Assembly (NCBI RefSeq): GCF_963664735.1
Contig: NZ_OY761553.1
Location: 310,001 to 374,000, forward strand
Reading direction: 5' to 3'
Source: an uncultured Cohaesibacter sp.
GTDB lineage: Bacteria > Pseudomonadota > Alphaproteobacteria > Rhizobiales > Cohaesibacteraceae
DNA: 64,000 nt
Below are positions 1 through 64,000 of the stretch, piece by piece. Within the stretch, counting starts at the first letter, position 1. Every line of letters begins with the position of its first letter. A program made the translations under genes and the position numbers. Below the pieces are notes generated by a model. It searched no databases. It saw nothing but the letters and a program-made list of their open reading frames with translations, and had not been told where the DNA came from.

Positions 1-466
1 TCCCGGCCATAGCGTGCAAAATCGAGATTGATGCGACAATGGGTAGCAAAATCAGCTCCGCCCACAGGGCAAAAGAATAGGCCACCACGATAAATTCAAA
101 AGCGGCCAGAACCGTAAATTGGTCTTTGACAATATCCCAGAAAAAGGCAGCTCCTCGTTCATGGCGGATTGCGCCGCCAAGCAAGGCCAGTCCGGAGAAT
201 ATAGTCCAGAGCATTGTGTCTTTGAGCTCAAAAAGCGTCCAAAGCCCCGTTCGGTTCAGTACCAAGACAACACCAACAATCCATAACGCGTAAGAACAAA
301 ATAGGAGAACTAATCGCTTGGCAAGCATGGCCTTTACAACACTTATAAGCGCTCCTCGAATACCGGTATTCTTGCGAAATCCCACCGCCATGGCCAAAAC
401 TACAATGCCTCCCCAAATTGCAAGTGCTATCTCACGATTTGAAAAATAGGTGGTAATCCAGTTCAT
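1..466 (-). CDS. Partial integral membrane protein (5' part only)
   Basis: An open frame runs leftward from an ATG at 464-466 and leaves the window without a stop, giving 155 residues. The protein begins MNWITTYFSNREIALAIWGG. It has several hydrophobic stretches: residues about 15-30, 50-70, 85-100 and 115-150. Short basic loops lie between them, so it is an inner-membrane protein with at least four passes. I do not recognise the family, and no catalytic motif is visible. The next gene, a LysR regulator, is on the same strand about 290 bases upstream, so co-transcription cannot be judged. Function is unknown. The reading frame itself is convincing because it stays open over the whole stretch with sensible membrane topology. 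Confidence 0.6.
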   Translation of the reverse strand, partial: MNWITTYFSNREIALAIWGGIVVLAMAVGFRKNTGIRGALISVVKAMLAKRLVLLFCSYALWIVGVVLVLNRTGLWTLFELKDTMLWTIFSGLALLGGAIRHERGAAFFWDIVKDQFTVLAAFEFIVVAYSFALWAELILLPIVASISILHAMAG

Positions 467-752
467 GCGCGGATCCTCATGGTTTTGCTGCGAGAAGATT
501 CCACAATAGCGCGTGCCGGTTTAGTTTCCGGACCTAAAGCCTAAAAATGAGGGTATTTCCACTATCGGTTTTGTTGTGCAAAAAAAATCGTGGGTCTACT
601 GATCAGTAACTAACTTTTTGAGAAATGCCGCACTTCGTTCGAATGACTGCAATGGGGAAGTTGTCTACCGGCAAATGCCAACTGGCGAGCGGCGGCTTTG
701 GGCCGTTTGCCCCGAGACAAAAATTGAAAATCGTCGCAGCGTTTCTACTTGA

Positions 753-1640
753 CTAGGATATTTGCCGCTTAGGCATTTCCTCAACAGCCAATTCTACGAA
801 GCGTTTCACGAAGTGGAGATCGTTCTTGTCTTCTGGTGAAACAAGAAATGTTGGATATGTCTGGGAAAGCTCTTCGATGGGACGAGAGGTAATTTGTTGG
901 GAAGGAAAGAAACAGTTCTCCAGCATGATGCCTACGCCAATTCCATGCAGGATTGCTTCTTTGACGACCGGATAGGTGGTCATTTCAACCACCCTGGTCA
1001 AGGAAAGCTTGTGTGTCAGCAATTGCTCGTTGACGACCCGCTGGGTCATGGAGCCGACTTCCGGCAAGACGACAGCTTCATGGACCAGATCACTCAGCGA
1101 TAATCTTTCTCTTTTTGCAAGAGGATGATCGTAACGCATATGCGCGCAGAAGCGTTGGTGTTCAAGCTCTAGGGAATATAGGCCGGGCAGTTGGGTCGGT
1201 TCCGTCACGATGGCAATGTCTACATCCCTATTCTTCAGGCGCTCCATTGCCAGCGTCCAGCTGCCTAGCGAGAAAGTGGTTTTCACATCAGGGTAAAGCT
1301 GGCTGAAGCGAGCGATGATGGGGAGCGCGGGTCTTGGGGCATTGGCCATAATGGAGAGATAGCCGGACTTCAGGTCCCTATAGTCTTCGATTTTCTCTCC
1401 GATCGCCTGTTCCAAGGTACAAAGGCGATCTGACAGGCGAAAAAGCTCTTCCGCCGCCCTTGTCACTTCTAAGCCTTCTCGCCGACGTATGAACAATTTC
1501 GACCCCATAGTCCGTTCCAGATTGGCCACATGCTGTGTGATCGCGGACTGCGTCACGCCGAGTGCGTTGGCCGCTTGTGAGAAGCTTTTCAGCCTTGCCG
1601 TGTATGTGAAGGCTTCGATCTGATGTGCGCTGATTTTCAT
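753..1640 (-). CDS. LysR-family transcriptional regulator
   Basis: This 295-residue protein has the LysR layout. The N-terminal winged helix-turn-helix, about residues 1-60, contains SFSQAANALGVTQSAITQHV. A periplasmic-binding-protein-like effector domain follows from about residue 90. It is divergent from the ABC transporter operon starting at 1797, with about 155 bases between the two starts. LysR proteins normally control such a divergent partner and respond to its substrate or a breakdown product, so it probably regulates transport of the solute. The ligand cannot be read from sequence. Length is typical and the ATG start at 1640 fits the conserved N-terminus. Confidence 0.88.
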   Translation of the reverse strand: MKISAHQIEAFTYTARLKSFSQAANALGVTQSAITQHVANLERTMGSKLFIRRREGLEVTRAAEELFRLSDRLCTLEQAIGEKIEDYRDLKSGYLSIMANAPRPALPIIARFSQLYPDVKTTFSLGSWTLAMERLKNRDVDIAIVTEPTQLPGLYSLELEHQRFCAHMRYDHPLAKRERLSLSDLVHEAVVLPEVGSMTQRVVNEQLLTHKLSLTRVVEMTTYPVVKEAILHGIGVGIMLENCFFPSQQITSRPIEELSQTYPTFLVSPEDKNDLHFVKRFVELAVEEMPKRQIS

Positions 1641-1687
1641 GGGGGGCTCTCAGGCTATTTCGCAGGCATTTTGATCATTTGCTTACA

Positions 1688-1700
1688 ACTAAGGTTTAGT
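1688..1700. promoter_or_regulatory. Candidate operator in LysR/ABC divergent promoter region
   Basis: A perfect 5-bp inverted repeat, ACTAA-GGT-TTAGT, lies in the intergenic region between the LysR gene and the ABC operon. LysR regulators commonly bind short dyads between their own gene and a divergent target. It does not fit the T-N11-A consensus exactly, so assignment to this regulator is inference. Confidence 0.25.
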
Positions 1701-1796
1701 CCCCATTAGCTACGCTTATATGACGTCACCTGTGTGTCAATTCGGATTGGTAAACGACAATTCATCCGGACAAATGACACGATAGGGCGCAAGGGT

Positions 1797-2942
1797 ATGG
1801 CTAGACTCTCTCTCAACGAAATCAAAAAGGAATTCGGGGAAACCAAAGTCCTGAAAGGTGTCTCACTGGACATTCAAGATGGGGAATTCATTTCTCTTGT
1901 AGGGCCTTCCGGCTGCGGCAAGTCTACTCTGCTGCGGATCATTGCCGGGCTGGAACTGCAAACCTCAGGCGATATTCTGATTGATGGTACCAACGTTAAT
2001 CAGGTGCGAGCGACCAAGCGGAACCTGTCGATGGTCTTCCAGTCCTATGCACTCTATCCCCATTTGACTGTTGGTCAGAATATGATGGTGCCACTGCGGA
2101 TGCGTCGGCTTACCAGCGTGGAACGGTTGCCTGCTATCGGAATGATGATGCCATCTCGATGGGAGAAGATGAGAGCGATACACAAACAGGTCAGAGAAAC
2201 CGCGGAAACTCTAAAAATTACCGAGCTGCTTGGCCGTAAACCCGGGGAATTGTCGGGTGGGCAGCGCCAAAGGGTCGCTGTCGGGCGGGCCATGGTTCGG
2301 CAGCCGGTCGCATTCTTGATGGATGAGCCATTGTCAAATCTGGACGCGGCGTTGCGGGTTCATATGCGAGCCGAGATCGCCGACTTGCACCGGCAGCTGA
2401 AAACCACCTTCATTTATGTAACACATGATCAGGCCGAAGCGCTGACTATGTCGGACCGCATTGCGGTTATGATGGAGGGAAACCTTCTTCAGGTAGATAC
2501 GCCCGACGAGATTTATGCCAATCCGATTGACATGCGCGTTGCGCAATTTATCGGCTCTCCGAAAATGAACATTTTACCCGGCGCCATTGATAGCCAAGGA
2601 CAGGTGTCTTTGCCAGGTGAATACAAATTGTTGGGACGGGTCAAATATGGTTCGGGCTCAATAAGCGTTGGTCTGCGTCCCGAACATCTCGATATTGGCG
2701 TCAAGGCACCCAACGGTCGGCATCTCTCTGCCATTGTCCGCCACAAAGAAAATCTCGGGGCTGACTATTTTATCCACGCCGAGCTTGAAGGCGGCGATCA
2801 GAAGATAGTCGTGCGAGCCGTTCCCGATGTGGCGCACCAGCTTTCGATCGGCTCGCATGCGGAGATCTGGCAATCGCAGGAAAAAGCGTCTGTCTTTGGC
2901 AAAGACAACCGGCGCCTTCAGATCGAGAATGAAGGGGCTTGA
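1797..2942 (+). CDS. UgpC/MalK-type ABC transporter ATP-binding protein
   Basis: This cytoplasmic ATPase subunit of 381 residues belongs to the carbohydrate uptake transporter-1 family. Walker A is GPSGCGKST, the signature is LSGGQRQRVAVGRA, and Walker B is FLMDEPLSNLDA. The H-loop is YVTHDQ, and a C-terminal TOBE/OB regulatory domain begins after about residue 240. Between the Q-loop and the signature it carries an extra stretch of about 20 residues (RLPAIGMMMPSRW and flanks) compared with E. coli UgpC. I recall similar insertions in related alphaproteobacterial ATPases. An in-frame ATG exists at 1734. The ATG at 1797 fits the family N-terminus better (MARLSLNEIKKEFG). It is the first gene of the operon, followed 3 bases later by a permease. 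Confidence 0.85.
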   Translation: MARLSLNEIKKEFGETKVLKGVSLDIQDGEFISLVGPSGCGKSTLLRIIAGLELQTSGDILIDGTNVNQVRATKRNLSMVFQSYALYPHLTVGQNMMVPLRMRRLTSVERLPAIGMMMPSRWEKMRAIHKQVRETAETLKITELLGRKPGELSGGQRQRVAVGRAMVRQPVAFLMDEPLSNLDAALRVHMRAEIADLHRQLKTTFIYVTHDQAEALTMSDRIAVMMEGNLLQVDTPDEIYANPIDMRVAQFIGSPKMNILPGAIDSQGQVSLPGEYKLLGRVKYGSGSISVGLRPEHLDIGVKAPNGRHLSAIVRHKENLGADYFIHAELEGGDQKIVVRAVPDVAHQLSIGSHAEIWQSQEKASVFGKDNRRLQIENEGA

Positions 2943-2945
2943 TCA

Positions 2946-3911
2946 ATGTCACACAGACCAAGTCTAAAGCTCACGCCTTATCTATTCATGACGCCTGCTT
3001 TGTTGCTGATGGTCGTGATATTGATTGTTCCCGTTTTTGTGGCTGCAACGCTCTCCTTTACCAACTACACGCTGGGTGCGGAAAGCTTCGACTGGGTGGG
3101 GTGGGAGAATTATGTCAAGCTCTTTTCCCGATCCAGCTATTTGAAAATGTTCAATGCCTCATTGACCTATGTTCTGGTGGTCGTGCCATGTTCGGTCTTG
3201 TTGGGGTTGGGCGTTGCATTGATCATTCGTTCTTTGAAGTTCGGGAGCGAGATTTACAAGACGATCTTCTTTCTGCCCGTTATGGCCACATTGCTCGCGA
3301 TGGCTATTGCATGGGAGTTTGCGTTGCACCCGATCATCGGGGTGATCAATGACACCCTGGAAGCTGGCTGTGATATAGGCTGGCTTCGCATTCTACTCTC
3401 TGGCAGCTGGCTCGGGATCGCTGATCAGGCCAGTTGGTATGGTTCTCATTGCACCACAGGATTTCCTGTCTGGCTGGGCGATCGGAATTATGCGATGCCA
3501 ACGATTGCCTTCATTGGCATTTGGCAGGCGTTCGGCTTCAATATGGTGCTGTATCTTGCTGGCCTCACATCCATCTCACCATCGCTTTATGATGCAGCCG
3601 AGATGGACGGCGCTGACAGTGCCTGGTCCCGTTTCCGGCTGGTTACATGGCCGATGCTTGGCCCAACGCACGTGTTTGTTGTGACCATCACATCCATTCG
3701 ATCCTTTCAGGTGTTCGACACGGTGGAAGCGCTGACCCGAGGCGGGCCTAGCAAGTCGACCTATGTGATGATCTACGCCCTTTATGAGAAGGGCATCAAG
3801 CAGAACCTGATCGGCATGGGCGCAGCCATTACCATGGTGTTCCTGCTGTTCGTTCTCGCCCTGACGGCTATCCAATATCTCTTCGTAAACAGAAAGGCGC
3901 ATTACTCATGA
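2946..3911 (+). CDS. ABC transporter permease, UgpA-type (MalF family)
   Basis: Inner-membrane permease of 321 residues with six predicted membrane segments. The EAA loop that docks the ATPase is DAAEMDGADSAWSRFRLVTWPMLGP. Compared with typical UgpA proteins it has an extra stretch of roughly 25 residues, about residues 139-168, between the third and fourth membrane segments. The stretch includes two cysteines and is rich in W and G. It does not break the frame. The gene starts 3 bases after the ATPase stop, and its end overlaps the next permease start (ATGA), which indicates translational coupling. The partner permease and binding protein follow. The solute is predicted only from context. 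Confidence 0.85.
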   Translation: MSHRPSLKLTPYLFMTPALLLMVVILIVPVFVAATLSFTNYTLGAESFDWVGWENYVKLFSRSSYLKMFNASLTYVLVVVPCSVLLGLGVALIIRSLKFGSEIYKTIFFLPVMATLLAMAIAWEFALHPIIGVINDTLEAGCDIGWLRILLSGSWLGIADQASWYGSHCTTGFPVWLGDRNYAMPTIAFIGIWQAFGFNMVLYLAGLTSISPSLYDAAEMDGADSAWSRFRLVTWPMLGPTHVFVVTITSIRSFQVFDTVEALTRGGPSKSTYVMIYALYEKGIKQNLIGMGAAITMVFLLFVLALTAIQYLFVNRKAHYS

Positions 3912-4804
3912 CGAAGCCATCAAGCTGGTTTGCGGAAGCTGCCAAACACTTTGTGCTGTTGATTGGTGCGCTGATTGTTCTGCTGCCATTCTATCTGATG
4001 ACATCCTATTCGCTAAAGTCTCCGGCTGAAATCGAGAGCAACAGCGGCGGCTTTGTCGGGCGGCAAGAGGTTATGATCGACCAAAAATGCCTCAAGGAAG
4101 GCAAAGCCGAGGCAGCCTGCAAGATGCGTCCGGTCGTTTACAACTATTTGTCCGCGTTTCGCGAAGCGCCTCTGCTGCGCTATCTGATGAATGGCGTCAT
4201 CGTTACGCTCTCCATTTTTCTGCTCCAAGTCGTGGTCGCACTGCCATCGGCCTATGCGTTGGCGAAGCTGCGATTTTGGGGAAGAGATGCGGCTTTCGCG
4301 CTGGTTCTGTTCTGTTTGCTGATCCCAGTGCACGCTATCGCCTTGCCGCTTTATTTGATGTTGGCCAAAACCGGCCTGACCAACACATACGCTGCTCTTG
4401 TGGTTCCTTGGACCATTTCGGTCTTTGGTATTTTCCTCATGCGGCAGTTTTTCATGACCGTGCCTGACGATTTGATTGATGCAGCCCGTATGGACGGGAT
4501 GACCGAGCTGGCGATTGTCTGGCGGGTGATGCTGCCCACGGCCATTCCCGCACTCATGGCATTTGCCATCTTCTCGGTTGTTGCCCACTGGAATGATTAT
4601 TTCTGGCCGCGGATCGTGATTACCGGAGACCGATCTTTGATGACGCCGCCATTGGGGCTGCGCATGTTCAAGTCCGATCTGGATGGCAACGAATATGGTC
4701 CGATGATGGCTGCCGCTACGGTCATTGTAACCCCGCTGGTCGTGGCTTTCATGCTCGCACAGCGCCGCTTCATTGAAGGCATAACAATGAGCGGAATGAA
4801 ATAG
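3908..4804 (+). CDS. ABC transporter permease, UgpE-type (MalG family)
   Basis: Second inner-membrane permease, 298 residues, overlapping the previous gene by four bases. It has an N-terminal membrane helix at about residues 14-33. A periplasmic loop of about 50 residues contains two cysteines (KCLKEGKAEAACKM). Five further helices follow. The EAA motif is DAARMDGMTELAIVWRVMLP. The family works as a heterodimer with the UgpA-type partner, powered by the ATPase. The two loop cysteines could form a disulfide in the periplasm (inference). Confidence 0.85.
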   Translation: MTKPSSWFAEAAKHFVLLIGALIVLLPFYLMTSYSLKSPAEIESNSGGFVGRQEVMIDQKCLKEGKAEAACKMRPVVYNYLSAFREAPLLRYLMNGVIVTLSIFLLQVVVALPSAYALAKLRFWGRDAAFALVLFCLLIPVHAIALPLYLMLAKTGLTNTYAALVVPWTISVFGIFLMRQFFMTVPDDLIDAARMDGMTELAIVWRVMLPTAIPALMAFAIFSVVAHWNDYFWPRIVITGDRSLMTPPLGLRMFKSDLDGNEYGPMMAAATVIVTPLVVAFMLAQRRFIEGITMSGMK

Positions 4805-4856
4805 GGGCGTGCAAAAGGCTTTGGGGCATCCGGCGTCGCGGTGCCCTGAAAAAGAA

Positions 4857-4884
4857 ATCCTGATGTACGGCAATACATCAGGAT
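4857..4884 (+). promoter_or_regulatory. Intercistronic hairpin ahead of the binding-protein gene
   Basis: A perfect 11-bp stem with a 6-base CGGCAA loop (arms ATCCTGATGTA and its complement) sits between the second permease and the binding-protein gene. No U-run follows, so it is not a classical terminator. Such hairpins in transporter operons often act as RNA processing or stabilising elements that raise binding-protein expression. That role is inference here. Confidence 0.5.
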
Positions 4885-4924
4885 CACATTTTAAATGATA
4901 ACGAAAGCATACAGGAGAAGTTTC

Positions 4925-6166
4925 ATGAAACTTGCCAATATTCTTGGAAGTGCTGCTATCATCGCTGCTACGATGGTAACTTCCGCCCAAGCTGTGACAA
5001 TCGAAGTTGGATATCCATATTCCAGCCTGTTCGATGTAACCTTCCAGCGTATTCTTCCGATGTTCAAGGAAGCGCATCCAAAGATCGAAGTCAAGCTGCG
5101 TGCGACTTACGAGAACTATGAAGATGCCACCAATACTGTTCTGCGCGAGTCAGTCGCCGAAAAGCTACCGGATGTGACGTTTCAGGGATTGAACCGTCAG
5201 GCTCTGATGGTGGATAAAAAAATTGCCCACTCTCTGGAAGGCTTTATTGCAAACGAGCCTGATTTCTCAAAAGACGGCTATCACAAAGCGATGCTTGATC
5301 TGGGAACATTCGGAGGCGAAGTCTATGGCCTTCCTTTCGCAGTTTCCCTTCCTGTTGGCTACTACAACATGGATGCACTGAAAAAGGCTGGCATCGAAAC
5401 CCTGCCCAAAACCTGGGACGAAGTCGCCGTAAACTGCGGCAAGCTACGTGATGCAGGCTATAAAAATCCGCTTTTCTGGGGCTGGAACATCACCGGCAAC
5501 TGGTTCCTGCAAGCTCTGATGTGGAGCCAGGGCGAACCAATCATCAAGGACGGCAAAGTCAACTTTGACGGCGAAGCTGGTCTCGTTGCATTCAACACCA
5601 TGGATAAATTGTTCCGTGAATGCAAAATGCTGAACTTGTCTGTTAGTGATGCCGGTAAACCATTTGCTGCCGGTGAAGTTGCTATGCACTTCTGGTCTAC
5701 GTCTTCTGTGGGCGCTATCGAGCGCACCAAAGGTGACTTCGAAATGAAAACGGGTGAATTTCCGGGCATTGATGGCGCTCCGATTGGCCTGCCCGCCGGT
5801 GGTAATGCCGGTATGATCGTTTCCACCTCTGACGATCCGGAAGTTCTTAAGGCTGCTTGGGAGTTCCTTAAATTCTGTACCTCCGGCAAAGGCGCAGCGG
5901 TTGTTGCTGAGACCACCGGTTACATGCCTCCGAACAAAGCTGCAAACGACTTGCTCGCCGACTTTTATTCCCAGAATCCAAACAAACTGACTGCAGTGAA
6001 ACAGGCCGGTCTGTTGCGTGACTGGATCGCCTATCCAGGTGATAACAGCCTTGCAATCACCCAGGTTCTCTATGATGGACTGGAAAGCATCGTGACCGGT
6101 GAAGCAACCGATATGGAAGAGCTGCAAGAAGAGTTGTCTGAAGAAGTCGCCGACCTGCTTCCATAA
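4925..6166 (+). CDS. Extracytoplasmic solute-binding protein, UgpB/family 1
   Basis: Periplasmic binding protein of 413 residues. The start at 4925 is chosen because AGGAGAAG lies 5 bases before it and it begins a clean signal peptide (MKLANILGSAAIIAATMVTS, cleaved after AQA). An in-frame ATG 30 bases upstream lacks these features. The mature protein matches the UgpB-like class: IEVGYPYSSLFD at the N-terminus, a YGLPFAVSLPVGYYNMDALKKAG segment and the WEFLKFCTSG motif. It delivers the solute to the adjacent permease pair. UgpB relatives bind glycerol-3-phosphate or glycerophosphodiesters, but ligand residues cannot be assigned here. The neighbouring phosphodiesterase supports a phosphodiester ligand. 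Confidence 0.85.
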   Translation: MKLANILGSAAIIAATMVTSAQAVTIEVGYPYSSLFDVTFQRILPMFKEAHPKIEVKLRATYENYEDATNTVLRESVAEKLPDVTFQGLNRQALMVDKKIAHSLEGFIANEPDFSKDGYHKAMLDLGTFGGEVYGLPFAVSLPVGYYNMDALKKAGIETLPKTWDEVAVNCGKLRDAGYKNPLFWGWNITGNWFLQALMWSQGEPIIKDGKVNFDGEAGLVAFNTMDKLFRECKMLNLSVSDAGKPFAAGEVAMHFWSTSSVGAIERTKGDFEMKTGEFPGIDGAPIGLPAGGNAGMIVSTSDDPEVLKAAWEFLKFCTSGKGAAVVAETTGYMPPNKAANDLLADFYSQNPNKLTAVKQAGLLRDWIAYPGDNSLAITQVLYDGLESIVTGEATDMEELQEELSEEVADLLP

Positions 6167-6277
6167 TACTAGCCGCAATCAAACCGCTAGAGCTAATAGG
6201 GTGGACGGACTTTTCGTCCACCCAACGCGATAGCTACGCCTAGGCTTTGGTAAACTGATAAGAAAAGCTCATTTACA

Positions 6278-7102
6278 ATGAAAATCCTGCAATTGACTGA
6301 TATCCATCTGACCACACCCGGACAAACAATTCTGGGGCGTGACTCCAACACCAACTTTCGCAAAGCTCTATCGCATGCCCTGAATGACCACGCCGACGCG
6401 GATCTGCTTGTGATCACCGGTGATCTGTCAGACTGGGGCGATGAGGCGGACTATAAACGCCTAAGAGGCATTCTGGACGAGCTACCCGTCGAGTGGGCGT
6501 TGTGCATTGGAAATCACGATAATCGGGAAAGGTTCCTGTCTGTCTTTCCTGAATTGGCAGATGAGAACGGGTTTGTTCAATCTGTTCGCGATATGGATGC
6601 AGGTCGTTTTGTCTTCCTGGATACTAACCAACCGGGCACGCATGCGGGATGCTATTGTGACCAGCGCAAGGCATGGCTGGAAAGCCAGTTGGAGAGTTGC
6701 GACGGTCCAATTTATCTTTTCATGCACCACAATCCAATGCCGGTTCATCTTGCGCCCCTTGATAGCATTCGGCTCCACCAAGATGACGCGTTTCGCGAAT
6801 TTATTGCAGGGCATGCGCAAAAAATTCGGCATATTTTCTTCGGGCACTGTCATCTGCCATTGGCTGGATCTGTTGCAGGTATTCCAACCACGTCCCTGAG
6901 GGGAACAAACCATCAAGGCTTTGCCAATTTCTCCGAGAAAGAATTGCTCACGAGTTCCCATCTGCCACAGGCCTATGGCGTTGCCTTTCTTGCAGATGAC
7001 TATGTGACCGTTCATATGATCGAATTTGGATATGAAGGGGAACTGAAAATCGAGGGATCACCAGACTATAAGCAATGGGATCGAGCCAGCATGGAACGAT
7101 AG
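6278..7102 (+). CDS. Class III cyclic-nucleotide/glycerophosphodiester phosphodiesterase (CpdA/GpdQ-like)
   Basis: Calcineurin-like metallophosphoesterase of 274 residues with all metal-ligand blocks of the family: DIH near the N-terminus (LQLTDIHLT), GD in VITGDLSDWGD, GNHD in CIGNHDNRE, the histidine block MHHNPMP, and the C-terminal GHCH (FFGHCHLPL). There is no signal peptide, so it is cytoplasmic. The family hydrolyses phosphodiesters such as cAMP or glycerophosphodiesters using a dinuclear metal centre. It lies about 110 bases downstream of the binding-protein gene on the same strand and is probably part of the operon, cleaving the imported solute (inference). Confidence 0.85.
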   Translation: MKILQLTDIHLTTPGQTILGRDSNTNFRKALSHALNDHADADLLVITGDLSDWGDEADYKRLRGILDELPVEWALCIGNHDNRERFLSVFPELADENGFVQSVRDMDAGRFVFLDTNQPGTHAGCYCDQRKAWLESQLESCDGPIYLFMHHNPMPVHLAPLDSIRLHQDDAFREFIAGHAQKIRHIFFGHCHLPLAGSVAGIPTTSLRGTNHQGFANFSEKELLTSSHLPQAYGVAFLADDYVTVHMIEFGYEGELKIEGSPDYKQWDRASMER

Positions 7103-7556
7103 CGGAAACATGTTGGGCCTCGATGATACCGCTTGATCCAAAGGGCCGTGAAGCCTTCATGCAGCAGCCAATGCTACTCTTGGTTCGAATGTCTGGAATG
7201 CGGAAAATGACTTCTGACTTGGAGCGGCACTGAATGACCGGTTAGGGCCGATTCTGTTGAAGACAGAGAATTTTGATCTGAAAAGGAAACTGAAACAGGC
7301 TGGCGTTGTATTGAATGAGCAAGTGCAGACGGGTCGCCTCGTGCCGCCGAACAGGTGGTTTTGATTGGCGATATGGAGTGCATCAAGGCAGGGATTTGAA
7401 TTGCCCTAGAATTGTGACTGAAGTTGTGTGTAGATTTCCCTGGACGATTCCCCGTTGTGAAGCAATTCAATATGGCCAACATGTCCTTGATCGGCTTGAC
7501 ACTTGACGGTCCGCTCGATCAACGACATGAACTCCATCAATTATAAAAAAATGTAA
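7103..7556. other. Gene-poor stretch between host operon and mobile element
   Basis: About 450 bases without a convincing gene. Reading frames here are short and resemble no family I know. Composition stays like the host until about 7,520 and then becomes AT-rich. It may hold the left end of the element plus decayed host sequence. A GGTTCGAATG at about 7,180 resembles a tRNA T-loop, but no cloverleaf can be built around it. Confidence 0.4.
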
Positions 7557-9509
7557 TCAGGTTTGGCATTTTTGAATATGTGCTTTAAGTGCAGTTTGGC
7601 GACAATCAGCAGCATTTTGAGATTGAACTGTTTCTGCAAAAGTATCACGATTTCCTAGCAAAATCACCTGTTCAGATGCTCTGGTAATTGCAGTGTAGAG
7701 TGCTGATCGTTCAAGAAGCTTGTTGGGATGGACAATGACAATCACCCGTTGCCATTGGCTTCCTTGACTTTTATGGACTGTCATTGCGTAAGCGAGGTCA
7801 ATCAATTCATGATCATTTTCCTGATCAAGAATGACATTGCCAATGTCATCAAATTGAATTGTTCTGTCTCCGACATATTGCCCAAGCGTGCCGTTTGTTA
7901 ATCCCCGATCAAAGTCATTTTTGAGGAACATGACGGGATCACCAATCCGTATTTGAGAGGCACCTGGGAAGCATAGACGATCTGCACCTCTCCATTGAGA
8001 GAAAGTGTTATTGATCATTTTTACACCATCAACATTGTTTCTCCTTGGTGAGAGGATACGTAGCTGGCCTCTTTCAGTTTGGCTTGATAGAGATTTGGAT
8101 ATTTCAATTGCTGTTTTGGCTGTGTGTTCGATCTTGCAATCACAGAAGAATACGCCTTTTGCAGGGCCAGAGTATGTTGAAAGATCCGGCACAATGCCAT
8201 TTCTGACCTGCTCAGCAATGGATGGGATGCCTGATGATTTTTCCTGACGATAAATGCGATCAAGGGTCACTGTAGGGATTGTATTGACAAGTTCATGGAA
8301 TGGTTTTCCTGCGCCAATTGGAGCCAATTGAGCAGGATCACCAACCAATAGAATTCTAGCTTGCGGAATTTTTCTGATCAGATCCCAGATTGTGGGTAAA
8401 TCCACCATAGAGGCTTCATCAATAACCAGCACATCTTGGTTGTTGAATGGGCGTTGCCGGGTTTCCAATCCCTGCTCAGTTTTGGAGATTTCACGAGCCA
8501 ATGGTGTCATTTGGACACTGGCGATTGTTCGTGCAGGAACATTGGTGGCCTGTTCAAGCCTGCGTGCTGCGCGACCTGCAAGTGCCATGGGATGAGGTGT
8601 CAGATTGGCTTGATTGAGGATATCAAACACAGTTCGCAACACGGTGGTTTTTCCGGTTCCTGCATATCCTGCAATACAAGCGATTTGAGAGCGTAGTGGT
8701 AATTCAATGGCAGCTTTTTGGGTTCCATCAAATCTAATGGAATTATCAGTTTCAATTTTGGTTATGAAGGAATTGATTTTGTCTGGTGTTATTGAACCAG
8801 TGAATAGTGTATCAGCATTTGTTTGTTTGGCTTTAATTGTCTCTGCCAGTTCACGCTCCATAAGGGCTGAACCCAACCCCTGAATGCCATTGGCGAACCG
8901 GATGGCCACCCGAGCGTTGATTGCTTTGTCAATCGCTTCTGAGAGGGTAGGAGAGCCATTTTCTAAATGAAGAAGACTGGATGCAAGGGATACAATCTTT
9001 TCTTCATTTGCCCATGTGTGTCCATCGTTGCGGATTGTTGCCAGAGCAGCCTCTACAGAAGCAACAATGCGACGGGGGTCAGTTTGATTGATTCCAGCTG
9101 CTTGACCCAGGCTATCTGCTTTATGGAATCCAGCAAACATTGTCAGGAGGTAAGGGTTGTTTTTGATTGCTAAAGCGCTTTTACCACCCCAACTAGATAT
9201 GATTTGGAATGCTATTTTCCGATCAATGTTGATTTGATCAAGCCAAATTGCCAGATCTCGTTCTTGAGTGATTTCCTGATAGCGTGATGTTAATTGCGCA
9301 ATCACATCAGTCGGGAGAATGGTTTCCAGATCTGGATCATTTTCACCAATGGCTCGATCAAGATCATCTCCAAATCGGCTGACCAAGTTGCGCGCTCTTG
9401 CTGGTCCAATTCCAGGAATTTCTTTGACAAGCAAATGTCTCAAAGAGGCCTGTTCATAGATAGGTTGTGTTGAGACTGAGCTTGGATCAATGGCATTCAT
9501 ACCCATCAC
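7557..9509 (-). CDS. RecD2-like SF1B DNA helicase of the recombinase element
   Basis: 650 residues. A helix-hairpin-helix-like GIGPARARNLVSRFG lies at residues 33-47, followed by a helical region. The SF1 helicase core contains Walker A GYAGTGKTT (281-289), Walker B LVIDEASMVD (361-370), motif III GDPAQLAPIG (390-399), motif V MTVHKSQGSQW (576-586) and motif VI YTAITRA (605-611). This is the RecD2/TraA-type 5'-3' helicase arrangement. It is shorter than chromosomal RecD2 and has no nuclease or relaxase domain. Its start overlaps the stop of the previous gene (ATGA), so it is the last gene of the element operon. It may unwind or remodel DNA during excision or integration (inference). Confidence 0.85.
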   Translation of the reverse strand: MMGMNAIDPSSVSTQPIYEQASLRHLLVKEIPGIGPARARNLVSRFGDDLDRAIGENDPDLETILPTDVIAQLTSRYQEITQERDLAIWLDQINIDRKIAFQIISSWGGKSALAIKNNPYLLTMFAGFHKADSLGQAAGINQTDPRRIVASVEAALATIRNDGHTWANEEKIVSLASSLLHLENGSPTLSEAIDKAINARVAIRFANGIQGLGSALMERELAETIKAKQTNADTLFTGSITPDKINSFITKIETDNSIRFDGTQKAAIELPLRSQIACIAGYAGTGKTTVLRTVFDILNQANLTPHPMALAGRAARRLEQATNVPARTIASVQMTPLAREISKTEQGLETRQRPFNNQDVLVIDEASMVDLPTIWDLIRKIPQARILLVGDPAQLAPIGAGKPFHELVNTIPTVTLDRIYRQEKSSGIPSIAEQVRNGIVPDLSTYSGPAKGVFFCDCKIEHTAKTAIEISKSLSSQTERGQLRILSPRRNNVDGVKMINNTFSQWRGADRLCFPGASQIRIGDPVMFLKNDFDRGLTNGTLGQYVGDRTIQFDDIGNVILDQENDHELIDLAYAMTVHKSQGSQWQRVIVIVHPNKLLERSALYTAITRASEQVILLGNRDTFAETVQSQNAADCRQTALKAHIQKCQT

Positions 9510-9943
9510 TCCAATCCTGGAAAGATGCGTCCGCCAAGGGGAGCCAGAGAGCTTACAGCTTGATGTATTCGATTATTCTCTCGTTTGAGGGCTTCATTTT
9601 CTGCTGTTTTCTCTGCGAGCAATTTTTTCAGACGCTGGATTTCGGTGTCTTTTGGATCTGCACCATCATGATTTTGATTTTGCTGTGTTGGCTTAGACAG
9701 AGACCACAAGCCAGCATTTGCAAGATTGGCATTTGCAGCGTCAATCATGTTGTTGAGGGATTTATTGGTATAAAGCGTAGAGCGGGCAATGCCGCATTCA
9801 GCTGCAATATCGCTTTTACTCAACCCATTTTTGCCCACATAGTTGGACCAATCATTGTTTTTTGATCGAGTATCCAGCCAATCTCCGAGGCGTTGAATGG
9901 CTTGTTCGGCCTGCTGTTGGGTGCTGATGCTTTTCTTGCTCAT
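9506..9943 (-). CDS. Small HTH/coiled-coil accessory protein of the element (TnpC-like)
   Basis: 145 residues. The middle reads like a helix-turn-helix: SKSDIAAECGIARSTLYTNK at about residues 42-61. A glutamine/asparagine-rich linker follows, then a heptad-type coiled coil (EIQRLKKLLAEKTAENEALK) at about residues 101-120. No catalytic motif is present. The plan, a DNA-binding helix pair plus a coiled coil, resembles the small TnpC accessory proteins of Tn554-type transposons, but sequence identity cannot be asserted. It is followed without a gap by the helicase gene and preceded by another small gene 15 bases upstream. A role in orienting or regulating the recombinases is inference. Confidence 0.6.
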   Translation of the reverse strand: MSKKSISTQQQAEQAIQRLGDWLDTRSKNNDWSNYVGKNGLSKSDIAAECGIARSTLYTNKSLNNMIDAANANLANAGLWSLSKPTQQNQNHDGADPKDTEIQRLKKLLAEKTAENEALKRENNRIHQAVSSLAPLGGRIFPGLE

Positions 9944-9958
9944 GATAGAATTCCCGTT

Positions 9959-10339
9959 TTATCGGGGTTGTCGTGGTCTGCCAATGGTTTCCAACGGAAT
10001 ACCGTGATTGATGGCCAATTGGTGAAGGCGCTCGATGTGATCTGCAAACATTTTGTTCTCCAAAGAGAGAGTTGTCAGATCTTTGGCTTCTTGGGCTTTC
10101 GCAATATTTTCTTGTTTTTTTTGGTTGTTATTGTCTTTGGCTTTTAGTTGCGCAATCCGTGCTGATCTTGCCGCTTGTATTGGTTGCTTGCGTGACAGGG
10201 CAATTTCACCATATGGGATGCCGGCTTTTTGTGCTCTTTTATGGATTTCTTTCCAGGTTGGTTTTGTGCGGAATTTATTGATGATATCTATTACGGCACT
10301 GATGTCCTGATCGGACATGTTGGGATTACCTTTACTCAC
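9959..10339 (-). CDS. Small basic helical accessory protein of the element
   Basis: 126 residues, basic at both ends. The start is a GTG at 10339 with AAGGAG seven bases before it. An internal ATG exists at residue 8. The N-terminal half looks like a helix-turn-helix (KPTWKEIHKRAQKAGIPYGE). A lysine/glutamine-rich helix and a predicted coiled coil (LSLENKMFADHIERLHQLAI) follow, with a short basic tail. It overlaps the end of recombinase C by eight bases, indicating coupled translation. I do not recognise a named family. Its position between the recombinases and the second small protein suggests a TnpC-like partner (inference). Confidence 0.55.
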   Translation of the reverse strand: MSKGNPNMSDQDISAVIDIINKFRTKPTWKEIHKRAQKAGIPYGEIALSRKQPIQAARSARIAQLKAKDNNNQKKQENIAKAQEAKDLTTLSLENKMFADHIERLHQLAINHGIPLETIGRPRQPR

Positions 10340-12068
10340 CAGTCAGCTCCTTTTTTGATGATTGCATCTGTTTCATTTGGGTTCTGAATGCAGAGACCCG
10401 ATCAGACAATTTGGGGCTTGTGGTACATTGGTAATCACCGCGAGCAATCAAATTGCCATCAGGGATTTTGGGATCATTGAGATCAGCTTGTAGTGCCTTG
10501 GCTCCTTTGAGTTGTTTTTCTATCAAAGGAATAAGGTTTGGGTTTCTCAGAAGGCGACTATTTTTCTTTTTAAGTTCTTCAAGGCTTCCAAGTTGATTTT
10601 CCAGGGATTTGATTTTGGACGTGATGTAATCAAGAGATTTTTTGGAGCCTTTGCAGACAAAATACCGATCACAAGACAGACAGTTTACTGCCATTGCACA
10701 TGGCTCTTGGATCAATGAGCCAATGCAATATCCAAAAGGAGAGATTGAGATCATGGATTTGTTTTTCATGGTCTCAAGGACTTGTTGGTCAGGATCAAGA
10801 ACCTGTTTGGAAGGTGGTGCAATGGTCACTGTCTGGTAGGCTTTTTGGGCCTGAAGGGCAAGAATGTCATCAGACTGAAGGCCATCATAATCTTCCACCT
10901 CATAGCCATGCACAGCAAGCCGTTCTTCATCAGTTCTGTGATCATATGCAGCATTTTGAGAGAGAGATTTCCTGCCTGACCACATTGCAATAATTGGCTC
11001 GGATAGACCGGCTTGTTGGGCAATGGTGTTTAGAAAGTGGCGCAGGTCATGGGTGTTGATATCGGGATAGGATCCATTGGGAAGTGTGATGTCCAACCGT
11101 TCCCAGATTGTTTTGACTAATGGTTGGCCATCAGACAAAATAAGGTCAAGTGTTGATGATGAAATGGTGTCAAAGAATACTGGTGAGTAAAGTTGCGTTC
11201 TGGATTCCAATCTATTTCTGTAAAACAGCAATAGAGCGTTATCAGCACGCAATTGATATCCTTTGTGATTCACCACATAAGGCCATTCATTTTTGAATGT
11301 CTTTTTGAATTCCTTTTGGAATGTTTCCCACCATTCAGTTTGGAAGGTTTCAAAACAATAGAGATTGTCACTGTTATGAATTTTGGTTCTGTTTTTCCAT
11401 GTCTTTTTGAAGTTGCTTTTCCAGAAGTTATGTTCGTTCAGAGTTCTTTCATTGGGTAAACCAAGGAGCAGACGAATGTCAGTTTCACTTATCTTGTCAG
11501 TGGCTTTGATATGGGAGAGGTGGTCAGGAATTGGGATTACTCCTGGATTTTCAACAATGAAGGCTGCCGTTTTCCTCGCCTCTATCCCATAGGAGCGGAT
11601 GATTTCGATGCAGCGATGAGCCACCCACTGGACAGCAGATGGTATTGGTTTGACAACCGCTTTGCCACCTTTCACAGGGAACCAGACAAGGCCATACTTG
11701 AAGTCAAGATTATCATGCTGATCTTCAGTAATCTGTGGCCCATATTTCTCAACCGGAGCAGCAATGATTTCGCAGTCAGAAGGCAAACGCCAAAGTTCTG
11801 AGACCCGGCAGGGATGGGTTGCCAACAAATTGGCCATCATGACATTGACCCGCAGGTAGTCAAAATCCTGATTGGATTGATAAGCACTGTCATTAGGCTC
11901 CAGACGCTTGAATGCATCGGCCAACGCAACAATTTGATGCCAGTTGACCATTTTTACATCGGATGGAGAGATAGGGGCTTTATCTGTTTTGGGAGGCTTA
12001 AATTGCTTCTTGTCAAACCAAGGTAAAACATCATAATTTGATAGTATTTCAAAACTATAAAGCAACAT
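10332..12068 (-). CDS. Tyrosine recombinase C, catalytic and zinc-binding part (after frameshift)
   Basis: 578 residues from a nominal ATG, but the true protein probably begins in the -1-shifted frame upstream (11954-12538). The tyrosine recombinase catalytic set is visible: arginine in HPCRVSELWRLP, the HxxR box in THDLRHFLNTIA, W in IAMWSGRKSLSQ, and the nucleophile candidate in NAAYDHRTDEE. The C-terminus holds a cysteine cluster (CIGSLIQEPCAMAVNCLSCD and RYFVC) that could bind zinc, then a long basic coiled coil. The ATG at 12068 lacks a ribosome binding site and lies in the frameshift region, so it may not be a real start. If the frameshift is a true mutation, this recombinase is broken. 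Confidence 0.7.
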   Translation of the reverse strand: MLLYSFEILSNYDVLPWFDKKQFKPPKTDKAPISPSDVKMVNWHQIVALADAFKRLEPNDSAYQSNQDFDYLRVNVMMANLLATHPCRVSELWRLPSDCEIIAAPVEKYGPQITEDQHDNLDFKYGLVWFPVKGGKAVVKPIPSAVQWVAHRCIEIIRSYGIEARKTAAFIVENPGVIPIPDHLSHIKATDKISETDIRLLLGLPNERTLNEHNFWKSNFKKTWKNRTKIHNSDNLYCFETFQTEWWETFQKEFKKTFKNEWPYVVNHKGYQLRADNALLLFYRNRLESRTQLYSPVFFDTISSSTLDLILSDGQPLVKTIWERLDITLPNGSYPDINTHDLRHFLNTIAQQAGLSEPIIAMWSGRKSLSQNAAYDHRTDEERLAVHGYEVEDYDGLQSDDILALQAQKAYQTVTIAPPSKQVLDPDQQVLETMKNKSMISISPFGYCIGSLIQEPCAMAVNCLSCDRYFVCKGSKKSLDYITSKIKSLENQLGSLEELKKKNSRLLRNPNLIPLIEKQLKGAKALQADLNDPKIPDGNLIARGDYQCTTSPKLSDRVSAFRTQMKQMQSSKKELTGE

Positions 12069-12538
12069 GTTTTTTGTCTTCTGGCAAAAGATTTGATGAT
12101 ATTTTCAATATCAATGATTTGTATGTTTATTATGCTGGATATATTACTAATTATGCAGCAATCTATAAATTTTCTGATATTCTTTGTTTTGAATATTATT
12201 GTTGAGGAAGAGGTTGATTTGCCAATATCATAGTTTTTCCTGATCTCTGCAATGATTAGAGATTTCAAAAAATCTTGCCAGTGAGATGGGTATGGAGTTT
12301 TGCCATTAATTGGGTAAAACAGAATGTTTGGTTTTTTTGAAGTACTGGAACTTGATGATGTAATATTTGATAGATCCCATTTTGGATCTTGAGGATCAAT
12401 ATCCCAATTGGGCATTTCGCCAGATTGCATCAATTCAGAATTTTTCTGATCATGAATAAAATCAGCAAGGGCTTGTTCTTCAGCAGAGATTAAAGAAGCT
12501 TGATGAAGATTGATTATGGTTTGATTATTCATTTTCAT
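11954..12538 (-). CDS. N-terminal part of recombinase C, separated by a -1 frameshift
   Basis: This frame gives a protein of up to 194 residues beginning MKMNNQTIINLHQAS. It looks like the core-binding arm of a tyrosine recombinase up to about residue 155 (IENIIKSFARRQK). After that the frame runs antisense to sense into the next gene and loses family character. The following recombinase frame begins exactly at the run of six A (complement of 12070-12075), in the -1 phase. Joining the two gives one protein of about 730 residues, with FARRQK continuing into NMLLYSFEILSNYDVLP. The start overlaps the end of recombinase B (stop at 12525). Either a programmed or transcriptional slip, a decayed gene, or a sequencing error explains the break. 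Confidence 0.6.
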   Translation of the reverse strand: MKMNNQTIINLHQASLISAEEQALADFIHDQKNSELMQSGEMPNWDIDPQDPKWDLSNITSSSSSTSKKPNILFYPINGKTPYPSHWQDFLKSLIIAEIRKNYDIGKSTSSSTIIFKTKNIRKFIDCCIISNISSIINIQIIDIENIIKSFARRQKTCCFIVLKYYQIMMFYLGLTRSNLSLPKQIKPLSLHPM

Positions 12539-14141
12539 ACCCCCCACATGGCAGTTTGGCGTTGACTGCGTCTTGTCGGCGCATTTCAGCGCCGATGATC
12601 ATGGCTTCATAACGCTGTAACTGAGCCATTACATCGGGATCAAACCTATTGTTCCAATTGCCATTTTCATCATAGAGATGAGATTTTCTTAAATTCAATA
12701 TGTCCCACAAAAGCTGGAAGTCAGCATTTTCATAGATCTGGAACTTATGACAAGACAGGCATGGCCATGGCTCTGACCCATGTAGTTCATCATGGATCGG
12801 GCAGCCTTGACATTCCCCACCTCCAATCAATGCAACATCTTCAAGATTATTGTTGGTCATGGCTTCAGTTGAGATGACGGGATCAAGTTTGGTTTCAATG
12901 ATTTCGCGGCTCACAACGGGATTGCGCCAAAGATCGCCATATTTGTCCATCAATCGGAAGAATTTGGGGTCACGTAACTGATAGCAAAGGGTGGCAAGAT
13001 CAACATAGGACTGGCATGATGCCTCAGAAGCATGTCCCAAAAACAGGCCAATTTGGGCAGCGCTGTAGCCTTTGAGTGCTTTTCTGGTGGCAACGGTGTG
13101 CCGCTCGCGAGTGAAGTTGTAGACCATTTTCTTTTCTTCACCAGAGCGACTGGTTGTTAATCCCAGGCTATCAAGAGCAGCTTTGAACCTCTTTTCTATA
13201 TGTGGTTCAGTGGCATGTCCTTCATAGCCAATTTCTTTACTGGGTTCCGGAATAAGCCCGTTGGAACCGAAGGATCCAGGCAATCCTTTAGGTGTAAAGA
13301 GTGGTAATTTGTACCACTCGGCTTTTGGTATGCCGATGAGGCGTTGAGCCAAATAGGCTTCCATGGCATTGAGAACTGAACCGCCAATGGGCCAGAAATG
13401 GGCCTGATGGATGCTTAGATCATTCTTTTCAAAAGGCCAGCGAATTTGTGGTTGGGGATCATCCATGATGGGATTGATTGATGGGATATGCACATCGCTG
13501 ATTTTCATGCGAGAGAGTGAGCCAGGCCGCATACCATAATGTCGAGGCAACTGCACAATCAGATATTTTTCATCTGTCCATTGGCCTTTGGCATATGCTT
13601 CCTCAATGGCTTTGTCCTGTATGGCCACTTCACCTTCAAGCCAGGGCCCTTTTTCAGGATCCAATGTGACCACGTAATCCGTTTTTTCAGGATTTCGCAG
13701 CATTTTAAGCGAGGTGTCAGTGACGTTTGGAAAGATATCAGGGTCTGATTTACGCCCATGATATATAAATATTTTCAGCATTGCAGGGTAGTTTGTTCCA
13801 GCAGGTGGATGATCCAACCATTGCAAAATCTGATCATCAGAAAAATCATCAAGAATGCTGTTGGTTTGGGATGAAGTGCATCGAACAAAATCACGAACTG
13901 AGTTAAAAATTCTGATTACACTATTATCAGAGAGTTTGTTTCCAGAAATGGAAAACGTAAATATTTTTTTGATTTTCTCTAGAAGATAATTTGTAATGAA
14001 TGGTTCCAATTGACCAAAATCTATTGATTTACTATAAAGTGTCCAAATATTTGATGATGGGTCAATGTCAAATCCAGATCGAGATTTTATATTTCTATTG
14101 ACTGCAATGATTTCAGAGAGCTTTTTATTGTTTGAATTCAT
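12525..14141 (-). CDS. Tyrosine recombinase B with C-terminal zinc-binding motif
   Basis: 538 residues. The N-terminal arm region covers about residues 1-180. The catalytic half contains the first arginine in HYGMRPGSLSRM, a second box FTRERHTVATRKAL, GLFLGHASEAS and the nucleophile candidate in CQSYVDLAT. The usual HxxR histidine is replaced by threonine (T-R-E-R-H). A C-terminal cluster (GGECQGCPIHDELHGSEPW then PCLSCHKF) could bind zinc. The gene overlaps the previous recombinase by one base (TAATG), a coupled start, and overlaps the next by about a dozen. The second position and zinc-type C-terminus recall TnpB of Tn554 relatives, which is inference from layout. Confidence 0.8.
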   Translation of the reverse strand: MNSNNKKLSEIIAVNRNIKSRSGFDIDPSSNIWTLYSKSIDFGQLEPFITNYLLEKIKKIFTFSISGNKLSDNSVIRIFNSVRDFVRCTSSQTNSILDDFSDDQILQWLDHPPAGTNYPAMLKIFIYHGRKSDPDIFPNVTDTSLKMLRNPEKTDYVVTLDPEKGPWLEGEVAIQDKAIEEAYAKGQWTDEKYLIVQLPRHYGMRPGSLSRMKISDVHIPSINPIMDDPQPQIRWPFEKNDLSIHQAHFWPIGGSVLNAMEAYLAQRLIGIPKAEWYKLPLFTPKGLPGSFGSNGLIPEPSKEIGYEGHATEPHIEKRFKAALDSLGLTTSRSGEEKKMVYNFTRERHTVATRKALKGYSAAQIGLFLGHASEASCQSYVDLATLCYQLRDPKFFRLMDKYGDLWRNPVVSREIIETKLDPVISTEAMTNNNLEDVALIGGGECQGCPIHDELHGSEPWPCLSCHKFQIYENADFQLLWDILNLRKSHLYDENGNWNNRFDPDVMAQLQRYEAMIIGAEMRRQDAVNAKLPCGGYENE

Positions 14142-15427
14142 TATTTGTTGTCTTTCTTGAGATCTTTGACCATATCGTCAAACATGATCTGACTGATTTC
14201 AGAAGTCGTGTAATAGGTTGGCATTTTGGAATTCAGGGACCAGCGGAAAAAGTCTCTCATGCCTTTTTCAATTGCAGCTTGAGGTTTGTTTTGAGCACGC
14301 ATTCGACGCACATAATTGATGGCGCATAGATGACGCAAAGCATGCGTTCCAACCCCCTCTACACCTGCGCCCCAAGCAAGTTTTTTGAATGCATCCATAT
14401 AGCTGTAGATGGCTAGAGGGGCGCCAATATTTCTTTTCCGTGCATCAGCCACGCAAAAAGCAAAACTATGATCAAGGTTTTCAGAAAGCCCATTTTCCTC
14501 AGCAAATTCAATTACTTCATCTTGATACACTTCAAGCCAATGATTGTATTTTGCAAAAGAAGAATTAGGGATGGTTACAATGCCCTTGCCGGTTTTGGTG
14601 GCTGGAACCACTTTTCGAGTTTCTTCTGGGTCATTGTGACGATCACGCACATGGATTGAGTTTCTTGTAGTGCCATGCGCCTCAATAATGTTCTCGAATT
14701 TCAGGGCAAGAACCTCGGACATCCTCAATCCACCATGATATTGGAAGTCAAACATTGCAGCATTTCGGGCGGCAATCACTGGATTACGCCACAAATCATA
14801 AGGATTGTAGGTTTTCATGAATTCATTAAGTTTATGCAATGTATTCGCACTGTAATCTGAGCCAGATCTGGAGCTTCTGACCCGAGGTACTACAATTTTT
14901 TGTTGAATTAGTAGCTTTCTTTTTTTTCTAAGATCTTTTTCATCTGGATGAACAATGTAGTGTTTATCAAGACAAACATCTCCTTGTTTCATCAGCCATT
15001 TCATATATGCAATCACATGGCTTTTTCTGAGTGATTGGGTAATTGATCCTGCATATTGCGTAGGAAAAAATTCATTAGGGAGCAAAACATGAGCACCCAA
15101 GTTCTTTTTGGCTAATTGTTTTGACAACTCAGAAAGCTTGATTTCCAGAAGATTGTTGATTGCAGATAGCTCATGATCTTCAAGGCCAGTTTGATAACTT
15201 AATCGATATTCTGGATTCTCAATTTCAGCATATTCACAGACGGTCAGAAAATGTTTGATGGCATCAAAAACAGATTGGCGTGTGTTTTCAGGCTGGCCTC
15301 TTAAACCAACAACAAGATATCCCGTCACAAATGGATTGATCTTATGATCATTGTCGTAAGCAACAAAAATCCTCTCACCATTGGTCTTGGCTGCTATTTT
15401 AAGATGTAGCACGATTGCTTTGGACAT
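14141..15427 (-). CDS. Tyrosine recombinase A (first gene of the trio)
   Basis: 428 residues from the ATG at 15427, which is preceded by GGTGA. An in-frame ATG at 15493 lies inside the promoter candidate and is less likely. Catalytic residues: arginine in YHGGLRMSEVLALKFENI, HxxRH in GVGTHALRHLCAINYV, tryptophan in DFFRWSLNS at the GH/W position, and tyrosine in MPTYYTTSE near the C-terminus. A basic lysine-rich arm-binding region (DLRKKRKLLIQQKI) lies at about residues 165-180. Tyrosine recombinases cut and rejoin DNA through a 3'-phosphotyrosine. It ends one base into the next gene. Position and length fit the TnpA-like member of a trio. Confidence 0.85.
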   Translation of the reverse strand: MSKAIVLHLKIAAKTNGERIFVAYDNDHKINPFVTGYLVVGLRGQPENTRQSVFDAIKHFLTVCEYAEIENPEYRLSYQTGLEDHELSAINNLLEIKLSELSKQLAKKNLGAHVLLPNEFFPTQYAGSITQSLRKSHVIAYMKWLMKQGDVCLDKHYIVHPDEKDLRKKRKLLIQQKIVVPRVRSSRSGSDYSANTLHKLNEFMKTYNPYDLWRNPVIAARNAAMFDFQYHGGLRMSEVLALKFENIIEAHGTTRNSIHVRDRHNDPEETRKVVPATKTGKGIVTIPNSSFAKYNHWLEVYQDEVIEFAEENGLSENLDHSFAFCVADARKRNIGAPLAIYSYMDAFKKLAWGAGVEGVGTHALRHLCAINYVRRMRAQNKPQAAIEKGMRDFFRWSLNSKMPTYYTTSEISQIMFDDMVKDLKKDNK

Positions 15428-15470
15428 TTTTGAATCACCAAATATGAGTATTGCTATCCGTTCAATATAT

Positions 15471-15498
15471 ATTGTAAATGTATATTTTGGCATAGCAA
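15471..15498 (-). promoter_or_regulatory. Sigma70-type promoter candidate for the recombinase operon
   Basis: On the minus strand TTGCTA and TACAAT are separated by 16 bases, a near-consensus pair. Transcription would start at about 15463, leaving a leader of about 35 bases before the ATG at 15427. This supports the choice of that start. Confidence 0.4.
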
Positions 15499-15551
15499 AT
15501 AGAACAAAAAAGGAATATAGGGTTAATTTATATTTATCTAATTGTTTTTAA

Positions 15552-15570
15552 AGATTAAATTATTTAATCT
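15552..15570. repeat. Perfect inverted repeat near the right end of the element
   Basis: AGATTAAAT and its exact complement are separated by a single T, giving 9-bp arms. It lies 54 bases upstream of the promoter candidate of the recombinase operon and close to the presumed right boundary. It could be a recombinase or repressor binding site. The short centre makes a terminator unlikely. Confidence 0.5.
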
Positions 15571-15601
15571 GTGTGGGTTTGTGGTGATACCCCATATAAT
15601 T

Positions 15602-15628
15602 CTCACCATTCTTTGAATGGTGGGTTTT
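15602..15628 (+). terminator. Intrinsic terminator at the right boundary of the element
   Basis: The stem CACCATTC/GAATGGTG, extended by CT/GG, has a TTT loop and is followed by GGTTTT. It lies just outside the recombinase operon. Confidence 0.5.
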
Positions 15629-15650
15629 CGCATGTGCATATTGCTTACCG

Positions 15651-15675
15651 AAACCCGCCTGAGGCGGGTTTTTTT
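15651..15675 (+). terminator. Strong intrinsic terminator or attenuator ahead of the NTF2-like gene
   Basis: The stem AAACCCGCC/GGCGGGTTT has a TGA loop and is followed by a T-run, a classical GC-rich terminator. It ends 37 bases before the ATG of the NTF2-like gene, leaving little room for a promoter after it. It may therefore act as an attenuator in that gene's leader, or be the terminator of a host gene lost or displaced by the element. Confidence 0.7.
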
Positions 15676-15712
15676 GTGCCGTCTCGCGGAATTTTTTTCA
15701 AAGGAGACGGAC

Positions 15713-16153
15713 ATGACGTTGCAAGCTTTACAGTCTGTAATAGAAGCTGCTGACAGGGCTATATCGACAGAGGATTTCGATAGCCTGATGGATTTTTACG
15801 CCGATGAGGCAACGCTGGTTGTCAAGCCTGGCATGGTTGCCAGCGGTAAGGAACAGATCCGCAGCGCCTTTATGGCTATCGCAGAACACTTCGGCCACCA
15901 TCTGACCGTGCGGCAAGGCAAGATGGAAGTTTTTGAGGCTGAGGATACTGCGCTCGTTGTAATGAAGACCTATCTGGATACCGTTGATTCTGACGGTTGG
16001 GATCTCACACTGGTGCGGCGTGCGACCTATGTCTTCAAATGCTCCAAGGACGGTAAGTGGTTGTGCACTGTTGATAATTCATACGGTACAGATTTGCTGG
16101 ACGGCTTGAGCGCTTCATTTATGGAGCCTGACGGCAAGATGCTTGCAGAATGA
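15713..16153 (+). CDS. NTF2/SnoaL-like (DUF4440-type) protein
   Basis: 146 residues from the ATG at 15713, preceded by AAGGAGACGG. Alternating helices and strands fit the cone-shaped NTF2-like fold: LQSVIEAADRAISTEDFDSL, then MDFYADEATLVVKPGMVASG and KEQIRSAFMAIAEHFGHHLT. Members of this group (SgcJ/EcaC-like) bind small ligands or act as isomerases or immunity-like proteins. No specific catalytic residues can be named. No signal peptide is seen. It stands alone between the mobile element and trkH, and the terminator-like hairpin in its leader is unusual. Confidence 0.75.
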   Translation: MTLQALQSVIEAADRAISTEDFDSLMDFYADEATLVVKPGMVASGKEQIRSAFMAIAEHFGHHLTVRQGKMEVFEAEDTALVVMKTYLDTVDSDGWDLTLVRRATYVFKCSKDGKWLCTVDNSYGTDLLDGLSASFMEPDGKMLAE

Positions 16154-16334
16154 GGGAGAATGTTTTGCAACTGCGGTTTTGTGAAGGTAAACTCTCGCGA
16201 TCGGAGCGAGAGAAGGCCGCTTTGAAAATGAGCAAAGTGGCAATAGTTGGCGACCTATCATTATGCTTGGCTTGACCCGGAGGTCATTTGGTGGATAAAC
16301 AGACCGGATTGGTCCGCAATAAAGAGGTGACCCC

Positions 16335-17756
16335 GTGCTCTCTGCACTCGGGATATTGATTGCCGCACTGGGCGGGATGATGTTCTTTCCCGCAATCGTT
16401 GATCTGGCATACCAAAGCAATGATTGGCACGCCTTTCTGGGTGGTGGTTCCATTTCCGTTGGATTTGGTATTGCGCTCTTTCTGGCTATGCGTGGCCAGG
16501 AGGGGGAGTGGAACATTCGCAGCTCCATTCTGTTTGTGAATGGCAGCTGGTTCGTTCTCAGTGCCTTTGCTGCTCTGCCTCTCTATTTCTCTTCCCTTGG
16601 CATCAGCTATGCCGATGCCTATTTCGAGTCTGCTTCGGGATTTACCACCACGGGCTCTACCGTGCTCAGTGGTCTTGATACCATGGCACCGGGGTTGTTG
16701 TTTTGGCGCTCTCTGATGCAATGGCTGGGCGGCCTCGGGATCGTGGCTATCGGTATTACGATTCTGCCAATGCTCGGGTCGGGCGGACAAAAGCTGTTTT
16801 TTCTGGAATCCTCTGAGCAGAGTGACAATCCCTATCCCCGCATTCGGGAATTCGCGGTCAAGATTGCCTTTGTCTACATGTTCCTGACAGCGGCCTGCAC
16901 TTTCTCCTATTTTGCCTTGGGCATGACCTTCTTTGAGGCGATCAACCATGCGATGACGACGCTGTCGACCGGCGGATATTCAACCTCTGACGGTTCAATG
17001 GCGCATTTTGATAGTGTAGGAATTTATTTCGCAGGTTCTCTTTTCATGTTCTTTGGCGGTTTGCCGTTTCTCTATATGATCCGGTTTTTCTCTGCCGATA
17101 GGGGCAATGATCCGCAGATCGGGCTTTACCTCAAGGGGGTGCTGATTGCGGCCGTCGGGATCTTTTTTGCAAAGCAGTGGCTTTCTCCCGGTCCGGTCAT
17201 TAAGGATTTTGCCATCTCGCTGTTCGATGTGATCTCCATTGTGACGACCACTGGATTTGGCGCGGGCGACTATCAGGAATGGGGGGCGCTGTTTGTCGTG
17301 CTGTTCCTGATTTTGACTTTTTTCGGTGCCTGCTCGGGGTCCACTGCCGGTGGCATCAAGCAATTCCGTTTTGTCATCGCCTGGTTGGTTATCAAGAATG
17401 CTGTAGCAAAATTGATCCATCCGAACCGAATTATTCCCATGCGATATGGCACTCAGGTTGTCGATGGGGAAATGGCGGCTTCGACGCTGAGTTTCATTTT
17501 CCTGTTTTTCGCGACCTTCATGGTTTTTGCAATAGCCTTGCAGCTTTGCGGGCTCGACTTCGTGACTGCCATGAGCGGCTCTGCCACGGCGCTGGCGAAT
17601 GTGGGGCCGGGTCTTGGACCGATCATTGGTCCGGCGGGAAACTTCAGCAGCTTGCCTGATATTTGCAAATGGCTTCTGAGTACCGAGATGATTTTGGGGC
17701 GGCTGGAAATTCTGTCGGCGCTCACAATTCTGATGCCGGGCTTTTGGCGCTGGTAG
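16335..17756 (+). CDS. trkH: TrkH-family potassium uptake protein
   Basis: Integral membrane protein of 473 residues with the four pore loops of Trk/Ktr subunits: SGFTTTGSTV (about residues 98-107), MTTLSTGGYST (about 199-209), TTTGFGAGDYQ (about 304-314) and ALANVGPGLGPII (about 418-430). The glycines in the loops form the potassium filter. It starts with GTG at 16335 behind GAGGTG. It works with the cytoplasmic TrkA regulator, which is not in this window. The protein ends at the normal C-terminal ILMPGFWRW. Confidence 0.93.
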   Translation: MLSALGILIAALGGMMFFPAIVDLAYQSNDWHAFLGGGSISVGFGIALFLAMRGQEGEWNIRSSILFVNGSWFVLSAFAALPLYFSSLGISYADAYFESASGFTTTGSTVLSGLDTMAPGLLFWRSLMQWLGGLGIVAIGITILPMLGSGGQKLFFLESSEQSDNPYPRIREFAVKIAFVYMFLTAACTFSYFALGMTFFEAINHAMTTLSTGGYSTSDGSMAHFDSVGIYFAGSLFMFFGGLPFLYMIRFFSADRGNDPQIGLYLKGVLIAAVGIFFAKQWLSPGPVIKDFAISLFDVISIVTTTGFGAGDYQEWGALFVVLFLILTFFGACSGSTAGGIKQFRFVIAWLVIKNAVAKLIHPNRIIPMRYGTQVVDGEMAASTLSFIFLFFATFMVFAIALQLCGLDFVTAMSGSATALANVGPGLGPIIGPAGNFSSLPDICKWLLSTEMILGRLEILSALTILMPGFWRW

Positions 17757-17798
17757 GTTTGTTGCTGTTCTGCTGAACCTGTTTTTTAGCGATCAAAC

Positions 17799-17821
17799 AA
17801 AAGGGGCCTTCAAGGCCCCTT
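17799..17821. terminator. Bidirectional terminator between trkH and the HIT gene
   Basis: AAGGGGCC/GGCCCCTT with a TTCAA loop lies between convergent genes, with A-rich and T-rich flanks on its two sides. Confidence 0.7.
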
Positions 17822-17855
17822 CAAATCTTAAAAATCTCGGTCTGTTCTTAAGTGC

Positions 17856-18290
17856 TCAAAGGCTCTTGAGTGCTTCGCGATATTTCTCTGCATGACCGGC
17901 GAGAAGATCGTTGTCTGCCATTTTTCCGGTTTGTGGACGCAGTGCAACGCCTTCGTGACGTGGCACGACATGGAAATGCAGGTGTAGGACTTCCTGCCCA
18001 CCAGCGCCTTCATTATTCTGCTGAACGGTGACGCCGTCCGCATCAAATGCAATCATTGCGGCTTTGGCCAGTTTTTGCGTGGTGGCAACAACTGCGTTGA
18101 GGTCATTTTCTGCAGTGTCCAGAATATTCCGTGAAGGGTTTTTGGGAAGTACCAGCGCATGGCCGTCAGCCTTTGGCATGACATCCAGAAATGCGAAGGT
18201 CAGATCATCTTCATAAAGCTTGTGGCAAGGAATTTCGCCACGCAAGATTTTTGCGAAAATATTGTCACTGTCATAGGCAGGAGTGCTCAT
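17856..18290 (-). CDS. HIT family nucleotide-binding hydrolase
   Basis: Histidine-triad protein of 144 residues. The active-site triad HLHFHVVPR lies at residues 103-111, preceded by the conserved NNEGAGGQEV. HINT/HIT enzymes hydrolyse adenosine phosphoramidates or dinucleoside polyphosphates through a covalent His-AMP. The N-terminal FAKILRGEIPCHKLYEDD is typical. It is cytoplasmic, as no signal is present. It lies about 80 bases downstream of the FemAB-like acyltransferase gene on the same strand and may be co-transcribed. Confidence 0.92.
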   Translation of the reverse strand: MSTPAYDSDNIFAKILRGEIPCHKLYEDDLTFAFLDVMPKADGHALVLPKNPSRNILDTAENDLNAVVATTQKLAKAAMIAFDADGVTVQQNNEGAGGQEVLHLHFHVVPRHEGVALRPQTGKMADNDLLAGHAEKYREALKSL

Positions 18291-18369
18291 GAGTCGATTC
18301 CACTTATTGATTTAAACTGTTGGAGGGCAGACTAACAGTGCAGGCGCAGGAAATCCATCCATCCTCTAT

Positions 18370-19548
18370 TTAGCCATCCCCTTTTTTGAAGGGAGTGCGT
18401 GTTGAGAGATAGTCCTGCTCTTCAGCAGCAGCCCGTCGCTCTCTGTTCAGATAGTCCTCGATGGCTTCCCGAAAGGCGGGATGTTCGATCCAATGGGCTG
18501 ACCATGTGGTTTTGGGCACATATCCGCGGGCGATCTTGTGCTCGCCTTGAGCTCCGGCTTCAACACACGCCATTTTGTGCTCTATGGCCCATTCTATCGC
18601 CTGATGATAGCAAAGTTCGAAATGCAGGCAGGGATAGTCTCCTATGGTGCCCCAATAGCGCCCGTAGAGCGTGTCACCGCCGATGAAATTAAGCGCTCCG
18701 GCAACGGCCATATTGCCCTCATAAGCCAGAACCAGAAGGATCTGATCAGCCATGGTTTCGCCGATCATGGCGAAGAATTGGCGATTGAGGTAAGGCCGGC
18801 CCCATTTGCGCGAGCCGGTGTCCATGTAGAAGTCGAAGAAGGCGTCCCAATCAGCCTCCGTGATTTTCTCGCCCTGTTTGCGCTCAATGGTCAGACCGTG
18901 ACTGTGTGCCGTGTTGCGTTCCTTGCGGATGTTCTTCCGTTTGCGAGAGGATAGCTGGGCGAGGAAATCATCAAAGCTTTCATAGTCTTCATTGAGCCAG
19001 TGGAACTGCTGATCGCGCCTTGTTAAAAAGCCCTGTGCTTCGAATGCGTTCTTTTGGGTTTCCGGCAAAAATGTGAGATGGGCAGACGAGATCGGGTAGC
19101 GGTCACAGAGCTGTTTGAGGCCGCTCGCCATGGCCGTAACGGCAACGGGCTCGCTCACGCCCTTGCGGGTCAGTACCTTGGGGGCGTTAACTGGCGTAAA
19201 GGGAATGGCGCTTTGCAGTTTGGGATAATATTGCCCGCCCGCTCTTTCCAGAGCATCAGCCCAGCCATGATCAAAGACATATTCACCCTGACTGTGAGAC
19301 TTCAGATAAAGCGGCATAGCGGCCAATATCGTCTCATCAGCATCTTTAAGCACGAGATGGTGGGGCAACCAGCCGGTTTCCTCACAGGCGCAACCTGAGC
19401 GTTCCAGAGCATCCAGAAAGGCGAAGGATAGAAAGGGGTTGTATTTTCTCGGACTGAGCGTGTCATCAAGGCAAGCTGTCCACTGCTCCTGTCCGATTTC
19501 TCGCATGGAATGAGCGACATGGAGTTGGTAATCGGATGTTTCGGGCAT
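18370..19548 (-). CDS. FemAB-like/GNAT-fold acyltransferase (PF04339 type)
   Basis: 392 residues from the ATG at 19548, preceded by GAGAGACC. An upstream TTG would add eight residues. The sequence matches the DUF482/PF04339 group: YNPFLSFAFLDALERSG near the N-terminus, a duplicated acetyltransferase-like fold, the basic SSRKRKNIRKERNTAHSHGL segment, and GRYWGTIGDYPCLHFELCYH with VEAGAQGEHKIARGY near the C-terminus. The biochemical role is not established; distant relatives transfer aminoacyl groups to peptidoglycan. It is cytoplasmic, encoded upstream of the HIT gene and downstream of ridA on the same strand. Confidence 0.85.
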   Translation of the reverse strand: MPETSDYQLHVAHSMREIGQEQWTACLDDTLSPRKYNPFLSFAFLDALERSGCACEETGWLPHHLVLKDADETILAAMPLYLKSHSQGEYVFDHGWADALERAGGQYYPKLQSAIPFTPVNAPKVLTRKGVSEPVAVTAMASGLKQLCDRYPISSAHLTFLPETQKNAFEAQGFLTRRDQQFHWLNEDYESFDDFLAQLSSRKRKNIRKERNTAHSHGLTIERKQGEKITEADWDAFFDFYMDTGSRKWGRPYLNRQFFAMIGETMADQILLVLAYEGNMAVAGALNFIGGDTLYGRYWGTIGDYPCLHFELCYHQAIEWAIEHKMACVEAGAQGEHKIARGYVPKTTWSAHWIEHPAFREAIEDYLNRERRAAAEEQDYLSTRTPFKKGDG

Positions 19549-19711
19549 TGGTCTCTCGCAAAAATCTGGCAATTGTCCAAATTTAAGAAGAGTTGGCGGC
19601 GAATGTAACCCTTAAGGGGGCAAGGGCCAAAAATATTTGTTCGGTTGGTCGTCGTTCCAAGATCAATGGCAAGAGGGCTCGCCATTGATCAAGTTTATGA
19701 AAATGCGGATA

Positions 19712-20179
19712 TTAGTCAGCCAGTTCAACGATTGCTTCTACTTCTACGGCAACGCCGAATGGCAGAGATGCAACGGAAACGGCTGAGCGCGCGTGACGGC
19801 CCTTGTCGCCGAAAACGTCAACCATCAGGTTGGAGGCACCGTTGATGACTGCTGGTGCTTCGCCATATTCCATCGTGGAGTTCACAAAGCCGACCAGTTT
19901 GACAACGCGCGCGACCTTATCCAGATCTCCGGTTGCTGCTTTCATCTGTGCGATGAGGCTGATGGCGCAAAGCTTGGCAGCTTCAGCGCCAGCTTCGGTC
20001 TGCATGTTATCGCCCAGTTTGCCGACAACTTTTTCGCCAGCAGCGGTCTGCGGAATCTGGCCGGAAATGAAGAGCTGATTGCCGCTTTTGACAAAAGGAA
20101 CATAGTTAGCTGCAGGTGCGGCTGCTTCCGGAAGAGTGATTCCGAGTTCTGCGAGTTTTGCTTCGATTGCGCCTGACAT
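19712..20179 (-). CDS. RidA-family (YjgF/YER057c/UK114) protein
   Basis: 155 residues. The start at 20179 has GGAG six bases before it, and an upstream in-frame ATG lacks a site. RidA features: SGNQLFISGQIP, then LDKVARVVKLVGFVNSTMEY and the C-terminal RHARSAVSVASLPFGVAVEV with the arginine used in enamine/imine hydrolysis. RidA proteins deaminate reactive 2-aminoacrylate and related intermediates from pyridoxal-phosphate enzymes. This longer subgroup (about 155 residues) has less certain activity. Cytoplasmic, probably a homotrimer. Confidence 0.9.
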   Translation of the reverse strand: MSGAIEAKLAELGITLPEAAAPAANYVPFVKSGNQLFISGQIPQTAAGEKVVGKLGDNMQTEAGAEAAKLCAISLIAQMKAATGDLDKVARVVKLVGFVNSTMEYGEAPAVINGASNLMVDVFGDKGRHARSAVSVASLPFGVAVEVEAIVELAD

Positions 20180-20377
20180 TATAAACTCCATTGAAAGGTT
20201 TGATTATTTGCGGGTCTCCGGCGCTTGTTGCAGCCTTGCTGCGTTTGGCCGTGAGCGTGTTCCACATTTAGGCGAGGCTTGGCGTCAATGGAAGCAAAAG
20301 CTTGTCTGGCACACGCATTTCCACGCATTGGATTGGAGAAGGGGAGCTTTGAGGCCTCTTTGGGGCGTCTTGAGCGG

Positions 20378-21736
20378 TCAATCGATGCCGCTATCCTTAT
20401 CCGGCTTTTGCGCGGAATGGATGTCGTCTCCTGATGATCGGCCATCTTTGCCTTGAGTCAGTTTGCCTTTTAACGTCAGACCCAGCTCAACCATTTTGCC
20501 ACCAAACTTGCTGCTGAGCAGATCCATAGCCTTTTCTGCATTGGCTCTTTTGCTGGCCTGGATATCGACCAAATCGGGGGGATCGGCAAACTCACTGGAA
20601 TGAAGCTCGCTGATGCCGATGCCCAACAGGCGATAGGCGGCGCTACGCTCTTTGAGTTCCCGTAGCAGCAGGTCTTTGCCGATGGAGTAGATTTTGTCGG
20701 TGAGGAGAGTCGGGTCGGAAAGGGATCTGCTGCGGGTGATGCTCTTGAAATGGTTGTCCTTGAGCTTCAGGGTCACGGTGCGGCCTGCCAACTCGGCCTT
20801 TTTGGCGCGGGCAGAGGTGTCTTCGCTGAGGCGGCGCAGGATCGGCAGAAGCTCATCCGCGCTCGATAAATCTTTGCTGAAGGTCGTCTCCGCACTGATG
20901 CTTTTGGTCTCGGATTCAGGGGTGACCGTTCGGGTATCTTCTCCTTGTGCCAGCTTGATCAGCCTTAACCCGAGAGCGCCATAGCGCTTTGCCAGTTTGC
21001 TGGCATCGGCATGTTGCAATTGACCAATGGTGTGAAAGCCATCTGCGGCGAGGTTGCGTTGAGAGACCTTGCCGACACCCCAGATCATGGAGACAGGTTT
21101 GTCTTTCAGAAAGTCTTTTGTTTCCGCCTTGCCAATAATCGAGAAGCCGCGTGGTTTTTCCAAATCCGATGCGATTTTGGCCAGAAACTTGTTGTGGCTG
21201 AGGCCTACCGAAACGGTTATCCCGATTTCGGTCTCGATCATTTTTGCAAAACGGGCCAGAGTGAGCGCCGGGTAGGCGTGATGCAGGCGTTCCGTCCCCG
21301 ACAGATCCAGAAAGGCTTCATCGATAGAGAGAGGCTCCACGAGCGGTGTCAGGGCTTGCATTGCTGCGCGAACTTCTTTGCCTACAGCGCTGTATTTCTT
21401 CATGTTTGGCCGAATGACGACGGCGTCAGGGCACAGCTTCTTTGCCTGAAACATGGGCATCGCAGATTTAACCCCGCGGATGCGGGCGATATAGCAGGCG
21501 GTCGCAACAACCCCGCGTTGGCCGCCGCCGATGATGACCGGCTTGTCGCGGATTTCCGGATTATCCCTTTTTTCGACCGAGGCGTAAAAGGAATCACAGT
21601 CAATATGTGCGAGCGAGAGTTGGTGCAGTTCAGAATGGTGAATAAGACGCGGCGATCCACAACGCGGGCAGCGTCGCGGTGCTCCCATCCCTTCTTCAAA
21701 ACAATCCCGGCAAAGAAAATGATCTTTCGAGGTCAT
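20378..21736 (-). CDS. dinB: DNA polymerase IV (Y-family) with N-terminal zinc ribbon
   Basis: About 452 residues from the ATG at 21736; a TTG at 21766 is an alternative start. An N-terminal cysteine ribbon ([20 protein letters not shown]) precedes the polymerase. Catalytic carboxylates are in [15 protein letters not shown] and [12 protein letters not shown]. The steric-gate region is typical (SFYASV), and the HhH thumb ([17 protein letters not shown]) and little finger follow. It performs translesion synthesis, opposite N2-guanine adducts in the family. The zinc ribbon is common in alphaproteobacterial DinB. It follows the DUF3572 gene by a few bases, so the two form an operon divergent from divK-pleD. 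Confidence 0.92.
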
Positions 21737-21769
21737 CGTGCAGCGCTCAATCGCTTGATCCGTCAAGGC

Positions 21770-22075
21770 TCACAGCGAGCCAGTTGTTGCCATGCTCATG
21801 GGGTCCAGTTTTACCTTGGCTGCGACAACGTCTTCAGGGTCAATGGCATTGTTGCTGGCAAATGCCAGAATGAGCGAATCGTCATTGAGTAGAAAGTCTA
21901 GGACTGCGGCAAGAAAAGACGGCTCGGAAGCAACCTCCCTGATGTTGCCGGGTTCCAGCCCGGACAGGCTCAAAAACCGCCCTAACAGCTCGGAATCGTT
22001 GGATAAAAATCCGAGAGCCTGAATGCCCAAAGACTCTGCGCTTTCAAAACTGATGCCAGATTGTTTTTTCTGCAT
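21770..22075 (-). CDS. DUF3572 family protein
   Basis: 101 residues, acidic and helical, with AESLGIQALGFLSNDSELLG, then LSLSGLEPGNIREVASEPSF and LAAVLDFLLNDDSLILAFAS. This is the alphaproteobacterial DUF3572 pattern. Function is unknown. It is regularly found next to dinB and divergent from divK, as here. The distance to divK is about 135 bases, giving a shared promoter region. Confidence 0.85.
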   Translation of the reverse strand: MQKKQSGISFESAESLGIQALGFLSNDSELLGRFLSLSGLEPGNIREVASEPSFLAAVLDFLLNDDSLILAFASNNAIDPEDVVAAKVKLDPMSMATTGSL

Positions 22076-22211
22076 GATGTGGTGTTTGCCCTTTTGAAAG
22101 GTTTATTCTGTATGTACGATAGGTGAAATATAACGCATCTGATACGGAAACCCAGATCTCTTTGATCGGGGTGTCAGGTCTGTACATCACATTCGAGCTG
22201 CGGACTGGACC

Positions 22212-22583
22212 ATGGCTAAAAAAATACTCATCGTCGAAGACAATGAACTGAATATGAAATTGTTTCTCGACCTGCTTGAAGCCTATGGATACGAAACGGT
22301 GGGAACGCGCAGCGGTCTGGATGCCTTGCAACTTGCAAAAGAGCACATGCCCGATCTTATTCTCATGGATATCCAGCTGCCTGAGGTGTCTGGACTGGAA
22401 GTGACCAAGTGGCTCAAAGAAGATGATGATTTAAGAACCATTCCCGTTGTTGCTGTGACCGCTTTCGCAATGAAAGGGGACGAAGAACGAATTCGTCAGG
22501 GCGGGTGCGAGGCCTATTTGTCAAAGCCCATTTCGGTAGCGAAATTCATTGAGACTGTGCGCACCTATGCTGGTGATGCTTAG
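22212..22583 (+). CDS. divK: Single-domain response regulator DivK
   Basis: 123-residue receiver domain only. Phospho-acceptor aspartate in [14 protein letters not shown], acidic pair in VEDNELNMK, threonine in [13 protein letters not shown] and lysine in [12 protein letters not shown]. In alphaproteobacteria DivK is phosphorylated by PleC/DivJ-type kinases, binds the kinases and DivL, and so controls CtrA and asymmetric division. The neighbour pleD starts 18 bases downstream, matching the known divK-pleD operon. Confidence 0.95.
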
Positions 22584-22600
22584 CCCGGAGTTGAAAGCAA

Positions 22601-23983
22601 ATGTCCGCACGCGTTCTTGTCGTTGATGACATTCCTGCGAATGTCAAGCTTCTCGAGGCTCGTCTGTCTGCTGAATATTTTGATGTTCTTTGTGCCAATA
22701 GTGGTGCCGAGGCTCTGGAGATTCTGGCCAGCAACATGGTCGATATCGTCCTGCTGGATATCATGATGCCGGAAATGGACGGGTTTGAAGTCTGTCGCAG
22801 GATCAAGGCTAATCCACAAACCCTGCATATTCCGGTCATTATGGTGACTGCCCTTGATCAGCTCAGTGATAGAGTGGCCGGGCTTCAGGCTGGGGCTGAT
22901 GATTTCCTGACAAAGCCGGTTAATGATTTGGCGCTCATCGCGCGTGTGAAGAGCCTTGTGCGCGTGAAGATGATGACGGATGAACTGCGCTCTCGTGCCT
23001 ATACTTCGGAACAGATGGGCATAGATAGCAGCGATATCATGAAACGGCTCATGCACCATGACGGTGGGCAAATCCTGTTGGTTGATGATGCCCGCTCCAG
23101 TTCGGATCGTATCCGAAAGCAACTGATCGGGCAATTTGATCTGTTTCTGGAAAATGAATCCGCCTCGGCCCTGCGCAGGTGCTCGGATCAGGAATTTGAC
23201 TGTCTGCTGATCAATCTTGATATGCGTACTTTCGACCCCTTGCGCTTATGCGCGCAAGTGCGCTCTATCGAGTCGTCACGTCTGGTGCCCATTCTTATCC
23301 TGGCTCAGGAAGCAGATCAGAAGCGGATCATGCGGGCCTTTGATCTCGGTGTGAATGACTATATTTGCCAGCCTGTTGATCGAAATGAACTGTTGGCCCG
23401 TCTTCGGACGCAGATTTTGCGCAAGCGTTATACGGACGCTCTTCGCGATTCCATTCAGCATACGATGGAATTGGCAATCATGGATGGGCTCACCAAACTC
23501 TATAATCGTCGTTATATGACATCGCATCTGAACTCGCTTCTTGTGTCCTCACGGGAAAGGCTGAAGCCTCTTTCTGTCTTGTTGATGGATATCGACTTCT
23601 TCAAATCCGTCAACGATACCCACGGCCATGATGCCGGAGATGAAGTCTTGCAGGAATTTTCTCAACGCATGAGAAAGAATACCCGCGGGATCGATCTTGT
23701 TTGTCGCTATGGTGGCGAGGAGTTCGTCGTGATCATGCCTGATACTGACCATGCATTGGCTCAGGTTGTTGCAGAGCGTATTCGCAAGAAGGTCTGCGAG
23801 AAGCCGTTTATCATTCATAAGGGCCGACAGATGATCGATGTAACCGTTTCAATCGGATTGGCTTCAAGTCTTCAGGGGCAGGAAACTCAAGACGTGCTTT
23901 TGAAACAGGCAGACGAGGCCTTGTATCAGGCCAAGCATGATGGCCGTAATCGTGTGGTGGCTGCGCAGACGAGTGCAGCATAG
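22601..23983 (+). CDS. pleD: PleD-type diguanylate cyclase response regulator
   Basis: 460 residues in the REC-REC-GGDEF order. The first receiver has its aspartate in IVLLDIMMPEMDGFEV (about residues 48-63). The second receiver (about 155-275) reads CLLINLDMRTFD and looks like an adaptor. The cyclase domain has YNRRYM, then MDIDFFKSVNDTHGHDAGD and RYGGEEFVV (GGEEF near residue 370). The product-inhibition site RxxD is RGID just before it. It makes c-di-GMP from two GTP, and in Caulobacter acts at the pole in the swarmer-to-stalked transition. Phosphorylation by the same kinases as DivK is expected. Confidence 0.94.
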   Translation: MSARVLVVDDIPANVKLLEARLSAEYFDVLCANSGAEALEILASNMVDIVLLDIMMPEMDGFEVCRRIKANPQTLHIPVIMVTALDQLSDRVAGLQAGADDFLTKPVNDLALIARVKSLVRVKMMTDELRSRAYTSEQMGIDSSDIMKRLMHHDGGQILLVDDARSSSDRIRKQLIGQFDLFLENESASALRRCSDQEFDCLLINLDMRTFDPLRLCAQVRSIESSRLVPILILAQEADQKRIMRAFDLGVNDYICQPVDRNELLARLRTQILRKRYTDALRDSIQHTMELAIMDGLTKLYNRRYMTSHLNSLLVSSRERLKPLSVLLMDIDFFKSVNDTHGHDAGDEVLQEFSQRMRKNTRGIDLVCRYGGEEFVVIMPDTDHALAQVVAERIRKKVCEKPFIIHKGRQMIDVTVSIGLASSLQGQETQDVLLKQADEALYQAKHDGRNRVVAAQTSAA

Positions 23984-24435
23984 TATTGTTGCTTATTTTT
24001 AAATTATTAAGTTACTTCTTTATTGCAAGGTAGGGAGACCTTGGGACCTCGGTTTCTCTGCTAAAATGCATTTATTCTTATAACTAAATATACTGATCTG
24101 ATAGGCTGAAATAATAATTTATGAGTCGTTGGTATTACTTAGCTTTGTCGATTATTCCGTTTTCACATCGGGTTTTTCCAGCATTGACAGACTATTGACG
24201 CAAGGCGACGAGATTCTCGACGAGCGAATCTATCTTGTTAGGGCTAATTTTAGTGCTTGGAAATCGAAAAGTTACGCCAAAAGCCTAAGACGAGCGGCTT
24301 ACGAAGAGCGGATAATGCAAAAATCCTTGGGAATTTACCTTAATTATTTATCAATCAATAAGATTTTCCGTAATTAGGTAAACAATTCGTTGAAATTATC
24401 GCTTTTTTTGTTAGGCTTAATCCAGATGTCGACGG

Positions 24436-24625
24436 GATTGGGGGATGCCGTTTGACAACCACGCAGGGGGCCTGCGGGTTCTGTTACGTCCTCAACTCTT
24501 TTCGGTTATACGCGCTTTCCCCTACGGGTACCTCAGGTCCGCCGCATCTCCTGGGACCGTAGGGCTTTGGTCGGTTCAGTGGCAGCAAGAGTGGCCTCCT
24601 CAAGTGGTCTGCTTCCTGAGCCGGC
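24436..24625. ncRNA. Candidate structured RNA (unassigned)
   Basis: A GC-rich island in an AT-rich spacer. A long hairpin at 24520-24564 has outer stem CCCTACGG/CCGTAGGG (8 bp), inner stem CC(T)CAGG/CCTGGG (6 bp with one bulge) and a 12-base apical loop. A smaller stem GCAGG-GGG-CCTGC lies at about 24,462. GGGGATGC near 24,442 could pair with GCATCTCC in the apical loop, giving an alternative fold. No SRP, RNase P or tmRNA signature was found. A 6S-like or Hyphomicrobiales-specific small RNA is possible. Strand cannot be decided by eye. Confidence 0.35.
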
Positions 24626-24800
24626 CATCCTTTCTCTCCATTCCATTTAAACCAAGCCAATTGCTAGATCTCGAAATGCTTTGATCATTTGTGATCTGCT
24701 TCAAGCTTAGGCTATAGGCATTGCCTTTTGCGCCTGAGATGCATTCTGCCACACGTTGTGGGGCAGGAGATGCTTAGGGCTGGGGATGGAAAGAGCCGTC

Positions 24801-24831
24801 AAAAAACCCGCCTGCCTCTGGCAAGCGGGTT
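24801..24831 (-). terminator. Intrinsic terminator of rpmG
   Basis: On the minus strand AACCCGCTTGCC pairs with GGCAGGCGGGTT (12 bp, one G-T) over an AGA loop, followed by a T-run. It is 27 bases after the rpmG stop. Confidence 0.8.
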
Positions 24832-24857
24832 CTAAACTGTCGCCAGTATTGGATGCC

Positions 24858-25025
24858 TTATTTAATTTTGGCTTCCTTGAACTCGACGTGTTTTTTAGCC
24901 ACCGGATCATATTTCCGCTTGACCATTTTTTCGGTCATGGTGCGGGAATTTTTCTTGGTGACGTAAAAGTAACCCGTGTCAGCGGTGCTGACCAGACGGA
25001 TTTTAATTGTTGTTGCCTTAGCCAT
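24858..25025 (-). CDS. rpmG: 50S ribosomal protein L33
   Basis: 55 residues starting [20 protein letters not shown] and ending [10 protein letters not shown], the standard alphaproteobacterial L33. It is a basic small protein of the large subunit near the E site. The zinc-cysteine pairs of the Cys4 variant are absent, so this is the zinc-independent form. It has its own terminator downstream. It lies between a Nudix gene and pleD as in other Hyphomicrobiales. Confidence 0.95.
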
Positions 25026-25292
25026 AAGTCTTTTCCGTCATTTGGGCCCGCAATCACACCGCATGTCGCAGAGACTTTACGGTTTCGGATTTGTCGGGCC
25101 GAAGATGCGCTGAGCAGAAAAGCGACCGGCTCAGCAAAAACCTGTTTCGAAGCGCCAAACTACGCAAAGTTGGCTTATTGTCAAGAGTGTGCATCGAATT
25201 ATCGACGCCAAACTTACTAAAAGCGTCGCAAAAAGCTGCGGAAAATTGGAATAAAGGCTGATTTCTGCGATTTTTTCCTGTTTCGCCACTTT

Positions 25293-26057
25293 TCATATTT
25301 CTGCTCGTACCATGGCTTTTCCCCGCATGAAAAAGAATGGAGTTGGGCTTTCGGGGCGCAATTCAGGGTCCGATTGCAGACGCCTGTCGAGTTCATGAAG
25401 AATCTCTTTGGTGATGCGCGGCAAATCCAGCCGATGGGCATCGTCAATGGAGAGCCAATGCAGATCTACCAACTCACCGGATGGGCCAGTCCCTTCCGAC
25501 AGACGATCGGCTATGCGCCTGGCATCAATGGCAAAGAAACGAGTGTCAAATCGTCGTGTTCGCCCTGGCGGCGTGATGGCTCTGCCGATGAGGCGCAGAG
25601 AGGCAAGGGAGGGTAGCAAGCTCCTTTGTTTGAAAGCTTGCCAGTCTTCACCCTTGAGTTTCGCGGATGTGCCTTGGTCGGCAATGAACAGGCCTGCCTC
25701 TTCGTAGGTTTCGCGAATGGCGCATACCGCCAGACCGCGCATGCGCTTGTCGCTGGAGCCATTCTTGGCGTAGCTGCGCAGCTTTTCCATAACACCGGGG
25801 TGCAAATCACTGGCGAACGGTACATGCCTGTCTGCGGCGTCCAGACGCCCTCCGGGGAAGACGAATTTGCCGGGCATGAAACGATGGCGCATGTGGCGAC
25901 GGCCCATCAGCAATTTGGGTTTGGCGTGACTATGATCGAGGATGATGAGTGTTGCCGCATCCTTGGGGCGCACCTTGGGCAGAGTTGCGTCATAAGAACT
26001 CTCGGCATTTGCCGTGAGTTCCTGATGAATCTTGATGTTGTCCGGATGCCTCATCAT
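25293..26057 (-). CDS. Nudix hydrolase with split Nudix box
   Basis: About 254 residues; ATG at 26057, while a TTG at 26063 is better spaced from AGAAGG and is an alternative start. The core shows RPKDAATLIILDHS, then MPGKFVFPGGRLDAADRHVP and AIRETYEEAGLF. The catalytic REXYEEAG half of the Nudix box is intact. The preceding G-x5-E half is separated by an insertion of about 35 residues (the segment after PGGRLD). This is common in the larger CoA- or diphosphate-linked Nudix proteins of alphaproteobacteria. It probably cleaves a nucleoside diphosphate derivative; the substrate is unknown. It begins about 30 bases after the rnr stop, so it is likely co-transcribed. Confidence 0.85.
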   Translation of the reverse strand: MMRHPDNIKIHQELTANAESSYDATLPKVRPKDAATLIILDHSHAKPKLLMGRRHMRHRFMPGKFVFPGGRLDAADRHVPFASDLHPGVMEKLRSYAKNGSSDKRMRGLAVCAIRETYEEAGLFIADQGTSAKLKGEDWQAFKQRSLLPSLASLRLIGRAITPPGRTRRFDTRFFAIDARRIADRLSEGTGPSGELVDLHWLSIDDAHRLDLPRITKEILHELDRRLQSDPELRPESPTPFFFMRGKAMVRAEI

Positions 26058-26088
26058 GGTCAAATATATGGCCTTCTGGTGCCGGCAA

Positions 26089-28422
26089 TCAGCGCTTACG
26101 CCCTTTTTTGCCTCTCGGTTTTACGGTTCTGGGTCGCGTGGAGCCCGGCTTTTTGCGACCACGCGAGGCAAAGGAGCCTTTTCCGCGTCCTTTATGCAGC
26201 AAATGTCCCGGAGCCTTGCCCTTGGGGTGCTTGCGGCCTTCTGTGAGCATTTCAAAGCGCAGAGCGCCCGCCAGAGGAGCCGCTTCGACCAGCTTGACGT
26301 CTACTACGTCGCCAAGACGGAATGTCTCTCCAGTCGCCTCTCCAATCAGCTGATGGTTGGCCTCGTCGAAGTGGTAGTAATCATACCCCAGTGTGGAAGC
26401 GGGAATAAAACCGTCGGCTCCCGTGTCCGAAAGCTGCACAAACAATCCCACGCGCGTTACGCCGGAAATCTTGCCGGTGAAGCGCGCGCCAACCTTGTCG
26501 GACAGGAAGGCGGCAATGAGCCGGTCCTTGGTGTCTCGTTCTGCAGCCATGGCGCGGCGCTCGGTGGTCGAGATATGGGCCGCAATGTCAGCGAGTTTGC
26601 CGTCAAAGCCTGCGGGTAAGCCATCATCGCCCAGTTTTAGCGCTGCGATCAGGGCGCGATGGACCACAAGGTCGGCATAGCGGCGGATCGGTGAGGTGAA
26701 ATGAGCATATTTGAGTAGATTGAGGCCGAAGTGACCGATATTCTCAGGGTTATATTCCGCCTGCGCCTGGGAGCGCAAGATTACCTGACTGACCAGAGGA
26801 GCGTGTTCGGTTTCGGCTGTGCGGCGCAGAATGGCGTTGAACATGGATGGGCGCAGATTTCCGCCTTTGGGGAAACTGAGATCCATGGATTGCAGAAATT
26901 CTCTGAGGCCTTCCAGCTTTTCAGGGGAGGGGTTGTCGTGAATACGATAGATCAAGCCCTGTTTGTGCTTTTCGAGCGTTTCTGCTGCGGCCACGTTGGC
27001 CTGAATCATGAATTCTTCGACGAGCTTGTGTGCGTCAAGACGTGGCGGGATGAAAACGCGATCTATCGTGCCATCGGGTTTGAGCATCAGCTTTCGCTCG
27101 GGAATATCCAGCTCCAGCGGCTCTCGCGCATCGCGCCCTGCCTTAAGCACCTCATAACCGGCCCAGAGTGGCTTCAGGACGGTTTCAAGGATCGGGCCGG
27201 TGTCTTCGTCCGGGTTTCCATCAATCGCGCCCTGCGCCTGATTGTAGGAGATACCTGCAGCGACCCGGATCATAACCCGGTGGAAGCTGTGGCGAATTTT
27301 CTTGCCCGTTTTGTTGAAGACCATCCGCACGGCCATCGAGGGACGATCTTCGCCTTCTTTCAACGAACAGAGGTCATTTGAGATCCGCTCGGGCAGCATG
27401 GGCACAACGCGGTCTGGGAAATAGACCGAGTTGCCGCGCTTGAGGGCCTCACGATCGATATTGCCGCCCATCATGATATGGTGGGCAACGTCCGCGATGG
27501 CGACATAGGCAATAACGCCTCCTTCATTGGCCGGGTCTTCGTCCGGTTCGGCAAAAATGGCGTCGTCATGGTCTTTGGCGTCCGCCGGATCAATGGTGAT
27601 AAGCGGAATGGCTCGCCAGTCTTCTCGGCCTTTCATGTCGGGATGCGTGGCGCGCTCCGCTTCCAGTAGAACGGCTTCCGGGAAGATGTAAGGAATGCCA
27701 AGCGCATGAATGGCGATCATGCTGACAGCCTGTTCTGAAGCCATGGAGCCGATTACTTCGCGCACATGGGCGCGTGGCGTTTTAGACCGTCCTGAACGGG
27801 TGATCGACACGGCAACCAGATCCCCGTCAACGGCATCGCCCTTGGACGCGTCGTCAATGGAGAGTTCCTGTGTCTTCTTGTCGATGGGAACAAGGCGCCC
27901 GCCACCGTTGATCGGATCGCGCCGATAGATGCCGAGGATCGAATCCTCGCGTTTCGGCAAAATCTTTATGACACGGACGGCCTGTCGAACGCCGGGCAGA
28001 TCATACTGGTCGAGATCCTTATCGATCAGTTTGGCCAGAACACGGTCGCCGATGCCGGGTACGGCCTTGGACTTTTTGTCCGGTTCGATCAGCACACGGG
28101 GTGGGGCCCCATTTTCCTCAGCTTCCCACTTGACGGGAAGGCCGATGAGATCGCCATCACCATCGCGCTCAACAATGCGGTAGACACCCACGGCAGGAAG
28201 CTCGCCAGTCTTGACAAGACGTTTGCGATTTTTCTCGATATGGCCGTCTTCAGTCAATTCTTTCAGAATGCGCTTGAGGCCAATGCGTGCTGCACCGGAT
28301 ATGCCAAAGGCGCGTGCGATTTCGCGCTTGCCGGCTTGGCCGGGATTCTCTGCGATGAATGCGAGGATTTCTTCTTTTGAGGGAAGGCCGTCCTCCATTG
28401 TGGGTCTGCGTTTGCGTATCAC
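26089..28422 (-). CDS. rnr: Ribonuclease R (RNB-family 3'-5' exoribonuclease)
   Basis: 777 residues. Order: N-terminal winged helix (SKEEILAFIAENPGQAGKRE), cold-shock domains, RNB catalytic domain with the metal-binding aspartates in ITIDPADAKDHDDAIFAE (about residues 275-292), an S1 domain near residue 640, and a basic tail ending RPRTVKPRGKKGRKR. It degrades structured RNA 3' to 5' processively. The start is GTG at 28422 with AAGGA eight bases before. An internal ATG lies eight codons later. It sits between topA and the Nudix gene on the same strand, a standard order in this bacterial group. Confidence 0.95.
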   Translation of the reverse strand: MIRKRRPTMEDGLPSKEEILAFIAENPGQAGKREIARAFGISGAARIGLKRILKELTEDGHIEKNRKRLVKTGELPAVGVYRIVERDGDGDLIGLPVKWEAEENGAPPRVLIEPDKKSKAVPGIGDRVLAKLIDKDLDQYDLPGVRQAVRVIKILPKREDSILGIYRRDPINGGGRLVPIDKKTQELSIDDASKGDAVDGDLVAVSITRSGRSKTPRAHVREVIGSMASEQAVSMIAIHALGIPYIFPEAVLLEAERATHPDMKGREDWRAIPLITIDPADAKDHDDAIFAEPDEDPANEGGVIAYVAIADVAHHIMMGGNIDREALKRGNSVYFPDRVVPMLPERISNDLCSLKEGEDRPSMAVRMVFNKTGKKIRHSFHRVMIRVAAGISYNQAQGAIDGNPDEDTGPILETVLKPLWAGYEVLKAGRDAREPLELDIPERKLMLKPDGTIDRVFIPPRLDAHKLVEEFMIQANVAAAETLEKHKQGLIYRIHDNPSPEKLEGLREFLQSMDLSFPKGGNLRPSMFNAILRRTAETEHAPLVSQVILRSQAQAEYNPENIGHFGLNLLKYAHFTSPIRRYADLVVHRALIAALKLGDDGLPAGFDGKLADIAAHISTTERRAMAAERDTKDRLIAAFLSDKVGARFTGKISGVTRVGLFVQLSDTGADGFIPASTLGYDYYHFDEANHQLIGEATGETFRLGDVVDVKLVEAAPLAGALRFEMLTEGRKHPKGKAPGHLLHKGRGKGSFASRGRKKPGSTRPRTVKPRGKKGRKR

Positions 28423-28530
28423 CTAGACGGTCCTTCTCAACATGAGCGTTAGCATGACCAATCAAGCTCCTTGCGCAAACTGTGCGTCGGGGGTGCCTTG
28501 GGGTCAATATGGCAGATTGATGCCAATGGG

Positions 28531-31209
28531 TCAGCTATCCTCATTTTCTCCGGCAGACTCTGCCGTGTCTTCGGAGGCTGCCTTCTTTTTGGTGGTCGAC
28601 TTTTTGGCCGTCGTTTTCTTGGTGGCAGCCTTTTTTGTCGTAGTTTTCTTGGTTGCGGCCTTTTTAGCCGTTGTCTTCTTTGCGGCGGTTTTCTTGGCTG
28701 GTGTCTTTTCTGCTTTGGCTGCAATCAGCTCAAGCGCCTGCTCAAGGGTTACGTCTTCCGGCTTCATGTCCTTTGGCAGGGTCGCGTTGATCTTGCCATG
28801 GTTGACATAAGGTCCATAGCGACCAGCCTTGACGGTGATGGCGCCGCCATCAGGGTGTTCTCCCAGTTCCTTGAGGGACTGGGCGGTACGGCGGCGACCG
28901 CCGTTGGCACGCTTTTCAGCCAGCAGGCTGACTGCGTGGTTGAGGCCGACAGAGAAGATATCTTCCACGCTCGGCAGGTTGGCGTATGTGCCATCATGCA
29001 GAACAAAGGGACCATAGCGACCAAGGCCAGCGGTGATCATCTTGCCGTCTTCGGGATGTTCACCCACTTCGCGCGGCAAGGAAAGCAGCTTGAGGGCTTT
29101 TTCCAGATCAATGGTTTCGATGTCCCATCCTTTCGGAATGGAAGAGCGCGGCGGTTTTGTTTCGTCACCCAACTGCACATAGGGGCCAAAGCGTCCTGAC
29201 CGAAGCGTTACGTCCTGTCCCGTTTCTGGGTCGGAGCCAAGCATTTTTGTGCCATTTTCGCCCACTTGCTGGGCGTCACCCTCGCCATCGGCAGAAAGCT
29301 GGCGGGTATATCCACATTCAGGATAATTCGAGCAGCCGACAAAAGCGCCGTAACGGCTTGTCTTCAGGCTGAGCCGACCGTCTTCGCAGGATGGGCAGGC
29401 GCGAGGGTCTTTGCCATCTTCGCGAGGCGGGAAGGCATAGGAAGCCAAAACTTCGTTGAGGGTATCGAGTACCTGGCTGACGCGCAGTTCTTTTGTGCCG
29501 TCTACATGGGACGAGAATTCTTTCCAGAAGTCGCGCAGCACGTCTTTCCACTCAAGCTCGCCGTTTGAAATAAGGTCAAGCTTTTCTTCAAGATCGGCCG
29601 TGAAATCATATTGTACATAGCGCTCGAAGAAGTTGGAGAGGAAGCCCGTTACCAGACGGCCCTTGGATTCAGGAATGAGGCGTTTCTTGTCAAGAACGAC
29701 ATAGCCACGATCGCGCAGCACCGAGAGTGTTGCGGTATAGGTTGAAGGGCGTCCAATGCCGAGTTCTTCCATGCGCTTGATGAGGGTCGCCTCGGTGTAG
29801 CGCGGTGGCGGCTCGGTATGATGCTGGTTGGCGGTGACGGCCTTTTGCTTTATGGCTTCGCCTTCGCTCATCGGTGGCAGGCGGCTTCCGTCGTCATCGT
29901 CATCGTCGTCTTTTGACTCTGTGTAGAGCGTCAAAAAGCCATCAAAGCGGACAACCTGACCTGTGGCGCGCAGCTCGGCGGTGCGCGAGCCGTTGGAGGC
30001 AATGATGTCTACCGTGGTGCGCTCGAGCTGAGCGGATTCCATCTGGCTGGCCAAGGTGCGGCGCCAAATAAGGGTGTAGAGCTTGAGCTGTTCTTCATCG
30101 AGATATTTCGCCATTTCTTTGGGATGGCGGGTAATGTCGGTCGGGCGGATTGCTTCGTGAGCTTCCTGAGCATTCTTCGCCTTGACAGTATAGTGACGCG
30201 GTTTTTCCGGCAGATACTGTTTGCCATATTCACGTTCGATCATGCCGCGGATCGGAGGCACTGCCTCTGGGGCAATTTCAACACCGTCAGTACGCATATA
30301 GGTAATGAGGCCGGTAGTCTCTCCGCCGAGGGATACTCCTTCATAAAGGCGCTGAGCGATCTGCATGGTGCGGGCTGCGGCAAAGCCGAGTTTGCGCGAT
30401 GCTTCCTGTTGCAGGGTGGACGTCGTAAAGGGAGCAAACGGATTTCTGCGCACCGGTTTTGCTTCAACCGAACGAACCTTCAGATTGGCCTGCTCAATAA
30501 GCTTTTTAATGTCAGCGGCTTCTGCTTCATTCTTGATGTCAAGGCGGGCTTTCTTGTCGCCATCAACCGCAGTGATGCGCGCCTGAAAGTCAGCGCCGGC
30601 GGCGGTCTGCAAGTCTGCCAGCACAGACCAGTATTCCTGAGGGATAAAAGCCTCGATTTCCTCTTCGCGCTGACAAACAAGACGCAGCGCAACGGATTGC
30701 ACTCGCCCGGCAGAGCGGGCACCGGGCAGTTTGCGCCAGAGAACCGGAGAAAGAGTAAAGCCAACGAGATAATCAAGGGCACGACGGGCCAGATAGGCAT
30801 CGACCAGCGGTGTATCTATTTCACGCGGATGATCCATCGCATAAAGGATGGACTCTTTGGTAATCGCGTTGAATACAACCCGCTGCACAGGTTTGTCCTT
30901 CAATACTCCACGCCGTTTTTTCAACACCTCAAGCACATGCCATGAAATGGCTTCACCCTCTCTATCAGGGTCAGTTGCGAGGATGAGGCGGTCGGAGTTT
31001 TTAACGGCTTCGGCGATTTCCGAGAGGCGTTTCTTCGACTTGGCATCCGCTTCCCAAGTCATCGAGAAGTCTTCGTCCGGCAGTACGGAGCCATCTTTTG
31101 AGGGAAGATCACGAACGTGTCCGTAGGAGGCCAAGACCTTGTAGTTCTTGCCTAAATACTTATTGATTGTTTTGGCTTTGGCTGGCGATTCTACGATTAC
31201 GACGTCCAT
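28531..31209 (-). CDS. topA: DNA topoisomerase I
   Basis: 892 residues. TOPRIM domain at the start (VIVESPAKAKTINKYLG, DPDREGEAISWH). The active-site tyrosine is Y304 in LITYMRTDG. C-terminal zinc-finger and topo-C repeats (CPSCEDGRLSLKTSRYGAFVGCSNYPEC) follow. A last segment of about 55 residues consists almost only of K, A and T repeats (AAKKTTAKKAATKKTTTKK), a histone-H1-like tail known from several alphaproteobacterial TopA proteins. It relaxes negative supercoils by single-strand passage. The ATG start fits MDVVIVESPAKAK. Confidence 0.96.
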   Translation of the reverse strand: MDVVIVESPAKAKTINKYLGKNYKVLASYGHVRDLPSKDGSVLPDEDFSMTWEADAKSKKRLSEIAEAVKNSDRLILATDPDREGEAISWHVLEVLKKRRGVLKDKPVQRVVFNAITKESILYAMDHPREIDTPLVDAYLARRALDYLVGFTLSPVLWRKLPGARSAGRVQSVALRLVCQREEEIEAFIPQEYWSVLADLQTAAGADFQARITAVDGDKKARLDIKNEAEAADIKKLIEQANLKVRSVEAKPVRRNPFAPFTTSTLQQEASRKLGFAAARTMQIAQRLYEGVSLGGETTGLITYMRTDGVEIAPEAVPPIRGMIEREYGKQYLPEKPRHYTVKAKNAQEAHEAIRPTDITRHPKEMAKYLDEEQLKLYTLIWRRTLASQMESAQLERTTVDIIASNGSRTAELRATGQVVRFDGFLTLYTESKDDDDDDDGSRLPPMSEGEAIKQKAVTANQHHTEPPPRYTEATLIKRMEELGIGRPSTYTATLSVLRDRGYVVLDKKRLIPESKGRLVTGFLSNFFERYVQYDFTADLEEKLDLISNGELEWKDVLRDFWKEFSSHVDGTKELRVSQVLDTLNEVLASYAFPPREDGKDPRACPSCEDGRLSLKTSRYGAFVGCSNYPECGYTRQLSADGEGDAQQVGENGTKMLGSDPETGQDVTLRSGRFGPYVQLGDETKPPRSSIPKGWDIETIDLEKALKLLSLPREVGEHPEDGKMITAGLGRYGPFVLHDGTYANLPSVEDIFSVGLNHAVSLLAEKRANGGRRRTAQSLKELGEHPDGGAITVKAGRYGPYVNHGKINATLPKDMKPEDVTLEQALELIAAKAEKTPAKKTAAKKTTAKKAATKKTTTKKAATKKTTAKKSTTKKKAASEDTAESAGENEDS

Positions 31210-31402
31210 TTGAATTCCGTATGTCCATTAGCACTGCGCTCATTGTGAATTAGGTCCAATTGAGTGCGATTGCTAGCATTTGGTCCGATTCTTATCATGT
31301 CAATGCTAGTCAAATGACTGCTTCGATCCCTTCCGTCAAGGGTGGTTATGGTGAATTGCGGATATAATTTCTATTTCGCACATGCTGGTAAATTGTGAAA
31401 AT

Positions 31403-31429
31403 ACAACCGATAATATATATTATGGTTGT
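31403..31429. promoter_or_regulatory. Near-perfect palindrome upstream of the small conserved ORF
   Basis: ACAACC-g-ATAATAT pairs with ATATTAT-GGTTGT, with one extra G in the left arm. A further GGTTGT copy lies at 31447-31452. The spacing of about 23 bases between the GGTTGT copies suggests a two-turn operator. It lies between topA and the small gene at 31519, both of which start outward from this region. The cognate regulator is unknown. Confidence 0.4.
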
Positions 31430-31518
31430 GTACAATCTTAAATTTTGGTTGTATGATTTCTAATTGCAGCATGATGTTTGCTGCTTTTTTTATGCTTATC
31501 ATCAATGCGGAGAGCCAC

Positions 31519-31704
31519 GTGAAAGAAGAAGCTCAGATTCTGGAAATGGGGTCACCCACCAAGACCGCCGAATATATTTATGCGCATTTGCAGGACCTTA
31601 CCCGCTTGGCCCGGCAGAGCGAAATGGAAATGCTGGTTTATCTTTTAGAGATGGCGCAAATCGAGGCGCTGGAAATATCAAAACAGATTAGACCTGTGCG
31701 GTAA
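31519..31704 (+). CDS. Small conserved helical protein
   Basis: 61 residues from a GTG at 31519, with GGAG six bases before; an ATG further upstream has no site. Sequence: MKEEAQILEMGSPTKTAEYI then YAHLQDLTRLARQSEMEMLV and an ILE-rich helix to the end. Similar short proteins of this design (a helical pair ending in YLLxMAxxEA) are common in Hyphomicrobiales, with no assigned function. It is the only plus-strand gene in this stretch, divergent from topA and convergent with dprA. Confidence 0.65.
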   Translation: MKEEAQILEMGSPTKTAEYIYAHLQDLTRLARQSEMEMLVYLLEMAQIEALEISKQIRPVR

Positions 31705-31819
31705 GTTTGCCGTGCCGTTTCAAATTGTTTTGATAAGGGTTTTCTTTACCAGATTGCCCGATTTCGATCATCAGGGTTTGAGTGACAGTTTTTGAAGTGC
31801 CCAAATCTTGATTGGTAGT

Positions 31820-33007
31820 CTAGCTTTTCAGGGATACAGCCTGATTACCGTGTCGTTCCAGACGCCCTGCCAGATCCAATTCAAGCAATATGAGCTGTAT
31901 CTGGCCCAGTTCGAGAGATGATTGTCTTATGAGATCATCGATAGCAATGGGTGTTTGACTGAGGCTTTGGATGAAGCGATTGCGGCTGTTCTCTTCCGGT
32001 TCTGTTGATGCCTCTTGCGTTGGTGCGTCAAGAGGATGCTCTCTTAGGGGCAATGGCAATTCCGGCGCAATATAATTGTGTTGAGCTGACAGCACATCCA
32101 GTATGTCTTGCGCATCAGAAGTCAGGCATGCGCCCTGTTTTATCAGGTGGTTGGTGCCGCTTGCGCGCGGGTCCAGGGGGGAACCCGGAATTGCAAAAAC
32201 CTCCCGGCCTTGTTCCAGCGCATATCTTGCCGTGATCAGAGAGCCTGAGCGCTTGGCGGCTTCAACCACCAATGTGCCTTGTGCTATGCCGGATATGATA
32301 CGGTTTCGACGCGGAAAATCCTGAGCGCGCGCGGGCGCGTTCCACGGCATTTCAGAGATCAGCATGCCTTGCCGGGCGATGCTTTTGGCCAGATCGACAT
32401 TTTGCCGGGGATAAAGCTGGTTAAGTCCTCCGGCTACAACGGCAATGGTGCCGAGCGATAAAGACGCCTTGTGCGCATGCGTATCGACGCCACGAGCCAG
32501 CCCGGAAACCACGACAATGCCGTTTTGTCCCAAATCTCTGGCAATCATTTCTGTCAGCTTGGCCCCGCTTGCCGAGCAATTCCTGGAACCCACAATCGCT
32601 ATTGCTGTTTTGGTCGCCAGATCCGGATTTCCCATTACTGTCAACAGCGGCGGCGGGGCAGGGATATGGTTGAGCGCTTGCGGATAGTCGCTTTCTCCGG
32701 TCGCAACCAGACGGGCTCCAGCATGATAAAGGGCCGCCCACTCGTCCTCGACTTCCGTTTGAGATGCCATGTGAAAGGCTCGTTTGGCCCCACCTTTTCT
32801 GGAAAGATCAGGCAAAGTGTCGAGGGCCTTCTCTGCACTGCCGAAATGGTTGATCAGATCGCGAAAGGTGGCAGGGCCAACATTTTCGCATCGGATGAGC
32901 CTCATCCAATTGAAGCGCTGCTTGTCTGTCAGGCGAACAGCACTTTGGCTTGCATAACCGTCGGCCCCTTGTGCTGAAAGAGAAATTGGATCAGAGCCTG
33001 CCATCAT
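31820..33007 (-). CDS. dprA: DNA-processing protein DprA
   Basis: 395 residues. N-terminal SAM-like region (NVGPATFRDLINHFG), Rossmann-like domain with GSRN (residues 140-143), SGLARGVDTHAH and FPRRNRIISG (231-240), a linker, and a C-terminal winged-helix domain (QTPIAIDDLIRQSSLELGQI). DprA binds incoming single-stranded DNA and loads RecA during transformation, and it is widely conserved also in non-competent bacteria. It follows plsY by 37 bases on the same strand, in the usual alphaproteobacterial order. Confidence 0.94.
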   Translation of the reverse strand: MMAGSDPISLSAQGADGYASQSAVRLTDKQRFNWMRLIRCENVGPATFRDLINHFGSAEKALDTLPDLSRKGGAKRAFHMASQTEVEDEWAALYHAGARLVATGESDYPQALNHIPAPPPLLTVMGNPDLATKTAIAIVGSRNCSASGAKLTEMIARDLGQNGIVVVSGLARGVDTHAHKASLSLGTIAVVAGGLNQLYPRQNVDLAKSIARQGMLISEMPWNAPARAQDFPRRNRIISGIAQGTLVVEAAKRSGSLITARYALEQGREVFAIPGSPLDPRASGTNHLIKQGACLTSDAQDILDVLSAQHNYIAPELPLPLREHPLDAPTQEASTEPEENSRNRFIQSLSQTPIAIDDLIRQSSLELGQIQLILLELDLAGRLERHGNQAVSLKS

Positions 33008-33044
33008 TTTCGCCTAGCGTTTGATCGAGATGGCACATTCATGC

Positions 33045-33737
33045 TCATTTGTTCTGACCTTCGGTACTTTCGCTCTTTTCCTTCGCATCAGAAGGAACTT
33101 CTTTCTTGCCGCCGATTTTTCCTTCAGTGCCATCCAGGAGGCGCTTGATATTCTCCTTGTGACGGATCCAGAGCAGAATGGTCAGCAAAGCGAACAGCTC
33201 TGCCAGCTGTAACTGGCCAAACCCGAAGAGGACAAATGGCATTAGCGCACTGCCAATGAGGGCTGAAAGTGACGAGTAGCGACTAAAATAGGCTGAGGTA
33301 AGCCAGATGAAGGCGAAGGCCAGAAAAGCTGGAGGATAGAGTCCCAACAGAACCCCGAGATATGTGGCAACGCCCTTGCCGCCATGAAATTTGAGCCAGA
33401 AGGGAAAGAGGTGTCCGAGAAAAGCGCCCAAACCAGCCAGACAGGCAATGAGCTGGACTTGTGTGGGGACAAAGACAAGGGCGGCTTCCCGCGCAATGAC
33501 AACCGCAAGCGTACCCTTGAGCAGATCTCCCAGAAGGGTCAGAGCTGCGAGTTTCTTGTTGCCAGTGCGCAAGACATTGGTTGCGCCGATGTTGCCCGAG
33601 CCGATTTTGCGCACATCGCCCAAGCCAGCCATTTTGGTCAGTAACAATCCAAAGGGCGTTGAGCCCAGCACATATCCAAACAGGATCGCGATAAGGAATT
33701 GAGGCAGAGCATGGCTCAAACTACTGGGGTCGATCAT
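33045..33737 (-). CDS. plsY: Glycerol-3-phosphate acyltransferase PlsY
   Basis: 230-residue membrane enzyme. Motif 1 [14 protein letters not shown], motif [16 protein letters not shown] and motif [13 protein letters not shown] are the three conserved cytoplasmic loops of PlsY. It transfers the acyl group from acyl-phosphate to glycerol-3-phosphate, the first step of phospholipid synthesis. The last 30 residues form a charged cytoplasmic tail ([20 protein letters not shown]) longer than in E. coli YgiH. ATG start at 33737. It is encoded between the dihydroorotase homologue and dprA. Confidence 0.94.
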
Positions 33738-33785
33738 GGGCGCTGATCCCTTGTTCTACTATCGAGGCTCTTGCCTTGATAGCGG

Positions 33786-33823
33786 GCTCGGGTGGCCATG
33801 GCAAACAGACCTGCCACCCGAGC
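33786..33823 (-). repeat. Inverted repeat between pyrC' and plsY
   Basis: GCTCGGGTGG pairs exactly with its complement across an 18-base loop. No T-run follows on either strand, so it is more likely an intercistronic mRNA hairpin than a terminator. Confidence 0.4.
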
Positions 33824-33842
33824 GATTCTTTCACAAGATTGT

Positions 33843-35156
33843 TCAGCTTGGATCGTAATGATGAACCAGCTGTCCTTCAACGTAAGTTTGCAGAACTTTG
33901 CCCGAAAGTTGTGCCTTGTGGAAGGCTGTGTTTTTGGAGCGAGACTGCAACATGTCTCTGTCCATGACCCATGGCAGGTTCGGATCGAAGATGATGATGT
34001 CGGCAGGGGAGCCCGGTTTGAGACTGCCGCAATCCTTGCCCAGCAATTGAGCGGGTGTTGTCGACAGGGCTTTGAAAGCCTGCATCATCGTCAGTTGACC
34101 GCTGTGCACCATGCGCATTGCTGCAGGCAGCATCGTTTCGAGGCCAACTGCACCGTCGGCGCATTCAGCAAACGGATGCCGTTTGGTGTCCACGTCTTGG
34201 GGATCGTGAGCGGAGACAATGACGTCGATGGTGCCGTCGGCAACACCTTCGATCATGGCCAGACGCTCAGCTTCGCTGCGCAATGGTGGGGACATTTTGT
34301 AGAAGGTGCGATAAAGACCGATATCATTCTCATTAAGAGTGAGGTGATTGATCGAGACCCCGCAGGTGACATTGTAGCCCTTTTCCTTGGCCCGTCGGAT
34401 GATGTCGAGGCTTTCGGCACAGGAAATCTGGCTGGCGTGATAGCGACAGCCGGTCAGCTGGGCAAGGCGGACGTCACGGGCCACCATAATGGTTTCTGCT
34501 TCTGCCGGAATGCCTGCCAAACCGAGGCGCGTGGAGGTTTCCCCAAGGTTCATGACACCATTGCCAACAAGATCGGGATCTTCCGGATGGTGCACGATGA
34601 GTGCATCAAAGTCGCGGGCATAGGTCATCACGCGGCGCATGATCTGGGCGTTCGTAATGGCTTTGCGGCCATTGGATAGTGCCACTGCTCCCGCTTCGAT
34701 CATCAGGCCGATCTCGGTCATTTCCTTGCCTTCAAGACCACGGGTCATGGCAGCATAAGGAAGTACATGCACGATAGCTGTGTCGCGGGCGCGGCGCTTG
34801 ATAAAGTCTACCAGAGCAATGTCGTCGATGACAGGGTCTGTATCGGGCATGCAGGCGATGGTCGTCACACCACCGGCTGCGGCGGCCTTACTGGCGCTTT
34901 TCAGGGTTTCCCGATGCTCTGCACCTGGCTCGCCCGTGGTAACATGCATGTCAACGAGACCGGGAGCAGCAATCTTGCCAGCGCCATCAACACGCAGAAT
35001 GTCGGATGGGAGCTGGCTTGCCACCTTGGCGCCAATGGCCTTGATCTTGCCGTCTTCAATGAGGATTGCTCCCGGCTCATCAAGACCCGTTGAGGGGTCC
35101 AGCAGCTTGACATTGGTGAGGGCAAAGGGTGCTTTTTGTTTTTCTGGCATTTTCAT
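33843..35156 (-). CDS. Dihydroorotase homologue lacking the HxH metal motif (PyrC'/PyrX-like)
   Basis: About 437 residues. The start is ATG at 35156 or 35150, both just after GAGAGGG at the end of pyrB. It has the amidohydrolase fold of class I dihydroorotase (APGLVDMHVTTGEPGAEHRE, GGVTTIACMPDTDPVIDD, MHSGQLTMMQAFKALSTTPA). The metal-binding HxH is replaced by H-V-T at residues 71-73, and the downstream DHAPH-type motif reads SAHDPQD. It therefore probably does not catalyse. Inactive homologues of this sort bind and stabilise aspartate carbamoyltransferase in Pseudomonas and others. The immediately upstream pyrB supports that role here. An active dihydroorotase should be encoded elsewhere. 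Confidence 0.85.
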   Translation of the reverse strand: MKMPEKQKAPFALTNVKLLDPSTGLDEPGAILIEDGKIKAIGAKVASQLPSDILRVDGAGKIAAPGLVDMHVTTGEPGAEHRETLKSASKAAAAGGVTTIACMPDTDPVIDDIALVDFIKRRARDTAIVHVLPYAAMTRGLEGKEMTEIGLMIEAGAVALSNGRKAITNAQIMRRVMTYARDFDALIVHHPEDPDLVGNGVMNLGETSTRLGLAGIPAEAETIMVARDVRLAQLTGCRYHASQISCAESLDIIRRAKEKGYNVTCGVSINHLTLNENDIGLYRTFYKMSPPLRSEAERLAMIEGVADGTIDVIVSAHDPQDVDTKRHPFAECADGAVGLETMLPAAMRMVHSGQLTMMQAFKALSTTPAQLLGKDCGSLKPGSPADIIIFDPNLPWVMDRDMLQSRSKNTAFHKAQLSGKVLQTYVEGQLVHHYDPS

Positions 35157-35163
35157 ATCCCTC

Positions 35164-36117
35164 TCAATCAAGCTCGGCCGGTTGTGTTTCAAGGGCATTC
35201 TTGGCCAGCAATTCGATGATTGCCATGCGCACTGCAACGCCCATTTCAACTTGCTCATGAATGACCGAGCGACCGGAATCGGCAACCGAGCTGTCGATTT
35301 CAATGCCGCGGTTCATTGGGCCGGGGTGCATGACGATGGCATCGTCTTTCGCATATTTGAGTTTTTCCTCATCAAGACCATAGAAGTGGAAATACTCGCG
35401 AATGGACGGAACAAAGGCACCATTCATGCGCTCCAGCTGCAGGCGAAGCATCATGACAACATCGGCGCCATCGAGCCCCTTTCGCATGTCGCGGAAGCAT
35501 TTGACGCCCATATTCTCCACGCTGTCTGGCAGGAGAGTGGAGGGAGCAACAAGCCGGACTTCCGCGCCCATGGCGGTCAGAAGCAGAATGTTGGAGCGGG
35601 CAACACGGGAGTGCATGATATCGCCGCAAATAGCAACAACCAGCCCTTCAAGGGTGCCTTTGTGCCTGCGAATGGTCAGAGCATCGAGCAGCGCCTGAGT
35701 CGGATGTTCGTGTGCTCCGTCACCGGCGTTGATCACCGAGCAGCCAACTTTGCGAGCAAGAAGCTGAGGGGCGCCAGCAGCATTGTGACGGACAACAAGA
35801 ATATCCGGGTGCATGGCGTTAAGAGTGGTCGCCGTGTCAAGCAGGGTCTCGCCCTTCGACACGGATGAGTTTTTCACGGACATGTTCATAACGTCCGCGC
35901 CGAGGCGCTTGCCTGCAAGTTCGAAAGAACTTTGTGTACGGGTCGAGGCCTCGAAAAACAGATTGATCTGAGTCCGCCCTTTGAGGGTGACCTTCTTTTT
36001 TTCAACCTGACGGGAAACATCTACAGCTTCTTCTGCAAGATCAAGAAGAGCCGTGATTTCTGGGGGGGTCAGCCCGGCAATACCGAGCAGATGGTGGTGC
36101 GCAAATGCCACGATCAT
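35164..36117 (-). CDS. pyrB: Aspartate carbamoyltransferase catalytic subunit
   Basis: 317 residues. Carbamoyl-phosphate loop STRT in [13 protein letters not shown] (residues 58-61), [15 protein letters not shown] and the C-terminal [12 protein letters not shown] are all intact. It condenses carbamoyl phosphate with aspartate in the second step of pyrimidine synthesis. The stop is only a few bases from the start of the inactive dihydroorotase homologue, so the two are translated together. No regulatory pyrI is adjacent. The ATG start at 36117 gives the expected N-terminus. Confidence 0.95.
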
Positions 36118-36242
36118 TATCCTAGCGTTTTTGGGTTTTCGCTAGATTTATAGCTATAGGTGGAAATCAGATTCGCCGCAAGTGGGTGTTCGCATTCTGT
36201 ACAAATCTTGATGACTTTTTAGTCACATTTTTCAAAAATGGT

Positions 36243-37184
36243 TTAGCTCAGGTTTAACGACCGCACCAGCGCAAGCCAAAGTGTAATGGCAAATGCAGAA
36301 AGAGGTGTTTGCCAGGTCACGATTGCCGCGATCAGAGGCGCATTTCCCCCCATTTTCTTGGCCAGAACATAGCCGTTCATGGCAGTCGGAACTGCCGTAC
36401 TAATGATGATGACTTCAAGCGGTTGGCCGGAGAGGCCAAAGAGCAGGGCAAAGCCGATTGCGATGGCAGGCATGCCGACAAGGCGCAAAAGGCAGGAAAA
36501 CCAGACATCGCGCACCGGTGGAAAAGCATGTTTGAGCCTGATGCCGGCTCCAACGATGAGCAGCGCACAGGCAAGGCCCGCGCGGCCCGCAATATCGATT
36601 GTCGATGCGATTGGCCCCCACACGGGGATGCCCGAGAGGTTGACTGCCAAACCGACCAGAGAAGCGACGATGAAGGGGTTCTTGATGATGTTGAGCAGCA
36701 CATTGCCAATGCTTGGGCGGCTGTTCGCGCCAAACACTGCCATTACGCCGACGATAATGATGTTGATCACCGGTATCATCGAGGCCATGGCGACAGCCAC
36801 CAAGGCCATGGCATCATTGCCATAGGCTTTTTGCACAATGGCCAGCGCCATGAAGCCATTCCACCTCAAAACGCCCTGATAGATAGAGGTGTAGGACGGA
36901 TTGTCGACCGAAAACAGATTCCTGAGGATCGGGTAAAGGACCAGCATCAGTGTGGCCATAAGCAGAATCGCCGAAACCAGCGCAAAGGTCATGTCTCCCA
37001 AGGGAACATTTTTCAAATCAGCCTTGAACAGCGAGTTGAAAATAAGGGCAGGAAAGAACAACCAGTATGAAATCGTTTCAAGACCACTCCATTGCTCTTC
37101 CGGCACGAGGCCGCTGCGGCGAATATAGAGCCCGAGCCCGACAAGGAAAAATGTTGGAATAATGGCTTCGATTATAACATACAT
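36243..37184 (-). CDS. AEC-family (auxin efflux carrier-like) transporter
   Basis: About 313 residues from the ATG at 37184; an upstream ATG at 37226 would add 14 polar residues. Ten hydrophobic segments form two inverted halves, as in the AEC/BASS-like fold (IPTFFLVGLGLYIRRSGLVP at the start). A broken helix lies near SGIPVWGP and ISTAVPTAMNGYVLAKKMGG lies in the second half. Members export or import organic acids or related compounds; the substrate is unknown. It stands alone between pyrB and cfa. Confidence 0.85.
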   Translation of the reverse strand: MYVIIEAIIPTFFLVGLGLYIRRSGLVPEEQWSGLETISYWLFFPALIFNSLFKADLKNVPLGDMTFALVSAILLMATLMLVLYPILRNLFSVDNPSYTSIYQGVLRWNGFMALAIVQKAYGNDAMALVAVAMASMIPVINIIIVGVMAVFGANSRPSIGNVLLNIIKNPFIVASLVGLAVNLSGIPVWGPIASTIDIAGRAGLACALLIVGAGIRLKHAFPPVRDVWFSCLLRLVGMPAIAIGFALLFGLSGQPLEVIIISTAVPTAMNGYVLAKKMGGNAPLIAAIVTWQTPLSAFAITLWLALVRSLNLS

Positions 37185-37371
37185 GGAAATGGCTTTCGGC
37201 GGCAGAAATAGAGGCGAGATCTTCATTACTGACCGAAAGCAGACCCAACGTAAAGAGCTGACGGGGGAGTTCTAAGCAATATTGATGAATATTCTTGCGG
37301 TTTCGACAGTGAAAATGTTTCGCTATCGATTTTGCAAGGTCTTGAAAGAACTCCCTGAAACCGCTGTTACG

Positions 37372-38631
37372 CTAGAGCTTTAGCCTTTCCATTGGAGCAA
37401 GGGTCTTTTCTTTCTTCTTGAGATTTTGCTCTGTTTCAAACATGTAGTTGCGAGAGCTTGGGCTCAAGAGTTGCTTCTTTGATAATTGTATCTGGAACAC
37501 AAACATGTTGTCCCATTCGAACGCCATTTCCGAACCGGCCAGATAGAAATCCCACATGCGGTAGAATGTCTCGTCATAAAGAGCGATGGCTTCTTGCTTG
37601 CGTGCGTTGAAGCGCTCGCGCCATTTCCTGCAAGTGTAGGCGTAGTGCATGTTGAGAATTTCGATGTCTTTGACCAGCAAGCCCGATCGCTCGACAGCAG
37701 GCAAGACCTCGGACAGGGACGGGATGTAGCCGCCCGGGAAGATGTATTTTGCGATGAAGGGATTGGTGACGTTATACCCTGCTTCGGGTCTGCCGATGGA
37801 ATGGAGCAGCATGATGCCATCTTCATTGAGCAATTCAGCACATTTCTGGAAGAAATTATCATAACGCCCTGTGCCCACATGCTCGAACATGCCAACCGAG
37901 ACGATACGGTCGAAGGCATTCGCCTTCAGATTCCTGTAATCCTTGAGCTCAAAGCGAACGTGATCTGTCAGATTTCTTTCTTTGGCACGTCTGTTTGAAA
38001 CGGCAAGCTGTTCGTGAGACAGGGTAATGCCCGTCATGTCAACGTCACTGGTTTCGGCAAGATAAATTGCCAGTCCACCCCATCCTGAGCCGATTTCCAG
38101 AACATGCTGGTTTTGCTCCAGTTGCAGCTTGGAAGCAAGATGGCGTTTTTTTGCCAATTGAGCCTCATCCAATGTGCTATCCGGTGTTTCGAAATAGGCG
38201 CATGAATATTGCCAGTCGTCATCAAGAAACAGATCGAACAGCGCTGGTGTCAGGTCATAGTGATGGGAAACATTCTTGCGGTTGTTGTTGATTGGCAGTC
38301 GCGTTTCGGCTTGCGCCTTAAACACCCGCCAACAATGCCTTAATCTCATCAAGAAGGAAAAATTGCTATCTGGGGTGTTTTTCCTGACCAAAGAGAGAAA
38401 ATCATAAATGTCTCCCGTTTCAACAATAAACCGGCCCTGCATATACATTTCGCCCAAGGTAAGAGCAGGGTCCTTGGCGAGCAGCTTTTCTGCTTCATTG
38501 TCTGTGACGCGCACGCATATTGGAGCGATATCTTTTTGGCCGTAGGATATCTCCTCGCCGGATGCCCAGGTTACGGTTAGATTGCCGGTTTTGAAGATTT
38601 TCTTGAGAAGAGCGTGAAGCGGTTTGTTCAT
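37372..38631 (-). CDS. cfa: Cyclopropane-fatty-acyl-phospholipid synthase
   Basis: About 419 residues from the ATG at 38631, preceded by AGAGAAA; an upstream frame extension lacks a site. SAM-binding motif VLEIGSGWGGLAIYLAE, the YDLTPALFDLFLDDDW and SCAYFETP blocks, and the catalytic region TGRYDNFFQKCAELLNEDG. It adds a methylene bridge from S-adenosylmethionine to unsaturated acyl chains of membrane lipids. The C-terminus carries a basic tail. It is monocistronic and separated by about 330 bases from ruvX. Confidence 0.92.
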   Translation of the reverse strand: MNKPLHALLKKIFKTGNLTVTWASGEEISYGQKDIAPICVRVTDNEAEKLLAKDPALTLGEMYMQGRFIVETGDIYDFLSLVRKNTPDSNFSFLMRLRHCWRVFKAQAETRLPINNNRKNVSHHYDLTPALFDLFLDDDWQYSCAYFETPDSTLDEAQLAKKRHLASKLQLEQNQHVLEIGSGWGGLAIYLAETSDVDMTGITLSHEQLAVSNRRAKERNLTDHVRFELKDYRNLKANAFDRIVSVGMFEHVGTGRYDNFFQKCAELLNEDGIMLLHSIGRPEAGYNVTNPFIAKYIFPGGYIPSLSEVLPAVERSGLLVKDIEILNMHYAYTCRKWRERFNARKQEAIALYDETFYRMWDFYLAGSEMAFEWDNMFVFQIQLSKKQLLSPSSRNYMFETEQNLKKKEKTLAPMERLKL

Positions 38632-38963
38632 AGAGTTTCTCTGTTGTGTTCGGTACAACAGAGGCCGGGCATCAAAAATTCTACCGTCTTGTCAGCTATT
38701 TAAAAAGATAATGAGTCGTTGCGGGGCGGCCATATCTTGGAGATTCTCTTGTGGGACAAGTGAATCGGAAAACGGAGAACGCAGCTTGGTCTCTGAGATA
38801 TGTTCGAAAGGATTGCGTTCACCCGAATGTCTTCGGGCGAGCGCTTTTAATACTATGGTACGTTTATGCCGTCTTGTGAAGGGGGGATGTTATTACGTTA
38901 TAAATAGCATCTATGTTTCCGCTTCATAAATCAAAGAGACGGCAACAGCATCACTCTTGGGTT

Positions 38964-39482
38964 TTACAGTGTCGGCGTGTTTCTTGCCCGGTCCAGTGCG
39001 CCCTGCAAGATATAGGATGCGGCCATTTTATCTACCACTTCACCTCGTCTCGCCCGAGATGCGTCCGCATCAAGCAAAGTGCGCGTTACGGCAACCGTTG
39101 ACAGGCGTTCATCCCAGAAAGAAACGGGAATAGGCTCCAGCTCTTTGTCTTTCCACACTTCGCGCATGGACAGGTAAAAGTCTTTGGTCGCCTGAACTCT
39201 GGGGCCTTCAGAGCCATCCATATTCAGTGGCAAGCCAAGAACGAAACCGCCGATTTCCTGCTCGGCGCAAATTTGCAACAGTGTTTCTGCGTCCTTGCTG
39301 AATTTGGTTCGGTGGATTGTTTCCAGAGGAGAGGCTATGCGTTTTCCTGTATCCGAAATGGCCAGGCCGATGGTTTTCGTACCCAGGTCAAGCCCCAATA
39401 GCCGTTGGTTTGGTTGCACCTTTGCCATGAGGTCGGCCAACGGGATGTCTATTGGTGGTTTTTTCTTCTTATTTCTTGCCAC
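38964..39482 (-). CDS. ruvX: RuvX/YqgF-type Holliday junction resolvase-like nuclease
   Basis: 172 residues from a GTG at 39482 with GGAGAG seven bases before; ATGs at 39497 and 39428 are alternatives. RNase H-fold motifs: [19 protein letters not shown], then [24 protein letters not shown] and the final [14 protein letters not shown]. YqgF proteins are essential in many bacteria and act in pre-16S rRNA 5' processing or on junction DNA. The extra N-terminal lysine-rich segment ([14 protein letters not shown]) is seen in related genomes. Confidence 0.9.
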
Positions 39483-39870
39483 AGTATCACTCTCCATCGC
39501 GAAAACACCAAAGAGGGTAAGCGGCTTGAAAAAAAAGTCGCGCAAAGCCTCAAGGTGCTGGTGAGGCTGCATTATTGTTGGCGCAATTGGACAGGTCAAT
39601 AGAATAGTCTTGCCCTCATTTGCCTTTTGTTTTGGTTGGTTGTGGGTATTAACGCAATTATTGCACTGGTATTGGGTCGCTAAAGTGAATTGAAAATTTC
39701 ACAATTAGATATAAATTGGAAATATATTTCAAATATTCATATATGTGGTGTACTTGTCGACTTCTGCGGAAGTTTTTAGTTATAGAAATTTCTTAGATAT
39801 TTTCTGATGGTAAGGCAATTTTTACAACTATAGCGCTATTTTCTTTTTGCAAATTGAGGGCATGTGAGAG

Positions 39871-42069
39871 ATGAGACGCTTGAAGATTGAAGCTGAGATG
39901 GCGGTTTCGATGGCGCTGCATATTGCAGAAGCATCGACAGAGCATGAGCTTTTTGCCGCAATGCTTGATGCAATGCTGACGATAAAAGGCGAAACAGCTT
40001 TTCGTGCCTATGTCTTGGATATGCAGCATAAATCGATCCGATTGTCTGCAGATCTTGGGTCTTCCTGCTTTCAAATAGACGAAGAAGAAGTCAAACGCTG
40101 GTTGCTGCAAGATGGCCCGGAACCCACTCTTGAACTTGCTTCGGGCTATGCATTCCCTCATGCCTGCGCCAAACTTGTTTCCGGAGATGAGGTTCTTGGG
40201 GGCTTTCTCGTTGGCTTTTTGGACACTGGATCCGAGCCCGTCACGGAACTGCTCAATCTTGACTTGATCAATGATTTTGCCCGTCTTGGAGCCGCCGCTC
40301 TGGTTCAGATCAGAAAAAAGCGTCTTTCAACCATGGTTCTTGAAGCTTTGGAGAAAAGTGAAGAAGCAATCGCTTTCTACGGAGAAGACGGAGAGGGGGT
40401 CATCTTCACAAATGACGCCTATCACCGCGTTTTCCCGCATTATCCGAGCCGGCAAGAAATTTGGGGCAAACAACATCTTGAGCTTTACAAGATGGATCTC
40501 GAAGCCGGGATCATCTCTGATCCTTTTGCTGTCAGAGATCCTGTTGCCTATTTGGATGAACGGCGAGAACTCGAAGCGAGCCTGATAGATCGACAGCGTG
40601 AAATTCAGAAACTTGGCGGGAAAACCTACATCTATACAAGATCGCGTTCGGTGGCCGGAGCAATCATGTCAAGGCGCATCGATATCACAGAGCAAGCGAT
40701 AGCTGAGGCTCGGCTGCGTGAACGTGAAAAGCAGCTGCAGTCTCTGGTTTATCGCGATTCTCTCACCGGCCTTTATAATCGGGCCTATTTTCTTGAGCAT
40801 ATCGAGAAGCTGTCGGCACAAATGAATAATGGCGAGTTGGAAGCTATTGCTGTTTTGTGGATCGATCTCAATGGCTTTAAATTTGTCAACGACACCTACG
40901 GACATCACCAGGGCGACAGCGTTTTAAGAAAAATCGGGCGTCGGCTGCATATGGGTTTGGTCGATAGTGATGTTGTTGTGCGCTACGGCGGTGATGAGTT
41001 TGTTATTCTGTTCGAAAAAGCGATACCTGAAAAGGAGCTCGAAGAGATTGCAAACAGGATCCTGGCTATTATCAGCGCTCCAATCAATCTCAATTTGTCA
41101 TCCTTCCAGATTGGCGCCAGTATCGGCATTGCCAAGGCATCCGGTCAGGGTGTGGATTTGAATATGCTTCTTGGCGACGCGGATTTGGCTATGTATGAGG
41201 CCAAGAAGCAATCGGAGAGCTCGTATCGGTTCTTCGATCCTGAAATGCGCTCCCGAATGATGGAGCGTCACGCTCTGGTCAAGGATATTGAGGCCGCATT
41301 TGAGAACGAACAGTTCGAAGTTCATTTCCAGCCTCAGTTTGACACGCAAACGAAAAGCCTTGTTGGTTTTGAGGCTTTGGCTCGATGGAACCATCCAACA
41401 AAGGGTTATATTCCTCCAGATTTGTTCATTCCTGTATTGGAAGAAAACAACCTGATTGAAAAATTGGGGCGTTGGGTTCTGGTCGCTGCCTGTGAAGAAG
41501 CAAAACGCTGGCCAAGAGATTTGTTTGTCGCGGTAAATGTCTCGCCGCTGCAGATTAGCAACTCCCATTTTTCGTTGACCATTAGCCGTGCTTTGGCCAA
41601 TAGCGGCTTGAAGCCGAAACAGCTTGAGCTTGAAATCACGGAATCGGCTTTGCTTGATGGCAGTGACGAGGAGCGAGCGCAGATCGAGAGTTGGAAAAGT
41701 CTGGGTGTCAGTATTGCGCTGGATGATGTTGGCAAGGGCTATTCCAGTTTGAGCTATTTGAGCGATTTCCCTTTTGACAAGATCAAGATTGATCGCAGTT
41801 TCCTTAACGCCTTTGATGCCTGTAAACCCGAAGACGCACCCGCTGTCATCCTGCATGCGATTGTTGAACTCGGCAGGACGCTTGGCAAAATTGTTATTGC
41901 CGAGGGTGTGGAGCGATTGGATCAGCTCGAGTTTCTGAAAAGCATTTATTGCGAGCAGGTTCAGGGCTTCTATTTGGGGCGTCCGATGGATGCCAAACAG
42001 GCGCGCAAATTCATTAGACAAGCGCGTGTTTCCAACTGGCTTTCAAATGCGCGCTCCAGGTTCGGCTAA
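39871..42069 (+). CDS. GGDEF-EAL c-di-GMP enzyme with GAF-like and PAS-like sensor region
   Basis: 732 residues. An N-terminal GAF-like region (about 1-160) and a PAS-like region (about 165-280, EKSEEAIAFYGEDGEGVIFT) precede a diguanylate cyclase domain (LTGLYNRAYF, WIDLNGFKFVNDTYGH, RYGGDEFVILFE near residue 373). The EAL phosphodiesterase domain has FEALARW near 500, VAVNVSPLQIS, EITESALL, DDVGKGYSSLSYLSDFPFDK and EGVERLDQLEFLK. Both catalytic motifs are present, except DDFGTGYSS reads DDVGKGYSS. The protein could make or break c-di-GMP. It is encoded alone. No membrane segment is evident, so it is probably cytoplasmic. Confidence 0.88.
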   Translation: MRRLKIEAEMAVSMALHIAEASTEHELFAAMLDAMLTIKGETAFRAYVLDMQHKSIRLSADLGSSCFQIDEEEVKRWLLQDGPEPTLELASGYAFPHACAKLVSGDEVLGGFLVGFLDTGSEPVTELLNLDLINDFARLGAAALVQIRKKRLSTMVLEALEKSEEAIAFYGEDGEGVIFTNDAYHRVFPHYPSRQEIWGKQHLELYKMDLEAGIISDPFAVRDPVAYLDERRELEASLIDRQREIQKLGGKTYIYTRSRSVAGAIMSRRIDITEQAIAEARLREREKQLQSLVYRDSLTGLYNRAYFLEHIEKLSAQMNNGELEAIAVLWIDLNGFKFVNDTYGHHQGDSVLRKIGRRLHMGLVDSDVVVRYGGDEFVILFEKAIPEKELEEIANRILAIISAPINLNLSSFQIGASIGIAKASGQGVDLNMLLGDADLAMYEAKKQSESSYRFFDPEMRSRMMERHALVKDIEAAFENEQFEVHFQPQFDTQTKSLVGFEALARWNHPTKGYIPPDLFIPVLEENNLIEKLGRWVLVAACEEAKRWPRDLFVAVNVSPLQISNSHFSLTISRALANSGLKPKQLELEITESALLDGSDEERAQIESWKSLGVSIALDDVGKGYSSLSYLSDFPFDKIKIDRSFLNAFDACKPEDAPAVILHAIVELGRTLGKIVIAEGVERLDQLEFLKSIYCEQVQGFYLGRPMDAKQARKFIRQARVSNWLSNARSRFG

Positions 42070-42317
42070 AGCTCCGGGGGCGCTAGTCTGCGGGTTCGAT
42101 CTGTTTCGAATGAGCCTTCCTTGTGACATTCATGCTTTGAGACGCTGCCTTTGTGGGAAAAATGCTTGCTGGAGCAAGTTCCTTCCGCCCTTGGAGTTGC
42201 GCGTAAAAGTGCTGGGATGCTATAGCCGATTGTGAGTAAGATGAGACTCGTAGTTGGTTCAGCAACGTGCGCTATCATCAAGCGCAGTCTGGACCTTTAT
42301 TTGGAAGGCTTGCATTC

Positions 42318-42605
42318 ATGTCAATTGACAAGGATACGGTTAAGCGCGTGGCACGTCTCGCCCGCCTGTCCGTTACAGAAGAAGAGGCGGAGAGCCTTAA
42401 GGGTGAATTGAACTCCATCCTGAACTGGGTTGAATTGCTCAACGAGGTTGATGTCGATGGCGTTAATCCGATGACTTCTGTTGTTACCCAGGAAATGAAG
42501 AAACGGGATGATGTTGTAACCGATGGCAATTATGCTGATCGGGTTGTTAGCAATGCACCTGCTTCTGAAGACAATTATTTCATGGTTCCCAAGGTTATCG
42601 AATAG
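42318..42605 (+). CDS. gatC: Asp-tRNA(Asn)/Glu-tRNA(Gln) amidotransferase subunit C
   Basis: 95 residues starting [20 protein letters not shown], ending with a conserved [10 protein letters not shown] tail; the longer upstream frame does not match the family. GatC is the small belt subunit that holds GatA and GatB together in the complex correcting Glu-tRNA(Gln) and Asp-tRNA(Asn). gatA follows about 120 bases later and gatB downstream. Confidence 0.94.
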
Positions 42606-42724
42606 ACCGAGCCTTTTTGCTGGTATCGAATTTTGATCGAACCGCACCGAGAACCCTTTTTAAAGATCGTCTGGATGAGGGGCAGCCCTAAAGCCTCAAT
42701 CCTGCAAAATGTGAGGATAGCCAC

Positions 42725-44197
42725 GTGACAGATCTCACGTCTCTGACGATTGCAGAGGCCCGCGACGGGCTGGCAAAGAAAGAATTTACCGCCACTGAGC
42801 TTGCAACAAGCTATATCAGCGCGATTGATGGTGCTGATCAGTTGAACGCTTATGTGACAAAGACCCCTGAAAAAGCTTTGGAAATGGCCAAGGCATCGGA
42901 CGAACGGATCGCCAAGGGCGAGGCTCGTCCGCTGGAAGGCATTCCGCTCGGGATCAAGGATCTTTATTGCACCAAGGGTGTGGGCGCTTATGCATGTTCC
43001 CATATTCTGGATGGCTTTACCCCTGAATATGAAAGCACCGTGACGCAGAACCTTTGGGACGATGGCGCCGTGATGCTCGGCAAGCTGGCCATGGACGAGT
43101 TCGCGATGGGCTCAACCACCGAGACCAGCTACTATGGCCCGGTTAAAAACCCTTGGCGCGCTGAGGGTGAGAGCGTTGATCGCGTGCCCGGTGGCTCTTC
43201 GGGTGGCTCTGCCTCTGCCGTTGCTGCCCGCATTTGCGCTGGCGCAACAGCGTCCGATACCGGTGGCTCCATCCGCCAGCCAGCAGCCTTTACCGGCACG
43301 GTTGGTATCAAGCCGACTTATGGTCGCTGCTCCCGCTGGGGCATGATCGCGTTTGCCTCTTCGCTTGATCAGGCTGGCCCGATTGCCCGCACCGTGCGTG
43401 ACGCTGCAATCATGATGAAGTCCATGGCTTCTGTTGATCCAAAGGACACGACAAGCGTTGATCTGCCTGTGCCTGATTATGAAGCCGCGCTGACTGGCGA
43501 CATCAAGGGCATGAAAATCGGCATTCCAAAGGAATATCGTGTTGATGGCATGCCTGAGGAAGTGGAAGCAAACTGGCAGCAGGGCATCGATTGGCTTAAA
43601 GCTGCGGGTGCCGAGATTGTCGACATCTCTCTGCCGATGACCAAATATGCACTGCCAGCTTATTACATTGTTGCTCCGGCTGAGGCTTCTTCCAACCTTG
43701 CCCGTTACGATGGCGTCAAATACGGACTGCGTGTCAATGGCGACGATATCATCGACATGTATGAAAAGACCCGCGCGGCAGGTTTTGGCTCTGAGGTCAA
43801 ACGTCGTATCCTGATCGGTACCTACGTTCTTTCTGCTGGCTATTATGATGCCTATTATCTGCGTGCCCAGAAGATCCGTACGCTTATCAAGCAGGACTTC
43901 GACAAGGCCTTCCAGCAGGTTGACACCATCCTGACCCCGGCAACGCCTTCCGCAGCCTTTGAGCTCAATAAGGAAATCACGGATCCGGTCGAGATGTATC
44001 TCAATGATATCTTCACCGTCACCGTGAACATGGCCGGTCTGCCGGGTATTTCTGTTCCTTCGGGCAAGAATGCCATTGGTCTGCCAATGGGCTTGCAGTT
44101 GATCGGCAAAGCCTTTGACGAGGAAACCCTGTTTCGAACTGCAGGAGTTCTGGAAGACGCTGCAGGCATTCTCGAAGCTCCGGCTAAGTGGTGGTAA
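42725..44197 (+). CDS. gatA: Asp-tRNA(Asn)/Glu-tRNA(Gln) amidotransferase subunit A
   Basis: 490 residues from a GTG start. Amidase-signature fold with the Ser-cisSer-Lys triad: lysine in [14 protein letters not shown], the two serines in [14 protein letters not shown] and [13 protein letters not shown]. It hydrolyses glutamine to supply ammonia to GatB. It lies between gatC and a chorismate mutase gene and is part of the gatCAB cluster. All conserved blocks are intact. Confidence 0.96.
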
Positions 44198-44203
44198 GCG
44201 ATA

Positions 44204-44533
44204 GTGAACGATAAGGCCGAACCAATGCGTAAACCTGAGGAATGTACCGAGAAGGCTCACATCCGTGATGAGATAGATCGTATAGATCGTGCTCTGGTCG
44301 CGCTCTTTGCCGAGCGCGATGGCTATGTGAGACGCATGGCGGAACTCAAGAAAGACCCGTCAGAGGCGCGCGATGATAACCGCGTCAAGGCGGTTCTGGA
44401 CAAGGTTCTGGCCGAATTGGAAGATCAGGATCTGGCTCCTGATCTTTACATGCAGTTCTGGGAAGATCTTATCGAGGTCAATATAGCCTTTGAAGAAACG
44501 GCTATCGCTGCTTATCAGAGCGAAAAGAATTGA
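44204..44533 (+). CDS. Type II chorismate mutase (AroQ class)
   Basis: 109 residues, all helical (IRDEIDRIDRALVALFAERD, YVRRMAELKK, then NRVKAVLDKVLAELEDQDLA). This matches the AroQ chorismate mutase fold, which converts chorismate to prephenate for phenylalanine and tyrosine synthesis. Arginine and lysine residues of the active site are present (RIDRAL, RRMAELKK, EARDDNR). A GTG start follows gatA by six bases; an ATG seven codons later is possible. It sits inside the gatCAB run. Confidence 0.87.
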   Translation: MNDKAEPMRKPEECTEKAHIRDEIDRIDRALVALFAERDGYVRRMAELKKDPSEARDDNRVKAVLDKVLAELEDQDLAPDLYMQFWEDLIEVNIAFEETAIAAYQSEKN

Positions 44534-44618
44534 GACATTTGGCGCGTAAAGCAACGCGCCGCTATTGCAATCAGGAGCAGCTTTTAGCGCTCCGATATTG
44601 AAAGCTGAGGACGAAATT

Positions 44619-46082
44619 ATGGCTGAAGCGTCCAGCAAATTGATCAAGGGGGCTACCGGCGACTGGGAAGTGGTCGTTGGTATGGAAATCCATGCTCAGG
44701 TTGCCTCTGAAGCAAAACTTTTCTCCGGCTCTTCCACCAAGTTCGGTGGCGAGGCCAACGCGCATGTAAGTTTCGTTGATGCAGCCATGCCCGGCATGCT
44801 GCCTGTGATCAACGAGGAATGCGTGCGTCAGGCGGTGCGTACGGGTCTGGGCCTGAAGGCCAAGATCAACAATCGCTCGCTGTTTGACCGCAAGAACTAT
44901 TTCTATCCCGATCTGCCGCAAGGCTATCAGATCTCCCAGTTCAAGGATCCGATCGTGGGCGAGGGAGAAGTCGTTCTCCACATGCTCGATGGCGAGGAAG
45001 TCCGGATTGGTGTCGAGCGTCTTCATTTGGAACAGGATGCGGGCAAGTCGATCCATGACCAGCATCCGACCATGTCCTTTGTGGACCTGAACCGCTCCGG
45101 TGTGGCTCTGATGGAAATCGTCTCCAAGCCGGATATCCGTTCTTCCGAAGAAGCCAAGGCCTACATGACCAAAATGCGGACCATCGTTCGCTATCTTGGG
45201 ACGTCTGACGGCAATATGGAAGAAGGCTCCATGCGTGCGGACGTCAACGTTTCTGTGCGTCGTCCGGGAGAGCCTCTGGGCACCCGTTGCGAGCTCAAGA
45301 ACATGAACTCTATCCGCTTCATCGGTCAGGCTATCGAATATGAGGCACGCCGCCAGATCGGTATCCTGGAAGATGGTGGCTCCATTGATCAGGAAACGCG
45401 CCTTTATGACCCCAAGAAGGGCGAGACCCGTTCCATGCGTTCCAAGGAAGAAGCGCACGATTATCGCTACTTCCCGGATCCTGATTTACTGCCGCTTGAA
45501 TTTGACGATGCTTTTGTTGATGCTCTGCGCAAGGATTTGCCTGAGCTGCCTGACGACAAGCGCGAACGGTTCATCTCCGAGCTTGGCCTGAAGCCCTATG
45601 ATGCTTCCGTGCTGGTTGCTTCCAAGCGCCTAGCAGCATTCTTCGAGAAGGTTGCCGAAGGGCGTGATGCCCAGCTTTCTGCCAACTGGGTGATCAACGA
45701 ATGGCTTGGCCGTGTCAATAAAGAGCAGCTTGATATTGATGACAGCCCGATCTCTGCCGATCAACTTGGCAAGATCGTTGATCTGATCAAAGCAGGTGAC
45801 ATCTCCGGCAAGATCGCCAAAGATCTATTCGAGATCATTTGGACCGAAGGCGGTGATCCTGCTGAAGTTGTTGAAGCCAAGGGCATGAAGCAGGTGACCG
45901 ACACTGGCGCAATCGAAGCTATCGTGGACGAGATCATTGCCAACAACCCCGGGCAGGTCGAAAAGGTCAAGGAAAAGCCTGGGCTTATCGGCTGGTTTGT
46001 CGGTCAGGTCATGAAAGCCTCGCAGGGCAAGGCCAACCCGCAGGCCGTCAACCAGATCCTCAAGGACAAACTGGGGCTCTGA
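44619..46082 (+). CDS. gatB: Asp-tRNA(Asn)/Glu-tRNA(Gln) amidotransferase subunit B
   Basis: 487 residues from the ATG at 44619, matching the family N-terminus ([15 protein letters not shown]). The upstream frame extension lacks homology. GatB kinase-like catalytic core: [40 protein letters not shown], and [20 protein letters not shown]. The C-terminal YqeY-like tail domain ends [16 protein letters not shown]. It activates Glu/Asp on the misacylated tRNA with ATP and transfers ammonia from GatA. Confidence 0.96.
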
Positions 46083-46140
46083 GGGCGCTGATGTTCTGAG
46101 AGTTTCTAGCGAGGGCTTGCAAAGTCTTCAAACAATCATG

Positions 46141-46172
46141 AAAAGGTGCAATGGTTTCATTGCACCTTTTTT
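46141..46172 (+). terminator. Intrinsic terminator of the gatCAB cluster
   Basis: A 13-bp perfect stem AAAAGGTGCAATG and its complement over a GTTT loop, followed by TT. It lies about 60 bases after gatB. Confidence 0.85.
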
Positions 46173-46307
46173 GATGCAAGCGGTGCACACCAAGCTTTGC
46201 ACATACGTGCTTTTCTGGGCTTGGCAATTTGGTGTGACTTCAATATAGTTATCGCAATAACTAAAGTGGACGTTTCACTTCGCATATTCTTTGTAAAGGA
46301 CCGAACA

Positions 46308-46904
46308 ATGACGATGTTGATTCTCGGTGTACTGCTTTGGGCCGTGGTGCACCTTTTTCCAATTCTTCTTCCAACGACCAGAGCCGGTTTGGCTGGCCGC
46401 ATGGGGGAGGGACCATACAAGGGGCTTTTCACTCTTCTGATTGTTGTTTCTCTGGTGTTGATTGTTTTAGGTTGGCGTGCTGCGGGCGAGGCCGGATATG
46501 TGGGGGACATCTACAGCGAAGATTGGACCCGTCATTTGACGCATCTGCTTATGCTGTTCTCGATTATCCTTTTCGGCGTGGCCAAGGCTCCAACACGCAT
46601 TCGCCGCGTTATTCGAAATCCGATGCTGACGGGCATGGTGCTATGGGCCATCGGTCATTTGCTCGTCAACAATGACCCGCGCTCGCTGGTTTTATTCGGA
46701 GGCATGCTGCTTTGGGCTGTGGTTTCAATTCTGGGAACAAACAAGCGTGACGGAGCCTATGTGCCGCCGGAAGTTGGTTCCTGGGGGAGAGAGCTCCGGA
46801 TCGTAGTTATCTCGGTCGTGGTTTATGCTGTTCTGATCATTGCTCATCCCTATTTTACGGGCATGGAAGCCATGGACCTTAGCGGAATATGGGCGTTGTT
46901 CTGA
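46308..46904 (+). CDS. NnrU-family membrane protein
   Basis: 198 residues from the ATG at 46308, preceded by AAAGGACC. Five or six membrane segments: MTMLILGVLLWAVVHLFPIL, then GLFTLLIVVSLVLIVLGWRA, LTHLLMLFSIILFG, VLWAIGHLLVNNDPRS and a last helix. The patterns HxLxxxxH and GHLLxNxD are typical of NnrU. NnrU was named from nitrite and nitric oxide reductase clusters, but members also occur in isolation with unknown function. Integral inner membrane. Confidence 0.88.
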   Translation: MTMLILGVLLWAVVHLFPILLPTTRAGLAGRMGEGPYKGLFTLLIVVSLVLIVLGWRAAGEAGYVGDIYSEDWTRHLTHLLMLFSIILFGVAKAPTRIRRVIRNPMLTGMVLWAIGHLLVNNDPRSLVLFGGMLLWAVVSILGTNKRDGAYVPPEVGSWGRELRIVVISVVVYAVLIIAHPYFTGMEAMDLSGIWALF

Positions 46905-47059
46905 GCTGACAAATTGTTGAACCGGGTGGGCATTGGCAGGTGTTGGCCATCACGTTTGCATGAGCCCGATTGTCACTGCGCGTGCCCTTCCTTACATTGC
47001 ATGTATGTTTGCGCTAGGACGAGCGTTGTTTGTTTCCTTCAAATCTTCAGGATGGCTAC

Positions 47060-47767
47060 ATGACCAAACAGGAAAAACCGATCGATCTTTACTATTGGCC
47101 CACGCCCAATGGCTGGAAAATCACCATCATGCTCGAAGAGCTTGGTGTGCCTTATAGCATCCACACCATCAATATCGGCGCGGGGGATCAGTTCCAGCCG
47201 GAGTTTCTGGCTATCTCGCCCAACAACAAGATGCCAGCCATCGTTGATCCTGAAGGGCCGGATGGGAAGCCTATTTCCGTTTTTGAATCGGGTGCGATTC
47301 TTCTCTATCTGGCACGTAAATTCGGTCGCTTTTTGCCAACTGACGAGCGAGGTCGTGTTGAGGTCGAGCAATGGCTGATGTGGCAAATGGGCGGATTTGG
47401 TCCGATGCTGGGGCAAAATCATCATTTCGGCACCTATGCGCCGGAGAAGATAGACTATGCCATCAACCGATATCGTAACGAGACCCATCGCCTCTACGGC
47501 GTGCTGAACAAAGCGCTAGAAGGGCGGGACTATGTGGCCGGTGATTACTCGATTGCGGATATGGCAATTGTGGGCTGGGTTGTGCCTCATGAAAGACAGG
47601 GGATCGATCTCGACGAGTTTCCAAATGTCAAACGCTGGTTCGCAACTCTCAAAGTGCGGAAAGCCGTTGAAACCGGTCTTGCCATTGGCAAGGAAGACAG
47701 AGCCAAGTTCGATTTGTCCAAGGATAAAGACGCCCAATCGGTCCTGTTTAATCAGCGGGCGCGATAG
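47060..47767 (+). CDS. Glutathione S-transferase-like protein, Nu class (YfcG/YghU type)
   Basis: 235 residues starting MTKQEKPIDLYYWPTPNGWK. The thioredoxin-fold domain has NGWKITIMLEELGVPY and NNKMPAIVDPEGPDG followed by VFESGAILLYLARK. The helical domain has WLMWQMGGFGPMLGQNHHF and YSIADMAIVGWV. The asparagine-rich start in place of Tyr/Ser matches Nu-class proteins, which reduce disulfides with two glutathiones. It is cytoplasmic and encoded alone, with a terminator directly downstream. Confidence 0.88.
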   Translation: MTKQEKPIDLYYWPTPNGWKITIMLEELGVPYSIHTINIGAGDQFQPEFLAISPNNKMPAIVDPEGPDGKPISVFESGAILLYLARKFGRFLPTDERGRVEVEQWLMWQMGGFGPMLGQNHHFGTYAPEKIDYAINRYRNETHRLYGVLNKALEGRDYVAGDYSIADMAIVGWVVPHERQGIDLDEFPNVKRWFATLKVRKAVETGLAIGKEDRAKFDLSKDKDAQSVLFNQRAR

Positions 47768-48118
47768 CAAATTACACGATGCTTGAAAGGCACCCTCTGG
47801 GGTGCTTTTTTGCACTGATTGCAGTGACTTGATTAGGATTGGCTTGTTGAAAAAGAATCTTATGGTTTCCAAAAGGTTAGGCACAAGGTTCGGATTTTCG
47901 ACAAATTTGATGGAGTGTTGGCAGAAACGCGCCAAAGCCAAGGTTGACCAAAAGTAAATTTTACTCTCGTGTAACCTTTTGTTTTTATTGCGGTAACCAA
48001 TTCCATTTACGTCGAATTGAGAGATTTATTTCACCATTGATCTCATCAGAAAGGGCAAAAAAGGCCCTCAGAAACAAGGCTTCAAAATGAGGCCGGACGA
48101 GACAAATGGGGATTTAAA
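47768..48118. other. Intergenic region between GST and SEL1-like genes
   Basis: After the GST terminator, about 300 bases contain no gene I can support. Sequence shortly before 48119 is the likely promoter and leader region of the SEL1-like gene. Confidence 0.4.
47786..47811 (+). terminator. Intrinsic terminator of the GST gene
   Basis: AGGCACCC pairs with GGGTGCTT over TCTG, followed by TTTT. It lies about 20 bases past the stop. Confidence 0.8.
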
Positions 48119-48385
48119 ATGGCACGTATGGAATTTGAAGCAAGCGAGCTGCATGGCTCAGGCATAGAAGCAACCGGTGAAGTTTTCTTTCAGCTGGGAT
48201 TGTCCCATTCAATTGGAGACAATGGCGAGCCAGACCTGATTGCAGCGCACAAATGGTTCAATTTGGCCGCTATGAAGGGCGTTGTCGAAGCCGCTATTCG
48301 CCGACAAGAGCTTGCAGAGGAAATGTCCAGCATCGAAGTTGCCAAGGCACAGCGAGAAGCGCGGGAGTGGATCCGCTTGCACTAG
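48119..48385 (+). CDS. Small SEL1-repeat-like protein
   Basis: 88 residues beginning MARMEFEASELHGSGIEATG. One Sel1-like (TPR-related) repeat is visible: EVFFQLGLSHSIGDNGEPDL with IAAHKWFNLAAMKGVVEAAI. A C-terminal helix follows (AQREAREWIRLH). Alphaproteobacteria have a widely conserved protein of this size and pattern, with unknown function. No signal peptide is present. It stands alone between the GST and ubi genes. Confidence 0.8.
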   Translation: MARMEFEASELHGSGIEATGEVFFQLGLSHSIGDNGEPDLIAAHKWFNLAAMKGVVEAAIRRQELAEEMSSIEVAKAQREAREWIRLH

Positions 48386-48489
48386 ATTTTTCGTTTTGCC
48401 CCACAAGAAGAATGCGACCTAGGTCTTGCGTGGGTGTGGTTTCGAAAGATCGCGTGCAAACGGATTACAAAATGATAAATTACATTTAG

Positions 48490-48520
48490 CGGGTACCAGC
48501 ATGCTGGTGCCCGTTTTGTT
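48490..48520 (+). terminator. Terminator between the SEL1-like gene and ubiV
   Basis: CGGGTACCAGCA pairs with TGCTGGTGCCCG (one wobble) with a T-rich tail. It lies about 105 bases beyond the SEL1-like stop and 36 bases from the ubiV stop, so it probably serves the plus strand. Confidence 0.7.
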
Positions 48521-48555
48521 ATCTGGCCCTTGTGACCAGAGCACGAGAGCAATTG

Positions 48556-49467
48556 CTACACCGTGAGAGCTTGTTCTATTTGCGCCATGCCCGGTGCGCC
48601 GTGGCTATAGCCATTGATGAATTGGTGATTTGGCATCAATTCGCTGATCTTGGCGCGGGCTTCTGCGGGAGCCATCTCTTGCTTCATAACGGCTCTGAAA
48701 AGGCGCGCTACGCCGAGCATATCCCCCGTGTGAGGTGACAGGCGGAAGGCATTGATACCCGCCTCAGCGAGCGCAGGAAGCTCATCAAGCAGCAACTGGC
48801 TGCCATAGGACATGGTTTGAATTCCATTCACGGCCAGAAATGGCTGTCCGGTGAGGCTTTTGACTTCCCGTCCATCTGGGTCCTGATCACAAACAAAGCG
48901 ACAGCTATCCTTATGCAGATTATGGAGGCGAGCGTGATAGCAACGGGCTGACAGGGCCAGCGGTAGACGACCGAATACCTGCATTTCATATTGAGGCTCA
49001 GGGGCGGCCTTGATCAACTGGGCTACGGTCTCGGCAGGCACTTCGGGCGGCATGACAAAGCGCTCGGCGCCTCGCTTGGCCAGAGATTTGATCGTCGCTT
49101 CATTATAGGTGTTGATGTAAGGACCAATGACGAATTTGCGACCTTTGAGGAAAGACAATGCTGTCAGATCATTGGCCTCCACTTTCCAGATGCTCTGCTC
49201 ACATTGTTCCTTGAGCACCTTGCGCTCTGGTTTGGTGGTGACCAGCGCCAGAGTGGAAATGATAACCTTCTTTCCCGCCTCTTCCATCCGCTCGAGAATG
49301 TCGGTGATGACATTGTTGCGGAATGGCAGGCGCTTGGAGCAGACGGCCTCTCCGATGTAGATCAGGTCAAAGTCGGATTCATCTGCTATCTTGAAATAGA
49401 AGTCGCGCCAGTCAGCCTCAGACCAATTGAAGAGGCAAGGGCCGAGCGTCAATTCGGTGTTTTTCAT
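48556..49467 (-). CDS. ubiV: Ubiquinone biosynthesis U32 protein UbiV
   Basis: 303 residues from the ATG at 49467. Peptidase-U32-like fold with the four cysteines of the [4Fe-4S] cluster in the UbiV pattern: C43 (EAVCSKR), C176 (SARCYHAR), C189 and C193 (KDSCRFVCDQD). The C-x12-C-x3-C spacing matches E. coli UbiV. With UbiU it performs oxygen-independent hydroxylation steps of ubiquinone synthesis. It is encoded 17 bases downstream of ubiU and belongs to the ubiT-ubiU-ubiV operon. Confidence 0.93.
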   Translation of the reverse strand: MKNTELTLGPCLFNWSEADWRDFYFKIADESDFDLIYIGEAVCSKRLPFRNNVITDILERMEEAGKKVIISTLALVTTKPERKVLKEQCEQSIWKVEANDLTALSFLKGRKFVIGPYINTYNEATIKSLAKRGAERFVMPPEVPAETVAQLIKAAPEPQYEMQVFGRLPLALSARCYHARLHNLHKDSCRFVCDQDPDGREVKSLTGQPFLAVNGIQTMSYGSQLLLDELPALAEAGINAFRLSPHTGDMLGVARLFRAVMKQEMAPAEARAKISELMPNHQFINGYSHGAPGMAQIEQALTV

Positions 49468-49484
49468 CTCAGTTTGCCTTCCTC

Positions 49485-50480
49485 TTAACGCCATGTTTTC
49501 TGGTAAGAGCCCTTTGTGCTCTTCTGGCCCTCCGTCAAGGGTGCCAACAAAGCATCCAGATCGATGCTTCGCCCTTCAGCAACAGCATCGACGGCTTTTC
49601 GGAAGCTTTTCACCACCTGAGCCATGTAGGCCTTGCCGCGTTGGCGCCCTTCGATTTTCAGGGCTGTTACACCAGCTTCCTGCAACTGCGGCAGGATCTG
49701 CGCAGCATTGAGGCTGACGGGATCTTCAAACACATAGCCAGTTTGGCCAAGGGATTCGAACCGTCCCTTGCAAAGGGTTGGATAGGCGGCAGCTTCCCCC
49801 TTGGGATATTGGTTGATGGTGATGCCTTCCAGCGTGCTTTCCAAATGGGTGCCGTGGTCCTCGTATTTCACCGAGCCCGGAGGGGAGCAAACACCGTTGA
49901 TATTGGGTGATTTTCCCGTGCAATAGGAGGAGAGGGAACACCGCCCTTCGGCCATGACACAAAGCCCGCCGAAGATGAAGACTTCTGTCTCGCAGGTGAT
50001 TTCCTTGTTGATGGCCGCTATTTCCTGAACCGTTAAAACGCGGGGCAGGACCACGCGCTTGGCCCCAAACTCGCTGGCATAATAATTGATCATGTCAGCG
50101 TTGGCTGCTGCGGCTTGCACAGAAAGGTGAACGCGCAAGTCAGGGTGCTTGTTGGCGGCGTAGTCGAGCAGGCCGATATCGGCAAGGATGATGGCGTGTG
50201 CATCCGAGGCAGCCACATCATCAATGGCTTTGTACCAAAGATCTGTGTTGCCTGCCTGGGCAAAGGTGTTGACCGCGACCAAAACTTTCGCGCCATTTTG
50301 GGCCGCATATTCAATGCCTTGCTGCATTTCTTTGCGAGAAAAGTTAAGGCCGGGAAAATTGCGGGCGTTGGTCTGATCTCTAAACCCGCAATAGATCGTA
50401 TCGGCTCCGGCATCAACGGATGTTCGCAGCGCCGCAGGGGTTCCTGCTGGGCAGACCAGCTCCATGGCTTTTTGTGTCAT
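49485..50480 (-). CDS. ubiU: Ubiquinone biosynthesis U32 protein UbiU
   Basis: 331 residues. Begins MTQKAMELVCPAGTPAALRT with the U32 GADTIYCGFRDQTNARNF motif. Cluster cysteines C174, C181, C198 and C237 (GGLCVMAEGRCSL, GVCSPPG, YPTLCKGRF) match the E. coli spacing with an offset of five. It forms a complex with UbiV and uses prephenate as the hydroxyl donor in E. coli. It is the middle gene of the operon, 32 bases after ubiT. Confidence 0.94.
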   Translation of the reverse strand: MTQKAMELVCPAGTPAALRTSVDAGADTIYCGFRDQTNARNFPGLNFSRKEMQQGIEYAAQNGAKVLVAVNTFAQAGNTDLWYKAIDDVAASDAHAIILADIGLLDYAANKHPDLRVHLSVQAAAANADMINYYASEFGAKRVVLPRVLTVQEIAAINKEITCETEVFIFGGLCVMAEGRCSLSSYCTGKSPNINGVCSPPGSVKYEDHGTHLESTLEGITINQYPKGEAAAYPTLCKGRFESLGQTGYVFEDPVSLNAAQILPQLQEAGVTALKIEGRQRGKAYMAQVVKSFRKAVDAVAEGRSIDLDALLAPLTEGQKSTKGSYQKTWR

Positions 50481-50512
50481 TGGTTTGTTCCAAAGCTTGC
50501 TGAGTGGTTCGA

Positions 50513-51103
50513 TCAGGTGGGATATGGGCCAGGCATTCCGTCCATTGCGGTGTCTGGTTCAGCCTTCTCGCGATTTGCCTTCATGAAGGGGCTTTTCTTT
50601 AGAAGGTTGATCAAGCTTTTGCCCCCGGTTTCGAGAGGTTTGCCGAGAGGACCGGCAATCGCAGAGCATTCGTGGACGAAGTCGATTTCTGCATCATCCA
50701 GCGCATTACGCAAGGCAAGAACGGCTTCTGTGTCGCCTTCGATCGTCAGATCGCGGGAGAAAAAGAGTGCGTCGCCATCTTCTTCTCCATCAAGCAGACT
50801 GACAAGTGTCAGAAAGGGAGCTGTGACCGTAACGTCTCTGTTTGCGAAATTATCGAGGGATCGGGAAAGGCGAAGCTGCACTTTGTTGTTATGAAAAGCG
50901 AGGCTTGCGACCCAATCAAGATCGGTCGGGACGATGACAAACGATTTTTTGGCATATTCGTCCAGACGATCAAAGAATTCAGGGTGCTGGCTTGCGACTC
51001 GGTTTGCGACTTCGCAGATGAGACGCTCCAGTGGCAACAGGGGAAGAAAGCGAGTGAAGCGAGCTACAAATGGCGGAAAACTGCGCACTGTTCCGTTTGA
51101 CAT
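50513..51103 (-). CDS. ubiT: Ubiquinone biosynthesis accessory protein UbiT (SCP2 domain)
   Basis: 196 residues. SCP2-type lipid-binding domain (FVIVPTDLDWVASLAFHNNK, DVTVTAPFLTLVSLLDGEED, GDALFFSRDLTIEGDTEAVL), the family that binds ubiquinone intermediates. The N-terminal helix (FVARFTRFLPLLPLERLICE) and C-terminal extension fit UbiT. It probably presents the isoprenoid intermediates to UbiU/UbiV without oxygen. It is first in the operon, with an FNR-type site about 105 bases upstream of its start. Confidence 0.9.
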   Translation of the reverse strand: MSNGTVRSFPPFVARFTRFLPLLPLERLICEVANRVASQHPEFFDRLDEYAKKSFVIVPTDLDWVASLAFHNNKVQLRLSRSLDNFANRDVTVTAPFLTLVSLLDGEEDGDALFFSRDLTIEGDTEAVLALRNALDDAEIDFVHECSAIAGPLGKPLETGGKSLINLLKKSPFMKANREKAEPDTAMDGMPGPYPT

Positions 51104-51578
51104 TGAGTATCTCCCCTCTGTTTTCTTTCGTGATGCGTGAGAGTCAGTGACGAAGTGCCCCTAAGACACTGAATGAAATCATTCTCCGGATGTATATCTT
51201 TCTTTTACTTGATTAAGATCATTTGCGTCTGTGCCAAAATGCCTCAGGTATTTCCCCTTATCTCCTTTCGTATGTTGCAGTTGTTTGATCGCGGCCTGCT
51301 TGCCATGGGAATTTGTTGTTTTTGCAAACAATTCGCTCTGAATTATTGTGATTATTGCTCATTTGGGTTGGTAAATGCAAAAAGCTCATATGTGGCGATT
51401 TTTTTCTATGCAAGCTCGTTCAACCATGGTAGTGACCAGCGTCAACTTCTATCCTTTTGTTTCTGTCTGAAGTCATCAGGCTCGTGTATATAGCGGGCGG
51501 GGCAGAGACTTTTATCCTTTTGGCACCGCGTTCATGTTTGCATGAAGAGACGTGAACCAAACTCAGAGGAGAGTTGGC
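51104..51578. other. Divergent regulatory region between ubiT and guaB
   Basis: About 475 bases without a supportable gene. It contains the FNR-type site near the ubiT side. No recognisable riboswitch precedes guaB. The stretch is AT-rich, as expected for two divergent promoters. Confidence 0.5.
51209..51222. promoter_or_regulatory. FNR/FnrL-type anaerobic site upstream of ubiTUV
   Basis: TTGATTAAGATCAT differs from the consensus TTGAT-N4-ATCAA in one base. It lies 106 bases upstream of the ubiT start codon. FNR control of ubiTUV is known in E. coli and fits a pathway needed without oxygen. Confidence 0.6.
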
Positions 51579-53081
51579 ATGGCCACAATAATACAACCTT
51601 CTACCGGTCAAGAGGCGTTGACCTTTGACGACGTTCTGCTGCAGCCAGATCATTCCGTTGTCATGCCCGGTCAGGTGAATATAACCACAAACCTGACTAA
51701 GGAAATCACGCTCAATTTGCCGTTGCTATCGTCAGCAATGGATACCGTTACGGAAGCCAAAATGGCTATCGCCATGGCGCAGGCGGGCGGTATGGGTGTA
51801 ATCCATAAGAACCTTAGCAATGAAGAACAGGCCGAGCAGGTCCGCCAGGTCAAGAAGTTCGAGAGCGGTATGGTTGTCAACCCGCTGACAATTACGCCCG
51901 ACTATACAGTTGCTGAAGCCAAGGCATTGACTAAGAAACATGGATTTTCTGGTGTTCCTGTCGTTGAGGGCACCAAGGAGTCTGGCACCAAAGGTGGCCG
52001 GCTTGTTGGTATTCTGACACACCGTGATCTTCGTTTCGCATCCGATCCGGAACAGCGCGTTTATGAACTCATGACCCGCGACAATCTGGTAACGGTTACC
52101 GAGCAAGTCAGTCAGGAAGAAGCAAAACGTTTGTTGCATCAGCATCGCATTGAAAAATTGCTTGTCGTTGATGACAAGTTCCGCTGCGTTGGCTTGATCA
52201 CTGTGAAAGATATTGAAAAGTCCAGATTGAACCCGAACGCCTGTAAGGATGCACAGGGCCGCTTGCGTGCGGCTGCTGCTTGCTCTGTTGGTGATGATGG
52301 CTATGAACGCGCAATGGCATTGATCGATGCCGAGGTCGACGCTCTCGTCATCGATACGGCCCATGGGCATAGCCAAGGCGTTCTTGATTCCGTGACCCGG
52401 ATCAAGAATGCAAGCAACGGTGTGCAGGTGATTGCTGGTAACGTTGCCACAGCCGACGCGACCAAGGCTTTGATTGATGCAGGAGCGGATGCGGTCAAGG
52501 TTGGTATCGGGCCGGGTTCGATCTGTACCACTCGTATCGTTGCCGGTGTTGGCGTTCCCCAGTTGACGGCGGTTATGGACTGTGCAGCAGCTGCTGCGGA
52601 GCAGGGCATTCCGACAATCGCTGATGGTGGCATTAAATTCTCTGGCGACCTTGCCAAGGCTTTGGCTGGTGGCGCACAGGTGGCCATGGTCGGCTCGTTG
52701 CTGGCTGGCACGGATGAAAGCCCCGGAGAGGTTTACCTCTATCAGGGTCGTTCTTTCAAATCCTATCGCGGTATGGGCTCCGTTGGTGCCATGGCGCGCG
52801 GCTCGGCAGACCGTTACTTCCAGGCGGAAGTGCGCGACACGCTGAAGCTGGTACCGGAAGGCGTTGAAGGTCAGGTGCCTTATAAAGGCTCTGCATCAGC
52901 TGTTCTGCATCAGCTGGCCGGTGGTCTTAAGGCTGCTATGGGTTACACCGGGTCTGCCAATCTGGAAGAATTCCGCAATCGTGCCAAGTTTGTTCGCATC
53001 TCATCGGCTTCCCTTCGCGAAAGTCACGCCCATGATGTTACGATCACAAGAGAAAGCCCGAACTACGGAACGACTGTTTGA
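51579..53081 (+). CDS. guaB: IMP dehydrogenase
   Basis: 500 residues from the ATG at 51579, preceded by GGAGAG; a longer upstream frame does not match. TIM-barrel enzyme with two CBS domains (about residues 95-215), substrate-binding [13 protein letters not shown] with the catalytic cysteine, and the flap region [16 protein letters not shown]. It oxidises IMP to XMP with NAD, the committed step to GMP. guaA, the next enzyme, lies about 7 kb downstream. Confidence 0.96.
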
Positions 53082-53112
53082 TTGGTCGTTTGATCAAAGT
53101 TTTGAAAAAGCC

Positions 53113-53146
53113 AAGGATGTACGGGGTATCTCGTGCATCCTTTTTT
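53113..53146 (+). terminator. Intrinsic terminator of guaB
   Basis: AAGGATGTACG pairs with CGTGCATCCTT (11 bp, one G-T) over an 8-base loop, followed by a T-run. It lies about 30 bases after the stop. Confidence 0.85.
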
Positions 53147-53161
53147 GTTTCTTGGGTTTTG

Positions 53162-54268
53162 TTATTTTGCGAAATTCTGTTCAGGAGAGGCCTGCTTTTT
53201 TAAAGCAAATGTCTTGCCATTGAAGGCAAAGCTGAGGAGTTTGCTTTTCTGAATCACGAAAAGATGCAGACCATAGGAAATGCCGTAAGAGAGCGCAATG
53301 ATCATGCAAAACTCGGTCATGGCTCCAAGGTGAACGCGGCTGAAGAAGCCCATATAGAGAAAGATCTGCAGCGGCAAATGGGCCAGATAGATCGTGTAAC
53401 TTGAATCGGAAAAGCTGCGGATGATCTTGCTTTCCTTTTTGCCTATCAAGATGAGTGATGCGAGCACAAACAAGACCATGGGGCCGCGAAGAAGATAGTA
53501 GAGTATCTTGGCCACAATTTCCAAAGAATGCCGATGCGCCAGCTCTATGGCGCCGAAAAAAAGCAATGCGATTGCAAGGCAAACGGCAGCAATTCTCCAG
53601 TCCAGCAGTTTGAAAAATGCATCCTTGTTATAGAAGCAAACCATGCCGAGCCCGTAAAAGGGCAAATAGTAGAGGAATGATCCCGTAGCGATGAATGCGA
53701 AATTTTCCGAATAGATTCTGTTGGAAACAAAATTCATGCCGGATGCAACAAAAGGCACGGCAAATACCATCAGCACAAAGAGGATTTTGCTATTGATCTT
53801 GATTTGGGTTTTGACCAGTTTGCAAACGGGGGGAGATAGCAAAGAGTAGACCGTCAGGTTACCAAGAAACCATAGATGCGCCATCCATTCGCCCTTGAGC
53901 AAATAATCGCTATTGGAGATATAGTCATATCCGAATACAAAATAGTGCATGATCGGATTTATAAGAAGACCAAAGGCAAACAGGGGAACTGCGACCCTGA
54001 TAATTCGGTCGCGCATGAAGTTGGCACGGTGCTTTTCGAGTACCAACGCAAAGAAAAAGCCTGCGATCAGGTAGAATGCCTCCATACGGAAGCTATGAAT
54101 GACATAGCTGAATGAGCTGGCGATTGAGCTGGTCTCGTCTGAACTGATCAACCATTTGTCTGCTGTTCCATAAAATTGCCCGGCGTGATAGAAGAGCCCC
54201 AGGATCATTAAGACCGCGCGCGCAAAATCGATGCCGTACCAGCGAACGGACGAGCTGTTCTTTTTCAT
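53162..54268 (-). CDS. Acyltransferase 3 (OafA/OpgC-like) membrane protein
   Basis: About 368 residues from the ATG at 54268 (MKKNSSSVRWYGIDFARAVL). About ten membrane helices, with the family start (YGIDFARAVLMILGLFYHAG containing the catalytic-type histidine). A conserved arginine follows (RANFMRDRIIRVAVPLFAFG), and HLWFLGNL and SSYTIYLAHLPLQIF come later. The family O-acylates sugars in exported polysaccharides, periplasmic glucans or lipids. The acceptor is unknown. A good AAGGAG lies 34 bases before the chosen ATG but no start fits it well, so the start is uncertain. Confidence 0.85.
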   Translation of the reverse strand: MKKNSSSVRWYGIDFARAVLMILGLFYHAGQFYGTADKWLISSDETSSIASSFSYVIHSFRMEAFYLIAGFFFALVLEKHRANFMRDRIIRVAVPLFAFGLLINPIMHYFVFGYDYISNSDYLLKGEWMAHLWFLGNLTVYSLLSPPVCKLVKTQIKINSKILFVLMVFAVPFVASGMNFVSNRIYSENFAFIATGSFLYYLPFYGLGMVCFYNKDAFFKLLDWRIAAVCLAIALLFFGAIELAHRHSLEIVAKILYYLLRGPMVLFVLASLILIGKKESKIIRSFSDSSYTIYLAHLPLQIFLYMGFFSRVHLGAMTEFCMIIALSYGISYGLHLFVIQKSKLLSFAFNGKTFALKKQASPEQNFAK

Positions 54269-54514
54269 AGTGCTGCTTTCGGTCTTTTGTTGGTTGGATA
54301 ATCTCCTTAACACTCGCACAAATTTTGTTTAGTTGTGTTTAATTAGGTATCATAAAGACGAGTTTCTGCCTTTTATGGTTAATGAAACTCAGTTGCAAGT
54401 TGTCTTCATTGTCTGCTGTTTACTTTTGCCTTGCGCGACGAGGATGGTTCTCCGGGATGTTCTCGGCCTTTTCTCTGCCTTGTTAGCGTGAGAGCGCACA
54501 ATGTCTGAAATGCG

Positions 54515-55537
54515 CTAATCGGGGTCTACGAGCCTGATAAAGAGCAAGTTCAGATTCTTTGCCGGTTTATAACTATCGGCTGCAAAGGAATATTGGACCG
54601 GAGCTGTTTGTTTGAGGCCCTGCTGGCAGCTGGAGAAAAGAGTTTTCTCGTCGGATTTGTTAACCTGCAGATAGAATTCACCAATCCCGCCGGGCCAGCT
54701 TTTCTCATCCCGCCAATGATAAGTAAGCCAATGGGCGATGCTATAGTCACTTGCCATCAAAGTTTCAGGATTTTTGTTGAAGGCCTTGGTGAATGCATCG
54801 TTGATGCAATAGGTTTCTGGCGAGATATAAGTGTCTATGTCGTCATTGCCGATATAGGTGAAGGCGACCATCGGGTGATAGTGAATGTCTATCGACGTTA
54901 CTTCATGAGCCGCAAAACTCTGCTGCCAGCTGTAGCGCGCTGAAATCGACCAGTTGGGTTCCCATTCCCAGGCGCGGGAAAGCATCTCTTCATCGATCAG
55001 ATCCTCAGACTTCAGCTTGTCGACGGTATCTGCCGGTAAGGCGCGCATTTTGTCTTCATAGTCAGGAGCGAAGCGATTGGTCGGGATTCCCAACGCCGCC
55101 ATTTGCTCTGTTATGTCGCCATCATAGTTGAGGCTAAAGCTTAGCGTCGGGGATATCTTGGCGCCATTTGCTTGTGCTGCAAGCCCGACAAAATTGTTTG
55201 GATCCATATTTTGGGCCTCATCGCCTCTAACGTAGGAAGCGGCTGGGCGCGCCTCAATGGTCTCGAAAGGCAAGATAATAGGCAGGGACAGATCGTGATT
55301 TGTTTCATTTCCAAACTCATAATGGATATGAATATCTGACAGGCTTAGAAAGACTTGCTGACGCAGAGGTTTGAGCGCCTGGCCGCCCTCGATATGAATG
55401 CCGGTTACCGGCAGTCCGGAATAGTTTAGCGCTTCTTGAGCTGTCGCCGTTGAGGTCAGCAAGAAAGACTGTGGGCCAAAAACTATCGATAAAACAAAGG
55501 AACCAAAGACAAGACGGGTCAAAACACTCTTTTGCAT
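54515..55537 (-). CDS. Secreted DUF4424-like protein
   Basis: 340 residues with a signal peptide (hydrophobic VLTRLVFGSFVLSIVFG, cleavage near TATAQEA). Mature pattern: SDIHIHYEFGNETNHDLSLP IILPFE, then WEPNWSISARYSWQQSFAAHEVT and IDIHYHPMVAF. This agrees with the DUF4424 layout as I remember it: a beta-rich domain with a conserved W-x-Y-W-F-A-A block near the end. Two cysteines late in the protein could form a disulfide. Function is unknown. It is monocistronic, between the acyltransferase gene and zntB. Confidence 0.7.
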   Translation of the reverse strand: MQKSVLTRLVFGSFVLSIVFGPQSFLLTSTATAQEALNYSGLPVTGIHIEGGQALKPLRQQVFLSLSDIHIHYEFGNETNHDLSLPIILPFETIEARPAASYVRGDEAQNMDPNNFVGLAAQANGAKISPTLSFSLNYDGDITEQMAALGIPTNRFAPDYEDKMRALPADTVDKLKSEDLIDEEMLSRAWEWEPNWSISARYSWQQSFAAHEVTSIDIHYHPMVAFTYIGNDDIDTYISPETYCINDAFTKAFNKNPETLMASDYSIAHWLTYHWRDEKSWPGGIGEFYLQVNKSDEKTLFSSCQQGLKQTAPVQYSFAADSYKPAKNLNLLFIRLVDPD

Positions 55538-55850
55538 GGCAATCTCTTTGACTTTTGAAAATTTGATGAAAGAAAACTAATCTGCAAATAAACTTTATGG
55601 ATTAAAGTATAGAAGTACAACTTATTTTAGAATGTCTGCAAGTTCTTGGTTGAGCTCGTCTGGGCATAAAACTTGATTTCTTTCAGGTGAGCCTTCCGGC
55701 GGCAATAAAGCGCCGTTTTCCAATTCCTTGTCTGTAGGCTCTTTTCAACAGTCCTATTTCATTTCCCCAAGAGTGCAGACTTTTAATGAATATCTGAAAA
55801 GCTGGCGTTAAGCTCCAGATAATTGAAAAAGAATGCGGGAATGAATTTCA
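55538..55850. other. Divergent intergenic region before zntB
   Basis: About 310 bases without a supportable gene. AT-rich segments around 55,560-55,625 may hold promoters for the DUF4424-like gene. No terminator is obvious. Confidence 0.35.
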
Positions 55851-56822
55851 ATGTCAAATCATGTTTTGCGTGCATTTTTGCTCGACGGACAAGGGGGCGG
55901 AACCCCTTTGCCTGCAGATCATATCTCCAAGGCCGACAGAGCAGAAGGACTGGTCTGGATTCATCTCGATGGAAATGATCCGGAGACAATGAGTTGTCTG
56001 GAAAATGAAATTTCCTCTCTCGATCCCTTTATTATCAGTGCTCTGCTCGATGAGGAAAGCCGTCCCCGCATGACGCAGATCGGAAATGGTGCACTTGTCG
56101 TGTTGCGGGGGGTCAATCTTAATGAGAATGAAGCCCCGGAAGATATGGTTTCAATTTGTCTTTGGCTCGAAGCGACGCGCATTGTTCTGGTGAGCCGCAC
56201 ACGCATCAGGGCCGCAGGGGACATTGATGAACGGTTGCTGGCCGGGACTGGGCCGCGGGATACAGGGCATTTTCTTTCGATGTTGTGTGAGCGTTTGTTT
56301 GCTCGTATGGAGCCGATCCTTGTTGCTCTGGATGAAAAGGCCGATGAGATCGAAGAACAGGTGCTTGAAGAGAACAATTTAGATTTGAGAGGTGCGATCA
56401 CGGATGTCCGCATTCAGGCAATCATGTTCCGCCGCTATATGGCTCCGCAGCGGGACGCAATTGATAATTTGCGTATGGCCGATTTCGATTGGCTGAACAA
56501 CACCCATCGGCGGCATTTACAGGAGGTCTATAACCACTTGATCCGCTATGTGGAAGATCTGGATGCCATTCGCGAAAGGGCGCAGATCGTGAAAGACGAA
56601 ATCACCCATGTGCAGGCAGACCGCCTCAATAAGCATATGTATATCCTGTCGATGATCGCTGCGATTTTTATGCCGCTTGGGTTTCTTACCGGGCTTCTTG
56701 GCATCAATGTCGCAGGTATTCCGGGGGCTGGTTTCGGTTATGCCTTCTGGATTTTTGTCGGAATGCTGTCTGTTATTGTGGTGTTGCAGCTCGTTGTCTT
56801 TAAACTGTTAAAATGGTTTTGA
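55851..56822 (+). CDS. zntB: CorA-superfamily zinc transporter ZntB
   Basis: 323 residues. A large cytoplasmic domain is followed by two C-terminal membrane helices (ILSMIAAIFMPLGFLTGLLG, YAFWIFVGMLSVIVVLQLVV). The pore motif after the first is GINVAGIPG, the G-I-N variant of ZntB in place of GMN. No signal peptide. It is thought to transport zinc as a pentamer. The gene is on the plus strand, divergent from the DUF4424-like gene. Confidence 0.9.
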   Translation: MSNHVLRAFLLDGQGGGTPLPADHISKADRAEGLVWIHLDGNDPETMSCLENEISSLDPFIISALLDEESRPRMTQIGNGALVVLRGVNLNENEAPEDMVSICLWLEATRIVLVSRTRIRAAGDIDERLLAGTGPRDTGHFLSMLCERLFARMEPILVALDEKADEIEEQVLEENNLDLRGAITDVRIQAIMFRRYMAPQRDAIDNLRMADFDWLNNTHRRHLQEVYNHLIRYVEDLDAIRERAQIVKDEITHVQADRLNKHMYILSMIAAIFMPLGFLTGLLGINVAGIPGAGFGYAFWIFVGMLSVIVVLQLVVFKLLKWF

Positions 56823-56856
56823 TAATTTCGATCTGACATTCTTGATTGCTAGAGTC

Positions 56857-56873
56857 TTTTTTTGGGGGGGGGG
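56857..56873 (+). repeat. T7-G10 homopolymer tract at the ribosome binding site
   Basis: Seven T followed by ten G, ending five bases before the ATG at 56879. The G-run is the only Shine-Dalgarno-like sequence. Such tracts are prone to slipped-strand change, which would alter leader spacing. Confidence 0.8.
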
Positions 56874-56878
56874 ACGTG

Positions 56879-57304
56879 ATGCGATTAATTTTTGTTTTAT
56901 TGGCATGGCTTTGTGGTGCCGGTTTTGCTCAGGCTGTTGAATTGCCTGAAGGTTATGACCTCACCGTCAATGAGGGGTGGGTTACAATTGCTTACAAGGG
57001 AAAAATGTATTTCACCACCAAATATGGCTCCGAAACTGGTCGATTGGTTCTTGTCGACGGACCTCGGGACATCAATGGTGATGGCATCCTTGATATTCGA
57101 GTGGTTTATGATGATGGAGCTGGGTTCAAGCAATATTCGATACTAACCTTCAAACCTGAAGGGCTTGAATATCTTTATGAGCGCTATATGACCAATGAAG
57201 AGATGGAGATTCTCGGCATGAATGATCCTTCGGATGAGATATTGAATCTCATTATTCGAAATGCCGATGCAAACGGATATCGGCCAGTTTTCCATAATCC
57301 GTGA
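56879..57304 (+). CDS. Small secreted protein of unknown function
   Basis: 141 residues from the ATG at 56879 with a clear signal peptide (MRLIFVLLAWLCGAGFAQA). The mature part is beta-rich and acidic, with YDLTVNEGWVTIAYKGKMYF and a repeated DxNxDGxxD-like stretch (RDINGDGILDIRVVYDDGAG) resembling a calcium-binding loop. No family was recognised. Alternative starts upstream lie before the G10 tract and are not signal-like. It sits between zntB and rsmB. Confidence 0.75.
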   Translation: MRLIFVLLAWLCGAGFAQAVELPEGYDLTVNEGWVTIAYKGKMYFTTKYGSETGRLVLVDGPRDINGDGILDIRVVYDDGAGFKQYSILTFKPEGLEYLYERYMTNEEMEILGMNDPSDEILNLIIRNADANGYRPVFHNP

Positions 57305-57499
57305 ATCCTTGATTTTCAGGGTTCGGTTTGGTGCTGCGAGACGTAGCAAAAGCGATTGATGTCGTTGCTTTCTTGTATGGTGCAGGTGAACTGGCAGAAA
57401 AACAGCAAAATCGCACTTGGACTCTTGCGCGTGATCGTTTACACCCAACTATCCAAAGGCGGAGCTTTCCGCCGGTCAAGTTAATCAGGATGGTGTGAA

Positions 57500-58795
57500 A
57501 TGAAACTGGGTGGTCGTCTGCAAGCTGCAATCGAAGTGCTGGAAGAAGTGGAGGGGCGCAAGCGTCCGGTCGCTGAGGCGCTGAAGGATTGGGGGCGGTC
57601 TCATCGGTTTGCTGGTTCGGGGGATCGTTCCGCAATCGGGAACATCGTCTATGACGCGTTACGCAAAAGGGCCTCCCATGCCTGGCGCATGGGAGAAGAT
57701 ACGCCGCGGGCGCTGGGGCTTGCGGCTCTGGCGTTTGACTGGAACCACTCTGCCGACCAGTTGGCTGCCCTAATTGCAGAAGACACTCACGCCCCTGAGG
57801 CATTAAGCGAAGGCGAGATTGCTGCTATCAACGCAAATTCCCTCAAGGATGCGCCCTTCTGGGTGAAAGGGGATATTCCTGAATGGCTCGAAGGGCAATT
57901 TATGGAAACCTTCGAAGATGATGCGCTTCTCGAAGCTAAGGCCTTTTCTCGCCGCCCGCCGGTTGATATCCGCATCAATCGCCTTAAGGCCGATGTTGCC
58001 AAAGTGGAGAAAGAGCTTTCGCGTTTCAAGCCGCAGCGCACCAAGTTGAGTGCTGATTGTTTGCGCTTTTCCCCGAAAGGGGGAGATTATCGCCAGCCCA
58101 ATATTCAGGGCGATCCGGCGTTCCGCAAAGGCTTCTACGAAGTTCAGGACGAAGGCAGTCAGGTTGTCTCCAGCCTCATATTTCCGAAGAAATCCGATCA
58201 GGTTCTTGATTTCTGCGCTGGTGCTGGTGGCAAGACGCTGTCCATGGCTGCGCAGATGGAAAACAAGGGGCAGATCTATGCGTTCGACATTGATGCTTCC
58301 CGTCTGGCACCGATCGTCGATCGCCTGACGCGGGCTGGCGTTCGCAACGTGCAAACGCGCACGCCCAATGAAGGTGCTTTGGATGATCTGGTCGGGCGCA
58401 TGGATCGCGTTGTTGTCGATGCCCCCTGCACAGGAACCGGTACTTGGCGTCGTCGTCCGGAAACCAAGTGGAAGCTTAATGAAGAGCAGCTCGACAAACG
58501 GCTTGAAGAGCAGCAGATGGCTCTGGCTGAAGCACGTCAGTTCGTGCGTCCCGGTGGGTATCTTGTCTATATCACCTGTTCCATTCTGGCGGCAGAAAAC
58601 GAAGAGCAGATTTATCATTTCATTGAAAATAATCCTGACTTCGAACTGGTTTCCGCCGGCGAGGTCTGGCAGGATCTTTATGGCTTTGATGCACCCAAGC
58701 CTTGGTCTTCAGATTTGATGAGCGTGACGTTGACACCGCATTCGACCGATACGGACGGGTTCTTCTTTTCCGTGATGGAATATCGCCCTGATTGA
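57500..58795 (+). CDS. rsmB: 16S rRNA (cytosine-5)-methyltransferase, RsmB type
   Basis: 431 residues. An N-terminal NusB-like helical domain (about 1-130) precedes the SAM methyltransferase. Motifs: VLDFCAGAGGKTLSMAAQME, then VVVDAPCTGTGTWRRRPETKW with one catalytic cysteine and YITCSILAAENEEQI with the other. This is the two-cysteine mechanism of m5C RNA methyltransferases, which act on C967 of 16S rRNA. A specificity other than position 967 cannot be excluded. Confidence 0.88.
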   Translation: MKLGGRLQAAIEVLEEVEGRKRPVAEALKDWGRSHRFAGSGDRSAIGNIVYDALRKRASHAWRMGEDTPRALGLAALAFDWNHSADQLAALIAEDTHAPEALSEGEIAAINANSLKDAPFWVKGDIPEWLEGQFMETFEDDALLEAKAFSRRPPVDIRINRLKADVAKVEKELSRFKPQRTKLSADCLRFSPKGGDYRQPNIQGDPAFRKGFYEVQDEGSQVVSSLIFPKKSDQVLDFCAGAGGKTLSMAAQMENKGQIYAFDIDASRLAPIVDRLTRAGVRNVQTRTPNEGALDDLVGRMDRVVVDAPCTGTGTWRRRPETKWKLNEEQLDKRLEEQQMALAEARQFVRPGGYLVYITCSILAAENEEQIYHFIENNPDFELVSAGEVWQDLYGFDAPKPWSSDLMSVTLTPHSTDTDGFFFSVMEYRPD

Positions 58796-58918
58796 TTCTA
58801 TTTATATGGCAAATTCAATTGCTTGTTGGAATTTCATATCCAGTGAATTGAAGCTTGGTTCCGTTCGCTATAATGGATTATGATGCACAGTAAGAATCAT
58901 AACGAGTGAAATGAAATC

Positions 58919-59494
58919 ATGCCCAAGACCAGTGATGCCATTCAGGTTTCCATGTTCGACAGCTTGCCGGATCTGGCTCCTCAAAAGACAGCCCCCCAGG
59001 CCGGAGATGATGAGGCCAGCGCCAAAAAGTCCAAGCTGAAAATGAAGTCATCACCGGCGACTGCGCTTGCCAATGACGAGGCTTTCACGCTCGAAAATTT
59101 CTTGCCCTATCGTATTCTGGAAGTGGCTCAGGGGATTTCCCGTCGCATCAGCAAGGTGTTGCATGAAGAGTGGGACATGAGCATGGCCGAATGGCAGGTG
59201 CTGGCGAGCCTTGCGCGCGATGGTGCCGTTTCGGTCCGTGAGATTGAACCGCGCACTTTGCTCGATACGGTGGCCGTTTCTCGTGCTGCCAAACGTCTGA
59301 CTGATCGAAAATTTATCAAGCGGGACGTGAATAAGCAGGATAAGCGCCTGGTGGTTTTAAAAACCACGAAAAGAGGTCGGGACGTGGCGTCCGAGATCGG
59401 TCATTATGTAATGAATATGGAAGTCGAGTTCCTCAAAGGGATGAATGTGCAGGACCGGATACGACTGTCGCAACTTCTGAAGTCCTTACGCTAA
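58919..59494 (+). CDS. MarR-family transcriptional regulator with extended N-terminus
   Basis: 191 residues. An N-terminal extension of about 55 residues with a basic segment (SAKKSKLKMKSSPATALAND) precedes the MarR winged helix. That domain contains MAEWQVLASLARDGAVSVRE, then LLDTVAVSRAAKRLTDRKFI, with the wing arginine/lysine pattern KRDVNKQDKRLVVLKTTK. MarR proteins bind DNA as dimers and usually repress efflux or catabolic genes. The target is unknown. It lies between rsmB and guaA. Confidence 0.88.
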   Translation: MPKTSDAIQVSMFDSLPDLAPQKTAPQAGDDEASAKKSKLKMKSSPATALANDEAFTLENFLPYRILEVAQGISRRISKVLHEEWDMSMAEWQVLASLARDGAVSVREIEPRTLLDTVAVSRAAKRLTDRKFIKRDVNKQDKRLVVLKTTKRGRDVASEIGHYVMNMEVEFLKGMNVQDRIRLSQLLKSLR

Positions 59495-59894
59495 GAGCAC
59501 TCCCTTGTTTGGCCTTGTTTCTATTGTTTCTTCTGGAATGATGGTAGCCTGAGGTTCTGCTGGAGTTATCGTGCGTGGTGATGCTGTTTTCCCTATTGTT
59601 CATCTTTTTACGCTTGGGATTGTGGTTCCTGATCCTTGCGGCAAATATTCTGGTCCTGATGGTTTTTCTATCGATTGCGACAGGTAGCTGAAAAGTAAAT
59701 GATCTGCCCGGCTCGGTTTTGCGTGCCCTTTGGTGGCAGGCGAAGCCTTGGCACTTGGAAAAGTCTGCATTTTTGGCGCTGCATCTCATCAAAAACTATC
59801 TCAGAGATTGCCTTTGCCATAGCTTCAGCATAAGAGAGGGGATAGTTTTACTAAGGCTGTTTGGTCAGCTTATTGGCTTTAGGGAAAGGAACGC
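59495..59894. other. Intergenic region upstream of guaA, with a possible small membrane ORF
   Basis: About 400 bases. The only frame of note is ATG at 59581 to stop at 59691, encoding 36 residues, almost all hydrophobic (MLFSLLFIFLRLGLWFLILA and onward). It could be a single-pass membrane peptide, but has no good ribosome binding site and no known family. Otherwise nothing is recognisable. Confidence 0.3.
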
Positions 59895-61442
59895 ATGACG
59901 GACAAGATTCTCATTATTGACTTTGGATCTCAGGTCACTCAGCTCATTGCTCGACGGGTGCGTGAAGCGGGGGTCTATTCCGAGATAGTTCCATTTCAGA
60001 GTGCGGAACAGGCTTTCTACGATGTGAAGCCTGACGGGATCATCCTCTCGGGTGGGCCGGCATCGACTGTTGACATCGGGTCTCCTCGTGCGCCTCAGGC
60101 AATTTTCAGCGCAGGTATTCCAATTCTCGGAATCTGCTACGGCGAGCAGGCCATGTGTTTGCAGCTTGGCGGAACTGTCGAGAGCCCGGATCATCGCGAA
60201 TATGGTCGCGCCTTTGTGACCGTCAAGGAAAAGAGCCCGCTGTTCGACGGTGTCTGGGACATGGGCACAAGTCATCAGGTCTGGATGAGCCATGGCGATC
60301 GCGTGGATGGCCTGCCTTCAGGGTTTGATGTTATCGCTACATCTGAAGGCGCTCCTTTTGCTGCCATCGCAGATGAAAATCGCAAATTCTATGGCGTGCA
60401 GTTCCACCCGGAAGTGGTTCACACGCCAGATGGGGCTCATCTGCTTTCCAACTTCGTTCACAAGATTTGTGGTTGTGAAGCCGATTGGTCCATGGCGCAA
60501 TTTCGCGCGGCAGCGATCAAGCGCATTCAGGATCAGGTTGGCGACAAGAAAGTTATCTGCGGTTTGTCCGGTGGCGTCGACTCGTCCGTTACGGCGGTGT
60601 TGATCCATGAGGCAATCGGTGATCAGCTTACCTGCATTTATGTCGATTCCGGCTTGATGCGCATGAACGAAAGCGAGCAGGTCGTCGGGCTTTTCCGTGA
60701 GCATTACAACATTCCGCTAGTGCATGTGGATGCATCCGAGATTTTCATTTCTGCGCTGGAAGGTCAGACTGATCCGGAGAAGAAACGCAAGATTATCGGC
60801 GGGCTGTTTATCGACGTATTTGAAGACGAAGCCAACCGCATTGGCGGGGCGGATTTCTTGGCTCAGGGTACGCTTTATCCTGACGTTATTGAATCTGTAT
60901 CCTTCACCGGCGGTCCTTCGGTTACCATCAAATCTCACCACAATGTGGGTGGTTTGCCAGAGCGCATGAATATGCAACTGGTTGAGCCTTTGCGGGAATT
61001 GTTCAAGGACGAGGTTCGGGCGCTGGGCCGTGAACTAGGCTTGCCGGACAGCTTTGTCGGGCGCCATCCGTTCCCCGGACCGGGGCTGGCTATTCGCTGC
61101 CCGGGTGGTATCTCGCGCGAGAAGCTGGAGATCCTACGACAGGCTGATGCGATCTATCTTGACGAGATTCGCAAGGCTGGCCTTTATGATGCCATCTGGC
61201 AGGCTTTCGCGGTGCTGCTACCGGTGCAGACCGTCGGGGTTATGGGCGACGGACGGACTTACGAATTCGTCTGCGCCTTGCGTGCTGTGACTTCCGTTGA
61301 TGGCATGACTGCGGATTTCTATCACTTTGACATGGACTTCCTGTCCAAGGCTGCGACCCGTATCATCAACGAGGTAAAGGGTATCAACCGCGTCGTCTAT
61401 GACGTTACCTCCAAGCCTCCCGGAACTATTGAGTGGGAGTAG
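59895..61442 (+). CDS. guaA: GMP synthase (glutamine-hydrolysing)
   Basis: 515 residues. N-terminal class I glutamine amidotransferase (catalytic cysteine in [10 protein letters not shown], histidine/glutamate in [11 protein letters not shown]). The ATP-pyrophosphatase core has the [13 protein letters not shown]-loop near residue 225, and the C-terminal dimerisation domain ends KPPGTIEWE. It amidates XMP to GMP. A strong terminator follows. With guaB it completes the guanine branch. Confidence 0.96.
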
Positions 61443-61484
61443 GGCTCGCTAGCAATAGCGCATCAAGCCTTTAGCTAATGAATG

Positions 61485-61520
61485 AAATGCCAGTCAGTAA
61501 TACTGACTGGCATTTTTTAT
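61485..61520 (+). terminator. Strong intrinsic terminator of guaA
   Basis: AAATGCCAGTCAG and CTGACTGGCATTT pair perfectly (13 bp) over TAATA, followed by TTTTT. The host-like base composition ends here. Confidence 0.9.
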
Positions 61521-61664
61521 GGATTTTTACTTTCTTAAAAACCTTGTGGAGATATTTGGTTTCTTTGCCTACCGCGGTAATGCAAGGGTCAGTGATGATG
61601 CATCGCTGTGCTAAATGAGTAGATAGTGTAAGCGTGCAAATATGGAAAAGATTGACTAAACAGA

Positions 61665-62558
61665 TTACCAGTAAGGCGATGATTTCATTTCCTCAGCCAG
61701 AAAATCAATAAAGCCTCTTTGAAGCGGTGTCACTTGTTTACGATTGGCATACACCACATATACTCCCAGAGGTTTCGGCTCCCATTCGGTTAGCAGCTCA
61801 ACCAACTGACCACCTTCTATCAGAGATTTAGCTGAAGCAACTGGCTGTAAACTGATTCCATGTCCTTTTGTTGTCGCTTCCAACAATACTTCAGATAAGT
61901 TCGAACTAACATTGCCTGATATTGCGACGGATTCAGGCCCGTTAGGTCCATCAAAAACCCACGCTGCTTTTCCATAGTAGGCAAAAGATAAACAGTTAAA
62001 GTAAGCCAGTGATTGGACATCGGCAGGCTTACCTCTTCTCTTGATATAGTCAGGTGCCACACAAACAACCGAACGGCATTCTCCAATACGCTTTGCTACG
62101 ACATTTGGCTCTAGATCATTAGTAATACGAATTGCCAGATCAATTCGCGACTCAACCAAATTAACAGGGTCGTCAGTGGTAAGAATATCAATAGAAGTCT
62201 GAGGCCATTTCTCGATAAACTTACCAACTGCATCAATAAGAAAACTTGCCACAAGAGACAAGCTGGTTGTAAGCCTTAGTTGACCTTTTAACTCCGTAGA
62301 ATTCTGACTACGAATATTTTCAAGAGATTCTGTCATTCCTAAAAGCTGATGAGCAACATTTAAAGTTTGTTCTCCAGCTGAGGTCAGGCTCAGGCGCCGG
62401 GTTGTTCGGTGTAAAAGCCGCGTATCCATCCAGGTTTCGAGTTCAGCAAGGTAACGAGATACTTTTGCCCGGGAAATGTCTAATTTGTCGGCCGCCCCGC
62501 TTAAACTTCCCTGCTCAACAATCGTTGAAAATACACTGAGGGCTGTAAGCCTATCCAT
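61665..62558 (-). CDS. LysR-family regulator of the right-end island
   Basis: 297 residues from the ATG at 62558, preceded by GAGGTG; a GTG extension is possible. LysR winged helix (LSGAADKLDISRAKVSRYLA) with AELETWMDTRLLHRTTRRLS, then the effector domain. It resembles the CrgA/AphA-like group of gammaproteobacterial LysR proteins. Codon use is AT-rich, clearly unlike the guaA side. It is divergent from the exported MBL-like gene, about 145 bases between starts, and probably regulates it. Confidence 0.85.
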   Translation of the reverse strand: MDRLTALSVFSTIVEQGSLSGAADKLDISRAKVSRYLAELETWMDTRLLHRTTRRLSLTSAGEQTLNVAHQLLGMTESLENIRSQNSTELKGQLRLTTSLSLVASFLIDAVGKFIEKWPQTSIDILTTDDPVNLVESRIDLAIRITNDLEPNVVAKRIGECRSVVCVAPDYIKRRGKPADVQSLAYFNCLSFAYYGKAAWVFDGPNGPESVAISGNVSSNLSEVLLEATTKGHGISLQPVASAKSLIEGGQLVELLTEWEPKPLGVYVVYANRKQVTPLQRGFIDFLAEEMKSSPYW

Positions 62559-62704
62559 ATTCACCACCTCATTAGACCGAAAAGTGAAACAGTAAAAATC
62601 TAATTATAGGGTATTTGCGTTAATTATAAACCAATATAATCGTCTCCATTGAACAAACACGTGCATTACGTGTTTTCGTTAAACAACACAAGTAAAGGTC
62701 ACCT

Positions 62705-63577
62705 ATGAAAAAGCTAACAACAACTCTTACTGCCGGCGCACTACTTCTATCAGGTCAGGCTTTGGCGTCAGATCTAACGTTGCAACAATACAAACCAGGC
62801 GAAGACGCTATCTTCCCGGTTACATCTACATTAGTAAGCGGCCAGAAAGATGCGATTTTATTTGATGCTCAATTTAGCCTTAGCGACGGCCAGGCTCTGG
62901 TTAATATGATTAAAGAAAGCCAGAAAGAACTAACCATGATTTACATCACGGCTGGTGACCCTGATTACTACTTCGGCCTGCAACCACTATTAAAAGCATT
63001 CCCGGATGTTAAAGTCGTTTCAAGCCCTTCAATTGTTGAACACATTAAGGGCACCAAAGACGCGAAACTAGAACACTGGGGACCAATCCTCGATGACAAT
63101 GTCCCGACTGAACTGTTCGTTCCTCAGCCATCTGAGCAAACAATATTCTCACTTGAAGGCCACGATATCGAAGTTAAAGAAATCGGCACATACCAAGCTT
63201 ATATGTGGATTCCATCACTAAAAACTGTGTTTGGTGGAGTGTCACTAACCTCGGGTATGCACGTTTGGACTGCAGATACACAAACAGAACAAGCTCGTGG
63301 TGCCTGGGTTCAGTCACTGGAAAACATGAAAGCGCTTAACCCTGAACTGGTTATTCCTGCTCACTACTTAGGTGATGCACCTGAGAAAGATGAAGCGATT
63401 GATTTTACAATCGAGTACCTGAAAACATTCGAAGCTGCATTATCTGAAGCGGACAAACTTGAAAGCAAGAAATCAGAAAAAGTCATTTCTATTATGAAAG
63501 AAGCTTACCCTGAACTACCTGGTGAAAGTGACTTAGAACTTGGCAGCCAGGTAAACACTGGCGAAATGGAATGGTAA
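62705..63577 (+). CDS. Exported MBL-fold protein with degenerate metal site
   Basis: 290 residues with a signal peptide (MKKLTTTLTAGALLLSGQAL, cleaved after ALA). Metallo-beta-lactamase fold: VTSTLVSGQKDAILFDAQFS, then the position of the HxHxDH motif reads TAGDPDYYFGLQ. Later blocks are WIPSLKTVFGGVSL and LVIPAHYLGDAPE. In related proteins, as I remember them, this block is often HGDPDYYFGL. Here even the first histidine is alanine, so most zinc ligands are missing. Function is unknown; it may bind rather than hydrolyse. It has AAAGG before the ATG and is followed 51 bases later by the MoaF-like gene. Confidence 0.75.
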   Translation: MKKLTTTLTAGALLLSGQALASDLTLQQYKPGEDAIFPVTSTLVSGQKDAILFDAQFSLSDGQALVNMIKESQKELTMIYITAGDPDYYFGLQPLLKAFPDVKVVSSPSIVEHIKGTKDAKLEHWGPILDDNVPTELFVPQPSEQTIFSLEGHDIEVKEIGTYQAYMWIPSLKTVFGGVSLTSGMHVWTADTQTEQARGAWVQSLENMKALNPELVIPAHYLGDAPEKDEAIDFTIEYLKTFEAALSEADKLESKKSEKVISIMKEAYPELPGESDLELGSQVNTGEMEW

Positions 63578-63631
63578 TCAGCAATTAAGAGTCAGTCAAA
63601 AACTGGCTGGTTCTCTTAAAGAGGATGCATG

Positions 63632-63961
63632 ATGAATCCCCAATTAACTCAATTGTCAGGGCTGAGATTCCAAATCGACTACCCTGACTTTTCATTTGAA
63701 AACCGATATCTGGATGAAAAGACGATTGTATGGAAATCGATCAACGGTCCATCAATGACAGGTAAGGCCGCCGGAGAAGAAGTTACCGAACAGGCAACAG
63801 TTATAAACTTAGCCGTGAATCAATTCCTTGTCAGTTGGGTAGAAGAAAGTGGTTTAGGTGTCACGCAACATCTTAACTTCAGCTCAGGTCAAATCCATTC
63901 CCTGATCCGTGATGGTAAAGACATCATCGCCGAAACAGGCAAGTTAACCACTCTGAATTGA
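63632..63961 (+). CDS. Small MoaF-like beta-barrel protein
   Basis: 109 residues; start ATG at 63632 (or 63629) behind AGAGGA. The pattern GLRFQIDYPDFSFENRYLDE, then WKSINGPSMTGKAAGEEV and FLVSWVEESGLGVTQHLNF resembles the MoaF/phenolic-acid-decarboxylase-like calycin fold. No signal peptide, so it is cytoplasmic, unlike its neighbour. The active-site set of true decarboxylases cannot be confirmed. Likely in one operon with the MBL-like gene. Family assignment is from pattern only. Confidence 0.6.
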   Translation: MNPQLTQLSGLRFQIDYPDFSFENRYLDEKTIVWKSINGPSMTGKAAGEEVTEQATVINLAVNQFLVSWVEESGLGVTQHLNFSSGQIHSLIRDGKDIIAETGKLTTLN

Positions 63962-64000
63962 ACCAAATAACAAAAGCAGGTTGAAAATGATGCATATTCA

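Follow-up and report, generated by a model that had tools for sequence, protein, structure and literature searches.

A GInt-type island in Cohaesibacter with a small-protein gene and a RecD2-like helicase gene at the end of its mobility operon

The six-gene operon and its island

In the window, by which we mean the whole 64,000-nucleotide stretch of DNA analyzed here, six genes follow one another on the minus strand in the order recombinase A, B, C, S1, S2 and H (Table 1). Neighboring genes overlap, touch, or lie no more than 16 nt apart, and the block has a GC content of 37.5–45% per kb, against about 47–54% in the adjoining kilobases. Tight spacing and AT-rich composition had both been described in a sequence-only reading of this DNA and are confirmed, and gene content bears out its picture of a multi-recombinase mobile element with two separate small proteins and a helicase as the last gene of the operon.

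Table 1. Features of the operon and its island. Positions are those of the window unless prefixed with C1.
Feature	Position	Strand	Evidence
Island, whole (~24.4 kb)	C1:301170-325595		Comparison with uninterrupted relatives
Island part inside window	1..15595		Comparison with uninterrupted relatives
Cargo part inside window: LysR-type regulator (named by reading), sugar-type ABC transporter, calcineurin-like phosphoesterase	1..7102
H, 650 aa; RecD2-like SF1B helicase	7557..9509	-	AAA_30, HHH_RecD2 and UvrD_C_2 matches
S2, 145 aa; helix-turn-helix-like + coiled coil; VPA1267/DUF6262-like	9506..9943	-	AlphaFold2 mean pLDDT 78.6
S1, 126 aa; HTH-like + long C-terminal helix; GinD position	9959..10339	-	Small gene directly 3' of C; AlphaFold2 mean pLDDT 87.2
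Recombinase C, main piece, 578 aa; HxxRH..WSGRK..Y + Cys4 motif	10332..12068	-	C-profile positions 219-648, E 3.6e-72
Recombinase C, N-terminal piece, 197 aa	11954..12547	-	C-profile positions 3-98, E 2.4e-6
Recombinase B, 538 aa; GinB position	12525..14141	-	NCBIfam NF041502, 92 bits (below 350 cut-off)
Recombinase A, 450 aa; GinA position, adjoins island end	14141..15493	-	Pfam Phage_integrase, 34.2 bits
AT-rich A-proximal island end	15494..15595		Homology to relatives begins at 15596-15599
Right junction (attR region)	15584..15606		8 uninterrupted relatives

Only A passes the Pfam Phage_integrase cut-off of 27.1 bits; B and the main piece of C match the same model below it, at 19.3 and 19.2 bits. 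The catalytic columns R, H, R, W and Y are conserved in nearly all of 52 aligned A rows and those of B in nearly all of 54, while in the 57-row alignment of C the first Arg is present in 53/53 and the Tyr in 56/56 of the rows having a residue there. All three recombinases named in the sequence-only reading are present, but C is not one open frame. Its N-terminal and main pieces lie in different reading frames, and both match a C profile that was made without the window sequence. Because C is split in this way, the window copy may be immobile.

For the small proteins, Foldseek returned no PDB fold like S1 or S2 at E ≤ 0.001, and hhalign gave a probability of only 16% for homology between the two. 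S2 matches NF040697 (58.7 bits, cut-off 90) and DUF6262 (23.1 bits, cut-off 29) below their cut-offs. DUF6262, which we take to be a TnpC-like family, and VPA1267 are presumably families of small recombinase partners. H matches the RecD2 model TIGR01448 at 370 bits, below its 500-bit cut-off; the match begins at position 71, and H is without the first ~70 positions of the model. The H and S2 genes overlap by 4 nt in the window and are probably translationally coupled.

The operon lies at one end of a much longer island. The right-flank gene could be matched in 8 of 17 same-genus relatives, and in all 8 of these, the only ones compared, clpA directly adjoins the gene to the right of A. In the source genome ~24.4 kb separates the same two flanks, A lies nearest the right flank, and the island is inserted downstream of clpA. 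The empty-site comparison rules out the earlier description of a compact element with no cargo that ends at 7557, as the island extends past that point (Table 1) and holds ~16 kb of cargo reaching beyond the left window edge. An Mrr-type restriction gene is found on the same island as the operon, and the first 220 bp of the far island end are 34% GC.

Comparison of occupied and empty sites, to which the sequence-only reading had looked for precise ends, defined them in two cases. In the window's own island the junction is precise and the direct repeat weak (5/11 positions, by eye); no direct repeat of the right end was found within 6000–8000 (9/9) or 6900–7800 (10/11). In the second case, a 39.8 kb island of genome G003 has the six-gene set at one end, genome G002 is empty at that site, and the island ends bear imperfect direct repeats 15 and 16 nt long (13 matches with 2 mismatches and 1 gap). 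As for a terminal inverted repeat in the window's island, the best ungapped 12-mer inverted match in the terminal 60 bases was 9/12, which 664 of 1000 shuffles also reach.

Recurrence of the operon and of the S2–H pair

The order A-B-C-S1-S2-H, for which the sequence-only reading had proposed a search in other genomes, recurs in same-genus and distant genomes at about 20–37% protein identity to the window and so goes beyond chance, and in relatives the set is found at other sites. Across 51 loci of C relatives, H was present in 13, absent in 29 and not judgeable in 9; these shares are not prevalences because the loci used to train the profiles had themselves been found by a pattern with C, and the loci include near-copies (L046/L047, L050/L087 and L065/L091). 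Here H was called by profile at E ≤ 1e-3, requiring at least 2.5 kb after S1, and the phylum and class genome samples were drawn subsets. Since 29 of the 42 judgeable loci are without H, the helicase is dispensable in general. A small gene matching the S1 profile lies directly behind C both in elements with H and in elements without it. No common replacement gene follows S1 in the latter, the largest shared-gene cluster within 5 kb comprising 5 loci. Of the 41 loci whose sequence extends far enough, 30 have an ssb gene no more than 2.5 kb upstream of A (11 carrying H, 16 lacking it and 3 not judged); the window's own element does not adjoin ssb.

In a 398-genome sample, 11 genomes matched the S2 family and H follows S2 in 10 of them, and in the genus all RecD2 matches at 322–414 bits (8/8) have S2 on the same contig. 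A 4-nt S2/H overlap is possible in 19 of 32 pairs. Exceptions to the pairing are L079, which has H without a detected S2, and G700, an S2-family match without H. S1 escaped detection by profile in L136 and L137 and in all six of the plasmid S2 loci retrieved from 12 matches, these plasmid loci having a small gene in the S1 place where annotated. In L169, a plasmid record from a rhizobium, the annotation of the matching genes goes no further than two integrases, three hypothetical proteins and an ATPase. The S2–H pair also stands behind three or more other recombinase cores. One genus has a GInt-type core and a different core whose S2–H pairs are 83% identical, with the likeness limited to S2–H; this is one exchange of S2–H between cores.

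A quick LG+G4 tree was built from the recombinases (ABC) after 11 of 58 rows had been dropped for incompleteness; among the remaining 47, 6 were not scored for H. Elements with and without H are interleaved on this tree, and the helicase therefore marks no separate family, contrary to what the sequence-only reading had suggested. The presence of H is patchy, requiring 10 changes, and 10 of 500 label shuffles need as few. Long branches lead to the window, L093, L042, L028, L041 and L092, and the placement of the window row is unsure. Over 17 loci, H distances follow ABC distances (Spearman 0.676; 0 of 2000 permutations as high).

Comparison with known multi-recombinase elements

The closest known system is the GInt, which the sequence-only reading did not name and which PMC10121019 calls a Tn6571-family transposon. 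As in GInts, three adjacent tyrosine recombinases and a small HTH/HLH-type protein form a single operon at one island end, and the cargo is variable, the far end AT-rich and insertion apparently site-specific, with ssb sites in many relatives; ssb is a published GInt site (PMC5385486). Published GInts have 2.5–70 kb of cargo, a short AT-rich other end and imperfect direct repeats of 10–17 nt; ginABCD is their required set, and all four gin genes are essential for circle excision. The window island agrees in having its operon at one end, ~16 kb of cargo and an AT-rich far end. S1 is the GinD counterpart by position and form (predicted helices).

Unlike published GInts, the window island has S2 and a RecD2-like helicase behind the ginD position and a site downstream of clpA. 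Furthermore, GinC was published as being without parts of the RHRY motif, whereas C here keeps its catalytic residues, as it does in a pair of plasmid-borne A-B-C-D elements located at ssb (E. coli and P. aeruginosa). The new part of the finding is S2–H as an optional unit directly after ginD. The word “helicase” is absent from the main text of PMC5385486, and a literature search of limited coverage on GInt-like elements found no paper tying a helicase to GInts.

The relatives that the sequence-only reading did propose fit less well. RITs share the three adjacent tyrosine recombinases, but they are reported to have 34-bp terminal inverted repeats and archetype recombinases of 315–410 aa (PMC10214605); the window's three recombinases exceed that length and its island ends show no terminal inverted repeat beyond chance, which rules out filing it as a RIT. 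Tn554 (TnpA, TnpB and TnpC) likewise joins tyrosine recombinases to a small accessory protein, yet it has two recombinases and one small protein, whereas the window has a third recombinase, a second small protein, a helicase and genomic-island cargo; Tn554 is ruled out on this description. SE elements, which that reading did not name, also combine several recombinases and a small accessory protein in an operon at one end, and a copy-out-like movement is proposed for them; they differ in the gene order IntA-Tfp-IntB-Srap and are reported to be distinct in sequence from GInts (PMC10214605). GMT (GmtY/GmtZ/GmtX) systems are similar as the recombinase core of an island, and were also set aside, as no window protein matches an NCBIfam Gmt model, GmtY included, at E up to 1. 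The first recombinases of some relatives score 15.6–32.1 bits against GmtY (cut-off 340), in a comparison of proteins. VPA1267, the locus name of the S2 model, lies within the VPA1254-1270 stretch that PMC1464126 gives for the Vibrio island VPaI-6.

A proposed role for S2–H and its alternatives

We consider it fairly likely that the six genes serve as mobility operon for a ~24.4 kb GInt-type island in which S2–H is an optional unit, with S2 recruiting H for copy-out or junction resolution. A, B, C and S1 would be the counterparts of ginA, ginB, ginC and ginD, and would carry out strand exchange between both island ends and the target. S2, through its predicted DNA-binding helix-turn-helix and coiled coil, would bring H to the recombination junction, where H, as a 5′-3′ SF1B helicase, could unwind the element to let it be copied out in circular form, with a copy left behind. 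Alternatively, unwinding may let host replication resolve the junction. We infer that S2 is the loader of H and that H takes part in movement, most likely as an aid to the replicative (“copy-out”) kind. Several GInts form circles without a detectable empty site, and for this reason their excision “might be replicative” (PMC5385486); a copy-out-like route has been proposed for SE elements (PMC10214605).

It is conceivable, if doubtful, that the pair has a wider role as a transposition cassette common to several distinct multi-recombinase machines. As a plug-in moving among GInts and no fewer than three other core types, it would load a helicase on tyrosine-recombinase junctions and turn cut-out into replicative copy-out. 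If true, this would account for some elements leaving no empty site. The question bears on how GInts move, as circles form and empty sites often go undetected, and no laboratory-reproduced GInt transposition was known to the authors of PMC10214605. A helicase coupled to a small DNA-binding protein, both encoded by the element and found in some members but not in close relatives, offers a natural contrast between replicative and conservative movement, and S2–H extends the parts list for recognizing cargo-carrying islands.

S2–H could instead be a defense or element-exclusion module that occupies a privileged cargo slot behind the mobility operon and has no part in movement, which we think rather unlikely. 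GInts with defense systems are known (PMC10121019), the Mrr-type gene lies on this very island, and S2–H shifts between cores as one unit. Such a role also fits part of the data because defense RecD-like models of PADLOC match H (typeIV_RecD, 239 bits; RecD_like, 150 bits). However, in many loci whose surroundings differ, S2–H keeps a constant place and strand immediately after the last core gene, the divergence of H tracks that of ABC, and S2 resembles, below cut-off, the two families that we take to be recombinase partners.

We regard it as improbable that H is a captured host RecD2 that serves to repair or replicate a newly arrived island (one brought in, for instance, through natural transformation or by a plasmid) and does not act in recombination. 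H is RecD2-like and conjugative plasmids do bear GInt-type operons, but a fully supported split divides 29 element H proteins from the 4 compared RecD2 proteins that exceed the family cut-off, and a general repair helicase would need neither S2 nor a fixed place. Least credible of all is a fixed chromosomal remnant in place of a mobile island: the frame-split C of this genome would suit it, but the empty site in 8/8 relatives compared contradicts it as to origin, and the six genes occupy other sites in relatives.

The island bounded by the operon

Genes A, B and C (tyrosine recombinases), S1 and S2 (small helix-turn-helix/coiled-coil proteins) and H (a RecD2-like helicase), described in the sequence-only reading as a compact element without cargo, occupy one end of an island that extends well beyond them. 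In all eight same-genus genomes compared, clpA is followed within a few hundred bases by a SnoaL-like gene; these eight come from 17 same-genus relatives, the other nine having no match to the SnoaL-like right neighbor. In the window genome, homology to this empty site runs up to C1:301169 (contig scale) on the clpA side and resumes at C1:325596 on the right flank, giving an island of about 24.4 kb, and the two flanks overlap by 4 bases on the empty-site sequence. About 100 bases separate A from the right end; GC at the AT-rich left end is 34% across 220 bp. The interior carries an Mrr restriction gene, a TacA-like antitoxin gene, a serine resolvase, an 1154-aa protein without a family, a sugar-type ABC transporter, a phosphoesterase and a LysR-type gene (named by reading). 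In a second genome of the genus (G003), a 39.8 kb island has the six genes, 22–32% identical to those of the window, at one of its ends; both ends carry imperfect direct repeats (15 and 16 nt, 13 matches), and another genome (G002) is empty at that site.

A similar Mrr gene occurs on or beside several same-genus islands with differing recombinase cores. The window genome's copy is 87–88% identical to the other four, which are 96–99% identical among themselves; it lies at the far end of the window's island, and within a few kb of H in the others.

Coordinates and annotations of the operon and related features (L-numbers are loci)
Feature	Position	Strand	Length	Annotation
Mobility operon A-B-C-S1-S2-H	15493 to 7557	-
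A		-	450 aa	Pfam Phage_integrase, above cut-off
B		-	538 aa	Pfam Phage_integrase, below cut-off
C		-	197 + 578 aa, two frames	Pfam Phage_integrase, below cut-off
S1		-	126 aa	Small protein
S2		-	145 aa	NCBIfam VPA1267_fam 58.7 bits (cut-off 90); Pfam DUF6262 23.1 bits (cut-off 29)
H		-	650 aa	Pfam AAA_30, HHH_RecD2, UvrD_C_2
Mrr gene copies	L035:4549-5481; L028:15654-16586; L128:260-1192; L130:15644-16576; L131:960-1892
C with Cys4 motif, example	L029:7717-9762
Tandem six-gene sets	L070:7194-21980
Core then S2-H	L134			Core like that of G755
Core then S2-H	L128/L129		446, 752, 674, 163 aa
Core then S2-H	L130/L131		671, 821, 159 aa
Core then S2-H	L135		607, 650, 360 aa	One protein related to L128's
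Large core proteins	L131:7039-11523; L133:7647-10991; L135:6420-10192		607-1114 aa
dUTPase-like gene (named by reading)	L128:5711-6163			Between recombinase core and S2-H
Multi-gene set	L139:4503-12466		1176, 704, 178, 143, 470 aa

The two pieces of C match separate parts of one C profile built without the window (positions 3–98 and 219–648) and therefore make up a single gene whose parts lie in different frames; the split may come from a sequencing error. The NCBIfam RecD2 model matches H under its cut-off and from model position 71 onward, so the N-terminal part of the model is missing in H. In Pfam and NCBIfam scans, S1 had no NCBIfam family and a sole Pfam entry at chance level. AlphaFold2 models of S1 (mean pLDDT 87.2, pTM 0.54) and S2 (78.6, 0.48) each predict short N-terminal helix-turn-helix-type helices followed by a single long C-terminal helix, and neither predicted fold matched a solved structure at E ≤ 0.001. 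Of 32 S2-H pairs, 19 could have the 4-nt S2/H overlap found in the window.

Relation to GInts and recurrence

The window's island is a GInt-type element. In GInts, known three-integrase islands, ginABCD by definition occupies one end and is accompanied by cargo, an AT-rich 3′ end and imperfect direct repeats of short length; all four gin genes are essential (PMC5385486). S1 holds the place of ginD, since it directly follows C also in elements lacking H. Several GInts are described at ssb (PMC5385486); here, of the 41 loci that extend far enough upstream, 30 have an ssb gene at most 2.5 kb before A (H present in 11, absent from 16, unscored in three), and the 11 loci without ssb include three that bear H (L028, L041 and L079). 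Two plasmid elements at ssb have the order A-B-C-D without H, A in one being interrupted by an IS1 element. PMC10214605 reports no ginC-ginD blocks in Alphaproteobacteria, in contrast to the mention of alphaproteobacterial gin operons in PMC5385486.

Published GinC, compared here by its description, is said to lack the first arginine (PMC5385486) or the RHRY motif (PMC10214605), whereas C keeps that arginine in 53 of 53 rows with a residue there and the tyrosine in 56 of 56 (57 C rows). C of the two plasmid ssb elements keeps both. Beyond the catalytic domain, on its C-terminal side, C has a conserved Cys4 motif (GxC..PC..CxxC) that resembles a zinc-binding domain; among the 57 C rows, nearly all of those with residues there contain it.

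The six-gene set was also found in G003 and G016, which belong to the same genus, and, within the class, in G068 and G401. A C profile matched four of 385 sampled genomes of the class at E ≤ 1e-8, the window's own included. A genome-contig scan with three aligned C proteins yielded 51 loci; with refined profiles, 13 have H (in one, L079, S2 went undetected), 29 lack it and nine are unscored, a locus being scored as lacking H only if its sequence continues for 2.5 kb or more beyond S1. H-bearing hosts include Alpha-, Beta- and Gammaproteobacteria, a Halodesulfovibrio bin, a bin named Deltaproteobacteria and an Acidobacteriaceae bin. Twelve plasmids, all rhizobial, match S2; in the six fetched, H, broken in two, follows S2 in every case and an A-B-C core lies upstream in five. 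Paraburkholderia elongata carries two tandem six-gene sets of differing sequence, the second cut by the locus end, which suggests stacked insertions beside one ssb gene. In Tepidimonas (L046/L047), two A-B-C-S1 sets about 22 kb apart are identical in the tree.

S2-H as an exchangeable module

In a phylogeny built from the joined A, B and C sequences (47 rows; H present in 18, absent from 23, unscored in six), the presence of H is somewhat clustered and far from a single origin: it requires 10 changes, at least nine forced by well-supported branches, while shuffled labels required 13.5 on average and were as low as 10 in 10 of 500 shuffles. H and ABC pairwise distances agree across 17 loci (Spearman 0.676; 0 of 2000 permutations as high). 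Together these results suggest that the association is old, that H has been lost repeatedly and that some exchange has occurred.

Exchange between core types is direct in one genus, where S2-H lies behind A-B-C-S1 in G643 and behind a different core (478, 1114, 224 aa) in G755. The sole DNA match found between the two loci spans 2615 bp at 83.4%, from the start of S2 to 11 bases past H. Further cores end in S2-H (table). Three of their first genes match the A profile weakly (44.5, 24.2 and 15.0 bits), and the remaining tested proteins of the non-GInt cores had no GInt-profile match at E ≤ 0.01. The large proteins of L131, L133 and L135, some with an HxxR...Y recombinase signature, are uncharacterised recombinase cores; those of L131 and L133 had no NCBIfam and no meaningful Pfam match.

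S2 shares a contig with every one of the eight RecD2 matches at 322–414 bits in the window's genus; in G001 a short S2 is separated from H by inserted genes, and in G010 the contig starts within S2. S2-family matches occur in 11 genomes of a 398-genome phylum sample, and H follows S2 in 10, at L138 across a gap of 1.5 kb. When 29 H proteins from elements were compared with four RecD2 proteins over the family cut-off, the two groups stood apart. One protein of the L139 set (143 aa) gives a weak match to the S2 profile, with no helicase detected nearby.

A possible role for S2-H

GInt-type islands are already known; neither the S2-helicase extension nor its passage from one core type to another turned up in the literature listings and accessible articles searched. 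We propose that A, B, C and S1 would carry out strand exchange at the island ends, that S2 would bring H to the junction, and that H would unwind the element, allowing it to be copied out. This proposal fits the published description of several GInts as having no detectable empty sites, with excision that 'might be replicative' (PMC5385486), and the copy-out-like route proposed for SEs, another recombinase-bearing element (PMC10214605). As rival explanations, S2-H could instead act in defence or in post-entry repair. The window's own copy of the island, in which C is split, may no longer move by itself.
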